NCBI GenBank assembly: GCA_944383835.1
Contig: CALWRE010000176.1
Coordinates: forward strand, 1-43,113
Direction of reading: 5' to 3'
From: an uncultured Lachnospiraceae bacterium
Lineage (GTDB): Bacteria > Bacillota > Clostridia > Lachnospirales > Lachnospiraceae
DNA length: 43,113 bases
Part shown: in pieces, positions 1 to 43,113 of the stretch
Layout of the letters: each line of letters starts with the position of its first letter
How positions within the stretch are numbered: position 1 is the stretch's first letter
Translations under genes and position numbers: made by a program
The notes under the pieces: generated by a model
Told to the model about the DNA's origin: nothing
Databases searched by the model: none
Seen by the model: the letters and a program-made list of their open reading frames with translations, nothing else

Positions 1-1
1 T

Positions 2-109
2 GTTGGTTTGGCGATTGACATTATACCAGAAAAGGGAGGTCAATGCTCTTTTTATTGCGGATTTCCCTTAAAATCAAGGTTTCTAAAGGATTTAGATACA
101 AAAAAGTAG
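2..109 (+). CDS. C-terminal tail of an unidentified ORF (partial)
   Basis: An open frame enters from the left edge and runs 35 codons to TAG at 107-109. The residues include a GGQCSFYCGF stretch and a lysine-rich end. I do not recognise a family. The segment is more AT-rich than the neighbouring antiporter gene and ends about 40 bases before it. It could be a real gene end or a chance frame; without the upstream sequence this cannot be decided. Confidence 0.3.
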   Translation, partial: VGLAIDIIPEKGGQCSFYCGFPLKSRFLKDLDTKK

Positions 110-150
110 GTAGTATTTGACACTACCGAGGGATAAAAGGAGGAGAACGT

Positions 151-1551
151 ATGGAAGACGCGAAAAAAACAGTGGAATTTCGGCTGGGCACCTTTGGAAA
201 ACTGATTCCGCTTCTGACGGCGGCCGCGGTGATCGCCTGGGCGGCGACGAATCAGTCCAACGTCAACGGATATGTGGTGGCTTTCTTTGCGGCCCTGGTG
301 GTGGGCGTAGTCTTTGCAAAGGACGACAAGGCCTATGGGGAGGCCATCGTCTACGGCCTCAGCAAGCCCATTTTCGGCGTGGTGGCCCTGGCGGTGATGC
401 TGGCGGCCGTATCCGGCAAACTGATCTCCGAGAGCGGAATGGTACAGACCGTGGCGGCCTATGTGGTGGCGGCCGGCTTTACCGGAAAGCTCTTTGTGGC
501 GGCGACCTTTATCATGACCTGTCTGCTGGCCTTTGCCACAGGCACCTCGGTGGGCACCTATTTCGTGGTAATCCCCATCCTGTTTCCGGTGGGAGTCATG
601 GCGGGAGCCGCGCCGGAATTCATGATCGGCGCCATTGTGTCGGGAGCGGCTTTTGGCGATAATCTGGGGCCGATCTCCGATACGACGATTGCCTCATCCA
701 CCACCCAGCATGCGGATCTGGGAACCGTGGTACGCACCCGGACCCGGTATTCCATCCCGGCCGCACTGGGAGCCCTGGCGCTTTTCCTGCTTTTTACCAG
801 GACGACAGAGGCAGGCGTCAGCCTGGAAGGGGTATCCGGTGCAGAGATTCGGCCGGTGAGTCTGGTGATGCTGGTGGTGCCTGTGGTGATTATTGTGCTC
901 TGCCTGATGCGCCGGCATTTGATTGCGGCCCTGTCTTACGGCATTCTGGCCGGTATTGCGGCCGGCCTGGTGAGCGGCATTTATTCGGTGTCCGATCTGC
1001 TGGCCTTTCCCGGCGGCTTTACGGTGACGGGGCTGATTATCGATTCCATTACCGGAACGGTGGGAACGGTGGCGATGCTGATCGCTGTCTTTGGCCTGCT
1101 GGGCGTGGTGGAGAGAAGCGGACTTTTTGAGGATGTGGGCCGTCTGCTGAACCGATTTGCGAAGGGAAAACGCAGCGCGGAGGCTACGATCGTGGTGTCC
1201 ACGGGGCTTCTGAGCATGATTACCGGGGTTATCGCCGTGGCGATTGTGGCCTTGGGCGACCTGGTCAACGATATTGGGGAAAAAGCCGGGGTGGATCGGT
1301 ACCGCCGGGCAAATCTCTTGGACTGCACAGGCTGTACCTTCTGCTTCCTGGCCCCCTGGACCGTCCACTGCGTCATCCCGGCCCAGCAGTCCGCCCAGTT
1401 CGGCGAGGCTTTCGCCGTGGCCCCGGCGTCGGTGCCCTTTGTCAATTATTATTCCATCTGCATGCTTTTTATCTTGATTTTCGCCATCGCCACCGGCTAC
1501 GGCAGCGAGAGGAAAAAGCAGGGGGCCGCAAAGCCTGCCCGTCAGCCGTAA
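151..1551 (+). CDS. Na+/H+ antiporter, NhaC family
   Basis: A 466-residue, very hydrophobic protein with about a dozen membrane segments. It is likely to exchange external protons for cytoplasmic Na+ (or a related substrate) across the cell membrane. The call rests on the middle of the protein, where a GTSVGTYFVVIPILFP stretch is followed by SGAAFGDNLGPISDTT, both typical of the NhaC/ion-transporter family (PF03553). The ATG at 151 sits behind a strong AGGAGGAGAA ribosome site. The length is normal for the family. The stop overlaps by ten bases the stop of the convergent SDR gene, so no terminator fits between them. The NhaC family also contains organic-acid exchangers such as malate/lactate carriers, so the substrate is an inference. 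Confidence 0.85.
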   Translation: MEDAKKTVEFRLGTFGKLIPLLTAAAVIAWAATNQSNVNGYVVAFFAALVVGVVFAKDDKAYGEAIVYGLSKPIFGVVALAVMLAAVSGKLISESGMVQTVAAYVVAAGFTGKLFVAATFIMTCLLAFATGTSVGTYFVVIPILFPVGVMAGAAPEFMIGAIVSGAAFGDNLGPISDTTIASSTTQHADLGTVVRTRTRYSIPAALGALALFLLFTRTTEAGVSLEGVSGAEIRPVSLVMLVVPVVIIVLCLMRRHLIAALSYGILAGIAAGLVSGIYSVSDLLAFPGGFTVTGLIIDSITGTVGTVAMLIAVFGLLGVVERSGLFEDVGRLLNRFAKGKRSAEATIVVSTGLLSMITGVIAVAIVALGDLVNDIGEKAGVDRYRRANLLDCTGCTFCFLAPWTVHCVIPAQQSAQFGEAFAVAPASVPFVNYYSICMLFILIFAIATGYGSERKKQGAAKPARQP

Positions 1552-2399
1552 ATCCTTCCCAGGATCTTCAGCATCCAAGAGGTGGGCAGGAGGCGATACA
1601 AAAGCCCCAGAACCTGATTAGAAAAACCGACGATATAATGGGGCGGCAGGCGGCGTCGTCCCAGCAGCCGCTTTAAGGATGCAGCCACTTGGCCGGGCTC
1701 CATCCCGTGCTGCTCGGAGATTTCCATTTTGGTTACGGAGGCGCTGATCCGGCCGCCGTAAAGGGAATCGCCCTGGATGTTCTTGGCTCGGCTGGCGGTG
1801 AAATCGGTCTTTACGTCATTGAGCAAAAGGGCGCAGGTCTCGATGCCAAAGGGGCGCAGTTCCAGCCCCAGGGCGTCGCAGAAGGCGTTGACTCCCGCCT
1901 TGCTGACGGAGTAAAAGCTCTGGAAGGGCAGGGGGAAAATTGCTCCCAGGGAGGAGATAAAGACAATGCGTCCTCTCCCTTTTTCGCGCATGGAGGGGAT
2001 AACCTGTCTGGCGCAGCGGATGGCCCCGGTGAGATTGACGGCCAGCTGCCGGTCGATTGCTTCCTCCTCGGTAAATTCCGCCGCCCCGGAGACGCCCATG
2101 CCGGCGTTTACCACCAGAAGGTCGATGGCCCCGGACCGGCCCAAAATGGTATCAAAGGCAGCCTGCACGGAGGAAATCTCGGTCACATCGCAGGGAATGA
2201 AGGAAATGCCGCTTTCATCGGCTCTGTGCCGGGCCAGGCCGTAGACCTGGAAGCCTTCGGCGGCCAGCATCCGGGCGATGGCCAGGCCAATGCCCCGAGA
2301 GGCCCCGGTTACCACCGCTGTTTTTTGCTCTGCAGCAGGAGCTGAATTTACTGGGTGGGTATTTGCTGCGGTTGTATTTGCTGAAGGAATGCTTGCCAT
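1542..2399 (-). CDS. SDR-family NAD(P)-dependent oxidoreductase
   Basis: A 285-residue classical short-chain dehydrogenase. The Rossmann glycine motif TGASRGIG is at residues 31-38, NAGMG follows near 100, the catalytic serine lies in FISSLGA and the catalytic YxxxK pair in FYSVSK. The substrate cannot be read from sequence; the C-terminal part resembles family members with a hydrophobic tail. Residues 1-25 are an Ala/Thr/Asn-rich extension before the domain, and an in-frame stop just upstream fixes the start at or after 2399. It lies 23 bases behind the ClC gene on the same strand, so the two are probably co-transcribed. The ribosome site in front of 2399 is poor, which fits translational coupling. 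Confidence 0.85.
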   Translation of the reverse strand: MASIPSANTTAANTHPVNSAPAAEQKTAVVTGASRGIGLAIARMLAAEGFQVYGLARHRADESGISFIPCDVTEISSVQAAFDTILGRSGAIDLLVVNAGMGVSGAAEFTEEEAIDRQLAVNLTGAIRCARQVIPSMREKGRGRIVFISSLGAIFPLPFQSFYSVSKAGVNAFCDALGLELRPFGIETCALLLNDVKTDFTASRAKNIQGDSLYGGRISASVTKMEISEQHGMEPGQVAASLKRLLGRRRLPPHYIVGFSNQVLGLLYRLLPTSWMLKILGRIYG

Positions 2400-2422
2400 A
2401 TATGTGTTCTACCCGTATCCTT

Positions 2423-3736
2423 TCAATCTGTTTGGGTTTCATTTCCCTTCTTCCGAGTGAGCCGTTCCAGCAGTATATCGTAGACCGGCTTTGCTCCTGC
2501 CAGGTCGGCGACAGCGTATGCGGTCAGGGAGACCAGGGCCAGAGGCAGCAAAATGGAAAAGCTGCCGGTCATCTCCGCAATCAGGACAATGCCGGTGATC
2601 GGGGAACGGACGATGGCGGAAAACATGCCGGCCATGCCGAGGATGACGAAATTCGGGAGAACCGTCTCCAGGCCGCAGAGGGAGAGGGCCTGGCCAAAGG
2701 CGCTGCCGGTGACGGCTCCCAGCACCAGCAGGGGGAGAAAGATTCCGCCGGGGACGCCGGAGCCAAAGCTGACCATCGAAAAGAGAAATTTCACGGCCAG
2801 CAGAAGAAGAAGGGCCTGCAGGCCCATATCATGGGAAACCATCTCCACCAGGTCATGTCCTCCGCCCAGGACGTAAGGGTATACGAAAAGCAGCAGGCCC
2901 GCCAGGACAAAGGGAATGGCTGTGCGCAGGAAAGGCCAGGGGATTTTGGCGTAAAAGTCCTGGAATTTCGGCACGCAGAAGTTGTACAGCACGCCGATTG
3001 GGCCCAGCAATAGGCCCAGCAGCAGAAGCATCCAGTAGTCGGCTAGCGGAATGGCCGCGGCCGGGGCAAAATCAAATACGGGCTCGAGGCCGAAAACGGA
3101 GCGGGAAACAAAGTCGGCCGTGACGGAGGCCGCCAGGGCGGGCAGAAGGATTTCCGTCCGAAAGCTTTTGTGCAGCTCCTCCAGGGAAAAGAGGACGCCG
3201 GCCAGGGGAGCGTTGAAGGCGGCGGCCAGACCAGCGCTGGCTCCGCAGGTCATCATCAGCTTTTCTTCGGATTTGTCCGGATGAAACAGCTGGGAAACAC
3301 CCTTGGCCGCCATTGCTCCCATCTGGATGGAGGGCCCCTCCCGCCCCAGGGAAAGACCGGCCCCTACGGTGAGAAGGCCGCCGATGAATTTGGCCGACAG
3401 GACTCGCCACCATTTTTGGGTAAGTTTGTCCTGCATCTCTGCCGTCACCTGGGGGATGCCCGAACCGCCGATATAGGGCTCGGCGCGAAGGAGCAGGGTC
3501 ACCGCTGCGGTCAGGACGAGCAGGACGGCGATCCACAAAAGGACAGCCCAGGGGTGGGCCCCGATGTATGCGCCGACGGTCTGGCGAAGCAGGTCGGCTT
3601 GACTTAATACAAGGCGAAAGCAGACGGCCGTCAGGCCGGCGGCAATTCCGGCAAGGATTCCCTTTCCGACCATGAAATAGCGAAGACGGCAGAGCTTTTT
3701 CGCAGGCTCAGCCGAGGATAATTTATTCTGCTGCAA
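2423..3736 (-). CDS. ClC-type chloride channel or H+/Cl- antiporter
   Basis: A 437-residue polytopic membrane protein. The three ClC selectivity motifs are present: GSGIP (residues 91-95), GREGP (131-135, with the gating glutamate at 133) and GSGVPGGIFLP further on. A second glutamate pair follows in FSLEELHKSFR, where transporter-type ClC proteins carry the internal proton glutamate, so Cl-/H+ exchange is more likely than a pure channel. No C-terminal CBS or TrkA domain is fused. On the minus strand it precedes the SDR gene with a 23-base gap. The upstream region holds one copy of a 34-base hairpin repeat (3768-3801). The GREGP form argues against the fluoride-specific CLC-F branch. Confidence 0.9.
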   Translation of the reverse strand: MQQNKLSSAEPAKKLCRLRYFMVGKGILAGIAAGLTAVCFRLVLSQADLLRQTVGAYIGAHPWAVLLWIAVLLVLTAAVTLLLRAEPYIGGSGIPQVTAEMQDKLTQKWWRVLSAKFIGGLLTVGAGLSLGREGPSIQMGAMAAKGVSQLFHPDKSEEKLMMTCGASAGLAAAFNAPLAGVLFSLEELHKSFRTEILLPALAASVTADFVSRSVFGLEPVFDFAPAAAIPLADYWMLLLLGLLLGPIGVLYNFCVPKFQDFYAKIPWPFLRTAIPFVLAGLLLFVYPYVLGGGHDLVEMVSHDMGLQALLLLLAVKFLFSMVSFGSGVPGGIFLPLLVLGAVTGSAFGQALSLCGLETVLPNFVILGMAGMFSAIVRSPITGIVLIAEMTGSFSILLPLALVSLTAYAVADLAGAKPVYDILLERLTRKKGNETQTD

Positions 3737-3767
3737 GGATCCGCACCTCGTTTCTTATATGTATGGT

Positions 3768-3801
3768 GTATCATAGGGGTCAAAATACCTTTTGGCCCCA
3801 A
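3768..3801. repeat. Dispersed hairpin repeat, copy 1
   Basis: This 34-base element matches 30 of 34 bases with 6663-6696. It begins GTATCATAGG and contains an imperfect inverted repeat (GGGGTCAAAA against TTTTGGCCCC). It lies just upstream of the ClC gene. Confidence 0.6.
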
Positions 3802-3848
3802 CGTCACATTATAGCACGCAGGCGGAAAAATGTCGATGAAAAGACATG

Positions 3849-3877
3849 TTGACAAACCTTTTTATTTGTGCTAGTAT
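3849..3877 (+). promoter_or_regulatory. Promoter for tRNA-Ala
   Basis: TTGACA at 3849-3854, a 17-base spacer, then TAGTAT at 3872-3877. Transcription would start near 3884 and run through a leader of about 80 bases, with a GCCGGAA/TTCCGGC hairpin, into the tRNA at 3964. Confidence 0.7.
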
Positions 3878-3963
3878 CTAACAGTACGAGACCGGTTCCC
3901 CCCCTTTTAATGCCGGTTTCGCTACAAAAGGCCGGAACATTTTGCGTGTTTCCGGCATATCTT

Positions 3964-4036
3964 GGGCTCGTAGCTTAGCTGGGAAAGCGCTGCGTTCGCA
4001 ACGCAGAGACCGAGGGTTCGAATCCCTTCGGGTCCA
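3964..4036 (+). tRNA. tRNA-Ala (anticodon CGC)
   Basis: The 73 bases fold as a complete cloverleaf. The acceptor GGGCTCG pairs with CGGGTCC and includes G3-U70, the alanine identity pair. The D stem is GCTT/AAGC. The anticodon stem CTGCG/CGCAG encloses TTCGCAA, giving anticodon CGC at 3997-3999, which reads GCG. The T arm is GAGGG-TTCGAAT-CCCTT and the discriminator base is A. The CCA end is not encoded. Confidence 0.95.
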
Positions 4037-4040
4037 TAGG

Positions 4041-4074
4041 AAAAGCCTCGCATATGCGGGGCTTTATGTTTTTT
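4041..4074 (+). terminator. Rho-independent terminator after tRNA-Ala
   Basis: The arms AAAGCCTCGCA and TGCGGGGCTTT form a strong stem, followed after three bases by a run of six T. Confidence 0.8.
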
Positions 4075-4113
4075 CATCCTTTATTTTTCATCTTTTAATC
4101 TTTTATTCCGAAT

Positions 4114-4142
4114 TTGACAAATCATTTGCCTTGACTTATAAT
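4114..4142 (+). promoter_or_regulatory. Consensus promoter of the antisense antitoxin RNA
   Basis: TTGACA (4114-4119), exactly 17 bases, TATAAT (4137-4142): a perfect sigma-A promoter. No plus-strand protein gene follows. The predicted transcript, from about 4149, runs towards the 3' end of the minus-strand toxin gene. Confidence 0.85.
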
Positions 4143-4148
4143 ATACTT

Positions 4149-4247
4149 AACAAGGAACCGGTACGATAGAACACACCTATCCGTTTCCGGTGAAATAACG
4201 GTACAGAGAATAGCGCCTTACTTTACCAGAGCAGGGGCGCTATTTTC
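4149..4247 (+). ncRNA. Putative antisense antitoxin RNA of a type I toxin-antitoxin module
   Basis: The RNA is predicted from the perfect promoter at 4114-4142 and the hairpin at 4209-4244. It would be roughly 100 nt and complementary to the 3' untranslated part and last codon of the toxin mRNA, the convergent layout known for TxpA/RatA-like systems. It contains no sensible ORF. The 5' end and the pairing mechanism are inferred. Confidence 0.65.
4209..4247. terminator. Shared hairpin terminator of toxin mRNA and antisense RNA
   Basis: AATAGCGCC (4209-4217) pairs perfectly with GGCGCTATT (4236-4244). A short T run follows on the plus strand. The toxin stop codon (4240-4242) lies inside the right arm, so the two convergent transcripts overlap in this stem. 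Confidence 0.7.
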
Positions 4248-4323
4248 TATGTGAGTAGGTCAGAATCGCGACAATGAGCAGTGCAACAGAGATGATAATC
4301 TGCAATTCTTCGTATGTACTCAT
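4240..4323 (-). CDS. Small hydrophobic toxin, holin-like (Hol_Tox) type I TA toxin
   Basis: A 27-codon reading frame beginning MSTYEELQ, continuing with one membrane helix of Ile/Leu/Val/Ala (residues 8-22) and ending in the charged tail SHRK. This plan matches the putative holin-like toxin family (PF16935), whose members depolarise the cell's own membrane. A strong AAGGAGGTGG ribosome site lies seven bases before the ATG. Part of it pairs in a TCCTT-CCGAC-AAGGA hairpin (4335-4349), the kind of translational lock seen in type I toxins. A weak minus-strand promoter (TGCAAA, 17 bases, TATACT; 4390-4418) lies upstream. The gene faces a consensus promoter for an antisense RNA. Toxicity is inferred from family and layout. 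Confidence 0.75.
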   Translation of the reverse strand: MSTYEELQIIISVALLIVAILTYSHRK

Positions 4324-4334
4324 AGGAAACCACC

Positions 4335-4349
4335 TCCTTCCGACAAGGA
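4335..4349 (-). promoter_or_regulatory. Hairpin masking the toxin ribosome site
   Basis: TCCTT and AAGGA pair across a five-base loop and bury part of the toxin's Shine-Dalgarno sequence. This would limit translation of the full-length mRNA. Confidence 0.5.
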
Positions 4350-4390
4350 CGGAAACAGATGGCATGGACGCCCTGCCGGCTCCCTGGTAA

Positions 4391-4415
4391 GTATATTATG
4401 GTGTCAAGGTACTTT
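4391..4415. repeat. Dispersed hairpin repeat, partial and diverged copy
   Basis: The sequence GTATATTATGGTGTCAAGG resembles the start of the elements at 3768 and 6663 but lacks a well-formed right arm. It overlaps the predicted toxin promoter. Confidence 0.35.
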
Positions 4416-4448
4416 GCATGGATATCAAAATGTTAAATCACCTATAAA

Positions 4449-4784
4449 TCACGAATTCTGCGCCTTATACTCCTCTCCCCAGTTCCACATGGCATCCAAA
4501 ATAGGCTTCAGGCTTTTCCCCAAATCCGTCAGGGAATATTCTACCCGCGGAGGAACCTCGGCATATACCGTCCGCGTAAGCAATCCGTTATTTTCCATAT
4601 CCCGCAGCTGTGCCGTCAGCACCTTTTGAGACACGGTCCCGATGGATTTCTTCAGCTCGCCGAACCGTTTTGTCCCAGGCATCAGATCGCGCAGAATCAA
4701 AACCTTCCATTTATCCCCGATAAGCGTCAATGTCGTCTCTACCGGACAGGCCGGCAAATCTTTTTTCACGGTTTGTGTTGTCAT
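4449..4784 (-). CDS. HxlR-family winged-helix transcriptional regulator
   Basis: A 111-residue protein covering one HxlR domain (PF01638). It has the leading cysteine in CPVETTLTLIGDKW, then LRDLMPGTKRFGELKKSIG, the recognition-helix segment VSQKVLTAQLRDME, and the wing VPPRVEYSLTDLG. Members bind DNA as dimers, and several sense reactive electrophiles or oxidants through the N-terminal cysteine (here residue 13). The ATG at 4784 follows a GGAGGCGATAG ribosome site. It is divergent from the SnoaL-like lipoprotein gene across 474 bases that contain two related copies of a candidate operator, so control of itself and of that gene is likely but not shown. Confidence 0.9.
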   Translation of the reverse strand: MTTQTVKKDLPACPVETTLTLIGDKWKVLILRDLMPGTKRFGELKKSIGTVSQKVLTAQLRDMENNGLLTRTVYAEVPPRVEYSLTDLGKSLKPILDAMWNWGEEYKAQNS

Positions 4785-4852
4785 CCTATCGCCTCCTATT
4801 CATCGGATGATTTGATTATTCAATCATTCGATTATTCAACCTTTCACCCATG

Positions 4853-4912
4853 CAATAGTTTCTTTTTGGCAGCTACAGCATTTTTGTGTGCCTGCTATAC
4901 AAAAGAACCTTA
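4853..4912. repeat. Candidate HxlR operator, copy 1
   Basis: It aligns without gaps to 5106-5165. Shared blocks are GCAATAGTTTC, CTACAGCA, GTGC and a C-T-n-TAC-n-A-n-AGAA stretch. It lies between hxlR and the second copy. Confidence 0.5.
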
Positions 4913-5105
4913 TGGAATTAGTATAAGGCTATAGCCAGATAAAGTCAAGAAGGCAATCCGTCCGCTGCCAGTCGCCGCTGGCCATGACCAATACGAGGTG
5001 CACCGAAATCACGGAAAAGGGGCAAGGTAAAAGAAGCCACTCAGGACGGATTCCTGTTTGCAGCAAATATCGAGTAGCGAAAGCCTCCGCATCCGGACAG
5101 CCGCG

Positions 5106-5165
5106 CAATAGTTTCCATTCGGTTACTACAGCACAATAAAGTGCTTACTTTACGATAGAAACTTT
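5106..5165. repeat. Candidate HxlR operator, copy 2, over the lipoprotein promoter
   Basis: It contains the inverted repeat AGCAC-AATAAA-GTGCT and covers the -35 element of the SnoaL-like gene promoter, so a bound repressor could block it. The binding protein is inferred from the adjacent hxlR. Confidence 0.5.
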
Positions 5166-5177
5166 CCCGCATATAAT
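5149..5177 (+). promoter_or_regulatory. Promoter of the SnoaL-like lipoprotein gene
   Basis: TTTACG (5149-5154), 17 bases, TATAAT (5172-5177). The leader is about 75 bases and ends in the AGGAGG ribosome site before ATG 5259. Confidence 0.7.
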
Positions 5178-5258
5178 AGGGGCAAGAGCTGAGGGGAACG
5201 GCCGCTCCAAGGTTCTGCGAAATGTGATAGCTGAAAAAAATTTTAGGAGGATTACACG

Positions 5259-6137
5259 ATGAAAAAAATCATTGCCGCAATTTTATCTTTAGCTCTGTTG
5301 ACCGGTATTTTGGCAGCCTGCTCCAGCAGCAGCGAGACGTCTGCGGCTGAACCGGAGGAGCAGACCAACATAGAAAAGGCCCTGGCCTTAATCGGTACCT
5401 TTGCTTCCGGCGACACGGAAACAGCCCGCGCTCTTCTGGATGAAAACTATATCCAGCACAACCTGGCATACGGCACCGGGGAAGAAGCCTTCATCGGTTC
5501 GGTGGAATACCTGGCTTCTGCACAGACAAAGACGACTGTTGAGAACATCCGGGCCTTTGAGGATGGCGACTATGTATTCCTGCAGACGGTATACAACTTT
5601 GCCGGAGCCGGCGAGCAGGTAGCCTTTGATATCTTCCGCTTCGATGAAGAGGGCGAAATCGCCGAGCACTGGGACAACCTGGCCGCTCTGGCTGCCGAAG
5701 CAAATCCTTCCGGCCACACGCAGATCGACGGAACCATGGAAATCACCGACCTGGACAAGACGGAGGAAAACTGCGAGCTGGTTGAAAACTTCCTGTATGA
5801 TGTTATGCAGGGCAATAATCCGGATAAAACCGCGGATTATTTTGATGGGGATACCTACATCCAGCACAATACCGCGATTGCCGACGGCGTTTCCGGGCTG
5901 AACGAGGCCTTGACCGCTCTGGCTGAGCAGGGAATCCAGATGATTTATGATGAGACGCATATGATTCTTGCCCAGGGAAACTTCGTACTGGCGGTCAGCG
6001 AGGGCACATATAGCGGGGAGCCTACCAGCTACTATGACCTGTGGCGTATAGAGAACGGAAAGATTGCCGAGCACTGGGACGTAATGGAGACAATCGCAGA
6101 CGAGTCCACCTGGCAGAATCAGAATGGAAAGTTCTGA
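5259..6137 (+). CDS. Lipoprotein with two tandem SnoaL/NTF2-like domains
   Basis: A 292-residue secreted lipoprotein. Residues 1-20 are a signal peptide ending in a lipobox LAAC with the modified cysteine at 21, followed by a Ser-rich linker. The rest is an internal duplication: YIQHNLAYGTG in the first half matches YIQHNTAIADG in the second, and EHWDNLAAL matches EHWDVMETI. Both halves resemble SnoaL-like predicted aldol-condensing or cyclase enzymes of the NTF2 fold, which usually occur as single cytoplasmic domains. A membrane-anchored tandem form suggests binding or detoxifying a small molecule outside the membrane. The divergent HxlR regulator supports a stress-inducible role, but the substrate is unknown. 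Confidence 0.75.
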   Translation: MKKIIAAILSLALLTGILAACSSSSETSAAEPEEQTNIEKALALIGTFASGDTETARALLDENYIQHNLAYGTGEEAFIGSVEYLASAQTKTTVENIRAFEDGDYVFLQTVYNFAGAGEQVAFDIFRFDEEGEIAEHWDNLAALAAEANPSGHTQIDGTMEITDLDKTEENCELVENFLYDVMQGNNPDKTADYFDGDTYIQHNTAIADGVSGLNEALTALAEQGIQMIYDETHMILAQGNFVLAVSEGTYSGEPTSYYDLWRIENGKIAEHWDVMETIADESTWQNQNGKF

Positions 6138-6148
6138 GACGGACAGAG

Positions 6149-6184
6149 CAAAACAGGGCTGCTTAAAATAGCAGCCCTGTTTTG
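6149..6184 (+). terminator. Terminator after the SnoaL-like lipoprotein gene
   Basis: A perfect 14-bp stem (6149-6162 with 6171-6184) has an 8-base loop, and the right arm ends in TTTTG. There is no long T run after it. Confidence 0.7.
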
Positions 6185-6253
6185 CGGCAGAAGGTTTATG
6201 AACGGCTATAAATGACTAGAAAAAGAACTGCCTGCACCGGCCACCCCGCTGCA

Positions 6254-6580
6254 TCAGCTGTGCGCTGAGTCCTCCAGGTCGTTTGCGTATTTTCGCACAA
6301 GATGACGGCGAAGGATATTTATAAGGAGCATGCCGACGATCAAGCTTAGAAAGAAGACTGCCGTAGATGTAAAATACCAGAAAAAGGGCAGGACAACCAG
6401 GAAAAAGAGGCCGTAAAAACATTCGAGGATAGAATTTGCCAGTATAAAATCTTCATAATGGGCGCCAAAGTTGTGAGACTCATCCCAGTGATCAGGATCC
6501 CGACCGGTGAAGAACGCGTAGAGTCCGCGCCCCAGACGGAAAATGCCCATGAGTATTACAATTATAGGTAAAGGCTCCAT
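6254..6580 (-). CDS. Small integral membrane protein, unknown function
   Basis: A 108-residue protein with about three hydrophobic segments: near residues 4-22, a long double segment around 52-86, and a basic C-terminus. The frame stays open upstream to 6658, but the ATG at 6580 is preferred because the protein then begins directly with a membrane helix and has a GGGGGAT ribosome site, while the longer form adds a Cys/Arg-rich stretch. I do not recognise the family. It stands alone between the lipoprotein terminator and a hairpin repeat. The charged loop between helices 1 and 2 (GRDPDHWDESHNFGAHYED) is its most distinctive part. Confidence 0.6.
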   Translation of the reverse strand: MEPLPIIVILMGIFRLGRGLYAFFTGRDPDHWDESHNFGAHYEDFILANSILECFYGLFFLVVLPFFWYFTSTAVFFLSLIVGMLLINILRRHLVRKYANDLEDSAHS

Positions 6581-6662
6581 ACCAATCCCCCAATAATATT
6601 TTTGCAGATTGCGGGAGCACGAAGTGCGGAGGCCTAAAGGAATAGCTTCGCATCGCAATCTG

Positions 6663-6696
6663 GTATCATAGGTGTCAAAACACCTTTTACCCCCAA
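6663..6696. repeat. Dispersed hairpin repeat, copy 2
   Basis: It matches 30 of 34 bases of the element at 3768-3801. It contains GGTGT-CAAA-ACACC as a perfect small hairpin. It lies upstream of the small membrane protein gene. Confidence 0.6.
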
Positions 6697-6785
6697 TACT
6701 ATTTTATCAAAGCCAGGTAAAGCCTGCGTAATTATCCGGTTAAGCAAATGCAAAGCTCTCCTTCAGTCAATCGAAAATAATCGGC

Positions 6786-7778
6786 CTATGCCGCTGTAAT
6801 GGCGTCAATTCGGGCAAGTTCCTCTTCCGAGAAATCCGTGTTTTTCAGAGCCTTGATATTATCCAGAATCTGCGCGGGCTTGGAGGCGCCGATAAGGACG
6901 CTGGTCACTGCGCCGTCGCGGAGCACCCAGCCAAGGGCCATTTCTGCCAGCGTCTGGTCGCGGTCCTTTGCTAGCTGATTCAGGGCGCGGATCTGGGACA
7001 GACGTTCGCCTGTCAGAGAAGCTTCCTTCAGAAAGCGGCCATCGGTTCGTATCCGGCTGTCCGCCGGGATGCCGTGCAGGTAGCGGTCGGTGAGCAGGCC
7101 CTGCGCCAGAGGGCTGAAGGCGATGATGCCTTTGCCCAGCTTTCCGGCCGTCTCCTTTAGGCCGTTGTGCTCGATGGTCTGGTCAAAAATGGAATAACGG
7201 TTTTGATTGATGATGAAGGGGCAGTGAAGCTCCCGGAGGATTGCGGCCGCTTTCTCCAGGGTTTCCCCGTTATAATTGGAGAGGCCGACGTACAGCGCCT
7301 TGCCGCTTACGACGGCCTGAGACAGAGCGGACATCGTCTCCTCCAGAGGCGTCTCGGGATCCATGCGGTGGTGATAGAAGATGTCCACGTAGTCAAGCTC
7401 CATGCGCCGCAGGCTCTGGTCCAGGCTTGCCAGCAGATATTTGCGGCTGCCCCAGTTGCCGTAGGGGCCCTCCCACATATCGTAGCCTGCCTTGGTGCTG
7501 ATGATCAGCTCGTCGCGGTAAGAGTGCAGCTCCTCCCGGAGGATTCTTCCCAGGTTTCGCTCCGCGCTGCCGGGTTCCGGGCCGTAGTTGTTGGCCAGAT
7601 CGAAATGGGTGATGCCGCTGTCGAAGGCGGTAAAGCAGAGCCGCTTCATGTTTTCATAGGAGGCGTTGTCACCGAAGTTATGCCAGAAGCCCAGGGAGAC
7701 CGCCGGCAGGAGGAGCCCGCTTTTCCCGCAGCGGGAGTATTGCATGGTTTGATAACGTGTTTTTTCCGCCTGATACAT
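6786..7778 (-). CDS. Aldo/keto reductase, YghZ/Gpr-like
   Basis: A 330-residue NADPH-dependent oxidoreductase of the AKR superfamily. The catalytic tetrad can be read: Asp60 in HFDLANNYG, Tyr65, Lys96 in IISTKAG and a His in IFYHHRMD. The HFDLANNYGPEPGSAE motif and the FSPLAQGLLTDRYL segment are characteristic of the group that includes E. coli YghZ, an L-glyceraldehyde 3-phosphate/methylglyoxal reductase. The C-terminal phosphate-binding segment SVLIGASKPAQILDN is intact. A carbonyl-detoxifying role is the likely one; the physiological substrate is not evident. The gene is monocistronic and divergent from the two-component system. The region before its start holds a short tandem repeat. Confidence 0.9.
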   Translation of the reverse strand: MYQAEKTRYQTMQYSRCGKSGLLLPAVSLGFWHNFGDNASYENMKRLCFTAFDSGITHFDLANNYGPEPGSAERNLGRILREELHSYRDELIISTKAGYDMWEGPYGNWGSRKYLLASLDQSLRRMELDYVDIFYHHRMDPETPLEETMSALSQAVVSGKALYVGLSNYNGETLEKAAAILRELHCPFIINQNRYSIFDQTIEHNGLKETAGKLGKGIIAFSPLAQGLLTDRYLHGIPADSRIRTDGRFLKEASLTGERLSQIRALNQLAKDRDQTLAEMALGWVLRDGAVTSVLIGASKPAQILDNIKALKNTDFSEEELARIDAITAA

Positions 7779-7803
7779 TTCGTTTTACCGCCTTTCTTCA
7801 AAA

Positions 7804-7839
7804 TCGTTATTGCTGTTTCAATCGTTGTTGCTGTTTCAA
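7804..7839. repeat. Two 18-bp tandem repeats upstream of the aldo/keto reductase
   Basis: TCGTTATTGCTGTTTCAA is followed directly by the same unit with one change. Two further degenerate pieces (CTGTTTCAAAAT and ATTGCTGCTTTC) extend the array to about 7872. All frames are broken by stops, so the repeat is not coding. Confidence 0.7.
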
Positions 7840-7911
7840 AATATCCTGTTTCAAAATGTCATTGCTGCTTTCATCATACTATAGCTCCGCTCTGCCTGTC
7901 CATCGGAATAT

Positions 7912-7947
7912 TTTCAGCTTCCTTTCAGGTTCGCAGTATAATATAAT
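7912..7947 (+). promoter_or_regulatory. Response-regulator promoter with TTTCAG direct repeat
   Basis: TTTCAG occurs at 7912-7917 and 7923-7928, an 11-base period. It is followed by overlapping -10 candidates TATAAT at 7937 and 7942 and no good -35. This is the usual arrangement of OmpR-family activated promoters. The same repeat precedes the ABC operon at 11035. Confidence 0.6.
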
Positions 7948-7979
7948 AGTGGAAAAGTCTATCCGGGAGGTGATATTCC

Positions 7980-8657
7980 TTGAAGATATTGATTGTGGAG
8001 GACGAGCGGCTGCTGGCGGACGCGCTGAAGGTGCTGTTTACCGGCAAAGGCTTTGAGGCGGATACGGCTTATGACGGGAAAACCGGGGAGGAATATGCCC
8101 GGTCGGGGATATACGATCTGCTGATCCTCGATGTGATGCTGCCGGGAATCGACGGATATGAGCTGGCCAGAAGGCTCAGGGCCGCCCATCTGGGGACGCT
8201 GATCCTGATGCTGACGGCGAAGTCCGAGCTGGAGGACCGGATCACCGGCCTGGACTGCGGGGCGGACTATTATCTGACCAAGCCCTTTGATACCAGGGAG
8301 CTTCTGGCCTGTGTGGGAGCTCTGCTCCGGCGGCAGGGAGGGCAGGTGGACGAGCTGGTTTTCGGAAACACATCCCTTGACCTGGGCACCGCCATGCTGG
8401 TCTGCGGGGAGAAGAGCATCCGCCTTTCGGCAAAAGAATTTGAGATCATGCGCCTGCTTTTAAAGGACAGGGGGCGCAATTATTCAAAAGAAATGATACT
8501 GGAGAAGGTGTGGGGCTATGACTCCGACGCGGTGGAGAACCATGTGGAGGTCTATATAGGATTCCTGCGCAAAAAGCTGGCAAGCATCGGTTCCAACATA
8601 CGGATCGAGACGATCCGCCGGCTGGGGTATCACCTGGAGGTGGACGAGGATGATTAA
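7980..8657 (+). CDS. OmpR/PhoB-family response regulator
   Basis: A 225-residue two-domain regulator. The receiver domain (1-115) has the acidic pocket at residues 7-8, the phosphorylated Asp51 in LLILDVMLPG, and Lys101 in YYLTKPFD. The winged-helix domain follows (about 130-222), including SAKEFEIMRLLL and VEVYIGFLRKKL. The start codon is TTG at 7980, placed by the GGGAGGTGAT ribosome site; no ATG fits. The kinase gene overlaps its end by eight bases. Its own promoter and the ABC operon promoter carry the same TTTCAG-N5-TTTCAG repeat, so it probably regulates both. Confidence 0.93.
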   Translation: MKILIVEDERLLADALKVLFTGKGFEADTAYDGKTGEEYARSGIYDLLILDVMLPGIDGYELARRLRAAHLGTLILMLTAKSELEDRITGLDCGADYYLTKPFDTRELLACVGALLRRQGGQVDELVFGNTSLDLGTAMLVCGEKSIRLSAKEFEIMRLLLKDRGRNYSKEMILEKVWGYDSDAVENHVEVYIGFLRKKLASIGSNIRIETIRRLGYHLEVDEDD

Positions 8658-9963
8658 AAAGCTGCGGCTCAAATTTGTGGCGATCAACATGGGTATTGTG
8701 ACCATCATGCTCTGCGTCATTTTAGGCCTGGTCTATTATTTTACCCGCGCCAATCTGGAGACGGAGAACCTCAATATGATGCGGGCCATCGCCAGCCAGC
8801 CGCTGATCCAGCAGGGGATTCCCAGCGAGCCCGGCGAGGACGTGCGGCTGCCCTTTTTTACCCTGCAGCTGGGGCCCAGGGGAGAGGTGACGGCGGCGGG
8901 CGGCAGCTATTACGACCTGTCCGACACAGCCTTCCTGGAGGATCTGGTACAGATGACCTCGGCGTCGCCCAGGGATTTCGGCGTCATTGAGGAATATAAT
9001 CTGCGCTATTACCGTGCGGCGACTCCTTTCAGCATTTCCCTGGTTTTCTCGGATATTTCCAGTGAAAGGGCCACGCTGGCCGGACTGCTGCGCACCTGCC
9101 TGGCCATCGGCATCCTGGGATTTCTTGTGTTTCTGGGGATCAGCATCCTTCTGTCCCGGTGGGCGGTGCGGCCTGTGGACCTGGCCTGGCGCCAGCAGCG
9201 CCGCTTTGTGGCGGACGCCTCCCATGAGCTGAAAACGCCCCTTGCGGTGATTATGACCAATGCGGAGCTTTTGCAGAGCGGGGAATATGGGGAGGAAAAC
9301 CAGCAGAGATTCGCCGAGAGCATCCTGGCCACCAGCAGGAGGATGAAGGCCTTGGTGGAGCAGCTTTTGGAGCTGGCCAAGACGGAGAACGCGGACGTGC
9401 GCAAAAGCTTCCGGCCGGTGGATTTGGGCGGCCTGGTCCAGTCCTCCCTCCTTACCTTTGAACCGGTGTTTTTTGAGCGGGGGCTGGGGCTGGAGTCGAG
9501 AGTGGATGCGGGGATGACGGTGTCCGGGGAGGCGGAAAAGCTGCGGCAGGCTGTGGATATCCTGCTGGACAACGCCGCAAAATATTCCAGGGACGGCGGC
9601 CAGGTCAGGGTGAGCCTGCTGGGATGCGCAGCGCAAGAGCATACAGAGCAGGGATATGCCGCGCGAAGAGAAGCGGCGCAGGGGTTCGCCGTGGGGAGAC
9701 GCAGGAAACGGAGATGCCTCCTGACGGTAGAGAGCCAGGGACAGGCCTTGTCGCCGCAGGAGCTGAAGGACATCTTCAAGAGGTTTTACCGCGCCGACCC
9801 GGCCAGAAGCAGCGACGGGAGCTTCGGCCTGGGGCTTTCCATCGCCCAGGGCATCGTAAACCAGCACGGCGGCCGGATCTGGGCGGAAAGCCGGGACGGG
9901 GGCAATTCCTTCTATATAGAACTGCCTTCCCTGAAAAAGGAATCAAATGAATCTATAGAATGA
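8650..9963 (+). CDS. Sensor histidine kinase
   Basis: A 437-residue membrane kinase paired with the preceding response regulator. It has a TM helix at about 8-32, an extracytoplasmic sensor of roughly 110 residues and a second TM at 145-168. A short linker, without a recognisable full HAMP, leads to the H-box SHELKTPL with the phosphorylated His192, the N-box LLDNAAKYS (305-313) and the G-box FGLGLSIAQG. About 30 extra residues, rich in Ala, Arg and Glu (about 325-355), lie between two strands of the ATPase domain where relatives have a short turn. The gene ends nine bases from the convergent phosphoesterase gene. Confidence 0.92.
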   Translation: MIKKLRLKFVAINMGIVTIMLCVILGLVYYFTRANLETENLNMMRAIASQPLIQQGIPSEPGEDVRLPFFTLQLGPRGEVTAAGGSYYDLSDTAFLEDLVQMTSASPRDFGVIEEYNLRYYRAATPFSISLVFSDISSERATLAGLLRTCLAIGILGFLVFLGISILLSRWAVRPVDLAWRQQRRFVADASHELKTPLAVIMTNAELLQSGEYGEENQQRFAESILATSRRMKALVEQLLELAKTENADVRKSFRPVDLGGLVQSSLLTFEPVFFERGLGLESRVDAGMTVSGEAEKLRQAVDILLDNAAKYSRDGGQVRVSLLGCAAQEHTEQGYAARREAAQGFAVGRRRKRRCLLTVESQGQALSPQELKDIFKRFYRADPARSSDGSFGLGLSIAQGIVNQHGGRIWAESRDGGNSFYIELPSLKKESNESIE

Positions 9964-9971
9964 ATACGGCT

Positions 9972-10898
9972 TTACAGCCGAAGAAGGAGGCTGACGACTT
10001 CGTTGCTGGTACCGATGCGCACCGGCAGCTGGAAATAGCCCGCGCCGGAGGAGATGAAGGCCTGGGTCTGACCGAAGCTCTCATGGCCGTAGAAATAATG
10101 CCTGCCGTTGGCCCAGCGGGTGAAAAAGTTTACGGGGAAAAACTGGCCGCGATGCGTATGGCCGCAGAGAACCAGGCTGGCCCCGGCGGCTGCGGCTTCG
10201 CGGATTCCCTGGGGGTCATGGTTGCCCAGGACGGCATAGACTCCGTCGGGAGCCGAGATGCGGGAAAAGGCTGCGCCGGCCTCCTGCATTTCTTTTTCAT
10301 CCTGCAGGACAGCGTTGTCCACATCGATGATATCGCCGCAGACCAGCACCATTTCGGGCCGGATCTCCTGAATCTTCTGCGCGATCCTGCCGATGTGGCG
10401 GGCGTCCACGAAGGCGCCCAGATGGATGTCGCTGATCAGGGCGATTTTGTATTCCGTACCGGCTGTGCCAAGGTCTATGGTACAGGAAGTCTTTTTCACA
10501 CTTCTGGCATGGAGGTAGCCGACGAGGACGGTCAGGGCGGAAACCGCCGCGCAGAGTACGGTGCCGGCTGCCGATGCGCGTCCTGCAAGGGGCAGCACAA
10601 GGCACAGAAGGGTCCAGACAAGGGTCAGCAAAAGGTCGTAGATCAGAAGGCAGGTGAGAAAGCCCAGCCCTTTTTTAACGGCGCGGCCCTGCAGCCGCAG
10701 GACGATTTGCTGCTGAAAGAATACCAGCACGGCGGCCAGCGCGACGAGGAGAAAGGGAATCCCCAGGGTCCGTCCGAGAAGGAGGCGGAAGGCCCAGTCC
10801 GTGCGGGCGGCAAGAAAGGCCATAAGCACTATATAGAAGGTCCAAAAGAGCCGGGGAAAATATTTCCCGGTGATAAATTTTCCAAATCTTGTTTCCAC
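9972..10898 (-). pseudogene. Membrane-anchored metallophosphoesterase with an internal deletion
   Basis: The 308-codon frame starts with about four membrane helices (residues 15-130) and continues with a calcineurin-like phosphoesterase of the YkuE/YaeI type. Metal motifs SDIHLG (D157, H159), CGDIID (D189), GNHD (N226, H227) and GHTHRGQ (H247, H249) are present. Relatives have some 60-90 residues between GNHD and GHTH, including a strand and a DHxP-type histidine. Here only 18 residues separate them, and the junction reads GNHDPQGIREA, as if the HDP of the first site had been joined to a later H-x-P-Q-G-I. The frame is kept but one metal ligand and part of the fold are lost, so activity is doubtful. 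Confidence 0.7.
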
Positions 10899-11034
10899 TG
10901 CAGTTCTCCTTATAAGATTACTCTATCTATTTCTGTCAATAACGCAAATCTTTTCGCTATGTCCGTAAGCGTATCAGCACAGAATCAACTGAACGTCAAC
11001 CAGACGTCCGCTCGGCAGCAGTCTAATGTCATCT

Positions 11035-11067
11035 TTTCAGTATCATTTCAGCTTTCCACGCTACAAT
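11035..11067 (+). promoter_or_regulatory. ABC operon promoter with TTTCAG direct repeat
   Basis: TTTCAG at 11035-11040 and 11046-11051 (11-base period) is followed by TACAAT at 11062-11067. No -35 consensus is visible, which is expected if the response regulator replaces it. It matches the arrangement before the response regulator gene at 7980. Confidence 0.6.
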
Positions 11068-11101
11068 AGCCCTAATTGCCATAACGAGTAGGAGGTTAAT
11101 T

Positions 11102-12124
11102 ATGATAGCAGTGGAACACTTGACGAAATATTATGGCGACTTCCTGGCTGTGGACGATCTCTCCTTTGAGATTGACGAAGGTCATGTTTATGGTTTCCTG
11201 GGGCCCAACGGGGCCGGGAAATCCACCACCATGAATATCATGACCGGCTGTCTGTCCGCCACGGAGGGCCATGTACGCATCGACGGCCACGATATCTTCG
11301 ATGAGCCGGAGAAGGCGAAGCGCCTCATCGGCTACCTGCCGGAGATTCCCCCGCTGTATGTGAGCGAGACGCCGGAGGAATACCTGCGGTTTGTGGGGGA
11401 GGCCAAGGGCCTGCGCGGGTCCGTGCTGCGGGAGCAGATCGAAAAGGTGATTGCGGACACCCGAATCGGCGACGTGAGAGGCAGGCGCATCTCGGCCCTG
11501 TCCAAGGGCTACCGGCAGAGGGTGGGCATTGCCCAGGCCCTTTTAGGAAATCCCAAGGTGATTATTCTCGACGAGCCCACCATCGGCCTGGATCCGATAC
11601 AGATTATCGAGATTCGCGACCTGATCCGGGATCTGGGGCGGAGCCATACGGTGATTTTCAGCTCCCATATCCTGTCCGAGGTGCAGACCATCTGCGACCG
11701 GATCCTGATTATCGCGAGGGGTAAGCTGGTGGCCTTCGACGAGCCGCAGAATTTGGAGCGGCGGCTGCTTGCGCCAAGCGAAATCAGTCTTAAAGCGGAG
11801 GCTTCCGCCGAAGAGGCGAGAAAAATCCTCTCCGGCGTGGCCCACATCAGCGAGATGGATATCAGCGGGATGGATACCGATATTGCCGGGATGGACGCCA
11901 ATGGAAAGAAGGAGAACCGCGTATCGATACGCGTCCGCACGGACTGCAGCGATATCTATGCGGTTTCCCGGTCGATCTTTTTCGCCTTTGCCAAGGGCGG
12001 AAGGCCTCTGCTGGAAATGGCGCTGAAGAAGGCAAACCTGGAAGATGTATTCCTGGAGCTCACCGACAATGCGGCAGGCGAGAAAGACAGGGACGAAGAT
12101 TTGGAAGAGGAGGTGGAGGACTGA
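11102..12124 (+). CDS. ABC transporter ATP-binding protein, GldA-like
   Basis: A 340-residue nucleotide-binding subunit. Walker A GPNGAGKST spans residues 34-42. The signature is the divergent LSKGYRQRVG, Walker B is IILDEPTIGLD, and the H-loop lies in FSSHILSEVQ. About 100 residues after the ATPase core form the C-terminal regulatory extension typical of ABC-2 exporters, ending in an acidic tail. The ATG at 11102 follows AGGAGGTTAATT. The stop overlaps the permease start (TGATGA). With the permease, the GldG-like protein and DUF4340 it matches the gliding-motility-type ABC operons of non-gliding Firmicutes, whose cargo is unknown. Confidence 0.92.
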   Translation: MIAVEHLTKYYGDFLAVDDLSFEIDEGHVYGFLGPNGAGKSTTMNIMTGCLSATEGHVRIDGHDIFDEPEKAKRLIGYLPEIPPLYVSETPEEYLRFVGEAKGLRGSVLREQIEKVIADTRIGDVRGRRISALSKGYRQRVGIAQALLGNPKVIILDEPTIGLDPIQIIEIRDLIRDLGRSHTVIFSSHILSEVQTICDRILIIARGKLVAFDEPQNLERRLLAPSEISLKAEASAEEARKILSGVAHISEMDISGMDTDIAGMDANGKKENRVSIRVRTDCSDIYAVSRSIFFAFAKGGRPLLEMALKKANLEDVFLELTDNAAGEKDRDEDLEEEVED

Positions 12125-12987
12125 TGATAGCGGTGCTGAAACATGAACTGCGGCTGTATTTCCATTCTCTAACCGCTTACGTCTTTGGTGCGTTTCTGCT
12201 GGTTTTCGTGGGAATCGGCGCCATGCTGTACAATATCCAGGCGGCCGTCAGCAATTTCGAGTATGTGCTCAGCTTCAGCTGCCTGGTCTTTGTGGTTATC
12301 GTCCCGATTCTGACGATGCGGGTGATTGCCGAGGAGCGCAGGCAGAAAACGGATCAGCTTTTATATTCCCTGCCGATTACGACGACCCAGGTCATTGTCG
12401 GCAAATATCTGGCTTTGCTTGCGGTCTATCTGATCCCCCTGGCGATTATCTGCCTGTATCCGCTGATTTTCGCCCAGTTCGGCGAGGTCTATCTGCCGAC
12501 CTCCTATGGCTCCATCCTGGCCTTTTTTGTCCTGGGGGCGGCCCTGATTGCCCTGGGCGTGTTTATCTCTTCCCTGACGGAGAACCAGGGCTTCGCGGCC
12601 GGCATCGGCGTGGCGGTGATCCTGTTTAATTACTATAGCGTCAGCCTGGCGGAGTATGTTTCCTCCACAGCCTTCGGCTCCCTTGTGGTGCTGTGCGTGG
12701 CGGTCCTGATCCTGGCGGCGGTGATTAACCATCTGACCCGGAATGAAAACCTGGCCTACGGCATCGGCTTTGTCCTGATTGCCGGGATGGCGGTGCTCTA
12801 TTTTGTGGATTCGACGAAATTTGAAGGGCTTGTGCCGGATATCATGACGAAACTCTCTCTTTTTGAGCGTTTCTATGCTTTTGTAAACGGCGTTTTCGAC
12901 ATGACCGCCATCGTGTATTATCTGACGGTGATCCTGTTCTTTTTGTTCCTGTCCGTCCAGTCCCTTGAAAAGAGGAGGTATAACTGA
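12124..12987 (+). CDS. ABC-2 type permease, GldF-like
   Basis: A 287-residue integral membrane protein with six or seven predicted helices, from LRLYFHSLTAYVFGAFLLVF at the N-terminus to LTVILFFLFLSVQSLEKRRY at the C-terminus. The ERRQKTDQLLYSLPIT loop after helix 2 is the typical coupling segment of ABC-2 permeases of the GldF/NosY kind. It would form the pore through which the ATPase at 11102 drives export or rearrangement of membrane-associated cargo. It overlaps both neighbours by one base or a few bases, so the operon is translationally coupled. Confidence 0.9.
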   Translation: MIAVLKHELRLYFHSLTAYVFGAFLLVFVGIGAMLYNIQAAVSNFEYVLSFSCLVFVVIVPILTMRVIAEERRQKTDQLLYSLPITTTQVIVGKYLALLAVYLIPLAIICLYPLIFAQFGEVYLPTSYGSILAFFVLGAALIALGVFISSLTENQGFAAGIGVAVILFNYYSVSLAEYVSSTAFGSLVVLCVAVLILAAVINHLTRNENLAYGIGFVLIAGMAVLYFVDSTKFEGLVPDIMTKLSLFERFYAFVNGVFDMTAIVYYLTVILFFLFLSVQSLEKRRYN

Positions 12988-14552
12988 TGAAAAAGAAAAA
13001 TCTCCCCGCAGCCGGGGCTGAAGCAAAACAGGCGGAAAACCGGAAAGAAGCAGAAAGCCGGAGAAAAGCGGAGAATCGAAGGGAAGCAGAAAACCGGAGA
13101 AAAGCGGAGAACCGAAGGGAAGCAGAAAACCGGAGGGCGAGAAATAGGAACGCCCTGCGGGGCGGGTCCTACTCCCTGCTTATCTCGGCTGTGGTGCTGG
13201 CCATCCTGATTGCGGTAAACGTCTTTGCCTCCGCCCTGCCGGCTAACCTTACGCAGTATGATATCAGTTCTTCCCAGCTTTATTCCATCACCAGCAACAC
13301 GAAGGTGGTAGTGAATGCCCTGGAGGAGGATGTGACGATCTACTGGATTGTCCAGTCCGGGGAGGAGGACGATATCATTGAAAATCTGCTGAGCCGCTAT
13401 GAGAGCCTGTCCGACCACATCGAGGTGGTGAAGAGAAATCCGGACGTCTACCCCACCTTTGCCGAGTAGTACACCGATGAGGAGGTGGAGAACAACAGCC
13501 TGGTGGTGGAGTGCGGGAACCGGAGCCGCTATATCAGCTACAGCGATATCTATATCACCGAGACCAATATGTATTCCTACTATTATACGACCTCCTTTGA
13601 CGGGGAAGGGGCGATTACATCGGCCATCGATTATGTGGTAAGCGAGGATCTGCCGCAGATGTACGTGCTGGAAGGACACGGCGAGGCGGAGCTGCCCTCC
13701 ACCTTCAGCGATCAGCTGGAAAAGGAAAATATCGAAACGACCACCCTTTCCCTGCTGAATGTGGATGAGATTCCCGAGGAGGCGGACTGCATTTTGATTT
13801 ATGCCCCGTCCAGCGATATCTCCGAGGAAGAGAAGGAAATGCTTTCCTCCTATGTGGAGGGAGGCGGCAAGCTGATGGTCATCGCAGGCCCCACGGAAGA
13901 CGGGGTTCTGACCAACCTCTACAGCCTGCTGGAGGATTACGGCGTGACGACCAGCGAGGGCATTGTCGTAGAATCGGACCGGAATTATTATGCATTCCAG
14001 GCTCCCTATGTGCTGCTCCCCTCTATTGGCAGCAGCGAGATCACGGACTCTCTGATCGAGGAAAATTATTATGTGCTGATGCCGATTTCCCAGGGAATGA
14101 CCGTGGGAACGGCCCCCGACGGGGTGACGGTGACGGAGCTTCTGACCACCTCCGATACGGCGTTTTCCAAGGTCGCGGGCTATGACCTGACCACCTATGA
14201 GTGGGAGGAAGGGGATATCGACGGGCCCTTTGCCCTGGCAGTATCCATTGAAAACGAGAGCGAGGGACAGATCGTTTGGTTTTCTTCCTCGGTATTCCTG
14301 GAGGATATGTACAATGCTTATTCTTCCGGGGCCAATGCGAATCTGGCGATGAATGCCCTGTCGTCCCTGGTCGGCGAGAGGGAGGCCATGTCCATCCGCA
14401 GCAAGTCCCTGAATTATAATTACCTGACCATCAGCGATTCCACGTCCTCCCTGCTGAGGGTAATGATGATCGGCGTCTTCCCTCTGGCGTATCTGGGCGT
14501 CGGCGTCTGCGTGGTAGTGAGAAGGAGGAGGCTGCAGAATGAAGCGGTATAA
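12987..14552 (+). pseudogene. GldG-like ABC transporter subunit interrupted by one amber codon
   Basis: One frame runs from ATG 12987 to TAA 14552 (522 codons) except for a TAG at 13467-13469. The residues read VYPTFAE-stop-YTDEEVENN, and the same frame continues without other damage. The upstream part has a basic repeat region (residues about 12-52), a membrane helix and the beginning of the GldG periplasmic-type domain. The downstream part has the rest of the domain and a C-terminal helix before RRRRLQNEAV. A CAG (Gln) to TAG change would explain it. A downstream fragment could restart at GTG 13485 or 13503 behind AGGAGG, but it would lack the N-terminal anchor. TAG ends several neighbouring genes, so general recoding is unlikely. 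Confidence 0.8.
13047..13136 (+). repeat. 36-bp in-frame minisatellite in the GldG-like gene
   Basis: Units at 13047-13082 and 13083-13118, plus half a unit at 13119-13136, are nearly identical. Each encodes twelve residues of the pattern EAENRRKAENRR. Confidence 0.9.
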
Positions 14553-16038
14553 GAAAATCGTTATTCTTTTGGGGGTTCTGGCGGTCTGCTGCGTCGCGGC
14601 CTTTCTCGCCCTGAATTATCAGGAGGAGCAGGAGCAGATCCGAAACAGCGAGGAGATTATTCTTCAGATTTCATCGGACTCGGTTCAGGCCTTCAGCTGG
14701 GAGTATGAGGAGGACGGCGAGGAGGTGAGCCTTGCCTTCCACAAGACCGATGGCGTCTGGTACTATGATGAGGACGAGGCCTTTCCGGTGGATGAGGAGA
14801 TGATCGCCGATCTTTTATACCAGTTCGAGGAATTCGGCGTCTCCTTCGTCATCGAGGAGGTGGAGGATTTCGGGCAGTATGGCCTGGAGGAACCGGTGGC
14901 AAGCATCCGGCTGTCCACGGAGGATCAGGACTATGAGATCCTTCTGGGGGACTACAGCACCATGGATGAGCAGCGGTACGTCTCCATCGGCGACGGCAAC
15001 GTCTATCTGGTGCAGAACGACCCTCTGGATTACTACAGCGTCACGCTGGACGATATGCTGAAGGACGACGATACGCCATCCTTCGACCAGGTGACCAGCA
15101 TCCAGTTTGCAGGGGAAGAGAATTACAGCATCCGGTATGAAGAGGAAAGCACGGCCACCTATTGCCCGGACGACGTTTATTTCGCGCAGATCGACGGCGG
15201 CAGCCTGCCGCTGGACACGGCGAAGGTGAGCAGTTATCTGTCCCATATCACGGCGCTGGATCTGCAGGACTATGTCACCTATAATGCCACGGAGGAGGAG
15301 CTGGCCCAGTACGGGCTCGATGATCCGGAGCTGACGGTGACGGTAGATTATACGACGGAAAATGAGGACGGCGAGGAAGAGGCGCAGACCTTTGTCCTCC
15401 ATGTGAGCCGCTCGGCAGAAGAACGGACGGCAGAAGCGGAGGCAGAGGCAGAGGAAAGCGCAGCGGCGCAGGACGGAGAGGAAACGGAAGAGACTGCTGC
15501 TGAGACGGAAACGTCGGACGAGGAAACGGAGGGGTCGGTGACGGCCTATGCCCGCGTCGGCGATTCGCAGATCGTCTATCAGATCTCTGCGGACGATTAT
15601 GAGGGACTGATGGCAGCCTCCTATGATTCCCTGCGCCACGCGGAGGTGCTGACAGCTGACTTCGCGGATATCTACCAGATCGATATTACCCTGGAGGACG
15701 TCTCCTACACCATTACCACAGAGGAGAGCGACGACGATGAGGCGGACAACGGCCGCGTCTACTTCTATCAGGAGGAAGAGATAGATATCAGCAATTTCCA
15801 AAAGGCGGCGGAGGCTCTGGAGGCCGACAGCTTTACCGACGAAACGCCGACCGAACGGGAGGAAATCAGCTTTACCGTCTATCTGGACAATGAGAATTAT
15901 CCGCAGGTTCAGGTGCAGCTTTACCGCTATGATGGCACCTATTGCCTGGCCGTGGTGGACGGGGAGCCCTTCGCTCTGGTAGACCGCGCCGGCGTGGTGG
16001 ATCTGATGGAGGCGGTCAACGCCATCGTGCTGAACTGA
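14539..16038 (+). CDS. DUF4340 domain-containing protein of the Gld-like ABC operon
   Basis: A 499-residue protein with a single N-terminal membrane helix (about residues 5-25) and a large, very acidic external part. It contains repeated DUF4340-type units: VWYYDEDEAFPVDEEMIADLLYQF with FGQYGLEEPVASIRL, and later AQYGLDDPELTVTV. A low-complexity Glu/Ala/Thr stretch (about 290-330) separates two domains. DUF4340 proteins regularly end Gld-type ABC operons, as here, where the start overlaps the GldG-like stop by 14 bases. The job is unknown; a surface-exposed partner of the transporter is the natural guess. A strong hairpin follows the gene. Confidence 0.85.
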   Translation: MKRYKKIVILLGVLAVCCVAAFLALNYQEEQEQIRNSEEIILQISSDSVQAFSWEYEEDGEEVSLAFHKTDGVWYYDEDEAFPVDEEMIADLLYQFEEFGVSFVIEEVEDFGQYGLEEPVASIRLSTEDQDYEILLGDYSTMDEQRYVSIGDGNVYLVQNDPLDYYSVTLDDMLKDDDTPSFDQVTSIQFAGEENYSIRYEEESTATYCPDDVYFAQIDGGSLPLDTAKVSSYLSHITALDLQDYVTYNATEEELAQYGLDDPELTVTVDYTTENEDGEEEAQTFVLHVSRSAEERTAEAEAEAEESAAAQDGEETEETAAETETSDEETEGSVTAYARVGDSQIVYQISADDYEGLMAASYDSLRHAEVLTADFADIYQIDITLEDVSYTITTEESDDDEADNGRVYFYQEEEIDISNFQKAAEALEADSFTDETPTEREEISFTVYLDNENYPQVQVQLYRYDGTYCLAVVDGEPFALVDRAGVVDLMEAVNAIVLN

Positions 16039-16121
16039 GACAGCGGACTAAGCCGCCCGGAGTCGGGGGTGCAGACGAAGATGACGGACTGAAATAGCAA
16101 ATGAAAATGGCGAATGAAAAA

Positions 16122-16148
16122 GGCCGGGCGGCGTTATGCTGCCCGGCC
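16122..16148. terminator. Bidirectional terminator between DUF4340 and the DUF2500 remnant
   Basis: GGCCGGGCGGC pairs with GCTGCCCGGCC across GTTAT. A run of A before the stem gives a T run on the minus strand (16117-16121), and CTCTT follows on the plus strand. Confidence 0.75.
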
Positions 16149-16167
16149 TCTTGGCGCGTACAAAAGG

Positions 16168-16389
16168 TTAAAACCCATGCCTTCCCTGGCCGTCCCGCTC
16201 AAAAGACAGGTATCTTGTCCCCTGAAAGGATAGAAGTCCTGTGTCTCCTTCGGCCAGGATGCCATATTCTTTTCCGCTGACGTAAAATTCCATGCGGTCG
16301 CCGCTCTCCACCTGGAAGGTCACATAATACGAAGTCGATGAGGAAAAATGGGAACTATGGTTTGCATTTGCAGGGCTGTGGATGGTCAC
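16168..16389 (-). pseudogene. DUF2500-family protein, N-terminally truncated
   Basis: The 73-codon frame carries the DUF2500 core: YYVTFQVESGDRMEF, then SGKEYGILAEGDTG and SFQGTRYLSFER, near the C-terminus as in E. coli YhhM-like proteins. Family members begin with a membrane anchor and are 110-130 residues long. Here the frame starts at a GTG (16389) directly before the core, and a stop occurs eight codons further up, so the anchor is gone. No ribosome site is visible. I read it as a decayed 5' end, possibly lost when the region next to the MarR promoter was rearranged. Confidence 0.65.
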
Positions 16390-16432
16390 CAGATTGTAAC
16401 AAATCTTTCACAGAAACTTCAAAAGCTAGCTA

Positions 16433-16461
16433 TTGACATTCGGAGGAGGGAATGCTATCAT
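16433..16461 (+). promoter_or_regulatory. Promoter of the MarR-family gene
   Basis: TTGACA (16433-16438), 17 bases, TATCAT (16456-16461). It overlaps an alternative upstream start at 16452 and so supports the start at 16488. A palindrome AGCTAGCT (16424-16431) touches the -35 and may be an operator. Confidence 0.75.
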
Positions 16462-16487
16462 GGCATCATCCGACGGGAGGTGATGAG

Positions 16488-16910
16488 ATGGCGGATCAGA
16501 GTACATGTGGGACGCTGATTAAGCAGGCCCATGACGAGCTGGAGCGCAATGCGAACAACTCCATGAGAGCCTACGATATCACGATGGCACAGTATAATGC
16601 TTTGCTGGCGCTCGGCAATTGTGCGGATGGTCAGTTATCTTTAAAGGAGCTGGAGCGAATGCTCCATGTGGCTCAGTCCACCGCGGCCGGGGTGATCGGT
16701 CGCCTGGAGCAGAAGGGGCTGGTAGAGACCTTTGGAAACACCGGCGACAGGAGGATCAAGATGGTGAGGATTACGCCGTCCGGAACGGAATGCTGCCGGC
16801 GGGCGGATCAGGATATGAGCTGTGCCGAGGAGGCGCTTTTGTCAGGGCTGACCGAGACGGAGAGAGAAATTTTTCTGCTTCTTCTGAAAAAAGTATGCCG
16901 CACGCTGTAG
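16488..16910 (+). CDS. MarR-family transcriptional regulator
   Basis: A 140-residue winged-helix repressor. Helices around ITMAQYNALLAL and LSLKELERML lead to the recognition helix AQSTAAGVIGRLEQKGLV and the wing GDRRIKMVRIT, the standard MarR order. Start 16488 is chosen over the in-frame ATG at 16452 because the promoter -10 lies at 16456 and GGGAGGTGATGAG sits correctly before 16488. MarR proteins usually repress their own promoter and a nearby stress or efflux gene and respond to small phenolic ligands. No obvious partner gene adjoins; the next gene, htrA, has its own gap of 174 bases. Confidence 0.9.
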   Translation: MADQSTCGTLIKQAHDELERNANNSMRAYDITMAQYNALLALGNCADGQLSLKELERMLHVAQSTAAGVIGRLEQKGLVETFGNTGDRRIKMVRITPSGTECCRRADQDMSCAEEALLSGLTETEREIFLLLLKKVCRTL

Positions 16911-17084
16911 CGGGAGAGAGCGAAAAAGACAGGCTGTAAAGGCAGGCTTTCGGAACAATAATTTGAAAGCATGCTATTGGAAAGGATTGCTCTCTGGCAG
17001 GCCTTTTTCAGGGAGGCGGGGACGACACCGAAGAAACCACAAGACCACAAGAAGAGATTACAGCAGAAAGCGAGGAAATAGAGT

Positions 17085-18509
17085 ATGAGTTACGAACCCA
17101 ATGAAACCCAGAACAGACAGGAAAATATAGAGCAGGCTGAACCGGCCGAAGAAAGAGCGGAGGCTGCAGAGGCTGGCGAAAAGGCAGAGGAGACCGCAAA
17201 AGAGCCGGCTTCCGAACCGGCCCCCGATCCGGTCCGTGCGTCTGCTTCCCAGACGGCAGAGAGAACGGAAGAGAAGCAGGAAGAGAAAAAGTCGGAAAAG
17301 AAGCGGAAGAAGGGCGGATTCTGGAAGGGCCTGGGGCTCCTGGTGCTGGCCGCTATCGTCGCCTTTGCCAGCGGTTATGCCGGAGCGGTTGTGGCCAACG
17401 AGAGAGCCGGGAAAGTGGTAATCCAGAGCGTAGCGCCCTCCGATGACGGCGGCAGCGGAGAAAATAACGCGGAATCCACCGGCAGCGAGTCGGGCACCGC
17501 GGCGTCCGGAACGGAGCTCTCCGGCACGGAGGTTGCGGCGCTGATCAGCCCTACCGTGGTATCCATTACCACAGAGCAGATGGTGCTGAGCAATTACTGG
17601 TTCGGCGCACAGGTCAGCAGCGGGGCAGGCAGCGGCGTGATTATCAGCGAGGACGGATACATTCTTACCTGCGCCCATGTGATAACCGGGGCAGACACGA
17701 TTGTCGTGACCACATCCGACGGCACGGAATACGATGCGACCGTGGTCGGCAGCTATGAGGACGGAGACATTGCCGTTCTGAAGATCGACGCCCAGGGCCT
17801 GCAGGCGGCCGTACTGGGAGACAGCAGCCAGATTCAGCTGGGCGAAACCGTATATGCGGTGGGCAATCCCGGCGGAACCCTGGGCGGCTCGATAACGGAC
17901 GGTATTATCAGCGCCACGCAGAGAACGATTACCGTTGCGTTGGAGAATGCCAACGGTTATCAGACCGGAACCATTACGCTGGACGTTATGCAGACCAGCG
18001 CGGCGGTCAGCCCCGGCAACTCCGGCGGCGGCCTGTTTAACAGCCGCGGAGAACTGATCGGTATTGTGAATGCCAAGAGTTCCGGCCAAGACCAGGAGGG
18101 CTTAGGCTTTGCCATCCCGATCAATACGGCCCAGGAGATTGCCCAGGCGCTGATCAATGACGGCACTTATACCGATCCCAACGGCGGTTCTTCCGTAACG
18201 CAGAGCAGCAACCGTGCGGTATTGAATATCGTCGTCACCGAAATTGACAATATGACGGCGCAGATATATGGATATCAGCCGGGCGTTTATGTGCAGTCTG
18301 TAGTGGAAGGCGGAGCCTCCGACGGACTTCTGGAGGCTGGCGACAGGATTATCAGTGCAGGCAGCCAGATCGTTACGACGACGGATGAGCTGTCTTCGGC
18401 ATTGGCCGAGTACGAGCCTGGAGATGTAATCACAGTTTCCGTGGAAAGAGACGGGCAAATGGTGTCCGTAGATATCACTCTGGCGGAGAACACGGCCCAG
18501 GCCGACTGA
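17085..18509 (+). CDS. HtrA/DegP-like serine protease with PDZ domain
   Basis: A 474-residue membrane-anchored protease for quality control of exported proteins. Residues 1-75 are a Glu/Ala/Lys-rich cytoplasmic region. One TM helix lies at about 80-104, followed by a Ser/Gly-rich linker. The trypsin-like domain has the triad His198 (TCAHVI), Asp228 (EDGDIAVLKI) and Ser313 (SPGNSGGG). One PDZ domain occupies about 375-470 (GVYVQSVVEGGASDGLLEAGDRI region). This is the architecture of Gram-positive HtrA/YvtA proteins, with a longer acidic N-terminus than usual. It is followed by a terminator and then mutY. Confidence 0.95.
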   Translation: MSYEPNETQNRQENIEQAEPAEERAEAAEAGEKAEETAKEPASEPAPDPVRASASQTAERTEEKQEEKKSEKKRKKGGFWKGLGLLVLAAIVAFASGYAGAVVANERAGKVVIQSVAPSDDGGSGENNAESTGSESGTAASGTELSGTEVAALISPTVVSITTEQMVLSNYWFGAQVSSGAGSGVIISEDGYILTCAHVITGADTIVVTTSDGTEYDATVVGSYEDGDIAVLKIDAQGLQAAVLGDSSQIQLGETVYAVGNPGGTLGGSITDGIISATQRTITVALENANGYQTGTITLDVMQTSAAVSPGNSGGGLFNSRGELIGIVNAKSSGQDQEGLGFAIPINTAQEIAQALINDGTYTDPNGGSSVTQSSNRAVLNIVVTEIDNMTAQIYGYQPGVYVQSVVEGGASDGLLEAGDRIISAGSQIVTTTDELSSALAEYEPGDVITVSVERDGQMVSVDITLAENTAQAD

Positions 18510-18545
18510 TAGCTGACGATAATGCGGCGAATGCAATAAATGAGG

Positions 18546-18579
18546 CGGTGCAGTCTGAAACGAAAGGCTGCACCGTTTT
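18546..18579 (+). terminator. Terminator after the HtrA-like gene
   Basis: CGGTGCAG (18546-18553) pairs with CTGCACCG (18568-18575) and is followed by TTTT. It lies only 14 bases before the MutY start codon. Confidence 0.8.
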
Positions 18580-18592
18580 GTGAAAGGGAAAA

Positions 18593-19789
18593 ATGGGAGA
18601 ACAGAAAAGCAGGGTAAAAAAAGCGGCAGAAGAAGGAACGAAGAGAGAGAAAGCTGCGGAGAAAGCCGCGGAGAAAACGGCGAATATCGACGAGCGCCAG
18701 CTGGAGGAAACCGCACAGGCCGCCAGACTGCTGGCGGACTGGTACCGCAGGACCGGGAGGGAGCTCCCCTGGAGGAAGGACAAGGACGCCTACAAGATCT
18801 GGATTTCCGAGATCATGCTCCAGCAGACGCGGATCGAGGCGGTCAAGCCCTATTACGCCAGGTTTATGGAAGAACTGCCGGATATGGCCTCCCTGGCCCG
18901 TGTGCCGGAAGAAAGGCTTTTAAAGCTGTGGGAGGGCCTGGGCTATTACAGCAGGGCGCGGAATTTGAAAAAATGCGCCGTCCAGGTGATGGAGGAATAC
19001 GGCGGCAGCCTTCCGGCGGATTACAATGCGCTTCTGAAGCTGCCGGGAATCGGCCCCTATACGGCGGGAGCCATCGCCTCCATCGCTTATGGACAGGCCG
19101 TCCCGGCGGTGGATGGGAACGTGCTGCGGGTGCTGGCCCGTTTCCTGGCGGACCGGGAGGATATCAGCCAGCCTGCGGTGCGCAAAAGAGCCTGGACATT
19201 GCTGTCCGCCGCCATGCCAAAGGATTGTCCGGGCGAATTTAATGAAGGAATTATGGAACTGGGCGAGACGGTCTGTCTGCCCGGAGGCCGTCCCCTGTGT
19301 GAGAAATGTCCGCTGGAGAAATTATGCCGGGGCCGCCGGCAGGGAATGGAGGAGGAGCTGCCGGTGAAGGCCGCGCCCAAGCCCAGGCGGACAGAGGAGA
19401 GGACGATCCTGATCCTGCAGAGGGAAACTGCGGACGGATGCCGGCAGACGGCGATCCGCCGTAGGCCGGGCAAGGGACTTCTTGCCGGCTTGTTTGAACT
19501 CCCCTCCCTGGATGGCTTCATCGGAGAGGAGGGGGTTCGCCGTTATCTGGCGGAGCAGGGCCTCTCCCCTCTTCGGATTGAGAAGGCCGGGCAGGCCCGC
19601 CATGTGTTCAGCCATGTGGAATGGGATATGGAGGGCTATCTGATAGAGCTGGCGGCCGCTAAAGAAGCCGCCGGCGCAGGGACAGCCGGCGAAGAGGCGG
19701 GCGGTTTTTTGTATGTGGACAGCCGCCAGCTGCGGGATCGTTACGCCCTCCCGTCCGGCTTCCGGGCGTATAGGAAATGGATTTTATAG
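18593..19789 (+). CDS. mutY: A/G-specific adenine glycosylase MutY
   Basis: A 398-residue base-excision repair enzyme that removes adenine mispaired with 8-oxoguanine. The catalytic Glu73 is in SEIMLQQTR. The helix-hairpin-helix LPGIGPYTAGA (about 150-160) precedes the catalytic Asp174 in VPAVDGNVLRV. The 4Fe-4S cluster cysteines are 228, 236, 239 and 245; the first gap is seven residues where E. coli has six. The C-terminal third is the NUDIX-like 8-oxoG recognition domain. The first 40 residues are a charged Lys/Glu/Ala extension not found in most relatives, so a start further in is possible, though no better ribosome site is seen. It converges with the YhaN-like gene, overlapping by six bases. 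Confidence 0.93.
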   Translation: MGEQKSRVKKAAEEGTKREKAAEKAAEKTANIDERQLEETAQAARLLADWYRRTGRELPWRKDKDAYKIWISEIMLQQTRIEAVKPYYARFMEELPDMASLARVPEERLLKLWEGLGYYSRARNLKKCAVQVMEEYGGSLPADYNALLKLPGIGPYTAGAIASIAYGQAVPAVDGNVLRVLARFLADREDISQPAVRKRAWTLLSAAMPKDCPGEFNEGIMELGETVCLPGGRPLCEKCPLEKLCRGRRQGMEEELPVKAAPKPRRTEERTILILQRETADGCRQTAIRRRPGKGLLAGLFELPSLDGFIGEEGVRRYLAEQGLSPLRIEKAGQARHVFSHVEWDMEGYLIELAAAKEAAGAGTAGEEAGGFLYVDSRQLRDRYALPSGFRAYRKWIL

Positions 19790-21433
19790 TGCGATATGGG
19801 TGAAGGGAATCCGCTCTTTCTGTAGGAGGGCGGCTTCCCTTTTTTGGCAGGTAAAGATAAAGACCTGGCCGGAGTAGTTTTCCGCCAGCCACCGCAGGCT
19901 GTGGGCCAGGCGCTCATCGTCGTAGGCCAGAAAACAGTCGTCCAAGAGCAGGGGCATTCCGCCCTGGGGAAAGATCACATCCACAGCGGCCAGCCGCAGG
20001 GCCAGCCATATCTGCTCCAGGGTTCCCTGGCTGAGGGATGAGGCGGGAACCGTGCGGCCGTCGGCGCGGACAAACAGATTCAGGCTGTCATCGATGGATA
20101 ATTCCCGGTAAGCGCCGCCGGTCAGGCCGGACAAGATCTGGGACAGGGAGCTGTCCAGCCGGGGGCCCAGGGAAGAAGCCTGGCGTTCGGCCAGCCGGGC
20201 CAGGGTGGTCATGGCCAGGGCAATGGCCTGTATGTCGAGACGCACCTTATCCTGGGCGGCGGCCTTCTCCTCCAGGGCGGCCAGCTCATCCTCCGCGGCC
20301 CGCAGCTTTTCCAGAGCCTGCTCCCAGTTCCACTCCTGGCGGCTGGCCTCTTCGTACAGGCGGCGGGATTCCTTCAGCCTGAGCCGCAGGGCCTCCCTCT
20401 TCTGGTAAACTTCCCTTCGTTTTTTTTCATCGCCTCCCGAGGTATTTCCGCCCGAGTTATTTCCTCCCGAGGTATTTCTTCCCGAGGCTTTTTTCATAGG
20501 GAGCTCTTCGCGTTTCGGACGGCGAAGGGCAGCCCAAAGCAGGACGGCGGCCGCCGCCAGGCCGGAGGCAGCCGCAGGCAGAAAGAGCTCCTCTGCAAAG
20601 CATAATACGGCCGCCGCCAGAAGGAGGACGGAGCAAATTACGCCGCTCAGCCGGGGAAAGCGACGGCTGCGGGAGGCGGAGCTGCTTCCGTCGTTTTCGT
20701 ACTCTCTCGACCCTTCTACCCCGGAATCTGTTTCGCTGTCCAGCTGGTTTAAGCAGTTCTCGATTTCCTCCTCCAGCCGTTCCTTTCGGCCCCGGAAGGA
20801 GGCGTCGGCAAGAATAGCTTCCAGGCGCTGTTTCTCCTCTTTCAGCCTTCTTATGGAGGAGTCAAGGCTGGGATCCAGCAGAGCCTCCTTCTGCCTCTTT
20901 TCCGCCCGCAGCCGGGCAAGGGCCCGGTCGGCTTGGATGGAGGGGCTGCCTCCTGACCGGATGTCGGAAAAGCTTTGGGCCAGCTGGCCGGCCAGGGAGG
21001 CGTCCGGGGCGGCTCGCAGCTGGCGGATGCTGATGGTATTCTGGAAAATCGGCTCGGTCAGGCCCTCCAGAACCCCTTCCGGCAGCCCGCCGCCGCACAG
21101 GGACCGCCCCTGCCCTTCGGCGGTAAGATAACAGGATTTCTTGTCCGAGCGGAGGCTTCGCTCCCCGGTATAGATCCGATCACCGCTCTCAAAGGAGAGG
21201 CTGCCCCCATAGATTCCGTCGTGCTCCCAGGGAAGATAGCGGGAATACAGGTCCGTTCGGGCGGCCTTTCCGCGGCTTCGCTCCAGGCCGAAGAGCATGG
21301 CGCCGATAAAGGCGTGAAGGGTGGACTTGCCCGCCTCATTGGGGCCGTCGATCACATGGATTCCATCCTGAAAGGAGAAGGAGCGGCGATAGAACTTGCC
21401 GAAGGCCGCAATTTCCGCATGCAGAAGCTTCAT
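19784..21433 (-). CDS. YhaN-like ATPase (SbcC/Rad50-type AAA protein)
   Basis: A 549-residue protein of the SMC/Rad50 class. Walker A GPNEAGKST is at residues 30-38. The ABC signature LSQGTLEQIWLALRLA and Walker B PLLLDDCFLAYDD are near the C-terminus, with coiled-coil arms of moderate length between. Two hydrophobic helices (264-280 and 284-304) sit in the middle, as in B. subtilis YhaN, but the coiled coil is far shorter than in the roughly 960-residue YhaN. A Gly/Asn/Ser repeat (about 317-335) from a 15-bp DNA repeat follows the helices. It overlaps the YhaO-like nuclease gene by four bases, so the pair should act together on DNA ends. Confidence 0.85.
   Translation of the reverse strand: MKLLHAEIAAFGKFYRRSFSFQDGIHVIDGPNEAGKSTLHAFIGAMLFGLERSRGKAARTDLYSRYLPWEHDGIYGGSLSFESGDRIYTGERSLRSDKKSCYLTAEGQGRSLCGGGLPEGVLEGLTEPIFQNTISIRQLRAAPDASLAGQLAQSFSDIRSGGSPSIQADRALARLRAEKRQKEALLDPSLDSSIRRLKEEKQRLEAILADASFRGRKERLEEEIENCLNQLDSETDSGVEGSREYENDGSSSASRSRRFPRLSGVICSVLLLAAAVLCFAEELFLPAAASGLAAAAVLLWAALRRPKREELPMKKASGRNTSGGNNSGGNTSGGDEKKRREVYQKREALRLRLKESRRLYEEASRQEWNWEQALEKLRAAEDELAALEEKAAAQDKVRLDIQAIALAMTTLARLAERQASSLGPRLDSSLSQILSGLTGGAYRELSIDDSLNLFVRADGRTVPASSLSQGTLEQIWLALRLAAVDVIFPQGGMPLLLDDCFLAYDDERLAHSLRWLAENYSGQVFIFTCQKREAALLQKERIPFTHIAL
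20433..20487 (-). repeat. 15-bp in-frame minisatellite in the YhaN-like gene
   Basis: Units of the form CCTCCCGAGGTATTT recur at 20433, 20448 and 20463, with a partial at 20478. They encode N-T/N-S-G-G repeats between the membrane hairpin and the second coiled-coil arm. Confidence 0.85.
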
Positions 21434-22482
21434 CGGCGGACCTCCTCTCCCAGGCAGGCCCGCACGCCGCAGGCCAGGGCCCGCTCCCGCAGAGGGCCAG
21501 CGGGCTGGAGCCTCATCTCGGCGATAAACTGTCCCAGAAGGTCGCTTGCGTGCTGGGCGTAAAGCTGGTCATAGTCCAGGGCAATGCTGGTGCGGTCTTC
21601 CCAGCGGGCAATAGGGAAGGGCAGGGACAGGGGGACGGAAAAATCCGTATCCATATCCCTCTCGCCCTGTACCGTGACGAGGTAATAATTCTGCGTTTCG
21701 GAGGCCACCGCCTTTTCCAGAGAGAGGGCCAGCTTTTCCCTGGTGGTGGAGGCGTCCACGGTAACGGTCAGGGGGACGTAAGCCGCCGAGGCGCAGGGAA
21801 CAAAAGTCAGGCGGACGCCTTCCCGCGTCACGTCCGCCTCAATAAAGCCCCGCCGGCCAGTGTCGGTGCAGTCCAGAGGTTCGGGGGAGCCGCACCAGGC
21901 CAGCCGCAGCTCTTCCCGCAGCAGAGGCTTATGGATGTGGCCCAGGGCGGCGTAATGAAAGCCGGCGGCGGCCAGACGGCGGATATCGATGGGGACATGG
22001 GCCGCGTCTCCCCCGTGGGCCAGCAGGATATGGAGGCAGCCGTCGTCAGGGATGCGCAGATGGTCACAGAGAGCCTCATGAATCTCCGGCTGGCTGTAGC
22101 TGAAGCCGTGCACCCGGACGCCCAGATGGGAAAAGAAGACGGAATCCAACCGGGGGGAATCCAGGAGGGTCACATTGTCAGACCAGGCAAAGTCCCGGTA
22201 GTGGGAGGAAGACGACAGACAGTCGTGATTGCCGGCGATTAAAACCACCGGCATCGGGGCCAGGGAGGCCAGGAGGGAATCGACCTCCCGAAGCTCCCGC
22301 AGAAGGGGTTGGCGGTGAAAGAGGTCGCCGGCGATCAGAAACAGATCGGCCCATCGTTCCTTCGCCGCCCGGACGATGCGGCGAAAGGTTTCCCACAGAG
22401 CCTCGGCCCTCTCCTCGCTCCAGGGTTTTCCCCTGTCCGGGCGCATGCCCAGATGCAAATCCGCTGTGTGAATGATTTTCAT
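21430..22482 (-). CDS. YhaO/SbcD-like DNA repair exonuclease
   Basis: A 350-residue metallophosphoesterase-family nuclease. The metal motifs appear in order: HTADLHLG (residues 5-12), IAGDLFHRQP, AGNHDCLS, LAHGG, and ALGHIHKP. This is the Mre11/SbcD set with the B. subtilis YhaO spacing, followed by a C-terminal capping domain. The stop overlaps the YhaN-like ATPase start (ATGA). The pair is the usual nuclease/ATPase couple that trims DNA hairpins and blocked ends. Confidence 0.92.
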   Translation of the reverse strand: MKIIHTADLHLGMRPDRGKPWSEERAEALWETFRRIVRAAKERWADLFLIAGDLFHRQPLLRELREVDSLLASLAPMPVVLIAGNHDCLSSSSHYRDFAWSDNVTLLDSPRLDSVFFSHLGVRVHGFSYSQPEIHEALCDHLRIPDDGCLHILLAHGGDAAHVPIDIRRLAAAGFHYAALGHIHKPLLREELRLAWCGSPEPLDCTDTGRRGFIEADVTREGVRLTFVPCASAAYVPLTVTVDASTTREKLALSLEKAVASETQNYYLVTVQGERDMDTDFSVPLSLPFPIARWEDRTSIALDYDQLYAQHASDLLGQFIAEMRLQPAGPLRERALACGVRACLGEEVRR

Positions 22483-22512
22483 GTATGTTCTCCGATTAAA
22501 AGCACAGTTGAT

Positions 22513-22544
22513 GGAAAATGCGGCTGCCGGAAGGCCAGCAGCCG
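22513..22544 (-). terminator. Terminator after the ZIP transporter gene
   Basis: On the minus strand CGGCTGC pairs with GCAGCCG across ten bases and is followed by CATTTTCC. It separates the ZIP gene from the YhaO-like gene downstream. Confidence 0.65.
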
Positions 22545-22554
22545 TGCGATGGAA

Positions 22555-23310
22555 TCACCCCACCCAGGTGTCCATCAGGATCATCACGATAACGCCGACG
22601 AGCAGGGAATAGGTGGCCAGCCTCTCATTCCCATTGCTGTGGGTTTCCGGAATCATTTCATCGCTGATCACGTAGAGCATCGTTCCGCCGGCAAAGGCCA
22701 GGGCGAAGGGGAGGACGGCGCCGGATACGCCGGCGGCGAAATAGCCGATGAAGGTGCCGACCACCTCTACCAGGCCGGTCAGGGAGGCGATGAGGAAGGT
22801 ACGCCCCTTGCTGACCCCGCTTAAAAGCATCGGGGAGATGATGATCATTCCTTCGGGAATGTTCTGCAGGGCAATGCCCAGGGCGACGGTCAGGGCCCCG
22901 CCGGGATCCTCCCCGCCGAAGCTGACGCCGGCGGCCAGGCCCTCGGGCAGGTTATGGATGGCGATGGCCAGCACGAAGAGAAGCACCTTGTCCAGGGAGG
23001 CGTTATGCTCGTGGGACTCGATGTCCACCCCGGTCAGATGGTGCAGGTGGGGCGTCAGCCGATCCGCCGCGTTCAAAAAGAGAGCGCCGCAGAGGATGCC
23101 CGCCGCGGTCATCCAGATGCCGGATTTCCCGGCCGTCTCCATCGAGGGCAGGATCAGGCCCAAAATAGCGGCCGCCAGCATGACGCCGGCGGCGAAGCCC
23201 AGGATGGCGTCGGCCATCCGCCTGGATACATTTTTAAAGAGAAAGCCAATCAGGGCTCCGGCGACGGTAGCGCCGCCGATGCCCAGGGCAGTTAGAATGA
23301 CAATTTCCAT
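22555..23310 (-). CDS. ZIP-family divalent metal transporter
   Basis: A 251-residue protein with eight predicted helices. The paired metal-site motifs are HNLPEGLAAG (helix 4) and QNIPEGMII (helix 5). As in the GufA/ZupT branch, the second motif starts with Gln-Asn rather than His, which affects the second metal site. It probably imports Zn2+, Fe2+ or Mn2+ into the cytoplasm. A short cytoplasmic loop with HLHHLTG and ESHEH supplies the histidine-rich segment typical of ZIP proteins. It has its own terminator. Confidence 0.9.
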   Translation of the reverse strand: MEIVILTALGIGGATVAGALIGFLFKNVSRRMADAILGFAAGVMLAAAILGLILPSMETAGKSGIWMTAAGILCGALFLNAADRLTPHLHHLTGVDIESHEHNASLDKVLLFVLAIAIHNLPEGLAAGVSFGGEDPGGALTVALGIALQNIPEGMIIISPMLLSGVSKGRTFLIASLTGLVEVVGTFIGYFAAGVSGAVLPFALAFAGGTMLYVISDEMIPETHSNGNERLATYSLLVGVIVMILMDTWVG

Positions 23311-23323
23311 AAGAGCTCCTTTT

Positions 23324-23887
23324 TCACATCGTTAAATTAAGTTTACCCAAATCAAGCCGCAAATCCCCAAAGATATTCACCGTTATCTGATCCGCAAAGG
23401 TATAGAGGGCGGGGCCTTCATCGTGCTCCATATCGTAGACGATGACAGCATGCCTTGCCGGATCCACAATCCAATATTCCCGCACGCCTGCCGCCCGGTA
23501 AAGGGCCAGCTTCGTGTAATAATCCTGCCGTTTGCTGCCGGGAGAGACAATCTCGATAATCCAATCGGGTGCGCCGTGGCAGCCTTTTTCATCAATTTTT
23601 TCAGGATCACAGATAATGCTCAGATCCGGTTCCAGATAATTTTCTCCGCAGCCAGGGGCATCGGACTGCAGGAAGACGGCGAAAGGCGCGGGAAAGACCT
23701 CGCAGGGACCGCCCTGCCGGTCAATATGATCGGCAATCGCCCGGCTCAGGGCAAAGGAAATCCGCTGATGCAGGGTGCTGGGCGGGGCCATATAATAAAT
23801 CTGGCCGTCGATCAGCTCGGCCCGCGTCCCCTCGGGTAAATTGTAAATATCTTCGATGGTATAGATGCGTTTCTCCGGCAGGGGCAT
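23324..23887 (-). CDS. Uma2-family (DUF820) restriction-endonuclease-fold protein
   Basis: A 187-residue protein of the PD-(D/E)XK superfamily. The order ELIDGQIYYMAPPS, EPDLSIICDP, APDWIIEIVSPGSKRQDYYTKLALYRAAGVREYWIVDP is the full Uma2 pattern, with the acidic D and ExV residues and the lysine of the nuclease core. Family members are abundant in cyanobacteria and some Clostridia, and their biological role is unclear. ATG 23887 is preferred over 23905 because AAAGGATG lies nine bases before it. It stands 13 bases from the ZIP gene start on the same strand, so both may be on one transcript. Confidence 0.85.
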   Translation of the reverse strand: MPLPEKRIYTIEDIYNLPEGTRAELIDGQIYYMAPPSTLHQRISFALSRAIADHIDRQGGPCEVFPAPFAVFLQSDAPGCGENYLEPDLSIICDPEKIDEKGCHGAPDWIIEIVSPGSKRQDYYTKLALYRAAGVREYWIVDPARHAVIVYDMEHDEGPALYTFADQITVNIFGDLRLDLGKLNLTM

Positions 23888-23994
23888 ATGTTTACATCCT
23901 TTCATTGCGCCGATTTTTAAACGAATTACTGTAATTATACATAAAAAAGATTAATTTTACATTCTGCAGTTCTAATATAGTCTATCATAGCACA

Positions 23995-24031
23995 TGCCCC
24001 GCAGGAAAAACAAGGGGCAGGGTATTTTTGG
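23995..24031. other. Hairpin upstream of the PRD regulator gene
   Basis: TGCCCC (23995-24000) pairs with GGGGCA (24014-24019). GGGTATTTTTGG follows on the plus strand, giving a terminator-like shape with no plus-strand gene before it. TATCATAG, shared with the dispersed repeats, lies just ahead. Confidence 0.45.
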
Positions 24032-24074
24032 AATATTCCGTTGTTTTCCTCAATAATTGCGGAAAAATTACCGT

Positions 24075-24103
24075 TTGATCTCATGATCTGCAGCTGATAT
24101 AGT
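24075..24103 (+). promoter_or_regulatory. Promoter of the PRD regulator / PTS-ARH operon
   Basis: TTGATC (24075-24080), 17 bases, TATAGT (24098-24103). A palindrome GGAATATTCC lies upstream near 24033 and may be an operator. Confidence 0.6.
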
Positions 24104-24126
24104 TATGGTGGACGGAGGGAGAAGGA

Positions 24127-26040
24127 ATGAACAAAAAACGATGGCTGGCTATCCTGAAACGTCTGCATCCCACGGAAACAGTAACAAGCGAACAACTGGG
24201 GCGGGAACTCTCGCTCAGCAGCCGGACGGTGCGGAGTGAATGCAGAGAATTAAAGAACGTTCTGGAAAAAGAAGGTGCACATTTGATTTCCAGAACCAAC
24301 GCAGGTTATCTGCTGCAGGTCGAGGACGAAGAAAAGTACCGGCGTTTTCTGCGGTCACTGGAAGAAAGCGATGCGATCCCCGAGACGAGCGAGGAGAGAG
24401 TACAGTATCTTCTGGAGATCCTGTTAGCCAACAACGAAGAATATGTAAAATTGGAAGACTTATGCGACCAACTCTACATATCCAGATCGAGCCTGACGGT
24501 CTGCTTGAAGGAGGTTCGCGAACTTCTGGAGGCATATAACCTGAAACTGATTATGCGCCCGAGCTATGGCATCCGGGTGGAGGGAAGAGAGTTTGACCTG
24601 CGTCTCTGCCTGGCCGCTTACACCATAGACCGGAAGAATCCGGGGGATGAAGAGAAAAGGAAATCTCTGGAGACCATCGCTCGCTGTATCCGGGAGGGAC
24701 TGCAGGGTTCAGGCCTGCGTATCAGCGAGGTATCGTTTCAAAACCTGATTGTCCATATTTATATTGCACTGAAACGGCTGGGAGATAAAGCCCATGTCCC
24801 GCTGCGGGAGGAACAGCTGCGTCAGATTGAAAAGGAAGCGGAATTCCCTTATGCGGAAAAAATCGCCGCTTATCTGGAAAAAACCTTTGATGTAAAGATA
24901 CCTCGGACAGAGGTTGGCTATATTGCGATCCATCTGGCAAGCAAGCGGATTTTTGAGAATGCCGGCGCTTCGGAGAATCTGGTGATCGACGATGAGATTT
25001 ACGATATTGTGACCCATATGCTGGATGCAATTCAGGAAGGCTACAATATGGATTTTCACGACGACCTGGAGCTGCGGATGTTCCTGGCGGCCCACCTGGT
25101 ACCCTTTTCCGTCCGTATGCAGTATGACATGAACCTGAAAAACCCGATGCTGGGGGAGATCAAAAGCCATTATACCATGGCCTATCTGATGGCGACGACT
25201 GCCTGCAAGGTCCTGGAAGAACATTACCACAAGCATATACAGGAAGATGAAATCGGCTATTTTGCCCTTCCCATCAGCCTGGCTATGGAAAGACGGCGTA
25301 CAGAGATTGCAAAAAAGAACATTGTGGTGGTCTGTTCCACAGGGCGGGGCAGCGCACAGCTTTTACTCTATCAGATCCAGAGCCGGTTTGGGCGGTATCT
25401 GGATCGGGTGGAAACCTGCGACGTGCTGGAACTGCAGAATTTTGATCTTTCGGATATCGACTATATCGTCACCACGGTTCCGATACCGTTTTCGGTTAAT
25501 CGGCCGATTCTGCACATACGGGCTTTTCTGGAGAACACAGATGTGGATGCCCTTCAGTCGCTGTTAAGCGGCCGGGAGAGATCGTCTCTGGAAAAGTATT
25601 TTCACCCAGACCTGTTTATGGCGGGGGTGGAGGCAAACACGAAGAAGGAGGCCATCGAAGCGATAGTAGCGCAGATCGCCAGGGTAAAACCCATTCCGGA
25701 AGATTTTCTGGAGGCGGTCTTTGAAAGGGAACAGTTGGCGGTGACGGCTTTTGGCAACCGTGTGGCAATTCCTCATCCAAACCGTCCGCTGACAGACGAA
25801 AGCTTTGTCTGCGTCGCGGTTTTAAAAAATCCGATTCTTTGGGGCAAGCAGAAAGTACAGCTGGTCTTTATGCTGTCGCTGAAGAAAAACGGCGAGGATA
25901 TGCAGTATTTTTCATCGGTGACGTCGAAATTGCTTTTCAGCAGGGAATATGTAGGAGAATTGATTCGGCATCCTTCTTATTCCACGTTGATGGGCTTGCT
26001 GGAGAAAATCGAAAAAGAGGGAGAGAAAAGGAATGGATGA
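24127..26040 (+). CDS. PRD-containing BglG/LicR-type transcriptional regulator
   Basis: A 637-residue PTS-controlled activator. N-terminal HTH domains (about 1-60 and 90-150) are followed by PRD1 (His210, His269) and PRD2 (His323). An EIIB-like domain has Cys403 in VVCSTGRGSAQ, and an EIIA-like domain has His550 in VAIPHPN. The second PRD2 histidine is replaced by Pro382 in EIGYFALPIS, which changes how phosphorylation by HPr or EII proteins can act. Being DNA-binding rather than RNA-binding at the N-terminus, it should activate a promoter, most likely that of its own operon. Its stop overlaps the EIIA start by eight bases. A paralogue lies at 40878. Confidence 0.92.
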   Translation: MNKKRWLAILKRLHPTETVTSEQLGRELSLSSRTVRSECRELKNVLEKEGAHLISRTNAGYLLQVEDEEKYRRFLRSLEESDAIPETSEERVQYLLEILLANNEEYVKLEDLCDQLYISRSSLTVCLKEVRELLEAYNLKLIMRPSYGIRVEGREFDLRLCLAAYTIDRKNPGDEEKRKSLETIARCIREGLQGSGLRISEVSFQNLIVHIYIALKRLGDKAHVPLREEQLRQIEKEAEFPYAEKIAAYLEKTFDVKIPRTEVGYIAIHLASKRIFENAGASENLVIDDEIYDIVTHMLDAIQEGYNMDFHDDLELRMFLAAHLVPFSVRMQYDMNLKNPMLGEIKSHYTMAYLMATTACKVLEEHYHKHIQEDEIGYFALPISLAMERRRTEIAKKNIVVVCSTGRGSAQLLLYQIQSRFGRYLDRVETCDVLELQNFDLSDIDYIVTTVPIPFSVNRPILHIRAFLENTDVDALQSLLSGRERSSLEKYFHPDLFMAGVEANTKKEAIEAIVAQIARVKPIPEDFLEAVFEREQLAVTAFGNRVAIPHPNRPLTDESFVCVAVLKNPILWGKQKVQLVFMLSLKKNGEDMQYFSSVTSKLLFSREYVGELIRHPSYSTLMGLLEKIEKEGEKRNG

Positions 26041-26362
26041 AGCATATGAGATTGCGTTTGAGCTGATCCTGAGCGCGGGCAATTCCAAGTCCAATTCCAT
26101 GATGGCAATTCGGGCCGCAAGGGAATTTGATTTTGAGCAGGCGCAGGAGCTGTTAAGCAAGGCGGACGATGAATTTACCGCTGCCCATGAGATCCAGAAT
26201 AAGCTTATCCAGGCGGAGGCCAGAGGCGAGGGCAAAGAGGTAAATCTGATTATGGTTCACGCCCAGGATCATCTGAGTATGGCGCTGGAGACGCGCGACA
26301 ACGCCGGGGAGTTTTTAAATTTATACAAAATGATTTATGAATTGCAAAAGAAAAGCAAATAG
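26033..26362 (+). CDS. PTS lactose/cellobiose-family EIIA component
   Basis: A 109-residue all-helical phosphocarrier of the LacF/CelC type. The phosphorylated histidine is His76 in MVHAQDHLSMA, and the trimer-forming helices AIRAAREFDFEQAQELL and HEIQNKLIQAEARGEG are intact. It takes phosphate from HPr and passes it to the EIIB encoded four genes later. The ATG lies inside the end of the regulator gene, giving coupled translation. Confidence 0.95.
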   Translation: MDEAYEIAFELILSAGNSKSNSMMAIRAAREFDFEQAQELLSKADDEFTAAHEIQNKLIQAEARGEGKEVNLIMVHAQDHLSMALETRDNAGEFLNLYKMIYELQKKSK

Positions 26363-26373
26363 GAGGGAAAGTA

Positions 26374-27681
26374 ATGGAAAAGTTTATGAATGCAATGCAA
26401 AAAGTATTGATGCCAATTGCTAATAAGCTGAACGCTAACCGCTACATATTGGCCTTGCGCGACGGCTTTGTTTTGTCTCTGCCTTACACCATGGCAGGCT
26501 CCATCCTGACGGCCTTCCTGAGCGTACCGTTTTTGGCGGATATATTCGGGGAGGAGACAATGGCTGCGGTGCAGAGCTTCATGGCTCCGGCCAATCAGTT
26601 TTCCAATAGTATTATCTCGATATTTGTGGTAGTTGGTATCGCTTACAGCTTGGCAAAGCGTTATGAGCTGGACGCCCTTCATGGAGCGGCGGTGTCATTG
26701 GTAGGTTTCTTAATTACCTGCCCTACCGTCATCACAGCGGACGGAGGCGTGAGCCTGAGCAATGTGATCGATATGGGATATGTTGGGGCCAGAGCCATAT
26801 TTACGGCTATTATTATGGCGATTCTCTGCGTGGAGGTGTATCGCTGGGGAATTAAACACAAACTGGGAATTAAACTGCCTGCCGGGGTACCGCAGTCCAT
26901 CCAGAATTCCTTTAATGCATTTTTGCCTGCCGGCTTGACCATAATCGTCGCTTTGATCATCCGTCAGCTATTTTTGCTTACACCCCAGGGAAATCTCACG
27001 GATTTTGTATTCTACTGGGTACAGAGACCGCTTACCGGCCTAGTACTGAATTATCCCAGCATGCTGCTGCAAGGCGTACTGAATAACCTGTTCTGGTTCT
27101 TCGGCCTGCATGGCCAGACCATGACCAACAGTGTTTTCAGGCCGTTTATGCAGGCTGCAGCTACCGAAAATCTGGAGGCTTTGGCAGCTGGTTTGCCGCT
27201 GCCCAACATCTTTTCTTCGACTTTCCAGAATATATGGGTATTCTTTGGATTCTGGATTTCCGTTCCGCTGCTGATCGCTCTGTGGTTCTACCGTAAAAAG
27301 AGAAAAGACTGGGCGGGCGTGATGAAGATTGCTCTGATTCCGGGACTGTTCAATATCTATGAGCCGTTAATGTTCGGATTTCCGCTGGTGCTCAATCCCT
27401 ATATGTTCATCCCGATGATGCTGACGCCTCTTATTTCCGTTACAGTCGGTTACCTGTGTACGATTATTGGCATTTGCGGAATCCCTACGGGCGTATCGCT
27501 CCCGATTGTGACCCCTGTATTTATTTCCGGCGTACTGGGAACCAACACCCTGATGGCTGGCGTTATTCAGCTGCTGCTGATGATTCCGCTGGCTGCCATG
27601 TGGTATTTCTTCCTGTCGATTCAAGACAGGGCAGAGAGGCAGAGCGGTCTCTATGTGGAGGAGGAAAATGAGCAGAAATAA
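26374..27681 (+). CDS. PTS lactose/cellobiose-family EIIC permease
   Basis: A 435-residue membrane permease that binds and translocates the sugar. About ten hydrophobic segments are visible, with the family stretches FVLSLPYTMAGSIL, FWFFGLHGQTM and IYEPLMFGFPLVLNPYMFIP, the last close to the substrate site of the ChbC group. It follows EIIA by 11 bases behind AGGAGGGAAAGT. Lac-family EIIC proteins carry beta-glucosides, chitobiose, lactose and related disaccharides. The true cargo here is open because no 6-phospho-glycosidase accompanies it. Confidence 0.95.
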   Translation: MEKFMNAMQKVLMPIANKLNANRYILALRDGFVLSLPYTMAGSILTAFLSVPFLADIFGEETMAAVQSFMAPANQFSNSIISIFVVVGIAYSLAKRYELDALHGAAVSLVGFLITCPTVITADGGVSLSNVIDMGYVGARAIFTAIIMAILCVEVYRWGIKHKLGIKLPAGVPQSIQNSFNAFLPAGLTIIVALIIRQLFLLTPQGNLTDFVFYWVQRPLTGLVLNYPSMLLQGVLNNLFWFFGLHGQTMTNSVFRPFMQAAATENLEALAAGLPLPNIFSSTFQNIWVFFGFWISVPLLIALWFYRKKRKDWAGVMKIALIPGLFNIYEPLMFGFPLVLNPYMFIPMMLTPLISVTVGYLCTIIGICGIPTGVSLPIVTPVFISGVLGTNTLMAGVIQLLLMIPLAAMWYFFLSIQDRAERQSGLYVEEENEQK

Positions 27682-28711
27682 AATGTGCCGAGATAAGGTG
27701 CTGGGCGCTCTGTACGGGGCAGCCTATGGGGATTCGCTGGGAGCGGTGACCGAATTCTGCACGCGAAAGGAAATCGTGCAGGCGTTTCCCGCAGGATGTC
27801 GGGATTACGCGGCGTCGATCAGTCGGATTACCCGCGGGATTATGCCGGGGACAGTGACAGACGATTTCGGATCCAGCTGCTATTTCATGCGGGCCATCCT
27901 GCGGCACGGAGGCCGGTTTGACCGGGATATCGCTGTGGAGGCGGTACTCGACTGGTCGCAGGACGAGATTGTCTTTGCAAAATATGCGGGCCAGAATACG
28001 AAGGCGGCGATGGAACGGGTTAAACAGGGCATTATCATTGACGAAAACAGCAGACAGCAGCATTTCAGCCGTCAGAATACCAATGGAGGCGCCATGAAGG
28101 CGTCTCCGGCGGGGCTTCTGGCCTGTGGGGATCCGAAATTGGCGATTCAATATGCGTTGGATTTGTGCTGGCCCACCCATTATAACAGCGCTGCGGCTTC
28201 GGGGGCCTGCGCAATCGCCTGTGCCGTCTGCGAGGCGCAGCGGGAAGATGCCGCGCTGGATTCCATTTTTGAAAAAGCCATTGAAGGCGCGGAGCTCTCC
28301 CGCAGGCAGCTGGAGGCAGAGGGCGTGGAGGCTTTTGGGCCTTATGTCAGCAGAAGAATAGAGATGGCTGTTGAACTGGGGAGAAAGGCGCAGGGCTCAG
28401 AAATTTATGACTTGCTCAATGGCGTTATTGGAACAGGAATTTCCGTCCAGGAATCTGTCCCGGCAGTGTTTGCCATTATTGCGGCGAATAAAGGAGAATT
28501 CCTGTCGTCCGTCTGGTGTGCGGTCAATGCCGGCGGGGATACGGATACCATCGCGTCCATGACGGGAGCGATACTGGGCGGATATTGCGGGATCGATGCG
28601 GTTCCCCAGGCAGCCATTACAAGAATTAACGAGGCCAATCATTTCCTTGCGTTGCGCGAGACGGTGACGGAATATGCGGATCTAATTGAAAAGGAGTGTG
28701 ATAAAATATGA
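27668..28711 (+). CDS. ADP-ribosylglycohydrolase (ARH/DraG) family enzyme within a PTS operon
   Basis: A 347-residue all-helical hydrolase of the ARH family (COG1397, PF03747). The first metal site is GDSLGAVTEF and T64-D65-D66 in GTVTDDFGSS; the second is D291-T-D293-T294 in NAGGDTDTIAS. Both match the two-Mg/Mn centre of DraG and ARH3, so it should be active. The usual residue after TDD is Thr, here Phe67. ATG 27668 follows GGAGGAGGAAA and overlaps the EIIC stop by 14 bases; an earlier in-frame ATG at 27653 has no better site. It sits between EIIC and EIIB, overlapping the latter by four bases, in the place of a phospho-glycosidase. It may cleave the imported phosphorylated glycoside or a riboside, or remove ADP-ribose from a protein. 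Confidence 0.88.
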   Translation: MSRNKMCRDKVLGALYGAAYGDSLGAVTEFCTRKEIVQAFPAGCRDYAASISRITRGIMPGTVTDDFGSSCYFMRAILRHGGRFDRDIAVEAVLDWSQDEIVFAKYAGQNTKAAMERVKQGIIIDENSRQQHFSRQNTNGGAMKASPAGLLACGDPKLAIQYALDLCWPTHYNSAAASGACAIACAVCEAQREDAALDSIFEKAIEGAELSRRQLEAEGVEAFGPYVSRRIEMAVELGRKAQGSEIYDLLNGVIGTGISVQESVPAVFAIIAANKGEFLSSVWCAVNAGGDTDTIASMTGAILGGYCGIDAVPQAAITRINEANHFLALRETVTEYADLIEKECDKI

Positions 28712-29016
28712 GGATCATGTTGGCATGTGCTCTGGGTATGTCCACCGGAATGCTGGTGGAGCGGATGCGTGAGGCGTCGAAAAAGGCAGGCAGAGAGGAT
28801 GAAATCTGGGCGGTGGATGTAGGCTCTGTGGATAAAAACGCGGGGAAATTTGATGTTTTGCTTTTGGGGCCTCAGGTCACCTATATGCTGGCGGATATGC
28901 AGAAAAAATATGGCTCTCAGGTGCCGGTGGCTCTCATCAAGCCGGTGGATTACGGTCGGCTGAATGGGGAAGCGGTGCTAAAGCTTGCGGATACCCTGGT
29001 AAAGGAAAAAAAGTAA
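28708..29016 (+). CDS. PTS lactose/cellobiose-family EIIB component
   Basis: A 102-residue EIIB protein. It begins MRIMLACALGMSTGMLV, with the phosphorylated Cys7 in the P-loop-like motif CxxGMSTG. LLLGPQVTYMLADMQKKYG is the usual second half. It moves phosphate from EIIA to the incoming sugar bound by EIIC. Placing EIIB last, after an unrelated enzyme gene, is less common than the EIIB-EIIC-EIIA orders. A strong terminator follows at 29057. Confidence 0.95.
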   Translation: MRIMLACALGMSTGMLVERMREASKKAGREDEIWAVDVGSVDKNAGKFDVLLLGPQVTYMLADMQKKYGSQVPVALIKPVDYGRLNGEAVLKLADTLVKEKK

Positions 29017-29056
29017 AGGCGGTCCCCTATGGGCTGGGCATATAGTGGCTCTGATT

Positions 29057-29095
29057 ATTGCCAAACGAGCGCTGCGAAGGTTCGTTTGGCAATTT
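29057..29095 (+). terminator. Terminator of the PTS-ARH operon
   Basis: A perfect 12-bp stem joins 29057-29068 (ATTGCCAAACGA) and 29082-29093, with a 13-base loop, and is followed by TT. Confidence 0.8.
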
Positions 29096-29132
29096 GCCGT
29101 CTTATGTTTCCGTTTTATGGGCAGCGCCGGAA

Positions 29133-29161
29133 TTGCTTTTTCCCGAGGAGATTGCTATAAT
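29133..29161 (+). promoter_or_regulatory. Promoter of the HD-domain gene
   Basis: TTGCTT (29133-29138), 17 bases, TATAAT (29156-29161). The leader contains a perfect 8-bp hairpin, ATGCCCGC-TGGC-GCGGGCAT (29175-29194), ahead of the ribosome site. Confidence 0.75.
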
Positions 29162-29225
29162 AAAACAAATCTTTATGCCCGCTGGCGCGGGCATCACTAA
29201 CCATGGAAGACGAGGAGGAGATAAA

Positions 29226-29807
29226 ATGCGCCTGACAAGAGAGGATGCGTGGAAACTGTTTCGGGAGTACAATGAGAGCGATTCGCTGGTAAAGCATGGC
29301 CTGGCCGTGGAAGGCGTAATGCGCCGTTTTGCCCGCCGCTACGGGGAGGGCGAGGAGAAGTGGGGGATTGTAGGCCTTCTGCACGATCTGGATTATGAGA
29401 AGTACCCCGACGAGCACTGCATCAAGACCCAGGAGATTATGCGGGAGCGCGGCATTGACGAGGATTATATTCATGCCGTGGCCAGTCATGGCTATGGGCT
29501 CTGCTGCGATGTGAAGCCGGAGGAGACGATGGAATGGGTGCTTTATACCATCGACGAGCTGACCGGCCTGGTGACGGCGGCAGCCCTGATGCGTCCGTCG
29601 AAAAGCGTCATGGACATGGAGGTTAAGTCTGTCCGCAAAAAGTTTAAGGACAAGCACTTTGCGGCCGGCGTCAACCGCGAGGTCGTGACAAAGGGAGCCG
29701 AAGTGCTGGGCCTTTCCCTCGACGAGGTGATCGAAGAGACGATCCTCGGCATGCGGGATGTGGCGGAGGCCATCGGCCTGGAAATGCACGAAGCGCCCCA
29801 GGGCTGA
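29226..29807 (+). CDS. HD-domain (HDIG-type) phosphohydrolase-like protein
   Basis: A 193-residue single HD domain. Metal ligands are His24 (VKHGL), His53-Asp54 (LLHDLDYEKYP), a further His at 64, a His in VASHGYG, and an Asp in YTIDELTG. This set is typical of the HDIG family, metal-dependent phosphohydrolases usually acting on nucleotides. ATG 29226 is chosen because of the GAGGAGGAGATAAA ribosome site and the promoter at 29133; the longer open frame starts upstream of that promoter. It is monocistronic, and no specific substrate can be named. Confidence 0.88.
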   Translation: MRLTREDAWKLFREYNESDSLVKHGLAVEGVMRRFARRYGEGEEKWGIVGLLHDLDYEKYPDEHCIKTQEIMRERGIDEDYIHAVASHGYGLCCDVKPEETMEWVLYTIDELTGLVTAAALMRPSKSVMDMEVKSVRKKFKDKHFAAGVNREVVTKGAEVLGLSLDEVIEETILGMRDVAEAIGLEMHEAPQG

Positions 29808-29830
29808 AACCGGCGGTTTGCATTGTGTTT

Positions 29831-30052
29831 TCAGGTCGTCTCATACTGCTTGACGCATTTGAGCAGGAACTGATAGCGCAGCTGGGCGGCCTTCCATTCA
29901 TAGATATAGCAGTCCACCAGAGCGGGATCCACTGCCTGCTCGAAGTTAGACAGGGCGCAGTCGATGACGCCCTTTGTGTGGAGCAGTTCTTTGTGCAGGC
30001 TGTCTAACTCGGCCTGCTTCTTTAATTTTGCTTCTTTTTCCTGTTTGGTCAT
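29831..30052 (-). CDS. YaaL/DUF2508-family small protein
   Basis: A 73-residue helical protein. It begins with a Lys/Glu-rich stretch and carries the family pattern NFEQAVDPALVDCYIYEWKA followed by AQLRYQFLLKCVK. B. subtilis YaaL, near recR, belongs to this family; no function is established. ATG 30052 is preferred to the GTG at 30064 because GAGGTGG is correctly placed before it. A minus-strand TATAAT (30088-30093) lies just upstream. Here it is not next to recR. Confidence 0.8.
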   Translation of the reverse strand: MTKQEKEAKLKKQAELDSLHKELLHTKGVIDCALSNFEQAVDPALVDCYIYEWKAAQLRYQFLLKCVKQYETT

Positions 30053-30064
30053 CTCGCTTACCAC

Positions 30065-30411
30065 CTCACTGTCTTATCGCTAATTCTATTATAATCCAGA
30101 ATTGGCAGGTCTATTCAAGTATTGGGAAAATATGTTTTTTATTTTTTTGAAAAATACCGCTTGACAAGCGGGGGATTATCTGCAATAATATCAGTAACAT
30201 ATCAGTTTCGGATATATATTTTATTTTTCTATTTCTATTTCATTTGACAGTGTCCGCCGGACGGACGCATTCAGACCCGGTTTCCGGGGAGATTTTCACT
30301 TTTCATTTTTTCTAAACTGCAGAGGCGTGTGTTTTTTGTGCTGTTCTGTCATGTTCTGCCATTCTGTCCTGAGAGGTAAGAAGTAAGGGAGCAGTATGGA
30401 AAGGAGGCAGT
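30065..30411. other. Intergenic leader between DUF2508 and the Tad operon
   Basis: These 347 bases are AT-rich with no ORF. They hold divergent promoters for the DUF2508 gene and the Tad operon. The Tad leader of about 215 nt contains small GC-rich hairpins (GTCC-GCC-GGAC near 30251 and CCCGG-TTT-CCGGG near 30276). I could not match them to a known riboswitch. Confidence 0.5.
30161..30189 (+). promoter_or_regulatory. Promoter of the Tad pilus operon
   Basis: TTGACA (30161-30166), 17 bases, AATAAT (30184-30189). It would give a leader of about 215 nt before the TadZ-like start at 30412. Confidence 0.65.
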
Positions 30412-31410
30412 ATGTGGTCTGGTATTGTTGCGGTCTGGGACAGGGACCGGAAGTATGCCGCCAGGCTGAGCGGATATCTGCGCGGGCGGGGCAGCTGTCC
30501 TTCCCAGGTGGTTTGCTTTGAGGAAGAGGAGCGGCTTCGGTCGGCGGTGGAAAGGGGGCAGGTGGCCGTGGCCCTGGCGGGAAGGCCTGTGGCCGACAGC
30601 GAATGGCTGAAGCCTGCGGCTGTCTTGACCCTGACGGAGGGGAGGGAGGCCAGGGCCGGCACAGTCTGTAAGTATCAGCCGGCGAGGCAGATCGCCCGCT
30701 CTCTGATGGAGCTGGGCCTGTGGAAGGAGCCGGGCCGACCGACTGCCCTTCGCGCAGCCAGGGTTCGGGGAATCTATTCTCCGCTGGGAGGCTGTCTTAA
30801 GACCTCCTTGGGGCTGGTGATGGGGAGCCTGTTGGCGGAGGAGAGAAGCAGTCTTTTTATCAGCCTGGAGGCCCATTCCGGCTTTCGCACCCTCTTTGAG
30901 AGGCAGTATCCCGTGGACTTATCGGATCTCTTCGCCCTGATGCGAAGGGACGGAGATCTGGCCGACGGGCTGCCGGGGGCTCTGCAGTCTTTTGGCAGGC
31001 TGAAATATATTCCGCCGGTGATCTGGCCCGAGGATATCCGGGAGGCGGAACTCATGGAGCTAAAAAAGCTTCTGACGGCCCTGACCCATCTGGGGCAGTT
31101 TGAGGAGGTGGTGATCGATGTGGGTCTGGATCTGGCCCGGCCGGAGGAGGTGCTCTCCTGGTGCGACCGTATCTACCGGCCGGAGAAGGACGACGCTTTC
31201 TCCCTGGCGAAGTCCGCCGAGTACGACGCCTATCTGCGGGACAGCGGGAGAGAGGAGCTTCTGGGCCGGATGAAGCGGATCGAGCTGGGGTGCCTCTGCG
31301 CTGAGGCCTATAACGGAAGGCTGACCCAGTGGCAGAGGTGGGAGCAGATGATTCCCCTGGTGCGCCGGCTCCTGGACGGAGAGGAGGGGGAGGATGCGGG
31401 GGACGATTGA
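30412..31410 (+). CDS. TadZ/CpaE-like pilus localisation protein with degenerate ATPase motif
   Basis: A 332-residue protein leading the Tad operon. Residues 1-110 resemble a degenerate receiver-like domain. The rest resembles a MinD/ParA-type ATPase, beginning GIYSPLGGCLKTSLGL (about 125-140). The usual deviant Walker A is GGxGKTT; here it reads GGCLKTS, with the second glycine lost, so ATP binding may be weak. TadZ proteins position the pilus machine in the cell. The ATG follows GGAAAGGAGGCAGT, and the end overlaps cpaF by 17 bases. The assignment relies mostly on position and the P-loop context. Confidence 0.7.
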   Translation: MWSGIVAVWDRDRKYAARLSGYLRGRGSCPSQVVCFEEEERLRSAVERGQVAVALAGRPVADSEWLKPAAVLTLTEGREARAGTVCKYQPARQIARSLMELGLWKEPGRPTALRAARVRGIYSPLGGCLKTSLGLVMGSLLAEERSSLFISLEAHSGFRTLFERQYPVDLSDLFALMRRDGDLADGLPGALQSFGRLKYIPPVIWPEDIREAELMELKKLLTALTHLGQFEEVVIDVGLDLARPEEVLSWCDRIYRPEKDDAFSLAKSAEYDAYLRDSGREELLGRMKRIELGCLCAEAYNGRLTQWQRWEQMIPLVRRLLDGEEGEDAGDD

Positions 31411-32620
31411 GGAACTCTGCCGCAGGGAGATACTGGAGAGGGCCGCCAGAGCCGAGGAGTTGAGCGACGGCAGCCTCTACCAGGTGATCGACGAGGTGAT
31501 GGGGGAGATGGCGAAGGAGCATTATCTGCCCCTTTCGGAGCGGACCTCCATGCGCCGCCGCCTTTTTGATTCCTTCCGGCGGCTGGACATCCTGCAGGAG
31601 CTTTTGGAGGACGATTCCATCACGGAGATTATGGTCAATGGACACAGGAATATCTTCGTGGAAAGGGATGGGAAGGTTTTTCGCTGGGACAGTTGTTTTG
31701 AGAACCGGCAGAAGCTGGAGGATGTGATCCAGCAGATCGTAGCCAGGGTAAACCGGGTGGTGAACGAGTCCTCCCCGATTGTGGACGCCAGGCTCCCCGA
31801 CGGATCCCGTGTCAACGTGGTGCTGCCGCCGATATCCCTGGACGGCCCGGCGCTGACGATCCGAAAATTTTCCCGAAAACCGATCACGATGGATCAGCTG
31901 ATCCGCTGTGGCTCCATCGGGGAGGAGCCGGCGGCCCTTCTGCGGCTTTTGGTAAAGGCCCACTACAACATATTCATATCCGGGGGAACCGGTTCAGGCA
32001 AGACTACATTTCTTAATGCGCTTTCGCAGTATATTCCCAATCAGGAACGTGTGATTACCATAGAGGACTCGGCGGAGCTGCAGCTTTTGGAGCAGCCGGA
32101 TTTAATTCGTCTGGAGACCAGGAGCGGCGTGGGCGAGGGCATTTCCATCCGTCAGCTAATCCGCTGCAGCCTGCGGATGAATCCGGACCGGATTATTGTG
32201 GGCGAGGTGAGAGGGGAGGAGGCCCTGGACATGCTCCAGGCCATGAATACCGGCCATGACGGTTCCCTGAGCACCGGCCATGCCAACAGCCCGTCGGATA
32301 TGCTGATGCGTTTGGCGACGATGGTACTGATGGGGGCGGAGATTCCCCTGGCCGCCATCAACAGCCAGATCGGCTCGGCCATTGATATCCTGGTGCATCT
32401 GGGAAAGCTCCGGGATGGGAGCAGGAAGGTTTTATCTATAATGGAGGTGGACAATGATGGAATGGGAGGAATACGGCTTTCCCCGCTCTATGAGTTTGAA
32501 GAGACGGGGACCGACGAGGACGGCAGGGTCTGCGGACGCTGGAAAAAGCAGGCGCAGGGCCCGGCCGACACCCGAAAGCTCATCCTGGCAGGATGCAAAG
32601 ATCTGCTACAGGGAATATAA
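31394..32620 (+). CDS. CpaF/TadA pilus assembly ATPase
   Basis: A 408-residue type II/IV secretion ATPase that powers Flp pilus assembly. The N-terminal domain has [19 protein letters not shown], then [21 protein letters not shown]. Walker [10 protein letters not shown] spans 197-205, the Asp box is [10 protein letters not shown], Walker B is [18 protein letters not shown], and the His box is [13 protein letters not shown]. All are canonical. It works with the TadB and TadC membrane platform encoded next. Its last 167 bases overlap the open frame of tadB. Confidence 0.95.
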
Positions 32621-33341
32621 GCTGTCCTGGAAGGAATGGCTGCTCTACGGGGCGGCAGGGGAGGCTCTTGCGGTGCTGATCGATTTTATTTTTTACCGCA
32701 GCCTGGTCTTTTTGCTTTTGCTTTCGCCCCTGGCGGTGATTTTCCCCTGGGCGATGCGGGGGAGGCTGGCAAAGAAGCGGAGGGACAGGCTGGGCGTGCA
32801 GTTTAGGGACGCTGTTTTGGCCTTATCTTCGGCCCTGCAGGCGGGATATTCGGTGGAGAACGCCTGGAGGGAGGCCTATGAGGAGATGGCCTGCGTCTAC
32901 GGGGAGGAGGGGATGATCACCCGGGAATTTGCCCGGATGGTGCGGGCCATCGAGGTCAATGAGACGCCGGAATCGGTGATCAGCGAGTTCGCCGCCCGCT
33001 CGGGGCTCCCTGAGGCGGAGAGCTTTGCCGAGGTTTTCTGCCTGGCCAAGAGAAGCAGCGGGGATCTGGTGACGGACATGGACAATACGGCGCGGACCAT
33101 CAGCGAAAAGCTGCGGGTGCGGGAGGAGATTGCGACGCTGACGGCGGCCAAGCAGCTGGAGGAAACGGTGATGACCTTTATCCCGGCGGGAATCATCCTC
33201 TATCTCAATTTTTCCTTCGATGGGTTTATGGATGTGCTCTATCAGGGGCTGGCGGGGAGGGCGGTCATGACGGTCTGCCTGCTCATCTATGGGGCGGCGG
33301 TTCTTTTGGGGTTTTATATGGTGCGGGAAGAGAGGTGGTAA
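32454..33341 (+). CDS. TadB-like inner platform protein (T2SF domain)
   Basis: A 295-residue membrane protein. Helices near 70-105 are followed by a cytoplasmic T2SF domain ([28 protein letters not shown] through [27 protein letters not shown]) and two C-terminal helices. ATG 32454 follows GGAGGTGGACA, but that sequence is also cpaF coding. From there the first 55 or so codons overlap cpaF in another frame and read as Arg/Ser-rich residues unlike other TadB proteins. The homologous part starts at about [11 protein letters not shown], and no ATG, GTG or TTG exists there; 32490 is the nearest alternative start. Confidence 0.85.
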
Positions 33342-33344
33342 AGG

Positions 33345-33899
33345 ATGGATAAGGCGGCGGTGTTGGTTCTTCTGGCGGCCCTTGTCTTCTACTGGCTGAA
33401 GGTGGAGAGGCCAAAGGAAGAAGGGAAAAAGAAGAGAAAACAGATGGAGGCGGATTATCCGGAGCTCATCGCCAAGCTGACGGTGTTAATTGGGGCGGGG
33501 CTTTCCCTGCCCCAGGCCTGGATGCGGCTTTCGGAGGACTACCAGAGAAAGCGGGAGAAGGGAAAGGAACGCTGGGCCTTTGAGGAAATCTGCGTCACGG
33601 CCAGGCAGATGCAAAACGGGATGTCCGCCGGCAAGGCCTTCGGGGCCTTTGGCAGAAGAATAGGGCTTCATTCCTATATTAAGCTGGGCAATATCCTGGA
33701 GCAGAGCATGAAAAAGGGGACGCGGGGTCTCTATGAAATGCTGGAAGAGGAGGCCGGCCGGGCTTTTGAGGAGAGAAAGCATCAGGTGAGAAGGGCCGGG
33801 GAGGAGGTCAGCACCCGGCTGCTCATCCCGATGTTCATGATGTTCGGTGTTGTGCTGGCTGTGATTATGGTTCCGGCCCTGCTGTCCTTTTCCTTCTGA
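33345..33899 (+). CDS. TadC-like platform protein (T2SF domain)
   Basis: A 184-residue partner of TadB. One N-terminal helix (residues 5-20) is followed by a T2SF domain with LIAKLTVLIGAGLSLPQAWMRL and AGEEVSTRLLIPMFMMFGVVLAVIMVPAL at the end. It is shorter than Gram-negative TadC (about 300 residues) because it has a reduced N-terminal membrane part, which is normal in Clostridia. The start lies three bases after the tadB stop. Confidence 0.88.
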   Translation: MDKAAVLVLLAALVFYWLKVERPKEEGKKKRKQMEADYPELIAKLTVLIGAGLSLPQAWMRLSEDYQRKREKGKERWAFEEICVTARQMQNGMSAGKAFGAFGRRIGLHSYIKLGNILEQSMKKGTRGLYEMLEEEAGRAFEERKHQVRRAGEEVSTRLLIPMFMMFGVVLAVIMVPALLSFSF

Positions 33900-33945
33900 T
33901 AGGCGAGGGAAACCGGGGAAAAACGAAAGAGAAAGGGGGATAACC

Positions 33946-34254
33946 ATGCGGAAATTATGGAGAATGGTGGATAAAACAGGGAGGGAAAAAGCGATGATAG
34001 ATAAACAAACGATGCCTCCGGCGGCGATGGATGGATCAACGGCGGACAAGCGCCAGGGAAACGAGGCGGCGGGAGGGAGCCTGTGGCTGCGGATGAAGGC
34101 TGTGGGGAAGGACTGCTCCGGGGCGGGGGTCATCGAGCTTTTGCTGATTATCGTGGTGCTTATCGCCATTGTAATCCTGTTCCGGGATCAGCTGATGGAT
34201 CTGGCGGATCTGATTTTCGGCGAGATGTTTGATAAAGCGGAAAGCGTGTTCTGA
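33946..34254 (+). CDS. Flp1-like type IVb pilin precursor with long leader
   Basis: A 102-residue prepilin. The processing site CSG|AGVIELLLIIV lies after Gly59, with Glu at +5 of the mature protein and a hydrophobic helix after it. The mature pilin is only 43 residues and ends FDKAESVF. Most Flp1-like precursors have leaders of 10-25 residues; here it is 59, Lys/Arg-rich then Ala/Gly-rich. The ATG at 33946 has a GAAAGGGGGATAACC ribosome site; a start at Met50 would give a normal leader but has no ribosome site. The stop overlaps the next start by one base. Confidence 0.85.
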   Translation: MRKLWRMVDKTGREKAMIDKQTMPPAAMDGSTADKRQGNEAAGGSLWLRMKAVGKDCSGAGVIELLLIIVVLIAIVILFRDQLMDLADLIFGEMFDKAESVF

Positions 34255-36257
34255 TGGCAGGAAGGAAGCGGATGGGAGGGGCAATCACCCTCTTTCTGAG
34301 CCTGGTGCTGGCGGTTCTTTTCTCTTTTCTGGCGATGGCCCTCCAGTCGGCGCGGACGGCGGGAAGCCGCTATCTGTTTTCCCTGGGGGCGGAGGCGGCG
34401 GCAAAGTCCATGTTTGCGGCCTATGACAGCCTGGTCTGGGAAGAATACCGAATCCTGATGCTGACGGATCAGGGGAAGGCGGAACGGATTGGCAGGGAAT
34501 GCCTGGACAGCTATGAGAATGGAGGGACGCTTTTTTCCCTGTCCTTTTCTTCCGTTCGTCTGACGGAAGCGGAGACCTTCGTTCAGAACGGGGCCGCGGC
34601 CTGGGAGGAGGCTGCCGTATCTTATATGGAAGGAAGGCTGCCGGCGGAGTTTGTCTCCTGGCTGTGGGAGCAGAGCGGATTGGCCGAGGAGCTGGACAAT
34701 ATGCTGGCCTGGCTTACGGATTTCGGCGATTTCTTTGCCCCGATTGTGGAGCTGGAGCAGAAGCTGTGCGGGCTGGAGGAACAGCTGGAGCAGGGAATGG
34801 AGGCCTTTCGGGAGGCGAATTCCCTCTTGGCCTCGATTCGGGAGGGGGCGCAGTCCCTGGCGGCTCTGGCGCAGGGCGTGGGGCAGGACGAGGAGCAGGG
34901 CGAGGCGAACGAGGAGGAGCTTCGGGCGGCTTGGGTGGCTCTGCAGGGACTCTGCGGGCAGATTGGAGAGAACCGCCTGGGTTGGGTGGGAAAGCTTTCT
35001 CCCCTGGCAGGACAAATGTCCGGGATGCTTGCACAGCTTCAGGGTTTACAGGCGGAGCTGGAGGCATTTGTATCGGATATCAGCGGGAGGGAAGACGCGG
35101 CGGGACTGCTTTCTTTTTCCGGGATTTCGGACTATCTGGCGTCGCTGACGGAGAGGACAGACTTCCTGGAGGGCCTGCCGGATCTTCTCGCGGGGCAGAT
35201 ATCCGCTTTAGAGAGCCTGGGCGGCCTGGAATTTCCCGCTTTTGACAGTCTCAGTCCGGATGAGAGAGAAGCCTTTCTCTCCTCCCTGCTTTCTGCGCTG
35301 AATGTGGCTGGCGAGGCGATATGGCCGGAGGACCTGGCCCAGAGCCTGCCACAAGAGGAGGGCGGTACGGCAGAGGATGAAACCAACCTGCGCAGCCTTT
35401 TAAACCTGCGGGGCTGGCTGGAGAGGGGGATTCTGGGGCTAGTTCTGCCGGAAGGAGCCTCGGTATCCGAGGCCAGGCTTTCCGCCAGGCTCGGCCGCAG
35501 CCAGCGGGAGACAGAAGCAGAAGGGACTCTTACCGCAGCCTACCGGAATCTCCTTTACGGCGAATACGCCCTGCGCTATACGGATTCGTTCACCCAGGCC
35601 GACGAAACGGGGACGGCCGACGAAGCGGGACTGGCTGGCGAAGCGGGATTGGCTGACGAAGCGGGATTGGCCTACGAGACGGAGTACCTGATTGCCGGAG
35701 AGGAAAGCGACCAGGCCAATCTGGCCGCGGTGGCCTCCCAGCTTCTGCTTCTGCGGGGGGCGGCGAACCTGCTCTATCTGATGCAGGATGCGGAGAGCCG
35801 GAACGCCGTCCGCACGGTTGCGGCCGGGATTTCGGCTTTGCTGGGCGGCTTTATCCCTGCATCCCTTATTATGGCTTTTTTGATGATACTCTGGGCTCTG
35901 GGAGAAGGAGTCTGCGATGTGCGGGCCTTGCTTGCCGGGGACGAGGTTCCCTTCTTCAAAAATGCCTCCGCCTGGCGTCTTTCCTTTGACAGCCTTTTGT
36001 CTCTGGCAGACCAGGGTTTTGTCCGCACCAGGGAGGCGGAGGGGATGTCCTACGAGGAATATCTGCGTTTTTTGCTTTTTCCGGTGCCGCGGACGGAAAA
36101 GTGTTACCGGACGATGGAGCTGGCCCAGGAAAATATCGCTTCGGTCCGAGCCGGCTTTCAGATAGACCGGGCCGTCAGCCGGGCCGGTGTGGAGATCCGC
36201 GGCCAGGCCGCCGGGAGGGAGGCGGGCCTGGTTCTGACCTATGGATATGGAAATTGA
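34254..36257 (+). CDS. DUF5702-domain Tad locus protein
   Basis: A 667-residue protein with an N-terminal membrane helix (GGAITLFLSLVLAVLFSFLAMALQ, truncated here to its core) preceded by KRM, a pseudopilin-like start. The large outer region has coiled-coil character (about 160-290) and a second hydrophobic segment (about 520-555). DUF5702 proteins occur in Tad loci of Lachnospiraceae and resemble oversized TadE/TadG-type minor pilins. Residues about 450-475 come from an 18-bp DNA repeat. The role is probably at the pilus tip or in adhesion, which is inference from position. Confidence 0.75.
   Translation: MAGRKRMGGAITLFLSLVLAVLFSFLAMALQSARTAGSRYLFSLGAEAAAKSMFAAYDSLVWEEYRILMLTDQGKAERIGRECLDSYENGGTLFSLSFSSVRLTEAETFVQNGAAAWEEAAVSYMEGRLPAEFVSWLWEQSGLAEELDNMLAWLTDFGDFFAPIVELEQKLCGLEEQLEQGMEAFREANSLLASIREGAQSLAALAQGVGQDEEQGEANEEELRAAWVALQGLCGQIGENRLGWVGKLSPLAGQMSGMLAQLQGLQAELEAFVSDISGREDAAGLLSFSGISDYLASLTERTDFLEGLPDLLAGQISALESLGGLEFPAFDSLSPDEREAFLSSLLSALNVAGEAIWPEDLAQSLPQEEGGTAEDETNLRSLLNLRGWLERGILGLVLPEGASVSEARLSARLGRSQRETEAEGTLTAAYRNLLYGEYALRYTDSFTQADETGTADEAGLAGEAGLADEAGLAYETEYLIAGEESDQANLAAVASQLLLLRGAANLLYLMQDAESRNAVRTVAAGISALLGGFIPASLIMAFLMILWALGEGVCDVRALLAGDEVPFFKNASAWRLSFDSLLSLADQGFVRTREAEGMSYEEYLRFLLFPVPRTEKCYRTMELAQENIASVRAGFQIDRAVSRAGVEIRGQAAGREAGLVLTYGYGN
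35601..35672 (+). repeat. 18-bp in-frame minisatellite in the DUF5702 gene
   Basis: Four units of 18 bp start at 35601, 35619, 35637 and 35655, the last three nearly identical (GACGAAGCGGGATTGGC pattern). They encode D/G-E-A-G-L-A. Confidence 0.9.
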
Positions 36258-36288
36258 CGGAAAAAAAGAGGTAAGGAGGTGATTTTCC

Positions 36289-37287
36289 GTGTCCTTTCTT
36301 CCCAATTATGAGAATGTGTTTCGATCTATCGTGTTGTCAATTCAAGCCCTCTCCCGAATGAAAATTACTATTCATACTCATTCTTATTCGTCTTTTGACT
36401 CTATGCTATCCCCAAATTTCCTATATAAAGAACGGGCGGAAAGGACATGGAAAATCCCCTCCTTTCTCAGAAGAAGGACGGCGGCAAGCCTGACGCTGGA
36501 GGCTTCTTTGGCCCTTGCCTTCTTTCTCCTTTTTGTGATTTCTATCTGTTATCTGTTTCTGGTGATGCAGACGCAGCTGCGGCTTCAGCAGGCCCTGGAG
36601 CAGGTGGGGGACGAGGCGGCGCAGTATGCCTATGTGAGCGCCCAGATCGATTTGTGGGACAGCCAGTCGAAGCTGATTGGCAGGGTGCAGGATTTTCTGA
36701 TGGACGAGCTCAGCGAAGAGGTCCTGCGCCTGCGTTTTTTGGCGGCGGCAGGAGAAGACTGGCTGGATCGCTCCTGCGTCCTGGGAGGGGCCTCCGGGAT
36801 ATCGCTGGAAGGGGATCCCCTCTTGGACGGGGAAGGGAGAATGCGTCTGGTTCTCTCCTACCGCATCCGCCTGCCCCTGGCGGCATTGGGCAGCTTTACC
36901 TTTTCTGTCAGCCAGCAGAGCTATCGCCATGCCTGGGTCGGTGATACGGGCATTATCAGGAAGGAGGGCCAGGAGGAGGAGACTCTGGTCTATGTGACGG
37001 AGGACAGTGAGGTTTATCATCTGACCTTGGGCTGCAGTTATTTGAACCTGACGGTCCGGCAGGTTCCCTTCTCGGCGGTGGAAAGCCTGCGAAATGACAG
37101 CGGCGCCCGGTATTATCCCTGCGAGCTGTGCCGGCCGGAGGGGAGCGGCGGGGCGGTCTATATCACACAGGACGGAAATCGCTATCACGGGGATCGGCAG
37201 TGCGGCGGCATCAGCCGTTCGGCAGAGGCCATTCCCCTGTCGCAGGCGGGAGACAGGCGGCCGTGCAGCCGCTGCGGCGGGCCGTAA
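36289..37287 (+). CDS. TadE-like minor pilin with tandem C-terminal Cys modules
   Basis: A 332-residue protein. The TadE-like core begins RRRTAASLTLEASLALAFFLL (shortened here), with Glu at the +5-type position ahead of a membrane helix. The outer domain ends in two related modules: VYVTEDSEVYH, Cys and CELC, then VYITQDGNRYH, Cys and CSRC. They look like small metal-binding or disulphide folds. GTG 36289 has a strong AAGGAGGTGATTTTCC site. The first 45 codons are much more AT-rich than the rest and have no counterpart in usual TadE proteins, so this stretch may be an insertion or leader. Confidence 0.7.
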   Translation: MSFLPNYENVFRSIVLSIQALSRMKITIHTHSYSSFDSMLSPNFLYKERAERTWKIPSFLRRRTAASLTLEASLALAFFLLFVISICYLFLVMQTQLRLQQALEQVGDEAAQYAYVSAQIDLWDSQSKLIGRVQDFLMDELSEEVLRLRFLAAAGEDWLDRSCVLGGASGISLEGDPLLDGEGRMRLVLSYRIRLPLAALGSFTFSVSQQSYRHAWVGDTGIIRKEGQEEETLVYVTEDSEVYHLTLGCSYLNLTVRQVPFSAVESLRNDSGARYYPCELCRPEGSGGAVYITQDGNRYHGDRQCGGISRSAEAIPLSQAGDRRPCSRCGGP

Positions 37288-37310
37288 GGCCGGAGAAGGA
37301 GGGGAGAAGT

Positions 37311-37724
37311 ATGGAGATTTTGCTGCTGTTTTGGCTGGCGGTATCGACGGTCCAGGATATCCGAAGAAGGGAGATTGCCTCCTGGCAGCCCATAGCTGCC
37401 GCAGCCCTGGCTCTGGTCGGACGTTTCTTTGACGGGACGCTCCTGTGCTGGGATACGGCGGGGGTGATGGCCCTGGGCGGGCTGGCTTTAGGGCTGGGGG
37501 CCTTTTCCGGCGGACGGTTTGGCCTAGGAGACGGGGCTGTGTGTCTCTGCATAGGACTTTATCTTGGCCTTAGCCTCAGTCTGACCGCACTGGTGTTGGC
37601 CTTATTTTTGGCGGCTCCTGTATCTTTATACCTGCTGGCTGTGCGGGGCAGGCCGGCCGGGTCTGCCATTCCGTTTATTCCTTTTTTGCTGGCGGGAACA
37701 GCCCTCACCCTGCTGTTAAACTGA
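37311..37724 (+). CDS. Prepilin peptidase, A24 family (TadV/CpaA-like)
   Basis: A 138-residue membrane protease with four or five helices. The two catalytic aspartates are Asp16 (VSTVQDIRRREI) and Asp75 in the GLGD motif (GRFGLGDGAV). It lacks the N-methylase domain, as usual in Tad systems, and should cleave the Flp and TadE-like precursors encoded in the same operon. ATG 37311 follows GAAGGAGGGGAGAAGT; the longer open frame upstream overlaps the previous gene and is not membrane-like. Confidence 0.88.
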   Translation: MEILLLFWLAVSTVQDIRRREIASWQPIAAAALALVGRFFDGTLLCWDTAGVMALGGLALGLGAFSGGRFGLGDGAVCLCIGLYLGLSLSLTALVLALFLAAPVSLYLLAVRGRPAGSAIPFIPFLLAGTALTLLLN

Positions 37725-37776
37725 GAGAAAAGGGGAAGGAGGGAGAAGGAAAGGGTAAGAGAGGAAGAAAAGAGAG

Positions 37777-38391
37777 ATGGGAAAAGAGAAGAAAGAAAAG
37801 AAGAAAGAAAAGAAGAAAGAGAAGAAGAAAGGGAAGAAGAAAGGGAAGGAGAGGGAAAGGAATATGGAGCGGGGAGCCGGAAAGAAAACGACAGCGGGAG
37901 GGAGACTGCCCGCCAGCTTCACGCTGGAAGCGGCCCTGATCGTCCCCCTGCTTCTGGCGGTAATCTTTATGACGCTGCAGCTGGCTCTGTACCTGCATGA
38001 CTCCGTCTGGGCAGAGGCCTGGGTGCGGCAGAGGGTCTGGCAGCTAAGCCTGGCGGCGGAGGGAGGAGAGGCGGAGACCCTGCCGCGCAGCCAGACGGCG
38101 GAAGAGGGAAATAGGAAGAACTTGCAGCAGGACGAAGAAGAAAATCATAAGGTAGCGGAGGACGCCCTGGAACTGCCTCTGCCGGTTCTGCGTCTGGCTG
38201 ATTATGCGGAAGGCGAAGGCGGCGGAGAGGTCTGGTTTGAAGCCTCTTTTAACGTAAATACGGTGGCTACCTTTGGAAGGCTGATCTATGACGGGCAGCC
38301 GCTGGAGACCAGCAGGCGAGCCGCGGAACGGGTGATCGACGCCCCAGGCTTTTTGCGGATTGCGGGGGCTATCCTGGAGGGAGGGGAGTAA
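37777..38391 (+). CDS. TadE-like pilus protein with poly-lysine leader
   Basis: A 204-residue TadE-like protein. The recognisable part starts near residue 40 with LPASFTLEAALIVPLLLAVIF, a pseudopilin helix with Glu at the +5-type position, followed by a mostly acidic outer domain. Residues 2-29 are almost only Lys, Glu and Gly, encoded by a pure purine tract. ATG 37864 behind GGGAAAGGAAT would give a 175-residue protein with a normal short leader and may be the true start. Both starts have purine-rich ribosome sites. Confidence 0.75.
   Translation: MGKEKKEKKKEKKKEKKKGKKKGKERERNMERGAGKKTTAGGRLPASFTLEAALIVPLLLAVIFMTLQLALYLHDSVWAEAWVRQRVWQLSLAAEGGEAETLPRSQTAEEGNRKNLQQDEEENHKVAEDALELPLPVLRLADYAEGEGGGEVWFEASFNVNTVATFGRLIYDGQPLETSRRAAERVIDAPGFLRIAGAILEGGE
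37779..37862 (+). repeat. 84-base uninterrupted purine tract
   Basis: Every base from 37779 to 37862 is A or G, mostly GAAAGAA and GAAGAAA units. The purine bias extends back to about 37724 with few interruptions. Confidence 0.95.
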
Positions 38392-38393
38392 AC

Positions 38394-39038
38394 GTGGAGA
38401 TAAGCTATGAGAGAAACTTAAACCGGGCGGTGATGATCCTGCCAGGCCGGAAGGAGGGAGAGGAAAATTACTGTCAGCGGATGATCCTGGAGAATAAAAT
38501 CAGGGGTTTCGTTCCGGTGAGCCTTTTGGAGACGGAGAAGGGGCAGGAGTATTGTTACCGGATTTCGGGTTTGGTCAGCCTGGAAGAGTATTTGGAGCAT
38601 TATTTTCTGCAGGAAAGTTTTTTGAAGCAGCTGATTTTCGACTTATGCCGCTGCCGGGAGGAAATGGAGGAATATCTGCTGCCGGAGGACTGCCTTTTGG
38701 TGGATCTTCGGACCATTTTTACGGAGGAAAAAGAGGAGCCGGCGTTTTTATTCTGCCTCTATCCCGCAGGCGGAAGGGATGTGCGGGAGGATATTCGCAG
38801 CCTGTTAAAGCACCTGATGGGAAAGACCGATCCGGCGGATGAAAAATGTGCGAATCTATGCTATCGGCTCTACGGGCTTGTGCAGAAGGAGAATTTCTAT
38901 CTGGGAGAGTTTATGGCAGCCCTGGAGGACAAAGAGGAGGAGACGGGGGTATTGCCGGAACCGGAAAAGAAAAAATGGACAAAACAACTCTTTGCCGGCC
39001 GGCGAAACGGTGGTATAATGAAAAACGTCAGACATTAA
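38394..39038 (+). CDS. DUF6382-domain protein without FHA domain
   Basis: A 214-residue protein. The opening ISYERNLNRAVMIL, the LEYYFLQ-like segment around EEYLEHYFLQESFLKQL, and YLLPEDCLLVDLRTIF with FLFCLYPAG resemble the DUF6382 domain that ends Tad operons in Lachnospiraceae. There it is normally followed by a phosphothreonine-binding FHA domain, for a total of 400-500 residues. Here the protein stops after a short Lys-rich tail (EKKKWTKQLFAGRRNGG). The start is GTG 38394, three bases after the previous stop. A promoter for the next gene lies inside its last codons. Confidence 0.65.
   Translation: MEISYERNLNRAVMILPGRKEGEENYCQRMILENKIRGFVPVSLLETEKGQEYCYRISGLVSLEEYLEHYFLQESFLKQLIFDLCRCREEMEEYLLPEDCLLVDLRTIFTEEKEEPAFLFCLYPAGGRDVREDIRSLLKHLMGKTDPADEKCANLCYRLYGLVQKENFYLGEFMAALEDKEEETGVLPEPEKKKWTKQLFAGRRNGGIMKNVRH
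38991..39019 (+). promoter_or_regulatory. Promoter of the rhomboid gene inside the DUF6382 gene
   Basis: TTTGCC (38991-38996), 17 bases, TATAAT (39014-39019). It lies in the last codons of the DUF6382 gene and gives a leader of about 30 bases for the rhomboid. Confidence 0.6.
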
Positions 39039-39054
39039 ACCGACAGAGAGGAAA

Positions 39055-39717
39055 ATGCGGATGCGGATTTACAGGGAAAGCTATAATATGTACGGCCAGG
39101 GGTTTCGTCCGTTTGTGACCTGGATTCTGCTGGCAGCCAATATCCTGTATTTTATCTGGCTGGAGATCGGCGGTTCCACAAACAACAGCTACTATATGAT
39201 TGCCCATGGAACGATGGTGCCTGCCCTGGTCGTGGAGACAGGGGAGTACTACCGTCTTTTTACCTCGTTTTTCATGCATTTCGGTTTTCGGCATCTGTTT
39301 AATAACATGCTGCTTTTGTGGTATCTGGGGATGCGTCTGGAGAAATACCTGGGGCATTGGCGCTTTGCGGTGGTGTATCTGCTGACCGGACTGGGGGCGA
39401 ACGCCGTTTCCCTGGTTTATTACCTGCTTACAAATCCTTTTGTCAACTGCGCCGGGGCGTCCGGGGCGGTCTTTGGGATTGTGGGGGCTATGCTCTGGAT
39501 CCTCCTGCGCCACAGGGGAAGGCTGGCGGATTTGACCAGCCGGCAGCTGATTCTGATGATCCTGTTCACCCTGTACAATGGCTTCAGCAGCTCCGGCGTC
39601 AACAATTCGGCCCATTTGGCCGGACTGGCCCTGGGTTTCCTGCTGGGCATCCTGTTCTACCGGGGCGGAACGAAGATCGTGGGCAAAAAGCCTGTTTACC
39701 GGAGCGGGAGCTGGTAA
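39055..39717 (+). CDS. Rhomboid-family intramembrane serine protease
   Basis: A 220-residue membrane protease with six helices. The catalytic serine is Ser136 in GASGAVFG and the catalytic histidine His187 in NNSAHLAGLALGF. The oxyanion region HFGFRHLFNNM and the following helix are also conserved. It cleaves membrane-spanning substrates; none can be named. Two in-frame ATGs, 39055 and 39061, are both possible behind AGAGAGGAAA. Confidence 0.93.
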   Translation: MRMRIYRESYNMYGQGFRPFVTWILLAANILYFIWLEIGGSTNNSYYMIAHGTMVPALVVETGEYYRLFTSFFMHFGFRHLFNNMLLLWYLGMRLEKYLGHWRFAVVYLLTGLGANAVSLVYYLLTNPFVNCAGASGAVFGIVGAMLWILLRHRGRLADLTSRQLILMILFTLYNGFSSSGVNNSAHLAGLALGFLLGILFYRGGTKIVGKKPVYRSGSW

Positions 39718-39806
39718 AGATAATGGGTAAGGGTAACGGGTGAAAAAGCATCGAACGCCTGGAAATTCCGGGTGAAACAGATAGAAAGGAGAATGTTAAG
39801 ATTAAA

Positions 39807-40229
39807 ATGAAGAAAGAGGACTGCATTTTCTGCAAAATCGCCGCGGGGGAGATTCCTTCCAATACGGTATATGAGGACGACAATTTTCGGGTTATTTTAG
39901 ATTTGGGACCGGCCAGCACCGGTCACTGCCTGATTCTGCCGAAGAATCATTTTGACGACGTCTGTTGCCTGAACCAGGATGTGGCGGCGAAGGTGCTGCC
40001 CCTGGCGGCCCGTATCGGCGAAGCCATGAAAAAGGGACTGGGCTGCACCGGCTTTAACCTGGTGCAGAACAATGGAAGAAGCGCGGGCCAGACCGTGTTC
40101 CATTTCCACCTCCATGTGATTCCCCGCTATGAGGATGGCCCTGATATGGTGAGCTGGACGCCCGGCAAGCCCACGGCGGAAGAGATGGCCTGCACGGAGA
40201 AGAAAATCCGGGAGGCTCTGGAGTGCTGA
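39807..40229 (+). CDS. HIT-family nucleotide hydrolase
   Basis: A 140-residue histidine-triad protein, close to the Hint/HinT branch. The triad HFHLHVI is at residues 99-105, and the N-terminal CIFCKIAAGEIPS with two cysteines may bind zinc. Enzymes of this group hydrolyse AMP-lysine, AMP-amidates or dinucleoside polyphosphates. The ribosome site AAAGGAG is 15 bases from ATG 39807, longer than usual, and a five-codon ORF (39793-39810) lies between and overlaps the start as ATGA. Confidence 0.93.
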   Translation: MKKEDCIFCKIAAGEIPSNTVYEDDNFRVILDLGPASTGHCLILPKNHFDDVCCLNQDVAAKVLPLAARIGEAMKKGLGCTGFNLVQNNGRSAGQTVFHFHLHVIPRYEDGPDMVSWTPGKPTAEEMACTEKKIREALEC

Positions 40230-40314
40230 GGCAGAGGCATTTCTGCTGTGAGGTGTCTTGAAGGAAATGCTTGGAGGAAACAGTTAGCAGTATATCAGGA
40301 AAATAAGGTTTTTC

Positions 40315-40362
40315 TTGCATATTTTAGTGCTGCATGGCATAATATAAGTAAGAAAATCTTAC
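40315..40362 (+). promoter_or_regulatory. Promoter and operator of the AbrB-type antitoxin gene
   Basis: TTGCAT (40315-40320), 17 bases, CATAAT (40338-40343). The inverted repeat GTAAG-AAAAT-CTTAC (40348-40362) covers the likely start of transcription and would suit autoregulation by the antitoxin. Confidence 0.6.
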
Positions 40363-40381
40363 CTGAAAGGAGAAAAATTTT

Positions 40382-40648
40382 ATGAATACTCAAATTTTAA
40401 CTGTTTCTTCCAAAGGTCAAATTTCTTTACCCGTCAGTATCCGAAAGCGTCTGTCCATTGAGTCTGGAGACAAGCTAGTGGCTTATATATCAGGAGATGT
40501 TATTATGCTTAAGGCATTAAAGCTTCCAACAGCAGAAGAATTTGAAGCATCTTTGGATGAAGCGCAGAAATGGGCTGCTTCTGTTGGTTATACCGAAAAC
40601 GATGTCGATGATATTATTAAATCCGCTAGAAAGAAAAAGAGGACATGA
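40382..40648 (+). CDS. AbrB/MazE-type antitoxin or transcription factor
   Basis: An 88-residue protein. Residues 1-45 form the swapped-hairpin AbrB/SpoVT DNA-binding fold (VSSKGQISLPVSIRKRLSI, then GDKLVAYISGDVIML). The rest is a helical tail with a basic end, as in antitoxins that hold a PIN-domain toxin. The gene is AT-rich compared with its surroundings, suggesting recent transfer. Its stop overlaps an ATG (ATGA) in the manner of toxin-antitoxin pairs, but the following frame is only 16 codons. Confidence 0.85.
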   Translation: MNTQILTVSSKGQISLPVSIRKRLSIESGDKLVAYISGDVIMLKALKLPTAEEFEASLDEAQKWAASVGYTENDVDDIIKSARKKKRT

Positions 40649-40695
40649 AAATTGTGACCGCAAAGGAATTTTGTGAAAGATATATGCTTGATTGA
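40645..40695 (+). pseudogene. Remnant of a PIN-domain toxin gene
   Basis: The frame begins with an ATG overlapping the antitoxin stop and reads MKIVTAKEFCERYMLD, 16 codons. PIN toxins of this kind start MKIV-L/I-DTN and often end with IVTP-x-EF-like residues, so this looks like the first codons joined to the last ones after an in-frame loss of the middle. The catalytic acidic residues are absent. The reading is inference from a short peptide. Confidence 0.5.
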
Positions 40696-40826
40696 AATAG
40701 GGGTTTTGCCGTTTCCACTGTGGCACGATTTGTGTGGAGATACGTTGAAAAATATGATAAATTTGCTGTATCAGCAGCGAAAACCGATTGAAAGGCGGCC
40801 CTGTGCCGTCTGAGACGGAGAGAATC

Positions 40827-40854
40827 CAGCCGGCAGGGCTCGCTCTGCCGGCTG
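40827..40854 (+). promoter_or_regulatory. Leader hairpin before the second PRD regulator
   Basis: CAGCCGGCAG pairs perfectly with CTGCCGGCTG across an 8-base loop. No T run follows, so it is a leader structure rather than a simple terminator. A smaller hairpin (CCGTC-TGA-GACGG) precedes it. Confidence 0.5.
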
Positions 40855-40877
40855 AAAGTATTGTAGGGGAAACGAAG

Positions 40878-42788
40878 ATGGAAACGGCAATTCGGCAGAT
40901 ATGGGAACAGCTTTCAGAGAATGGGTTTATCACGTCCAAGCAGATTGCGGCGGCGGTTCATATCAGTGAGAGAACGGTGCGCAGCAGGCTGAAAATGTTG
41001 GAGAGCGAACTGAAGAGGCACGGAGCTCGCCTGGTTGCCAAACAGGGTTACGGTTATTGCCTGGAAATCACCGACCGGGAGGAGTACGAGGCCTTCTGCT
41101 GCCAGCAGAACCAGGAGGGAGAGCTGATTCCCAGCAGCTCGGAGGAGCGCCAGCAGTTCCTTCTGGCCTATCTGCTCAATCACAGCGAATATGTAAAGAT
41201 GGACGATCTAAGCCAGCTTCTGTACATCTCGCGCAATACCCTGACGGCGGATCTGCGCAGGGTAGAATATATCCTGCGTTCTTATCATCTGGAATTGGAG
41301 CGCCGGCCCAATTACGGAATCTGCGTTTCCGGCGATGAGTTTGATAAAAGGCGGTGTATCGCCAACTGCCTGCTGGCCGGGGACTGGAGCTTGAAAGGCG
41401 GTAAGAGAGAAAAAGAGAGCAAGCTTTTGTCGGATATCCTGTTTGAAATCAGCCGGGAAGCGCGATTGAAGATGGCGGAAAGCTCTTTTGAGCGGCTGAT
41501 CGTCCACATTTATGTGGCAAACGGCCGCATTATGAGAGGGCAGAGGATGGAGCTGGAGGAGAGGGCAAAGGAAGAAATTGAAAAAAGCATACAGCCGGGG
41601 AGCCGGGAATTGGCGGAGCGCATCGCCGGTGAGATAGAAAAAAAGCTGCATATCCATTATAACGAGAGCGAAATCCTATATCTGGCCCTGCATTTAAGCG
41701 GCAAGATTTCCTCGGATTCGCCGGGGCAGTACGGCTCCAGCCTGGTGATTTCCAGCCAGATCGACGAGCTGGTGCTCAAGATGCTGACAGCGGTATACCG
41801 GGAGAATAAGATAGATCTGCGAAACAACCTGGAGCTTCGGATGTCCTTAAACCAGCATCTGATCCCCCTGGACGTGCGGCTGAAATATGGTATTCCGCTG
41901 AAAAACCCTTTGCTGGACGAGGTGAAAAGGGAGTATGCCTTCGCCTATACCATAGCGGCCTCAGCCTGTACGGCCCTTGCGGAGCATTACGGGCGGGAGG
42001 TTCCGGAGGACGAGGTCGGTTATATTGCCATTCTCTTCGCCTTGGCGCTGGAAAAGCAGGGGAAGAAGATCGAGAAGAAAAACATAGTCGTGGTCTGCGT
42101 TTCCGGGCGGGGCAGCTCCCAGCTGTTCATTTATAAGTACAAGCAGGCTTTCGGCCAATACATCAACAGGATTTATGAGAGTACGATTTACGAGGTGGAA
42201 AACCTGGATTTTGCAGGCCTGCAGATCGACTATGTGTTTACCACCGTCCCACTGGCGGTGAAGCTGCCGGTTCCGGTCTTTGAGATTTCCCTGTTTCTGA
42301 CGGACCGGGAGGTGAGCCGTTATCGAAAGCTCTTTGAAAGCGGGGACAACGGCGATTTTCTGGATCAGTATTATGACCGGAATCTTTTCATCGGCTGCCT
42401 GCACGCGGAGAGCAAGGAACAGGTACTGCGGGAAATGTGCGATCACGCGGCGAAATATCATGAGCTGCCGGAGGGCTTCTATGAGTCGGTGCTGCAGAGG
42501 GAGAGGCTGGGGCAGACGGATTTCGGCAATTTGATTGCAATCCCCCACGCCTGCAGCGTGATGACCCGGGAGAAGTTTGTGATGGCGGCGGTGCTTGACC
42601 GGCCGATCTGGTGGGGGCACAACGACGTCCAGCTGGTACTGCTGATTGCCCTCTCCCAGGAACCGGACGCGGATATTGAAAAATTCTATCAGATTATGAC
42701 GGACCTCATTTCGGACGAAACGGCTGTACCGCAGATGCTGCAGAATCCCACGTTTGAGAATCTGATGCGGCTGCTGCGGAAGGAATAG
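40878..42788 (+). CDS. PRD-containing BglG/LicR-type regulator, second copy
   Basis: A 636-residue paralogue of the regulator at 24127 with the same domains. HTH regions (about 1-60 and 90-150) lead to PRD1 (His210, His272) and PRD2 (His327). The EIIB-like domain has Cys407 (VVVCVSGRGSSQ) and the EIIA-like domain has His557 (IAIPHAC). The second PRD2 histidine is again absent, here Leu386 in VGYIAILFAL. ATG 40878 is chosen over the TTG at 40788 because the length then matches the paralogue and AGGGGA lies correctly upstream. It probably activates the PTS genes that begin at 43000, through the palindrome at 42956. Confidence 0.92.
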   Translation: METAIRQIWEQLSENGFITSKQIAAAVHISERTVRSRLKMLESELKRHGARLVAKQGYGYCLEITDREEYEAFCCQQNQEGELIPSSSEERQQFLLAYLLNHSEYVKMDDLSQLLYISRNTLTADLRRVEYILRSYHLELERRPNYGICVSGDEFDKRRCIANCLLAGDWSLKGGKREKESKLLSDILFEISREARLKMAESSFERLIVHIYVANGRIMRGQRMELEERAKEEIEKSIQPGSRELAERIAGEIEKKLHIHYNESEILYLALHLSGKISSDSPGQYGSSLVISSQIDELVLKMLTAVYRENKIDLRNNLELRMSLNQHLIPLDVRLKYGIPLKNPLLDEVKREYAFAYTIAASACTALAEHYGREVPEDEVGYIAILFALALEKQGKKIEKKNIVVVCVSGRGSSQLFIYKYKQAFGQYINRIYESTIYEVENLDFAGLQIDYVFTTVPLAVKLPVPVFEISLFLTDREVSRYRKLFESGDNGDFLDQYYDRNLFIGCLHAESKEQVLREMCDHAAKYHELPEGFYESVLQRERLGQTDFGNLIAIPHACSVMTREKFVMAAVLDRPIWWGHNDVQLVLLIALSQEPDADIEKFYQIMTDLISDETAVPQMLQNPTFENLMRLLRKE

Positions 42789-42915
42789 GATACGAAGAAA
42801 GTGCAACAGGATGGCAACAGGAAAGTGGCGCGAAAGTGACATGGATCACACCGCGTCACTTTTTTCCGTTTTGGCTGCGGCAAATCCGGGGCTGGAGTTT
42901 TGCCGCCTGTGCGTT

Positions 42916-42969
42916 TATACTGGCCCTGTAAGATAAAAGCGCTGCAAATCTTAACGATAATCGATTATC
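42916..42969 (+). promoter_or_regulatory. Control region before the second PTS operon
   Basis: TATACT (42916-42921) is a plausible -10 without a good -35, suggesting an activated promoter. TAAGAT and ATCTTA (42929-42934, 42948-42953) form a stem. GATAATCGATTATC (42956-42969) is a perfect 14-base palindrome, a candidate site for the PRD regulator or a second repressor. Confidence 0.5.
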
Positions 42970-42999
42970 CGCTTGACAGGGCGAAGAAGGAGGATTCTG

Positions 43000-43113
43000 A
43001 TGAATCAGGAGTATGAGACAACAATCATGGAGCTGATCGTCCATGCGGGAGACGCCAGAAGCCTGGCTACACAGGCAATCCGGTCAGCCAGAAAAGGAAA
43101 TTTTGCAGAGGCC
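43000..43113 (+). CDS. PTS lactose/cellobiose-family EIIA component (partial, runs off the window)
   Basis: The first 38 codons of a LacF/CelC-type EIIA. The stretch IMELIVHAGDARSLATQAIRSARKGNF aligns in outline with the start of the EIIA at 26033 (FELILSAGNSKSNSMMAIRAAREFDF). ATG 43000 follows GAAGAAGGAGGATTCTG. The active histidine lies beyond the edge. Its position right after the second PRD regulator repeats the regulator-EIIA order of the first operon, though here with a separate control region. Confidence 0.88.
   Translation, partial: MNQEYETTIMELIVHAGDARSLATQAIRSARKGNFAEA

Follow-up and report, generated by a model that had tools for sequence, protein, structure and literature searches.

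A lactose-family PTS operon with an ADP-ribosylglycohydrolase-family gene in an uncultured Lachnospiraceae bacterium, and its probable role in phospho-riboside hydrolysis

The window analyzed here is a 43,113-nucleotide stretch of DNA from an uncultured Lachnospiraceae bacterium. It contains a phosphotransferase system (PTS) operon of the lactose/cellobiose (Lac) family in which one gene encodes a member of the ADP-ribosylglycohydrolase (ARH) family. Proteins of this family (COG1397/PF03747) are routinely named ADP-ribosylglycohydrolases. What, then, is such an enzyme doing in a sugar transport operon? An earlier note, made from the sequence alone, proposed that the system imports and phosphorylates a glycoside or riboside that the enzyme then cleaves. 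As a second possibility, it suggested removal of ADP-ribose from a PTS protein.

The operon is a tight order of five genes, regulator, EIIA, EIIC, ARH (PF03747), and EIIB, all on the plus strand (Table 1). The regulator and EIIA genes overlap by 8 bases, and 11 bases separate EIIA from EIIC. The overlaps of the ARH gene with both neighbors, 14 bases with EIIC and 4 bases with EIIB, are confirmed from the coordinates as the earlier note gave them. The ARH start is taken as the one in Table 1, while the mechanical list of open reading frames opens this frame at position 27653. A purine-rich stretch lies upstream of every gene start in the operon. The earlier note also ended the unit at one terminator. 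The close spacing stands, and the terminator is only possible: the hairpin just after EIIB is strong (z −3.8) but has a poor U-tract, and a terminator consensus scan gave 5 matches versus 5.2 in shuffled sequence, which is not above chance. The same five-gene order is found again in a genome of the same genus (G004), with 43% identity for the ARH and 42% for EIIC. This recurrence is more than chance, and it bears out the conservation of gene order that the earlier note had put forward as a check.

Table 1. Coordinates of the operon genes and flanking signals in the window.
Feature	Position	Strand	Basis
BglG/LicR-type regulator	24127..26040	+	HTH_11 PF08279, Mga HTH PF05043, PRD PF00874 (2 stretches), C-terminal EIIA-2 PF00359
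PTS EIIA, lactose/cellobiose family	26033..26362	+	PF02255, E 1.3e-31
PTS EIIC, lactose/cellobiose family	26374..27681	+	PF02378; TIGR00410 lacE subfamily
ARH-family enzyme, 347 aa	27668..28711	+	PF03747
PTS EIIB, lactose/cellobiose family	28708..29016	+	PF02302
Hairpin past last gene, possible terminator, no clean U-tract	29057..29093	+	fold −25.6 kcal/mol, z −3.8
Weak promoter-like site upstream of regulator	24075..24103	+	consensus match alone; total no higher than in shuffled sequence

EIIA, EIIB, and EIIC of the Lac family are all present with candidate phosphorylation sites, which we take to be His76 (VHAQDH) in EIIA and Cys7 in EIIB. EIIC scores 313 bits against the lacE subfamily model TIGR00410 (cut-off 236). 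It reaches neither equivalog cut-off, with 151 versus 614 bits for TIGR00394 and 313 versus 434 bits for TIGR00359. Because no lactose or cellobiose equivalog cut-off is reached, no substrate is assigned to EIIC. Known Lac-family PTS substrates are hexosides.

The ARH gene product scores 177 bits against PF03747 (gathering score 26.2). Residues E29, T64-D65-D66, N139-G140, M143, H171, and D291-T292-D293-T294 are present, and the metal residues and Glu flap (E29, T64, D65, D66, D291, D293, and T294) are complete; the two metal motifs are intact, as the earlier note had read them. The predicted fold is the all-helical ARH fold, and a fold search ranks ARH relatives first, a result that is uninformative on substrate. 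DraG, ARH3, and MJ1187, whose structures are solved, share with the window ARH the predicted fold, the TDD and DxD metal motifs, the Glu flap, and THxN. Identity to the listed ARH structures is 18–24%. The window ARH differs from these three in having TDDF rather than TDDT and NGGAMK rather than NG(A/G)AMR, and the DraG-specific Asp is missing at the aligned position. The equivalog cut-offs for DraG (TIGR02662, 63.2 versus 337 bits) and for the Tri1 ADP-ribosylarginine hydrolase (NF041672, 29.8 versus 490 bits) are both missed.

ADP-ribosyl substrates carry a phosphate on C5 of the ribose, and a PTS or a kinase would supply just this phosphate. Known ARHs require the cis 2'',3''-hydroxyls of ribose, and ARH1 and ARH3 also require an alpha-1'' link (PMC7050489). 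Since cis 2,3-hydroxyls, which are required for ARH binding (PMC7050489), are absent from glucose, the enzyme is unlikely to act on hexosides as a 6-phospho-beta-glucosidase.

The absence of a 6-phospho-glycosidase, claimed in the earlier note, holds for the operon and for its whole contig (C176), where no GH1 or GH4 match is found; the genome holds many GH1 matches and five GH4 matches, all elsewhere. A GH1 gene lies within about 3 kb of six of the eight other Lac EIICs in this genome (E<=1e-40), and the ARH is found instead at this EIIC. The other two also have no GH1 nearby. GH1 genes elsewhere in the genome could act in trans and so serve this EIIC, a case that the earlier note had counted against its inference.

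Six Lac-family EIIC genes adjoin an ARH gene: those of the window, the same-genus genome (locus L038), one Vagococcus, and three Enterococcus. They form one clade among 37 Lac-family EIICs (support 100/99, recovered in all 200 bootstrap trees). The Lac-linked ARHs likewise form one clade of six among 101 ARHs (SH-aLRT 100, quick tree), which holds after leaving out either the window or L038 (99 each). Within it, the window ARH sits on a long branch and has GQNT where the other five have GPTT. Both trees split the six into the window with L038 versus the four Enterococcaceae. Since the pair forms one clade in both the EIIC and the ARH trees, these trees indicate that EIIC and ARH are co-inherited. 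The earlier note had counted loss of the ARH gene from orthologous operons against its inference; ARH adjoins EIIC in 6/6 clade members. Outside the clade, 28 of 31 EIICs are without an ARH in the fetched stretch of about 3–4 kb, and at the remaining three (the second copy of L073, L174, and L175) an ARH lies about 3–4 kb away with its own importer partner. A wider search with a clade profile (E<=1e-50) matched 9 of 397 genomes of the family and 2 of 398 of the class and gave no further Lac-linked ARH; only the window and G422 score like the clade. An Enterococcus ARH query (E<=1e-30) matched 14 of 395 genomes, of which G422, G424, and G420 are members already known. These searches were even draws from larger groups, and clade members can be missed by them, as the known G004 and G423 are absent from the respective matches.

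ARH genes are found with three PTS families, namely Lac, Man (five loci), and Glc/beta-glucoside. In the labeled set, a PfkB or FGGY kinase is present in the ARH operon at none of 24 PTS-linked loci versus 46 of 55 loci with another importer (Fisher p 3e-13, valid only with loci treated as independent; an earlier count was 1/21 versus 41/50). With correction for the tree, applied to 73 rows at a stage when the set did not yet include the plasmid loci, PTS linkage changes five times. Of five independent pairs, a mean of 3.8 agree and none opposes, and the contrast is not significant (median p 0.125, range 0.125–0.5). The window operon itself contains no PfkB kinase, the PfkB matches of this genome being on other contigs. 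From these counts, a PTS appears to replace the kinase in ARH operons, and with a PTS in the kinase's place, a phosphorylated small molecule is the probable substrate of the ARH. This need not apply to every ARH of the group, because six CUT1-linked ARH operons have neither a PTS nor PfkB in the gene run (L074 has PfkB 4.8 kb upstream). Nine non-PTS loci are without a kinase; for two of these (L101 and L116), the sequence stops less than 4 kb past the ARH start, and at L119 a PfkB-labeled gene lies 5.4 kb off. At L085 and L104, a GntR regulator is fused to an ARH domain without metal residues, which suggests a small-molecule ligand.

The neighbor labels come from self-seeded profiles, only partly checked by Pfam or NCBIfam. 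Five duplicate loci were removed, closely related species were retained, and the plasmid loci (14 records) were hand-chosen from listings. L174 was moved by hand from PTS to non-PTS, because its Lac PTS, together with a GH1-like protein, forms a distinct set of genes located upstream of the GntR gene that goes with the ARH. Eleven loci with no ARH call over threshold were not counted: L179–L182 (fetched for adenosine deaminase genes), L043 and L044 (distant ARHs from the same genome as the window), L077, L097, L121, and L128 (ARH masked by a longer opposite reading frame), and L260 (annotated as an ABC importer with PfkB). A further 32 loci without a recognized importer, 21 of them with a kinase, stand outside the comparison.

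Some relatives have nucleoside genes nearby. An adenosine deaminase (ADA) gene (TIGR01430, over cut-off) directly follows the ARH in two Enterococcus species. The two ADAs are 65% alike and only 36–40% like the second ADA of each genome. An ADA thus adjoins the Lac-linked ARH in two of six loci. For the Vagococcus and the remaining Enterococcus, ADA genes are located elsewhere, and no recognized nucleoside genes lie beside the operon in the window or L038. The nearest other ARH (L071, SH-aLRT 94) neighbors one nucleoside phosphorylase and two nucleoside hydrolases.

Locus L254 is one that we take to be Listeria monocytogenes bvrABC, with bvrC as the ARH (naming and identity after Brehm et al. 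1999). Like the window, bvrABC is a tight operon of a PRD regulator, a PTS enzyme II, and an adjacent ARH, with no kinase and with no phospho-glycosidase between them. It differs in having a Glc/beta-glucoside-family IIBCA fusion, where the window has separate Lac-family A, B, and C proteins. BglG-IIBCA-ARH loci fall on a different ARH branch from the window, in a tree that is without L254 itself. Among the matches listed for the open-access literature, titles and opening abstracts hold no description of PTS and ARH operons; with bvrABC as precedent, such an operon is likely not new as a kind. The mannose-family PTS operons with a TrpA-like gene and tandem ARH genes (L040, L089, L100, and L109) also join PTS and ARH with no kinase, on a different ARH branch; the TrpA-like gene is present in all four and an Fe-ADH in three. 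GH1 6-phospho-beta-glucosidase operons share with the window the Lac-family EII and, often, a PRD/EIIA regulator, and differ in usually having GH1 near, in the place taken here by the ARH. Salmonella STM4065-4067 and E. coli yegTUV are likewise small operons that pair an importer with an ARH of this family, and in contrast to the window, they have an MFS importer, a PfkB-type or putative sugar kinase, and a GntR regulator. The kinase STM4066 is credited with aminoimidazole riboside kinase activity (PMC3161100). ADP-glucose, which is reported as a ligand of YegW, the regulator of yegTUV (PMC10819704), could also be considered as the ligand here; no glycogen genes were noticed on reading through the operons.

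The best-supported reading is the first inference of the earlier note, to which the present comparison adds co-inheritance, the absence of a kinase, nucleoside-linked neighbors in relatives, and GH1 genes near most other Lac EIICs of the genome and not here. The operon probably performs PTS-coupled hydrolysis of a phospho-riboside or a riboside-like phospho-glycoside. EIIA, EIIB, and EIIC would import a small glycoside and phosphorylate its primary hydroxyl, and the ARH would hydrolyze the product, releasing an aglycone and a sugar phosphate that is probably ribose 5-phosphate. This would be the counterpart of the 6-phospho-glycosidase step in ordinary Lac-PTS operons, and the PTS would do the job that falls to a PfkB kinase in the majority of ARH operons linked to ABC, MFS, and NCS1 importers. 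Control of the operon by the PRD/EIIA regulator probably runs through PTS phosphorylation. Points against this reading are the hexosides known as Lac-family PTS substrates, the ADA gene at no more than two of the six Lac-linked loci, the GH1 genes that could act in trans, the CUT1-linked operons with neither PTS nor PfkB, and the long branch and GQNT motif of the window ARH.

It is unlikely that the ARH acts on an unrelated substrate, being in the operon for co-regulation only, with a GH1 or GH4 enzyme elsewhere splitting the PTS product. The GH1 and GH4 genes on other contigs and the two other Lac EIICs without a nearby GH1 would fit this, whereas the EIIC/ARH pair is co-inherited from the window's genus to the Enterococcaceae despite differing regulators and EIIA/EIIB placement. 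It is quite improbable that the operon is mainly a sensor, with the ARH binding or slowly cleaving the imported compound to set the regulator and catabolism taking place elsewhere. The metal-less fusions at L085 and L104 agree with a sensor, and PMC7744463 describes the bvr operon of Listeria as a sensory system for beta-glucosides. However, the window ARH has intact metal residues and Glu flap, its regulator already has PRD and EIIA domains of its own, and a sensor has no need for kinase and PTS to substitute for one another. Very unlikely is the earlier note's second possibility, here disfavored, that the ARH strips ADP-ribose from a PTS or other protein, thereby regulating the transporter. 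Known family members (DraG, ARH1, and ARH3) do this, and fold and residues match; against it are the missed DraG and Tri1 cut-offs, the occurrence of the same ARH group with unrelated importers, then mostly with a sugar kinase, and the GntR fusions, which indicate a small ligand. No ADP-ribosyltransferase was recognized on reading through the operon genes.

If phospho-riboside hydrolysis is the function, a specific candidate, in itself rather improbable, is a disaccharide nucleoside, for example ribosyl-(1''->2')-adenosine. Its outer ribose would be phosphorylated at C5, and the ARH, keeping an ancestral preference for alpha-linked 5-phosphorylated ribose, would release ribose 5-phosphate and adenosine, which the adjacent deaminase would process in Enterococcus. 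Ribosyl-(1''->2')-adenosine corresponds to the core of poly(ADP-ribose), or of related ribosyl-adenosine products derived from NAD, once the phosphates are removed.

The same ARH group is accompanied either by a PTS or by a different importer plus a kinase, and never by both in the labeled set. This pattern suggests a function as small-molecule phospho-riboside hydrolases for many of the bacterial ARHs encoded in such operons. If so, the family would provide a new type of glycosidase in PTS metabolism, and this might account for the functions of bvrC and yegU. If the substrate is a disaccharide nucleoside, the ARHs of metabolic operons would be a salvage arm for nutrients derived from ADP-ribose. 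The annotation then becomes a concrete question, that of phosphorylated ribosides as ARH substrates.

All five genes of the operon are present in identical order in the same-genus genome (G004). The conservation of gene order raised in the earlier note holds to this extent; in one Vagococcus and three Enterococcus species, only EIIC and ARH stay together as a pair. When genomes were scanned at one per species (404 stretches matched, 288 encoding a relative, best 80 taken), this pair turned up behind a divergent GntR gene in Vagococcus allomyrinae and three Enterococcus species. EIIA and EIIB mostly do not adjoin the pair at these loci; the exceptions are Vagococcus, with an EIIB across GntR from the pair, and locus L073, with a second Lac-PTS gene set downstream. 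The pair is rare among the genome draws searched.

The ARH-linked Lac EIICs form a single clade (6 of 37, support 100/99). The earlier note named absence of the ARH from orthologous operons as evidence against its proposal; the gene adjoins every one of the six. No ARH lies within the stretch of approximately 3-4 kb around 28 of the 31 Lac EIICs outside the clade. The remaining three (the second copy of L073, L174, and L175) have an ARH approximately 3-4 kb away, with another importer adjoining. The next relative by score outside the clade, from genome G026, has no adjoining ARH. The Lac-linked ARHs are likewise a single clade (6 of 101, SH-aLRT 100), with a support of 99 when either the window or its partner in both trees, L038, is removed. 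The EIIC and ARH trees divide the six members identically. The conserved unit is thus transporter plus enzyme rather than the entire operon.

The genome of the window contains nine Lac EIICs at E<=1e-40. Six of the other eight (C11, C42, C55, C135, C142, and C179) have a GH1 match within approximately 3 kb on the same contig, and C1 and C238 have none within that distance. Gene contexts were inspected for C1, C42, C135, and C238. Beside the EIIC of the window, ARH stands in place of GH1. GH1 matches are numerous in the genome and GH4 matches number five, so phospho-glycosidase help in trans is possible.

Importers in ARH operons of the same group are ABC (ribose type, BMP type, and CUT1), MFS, NCS1, and PTS. 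Three PTS families are linked to ARH: Lac, Man, and Glc/beta-glucoside. The Man type is present in the genus of the window, Merdimonas, Erysipelotrichaceae, one further bacterium, and a Klebsiella plasmid. Ten loci from the Enterococcus order carry the Glc/beta-glucoside type, as do L047 from the order of the window and, by public annotation, Listeria and Enterococcus raffinosus.

The 111 ARH loci were sorted into PTS-linked (24), other importer (55), and importer not recognised (32). A PfkB or FGGY kinase lies within the run of genes containing ARH in 0 of 24, 46 of 55, and 21 of 32, respectively. The contrast between the first two has a Fisher p of 3e-13, although the loci are related. PTS linkage amounts to five changes on the ARH tree. 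Across 200 pairings, the five independent pairs gave means of 3.8 with kinase absence, 0 against, and 1.2 tied. The median p is 0.125 (range 0.125-0.5), and at least six pairs of this kind are needed to reach 0.05. The nine kinase-less loci with other importers are six CUT1 loci, L101, L116, and L119. Among the CUT1 loci, the SIS protein of L063 carries, by reading, a HAD-like part at its front, and L074 has a PfkB 4.8 kb upstream, outside the run. The stretches of L101 and L116 end soon past ARH; in L119, a gene labelled PfkB lies 5.4 kb away.

The alternative that the enzyme removes ADP-ribose from a PTS protein is disfavoured by the unrelated types of importer beside ARHs. It is also disfavoured by an ARH domain fused to a GntR-UTRA regulator at two loci (Pfam on L085; sequences of both). 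In these fusions TDD has become TEA, the DTDT motif is absent, and the metal residues are lost, in keeping with a ligand sensor. They lie upstream of an ARH, PfkB, and ABC importer, and are likely pseudoenzyme sensors. The ARH of L044, on contig C110 of the genome that contains the window, is perhaps of the conventional ADP-ribosylation type, in contrast to that of the window. An ARH-like clade (L080, L098, and L103) lacks some or all motifs searched and is perhaps inactive.

Features in the window and in other loci, with coordinates
Sequence	Positions	Feature
Window	22555-23310	ZIP transporter gene
Window	23324-23905	Uma2-family (PF05685) protein, adjoining the ZIP transporter gene
Window	30412-34254	Gene for a CpaF/TadA-like secretion ATPase, with its neighbours; resembles a Tad pilus cluster (by reading)
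L044	2-2600	Macrodomain-like, vWA-like, and different ARH in a row (domains by reading)
L062 (Vagococcus)	3306-7692	Lone Lac-family EIIB ending an ABC importer gene set adjoining the EIIC-ARH pair
L085	5723-7504	GntR-UTRA-ARH fusion
L104	7875-9671	GntR-UTRA-ARH fusion
L106	4346-10657	ARH, PsuG-type glycosidase, and MtaA/CmuA-type methyltransferase genes, plus one gene labelled RamA-like by reading
L079, L099		ARH, PsuG-type glycosidase, and MtaA/CmuA-type methyltransferase genes
L115	7834-13150	Five tandem ARH genes between BMP importer and PfkB kinase; IF-2B-family protein and BtpA-like gene upstream
L257 (Lactiplantibacillus plantarum plasmid)	2863-9235	NUDIX, nicotinate phosphoribosyltransferase, and isochorismatase-family genes directly upstream of ARH-NCS1 (cytosine permease)-PfkB

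In two Enterococcus species (L064 and L072), an adenosine deaminase (ADA) gene directly follows ARH (TIGR01430, 307 and 303 bits against a cut-off of 217). The two proteins are 65% alike; each genome also encodes a second ADA, 36-40% like them. Vagococcus and the third Enterococcus have ADAs 45-47% like those of L064 and L072, encoded elsewhere in their genomes (L181 and L182). Adenine deaminase, from the same family, is another possible identity for the protein. Of the ARHs beyond the Lac clade, the nearest (L071, SH-aLRT 94) neighbours a PNP_UDP_1 protein, a second ARH, a BMP importer, PfkB, and two IU_nuc_hydro proteins. Genes of the metallophosphoesterase (UshA by annotation in Yersinia), phytase-like, and KdgM porin types lie near the ARH sets of Yersinia frederiksenii and Vibrio europaeus. 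PsuG-type proteins (PF04227) lie within seven genes of ARH in 12 loci, with L061 and L087 from one genome. The context of L257 is NAD-salvage-like by gene content. These neighbours point to nucleoside-like compounds, though to no single compound, and none of these genes is within the operon of the window. An adenosine disaccharide nucleoside is an unlikely candidate for the compound handled.

The bvrC gene of Listeria is presumably an ARH gene. Listeria locus L254 is consistent with this. The bvrABC operon is termed a beta-glucoside sensory operon (PMC7744463). The bare fact of a PTS operon with an ARH thus probably has a precedent in Listeria. As far as the literature was searched, the Lac-family form, the co-inheritance of EIIC and ARH, the occurrence of ARH across three PTS families, and the exchange of kinase and PTS are new.

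A PTS phosphorylates the compound it imports, and a PfkB kinase phosphorylates after import. If the two substitute for one another beside the same enzyme, ARH most likely acts on a phosphorylated compound. In ADP-ribosyl groups, C5 of the ARH-bound ribose carries a phosphate. Known ARHs bind ribose via the cis 2'',3''-hydroxyls, and ARH1 and ARH3 are selective for alpha-1'' links (PMC7050489). A 5-phosphoribosyl glycoside would thus be a natural substrate for ARH. STM4066, the kinase of a Salmonella ARH operon, has aminoimidazole riboside kinase activity (PMC3161100), which would mean phosphorylation of a riboside ahead of cleavage. In the window, the PTS would phosphorylate the compound on import and ARH would then work on the product; the enzyme is probably a small-molecule phospho-glycoside hydrolase.
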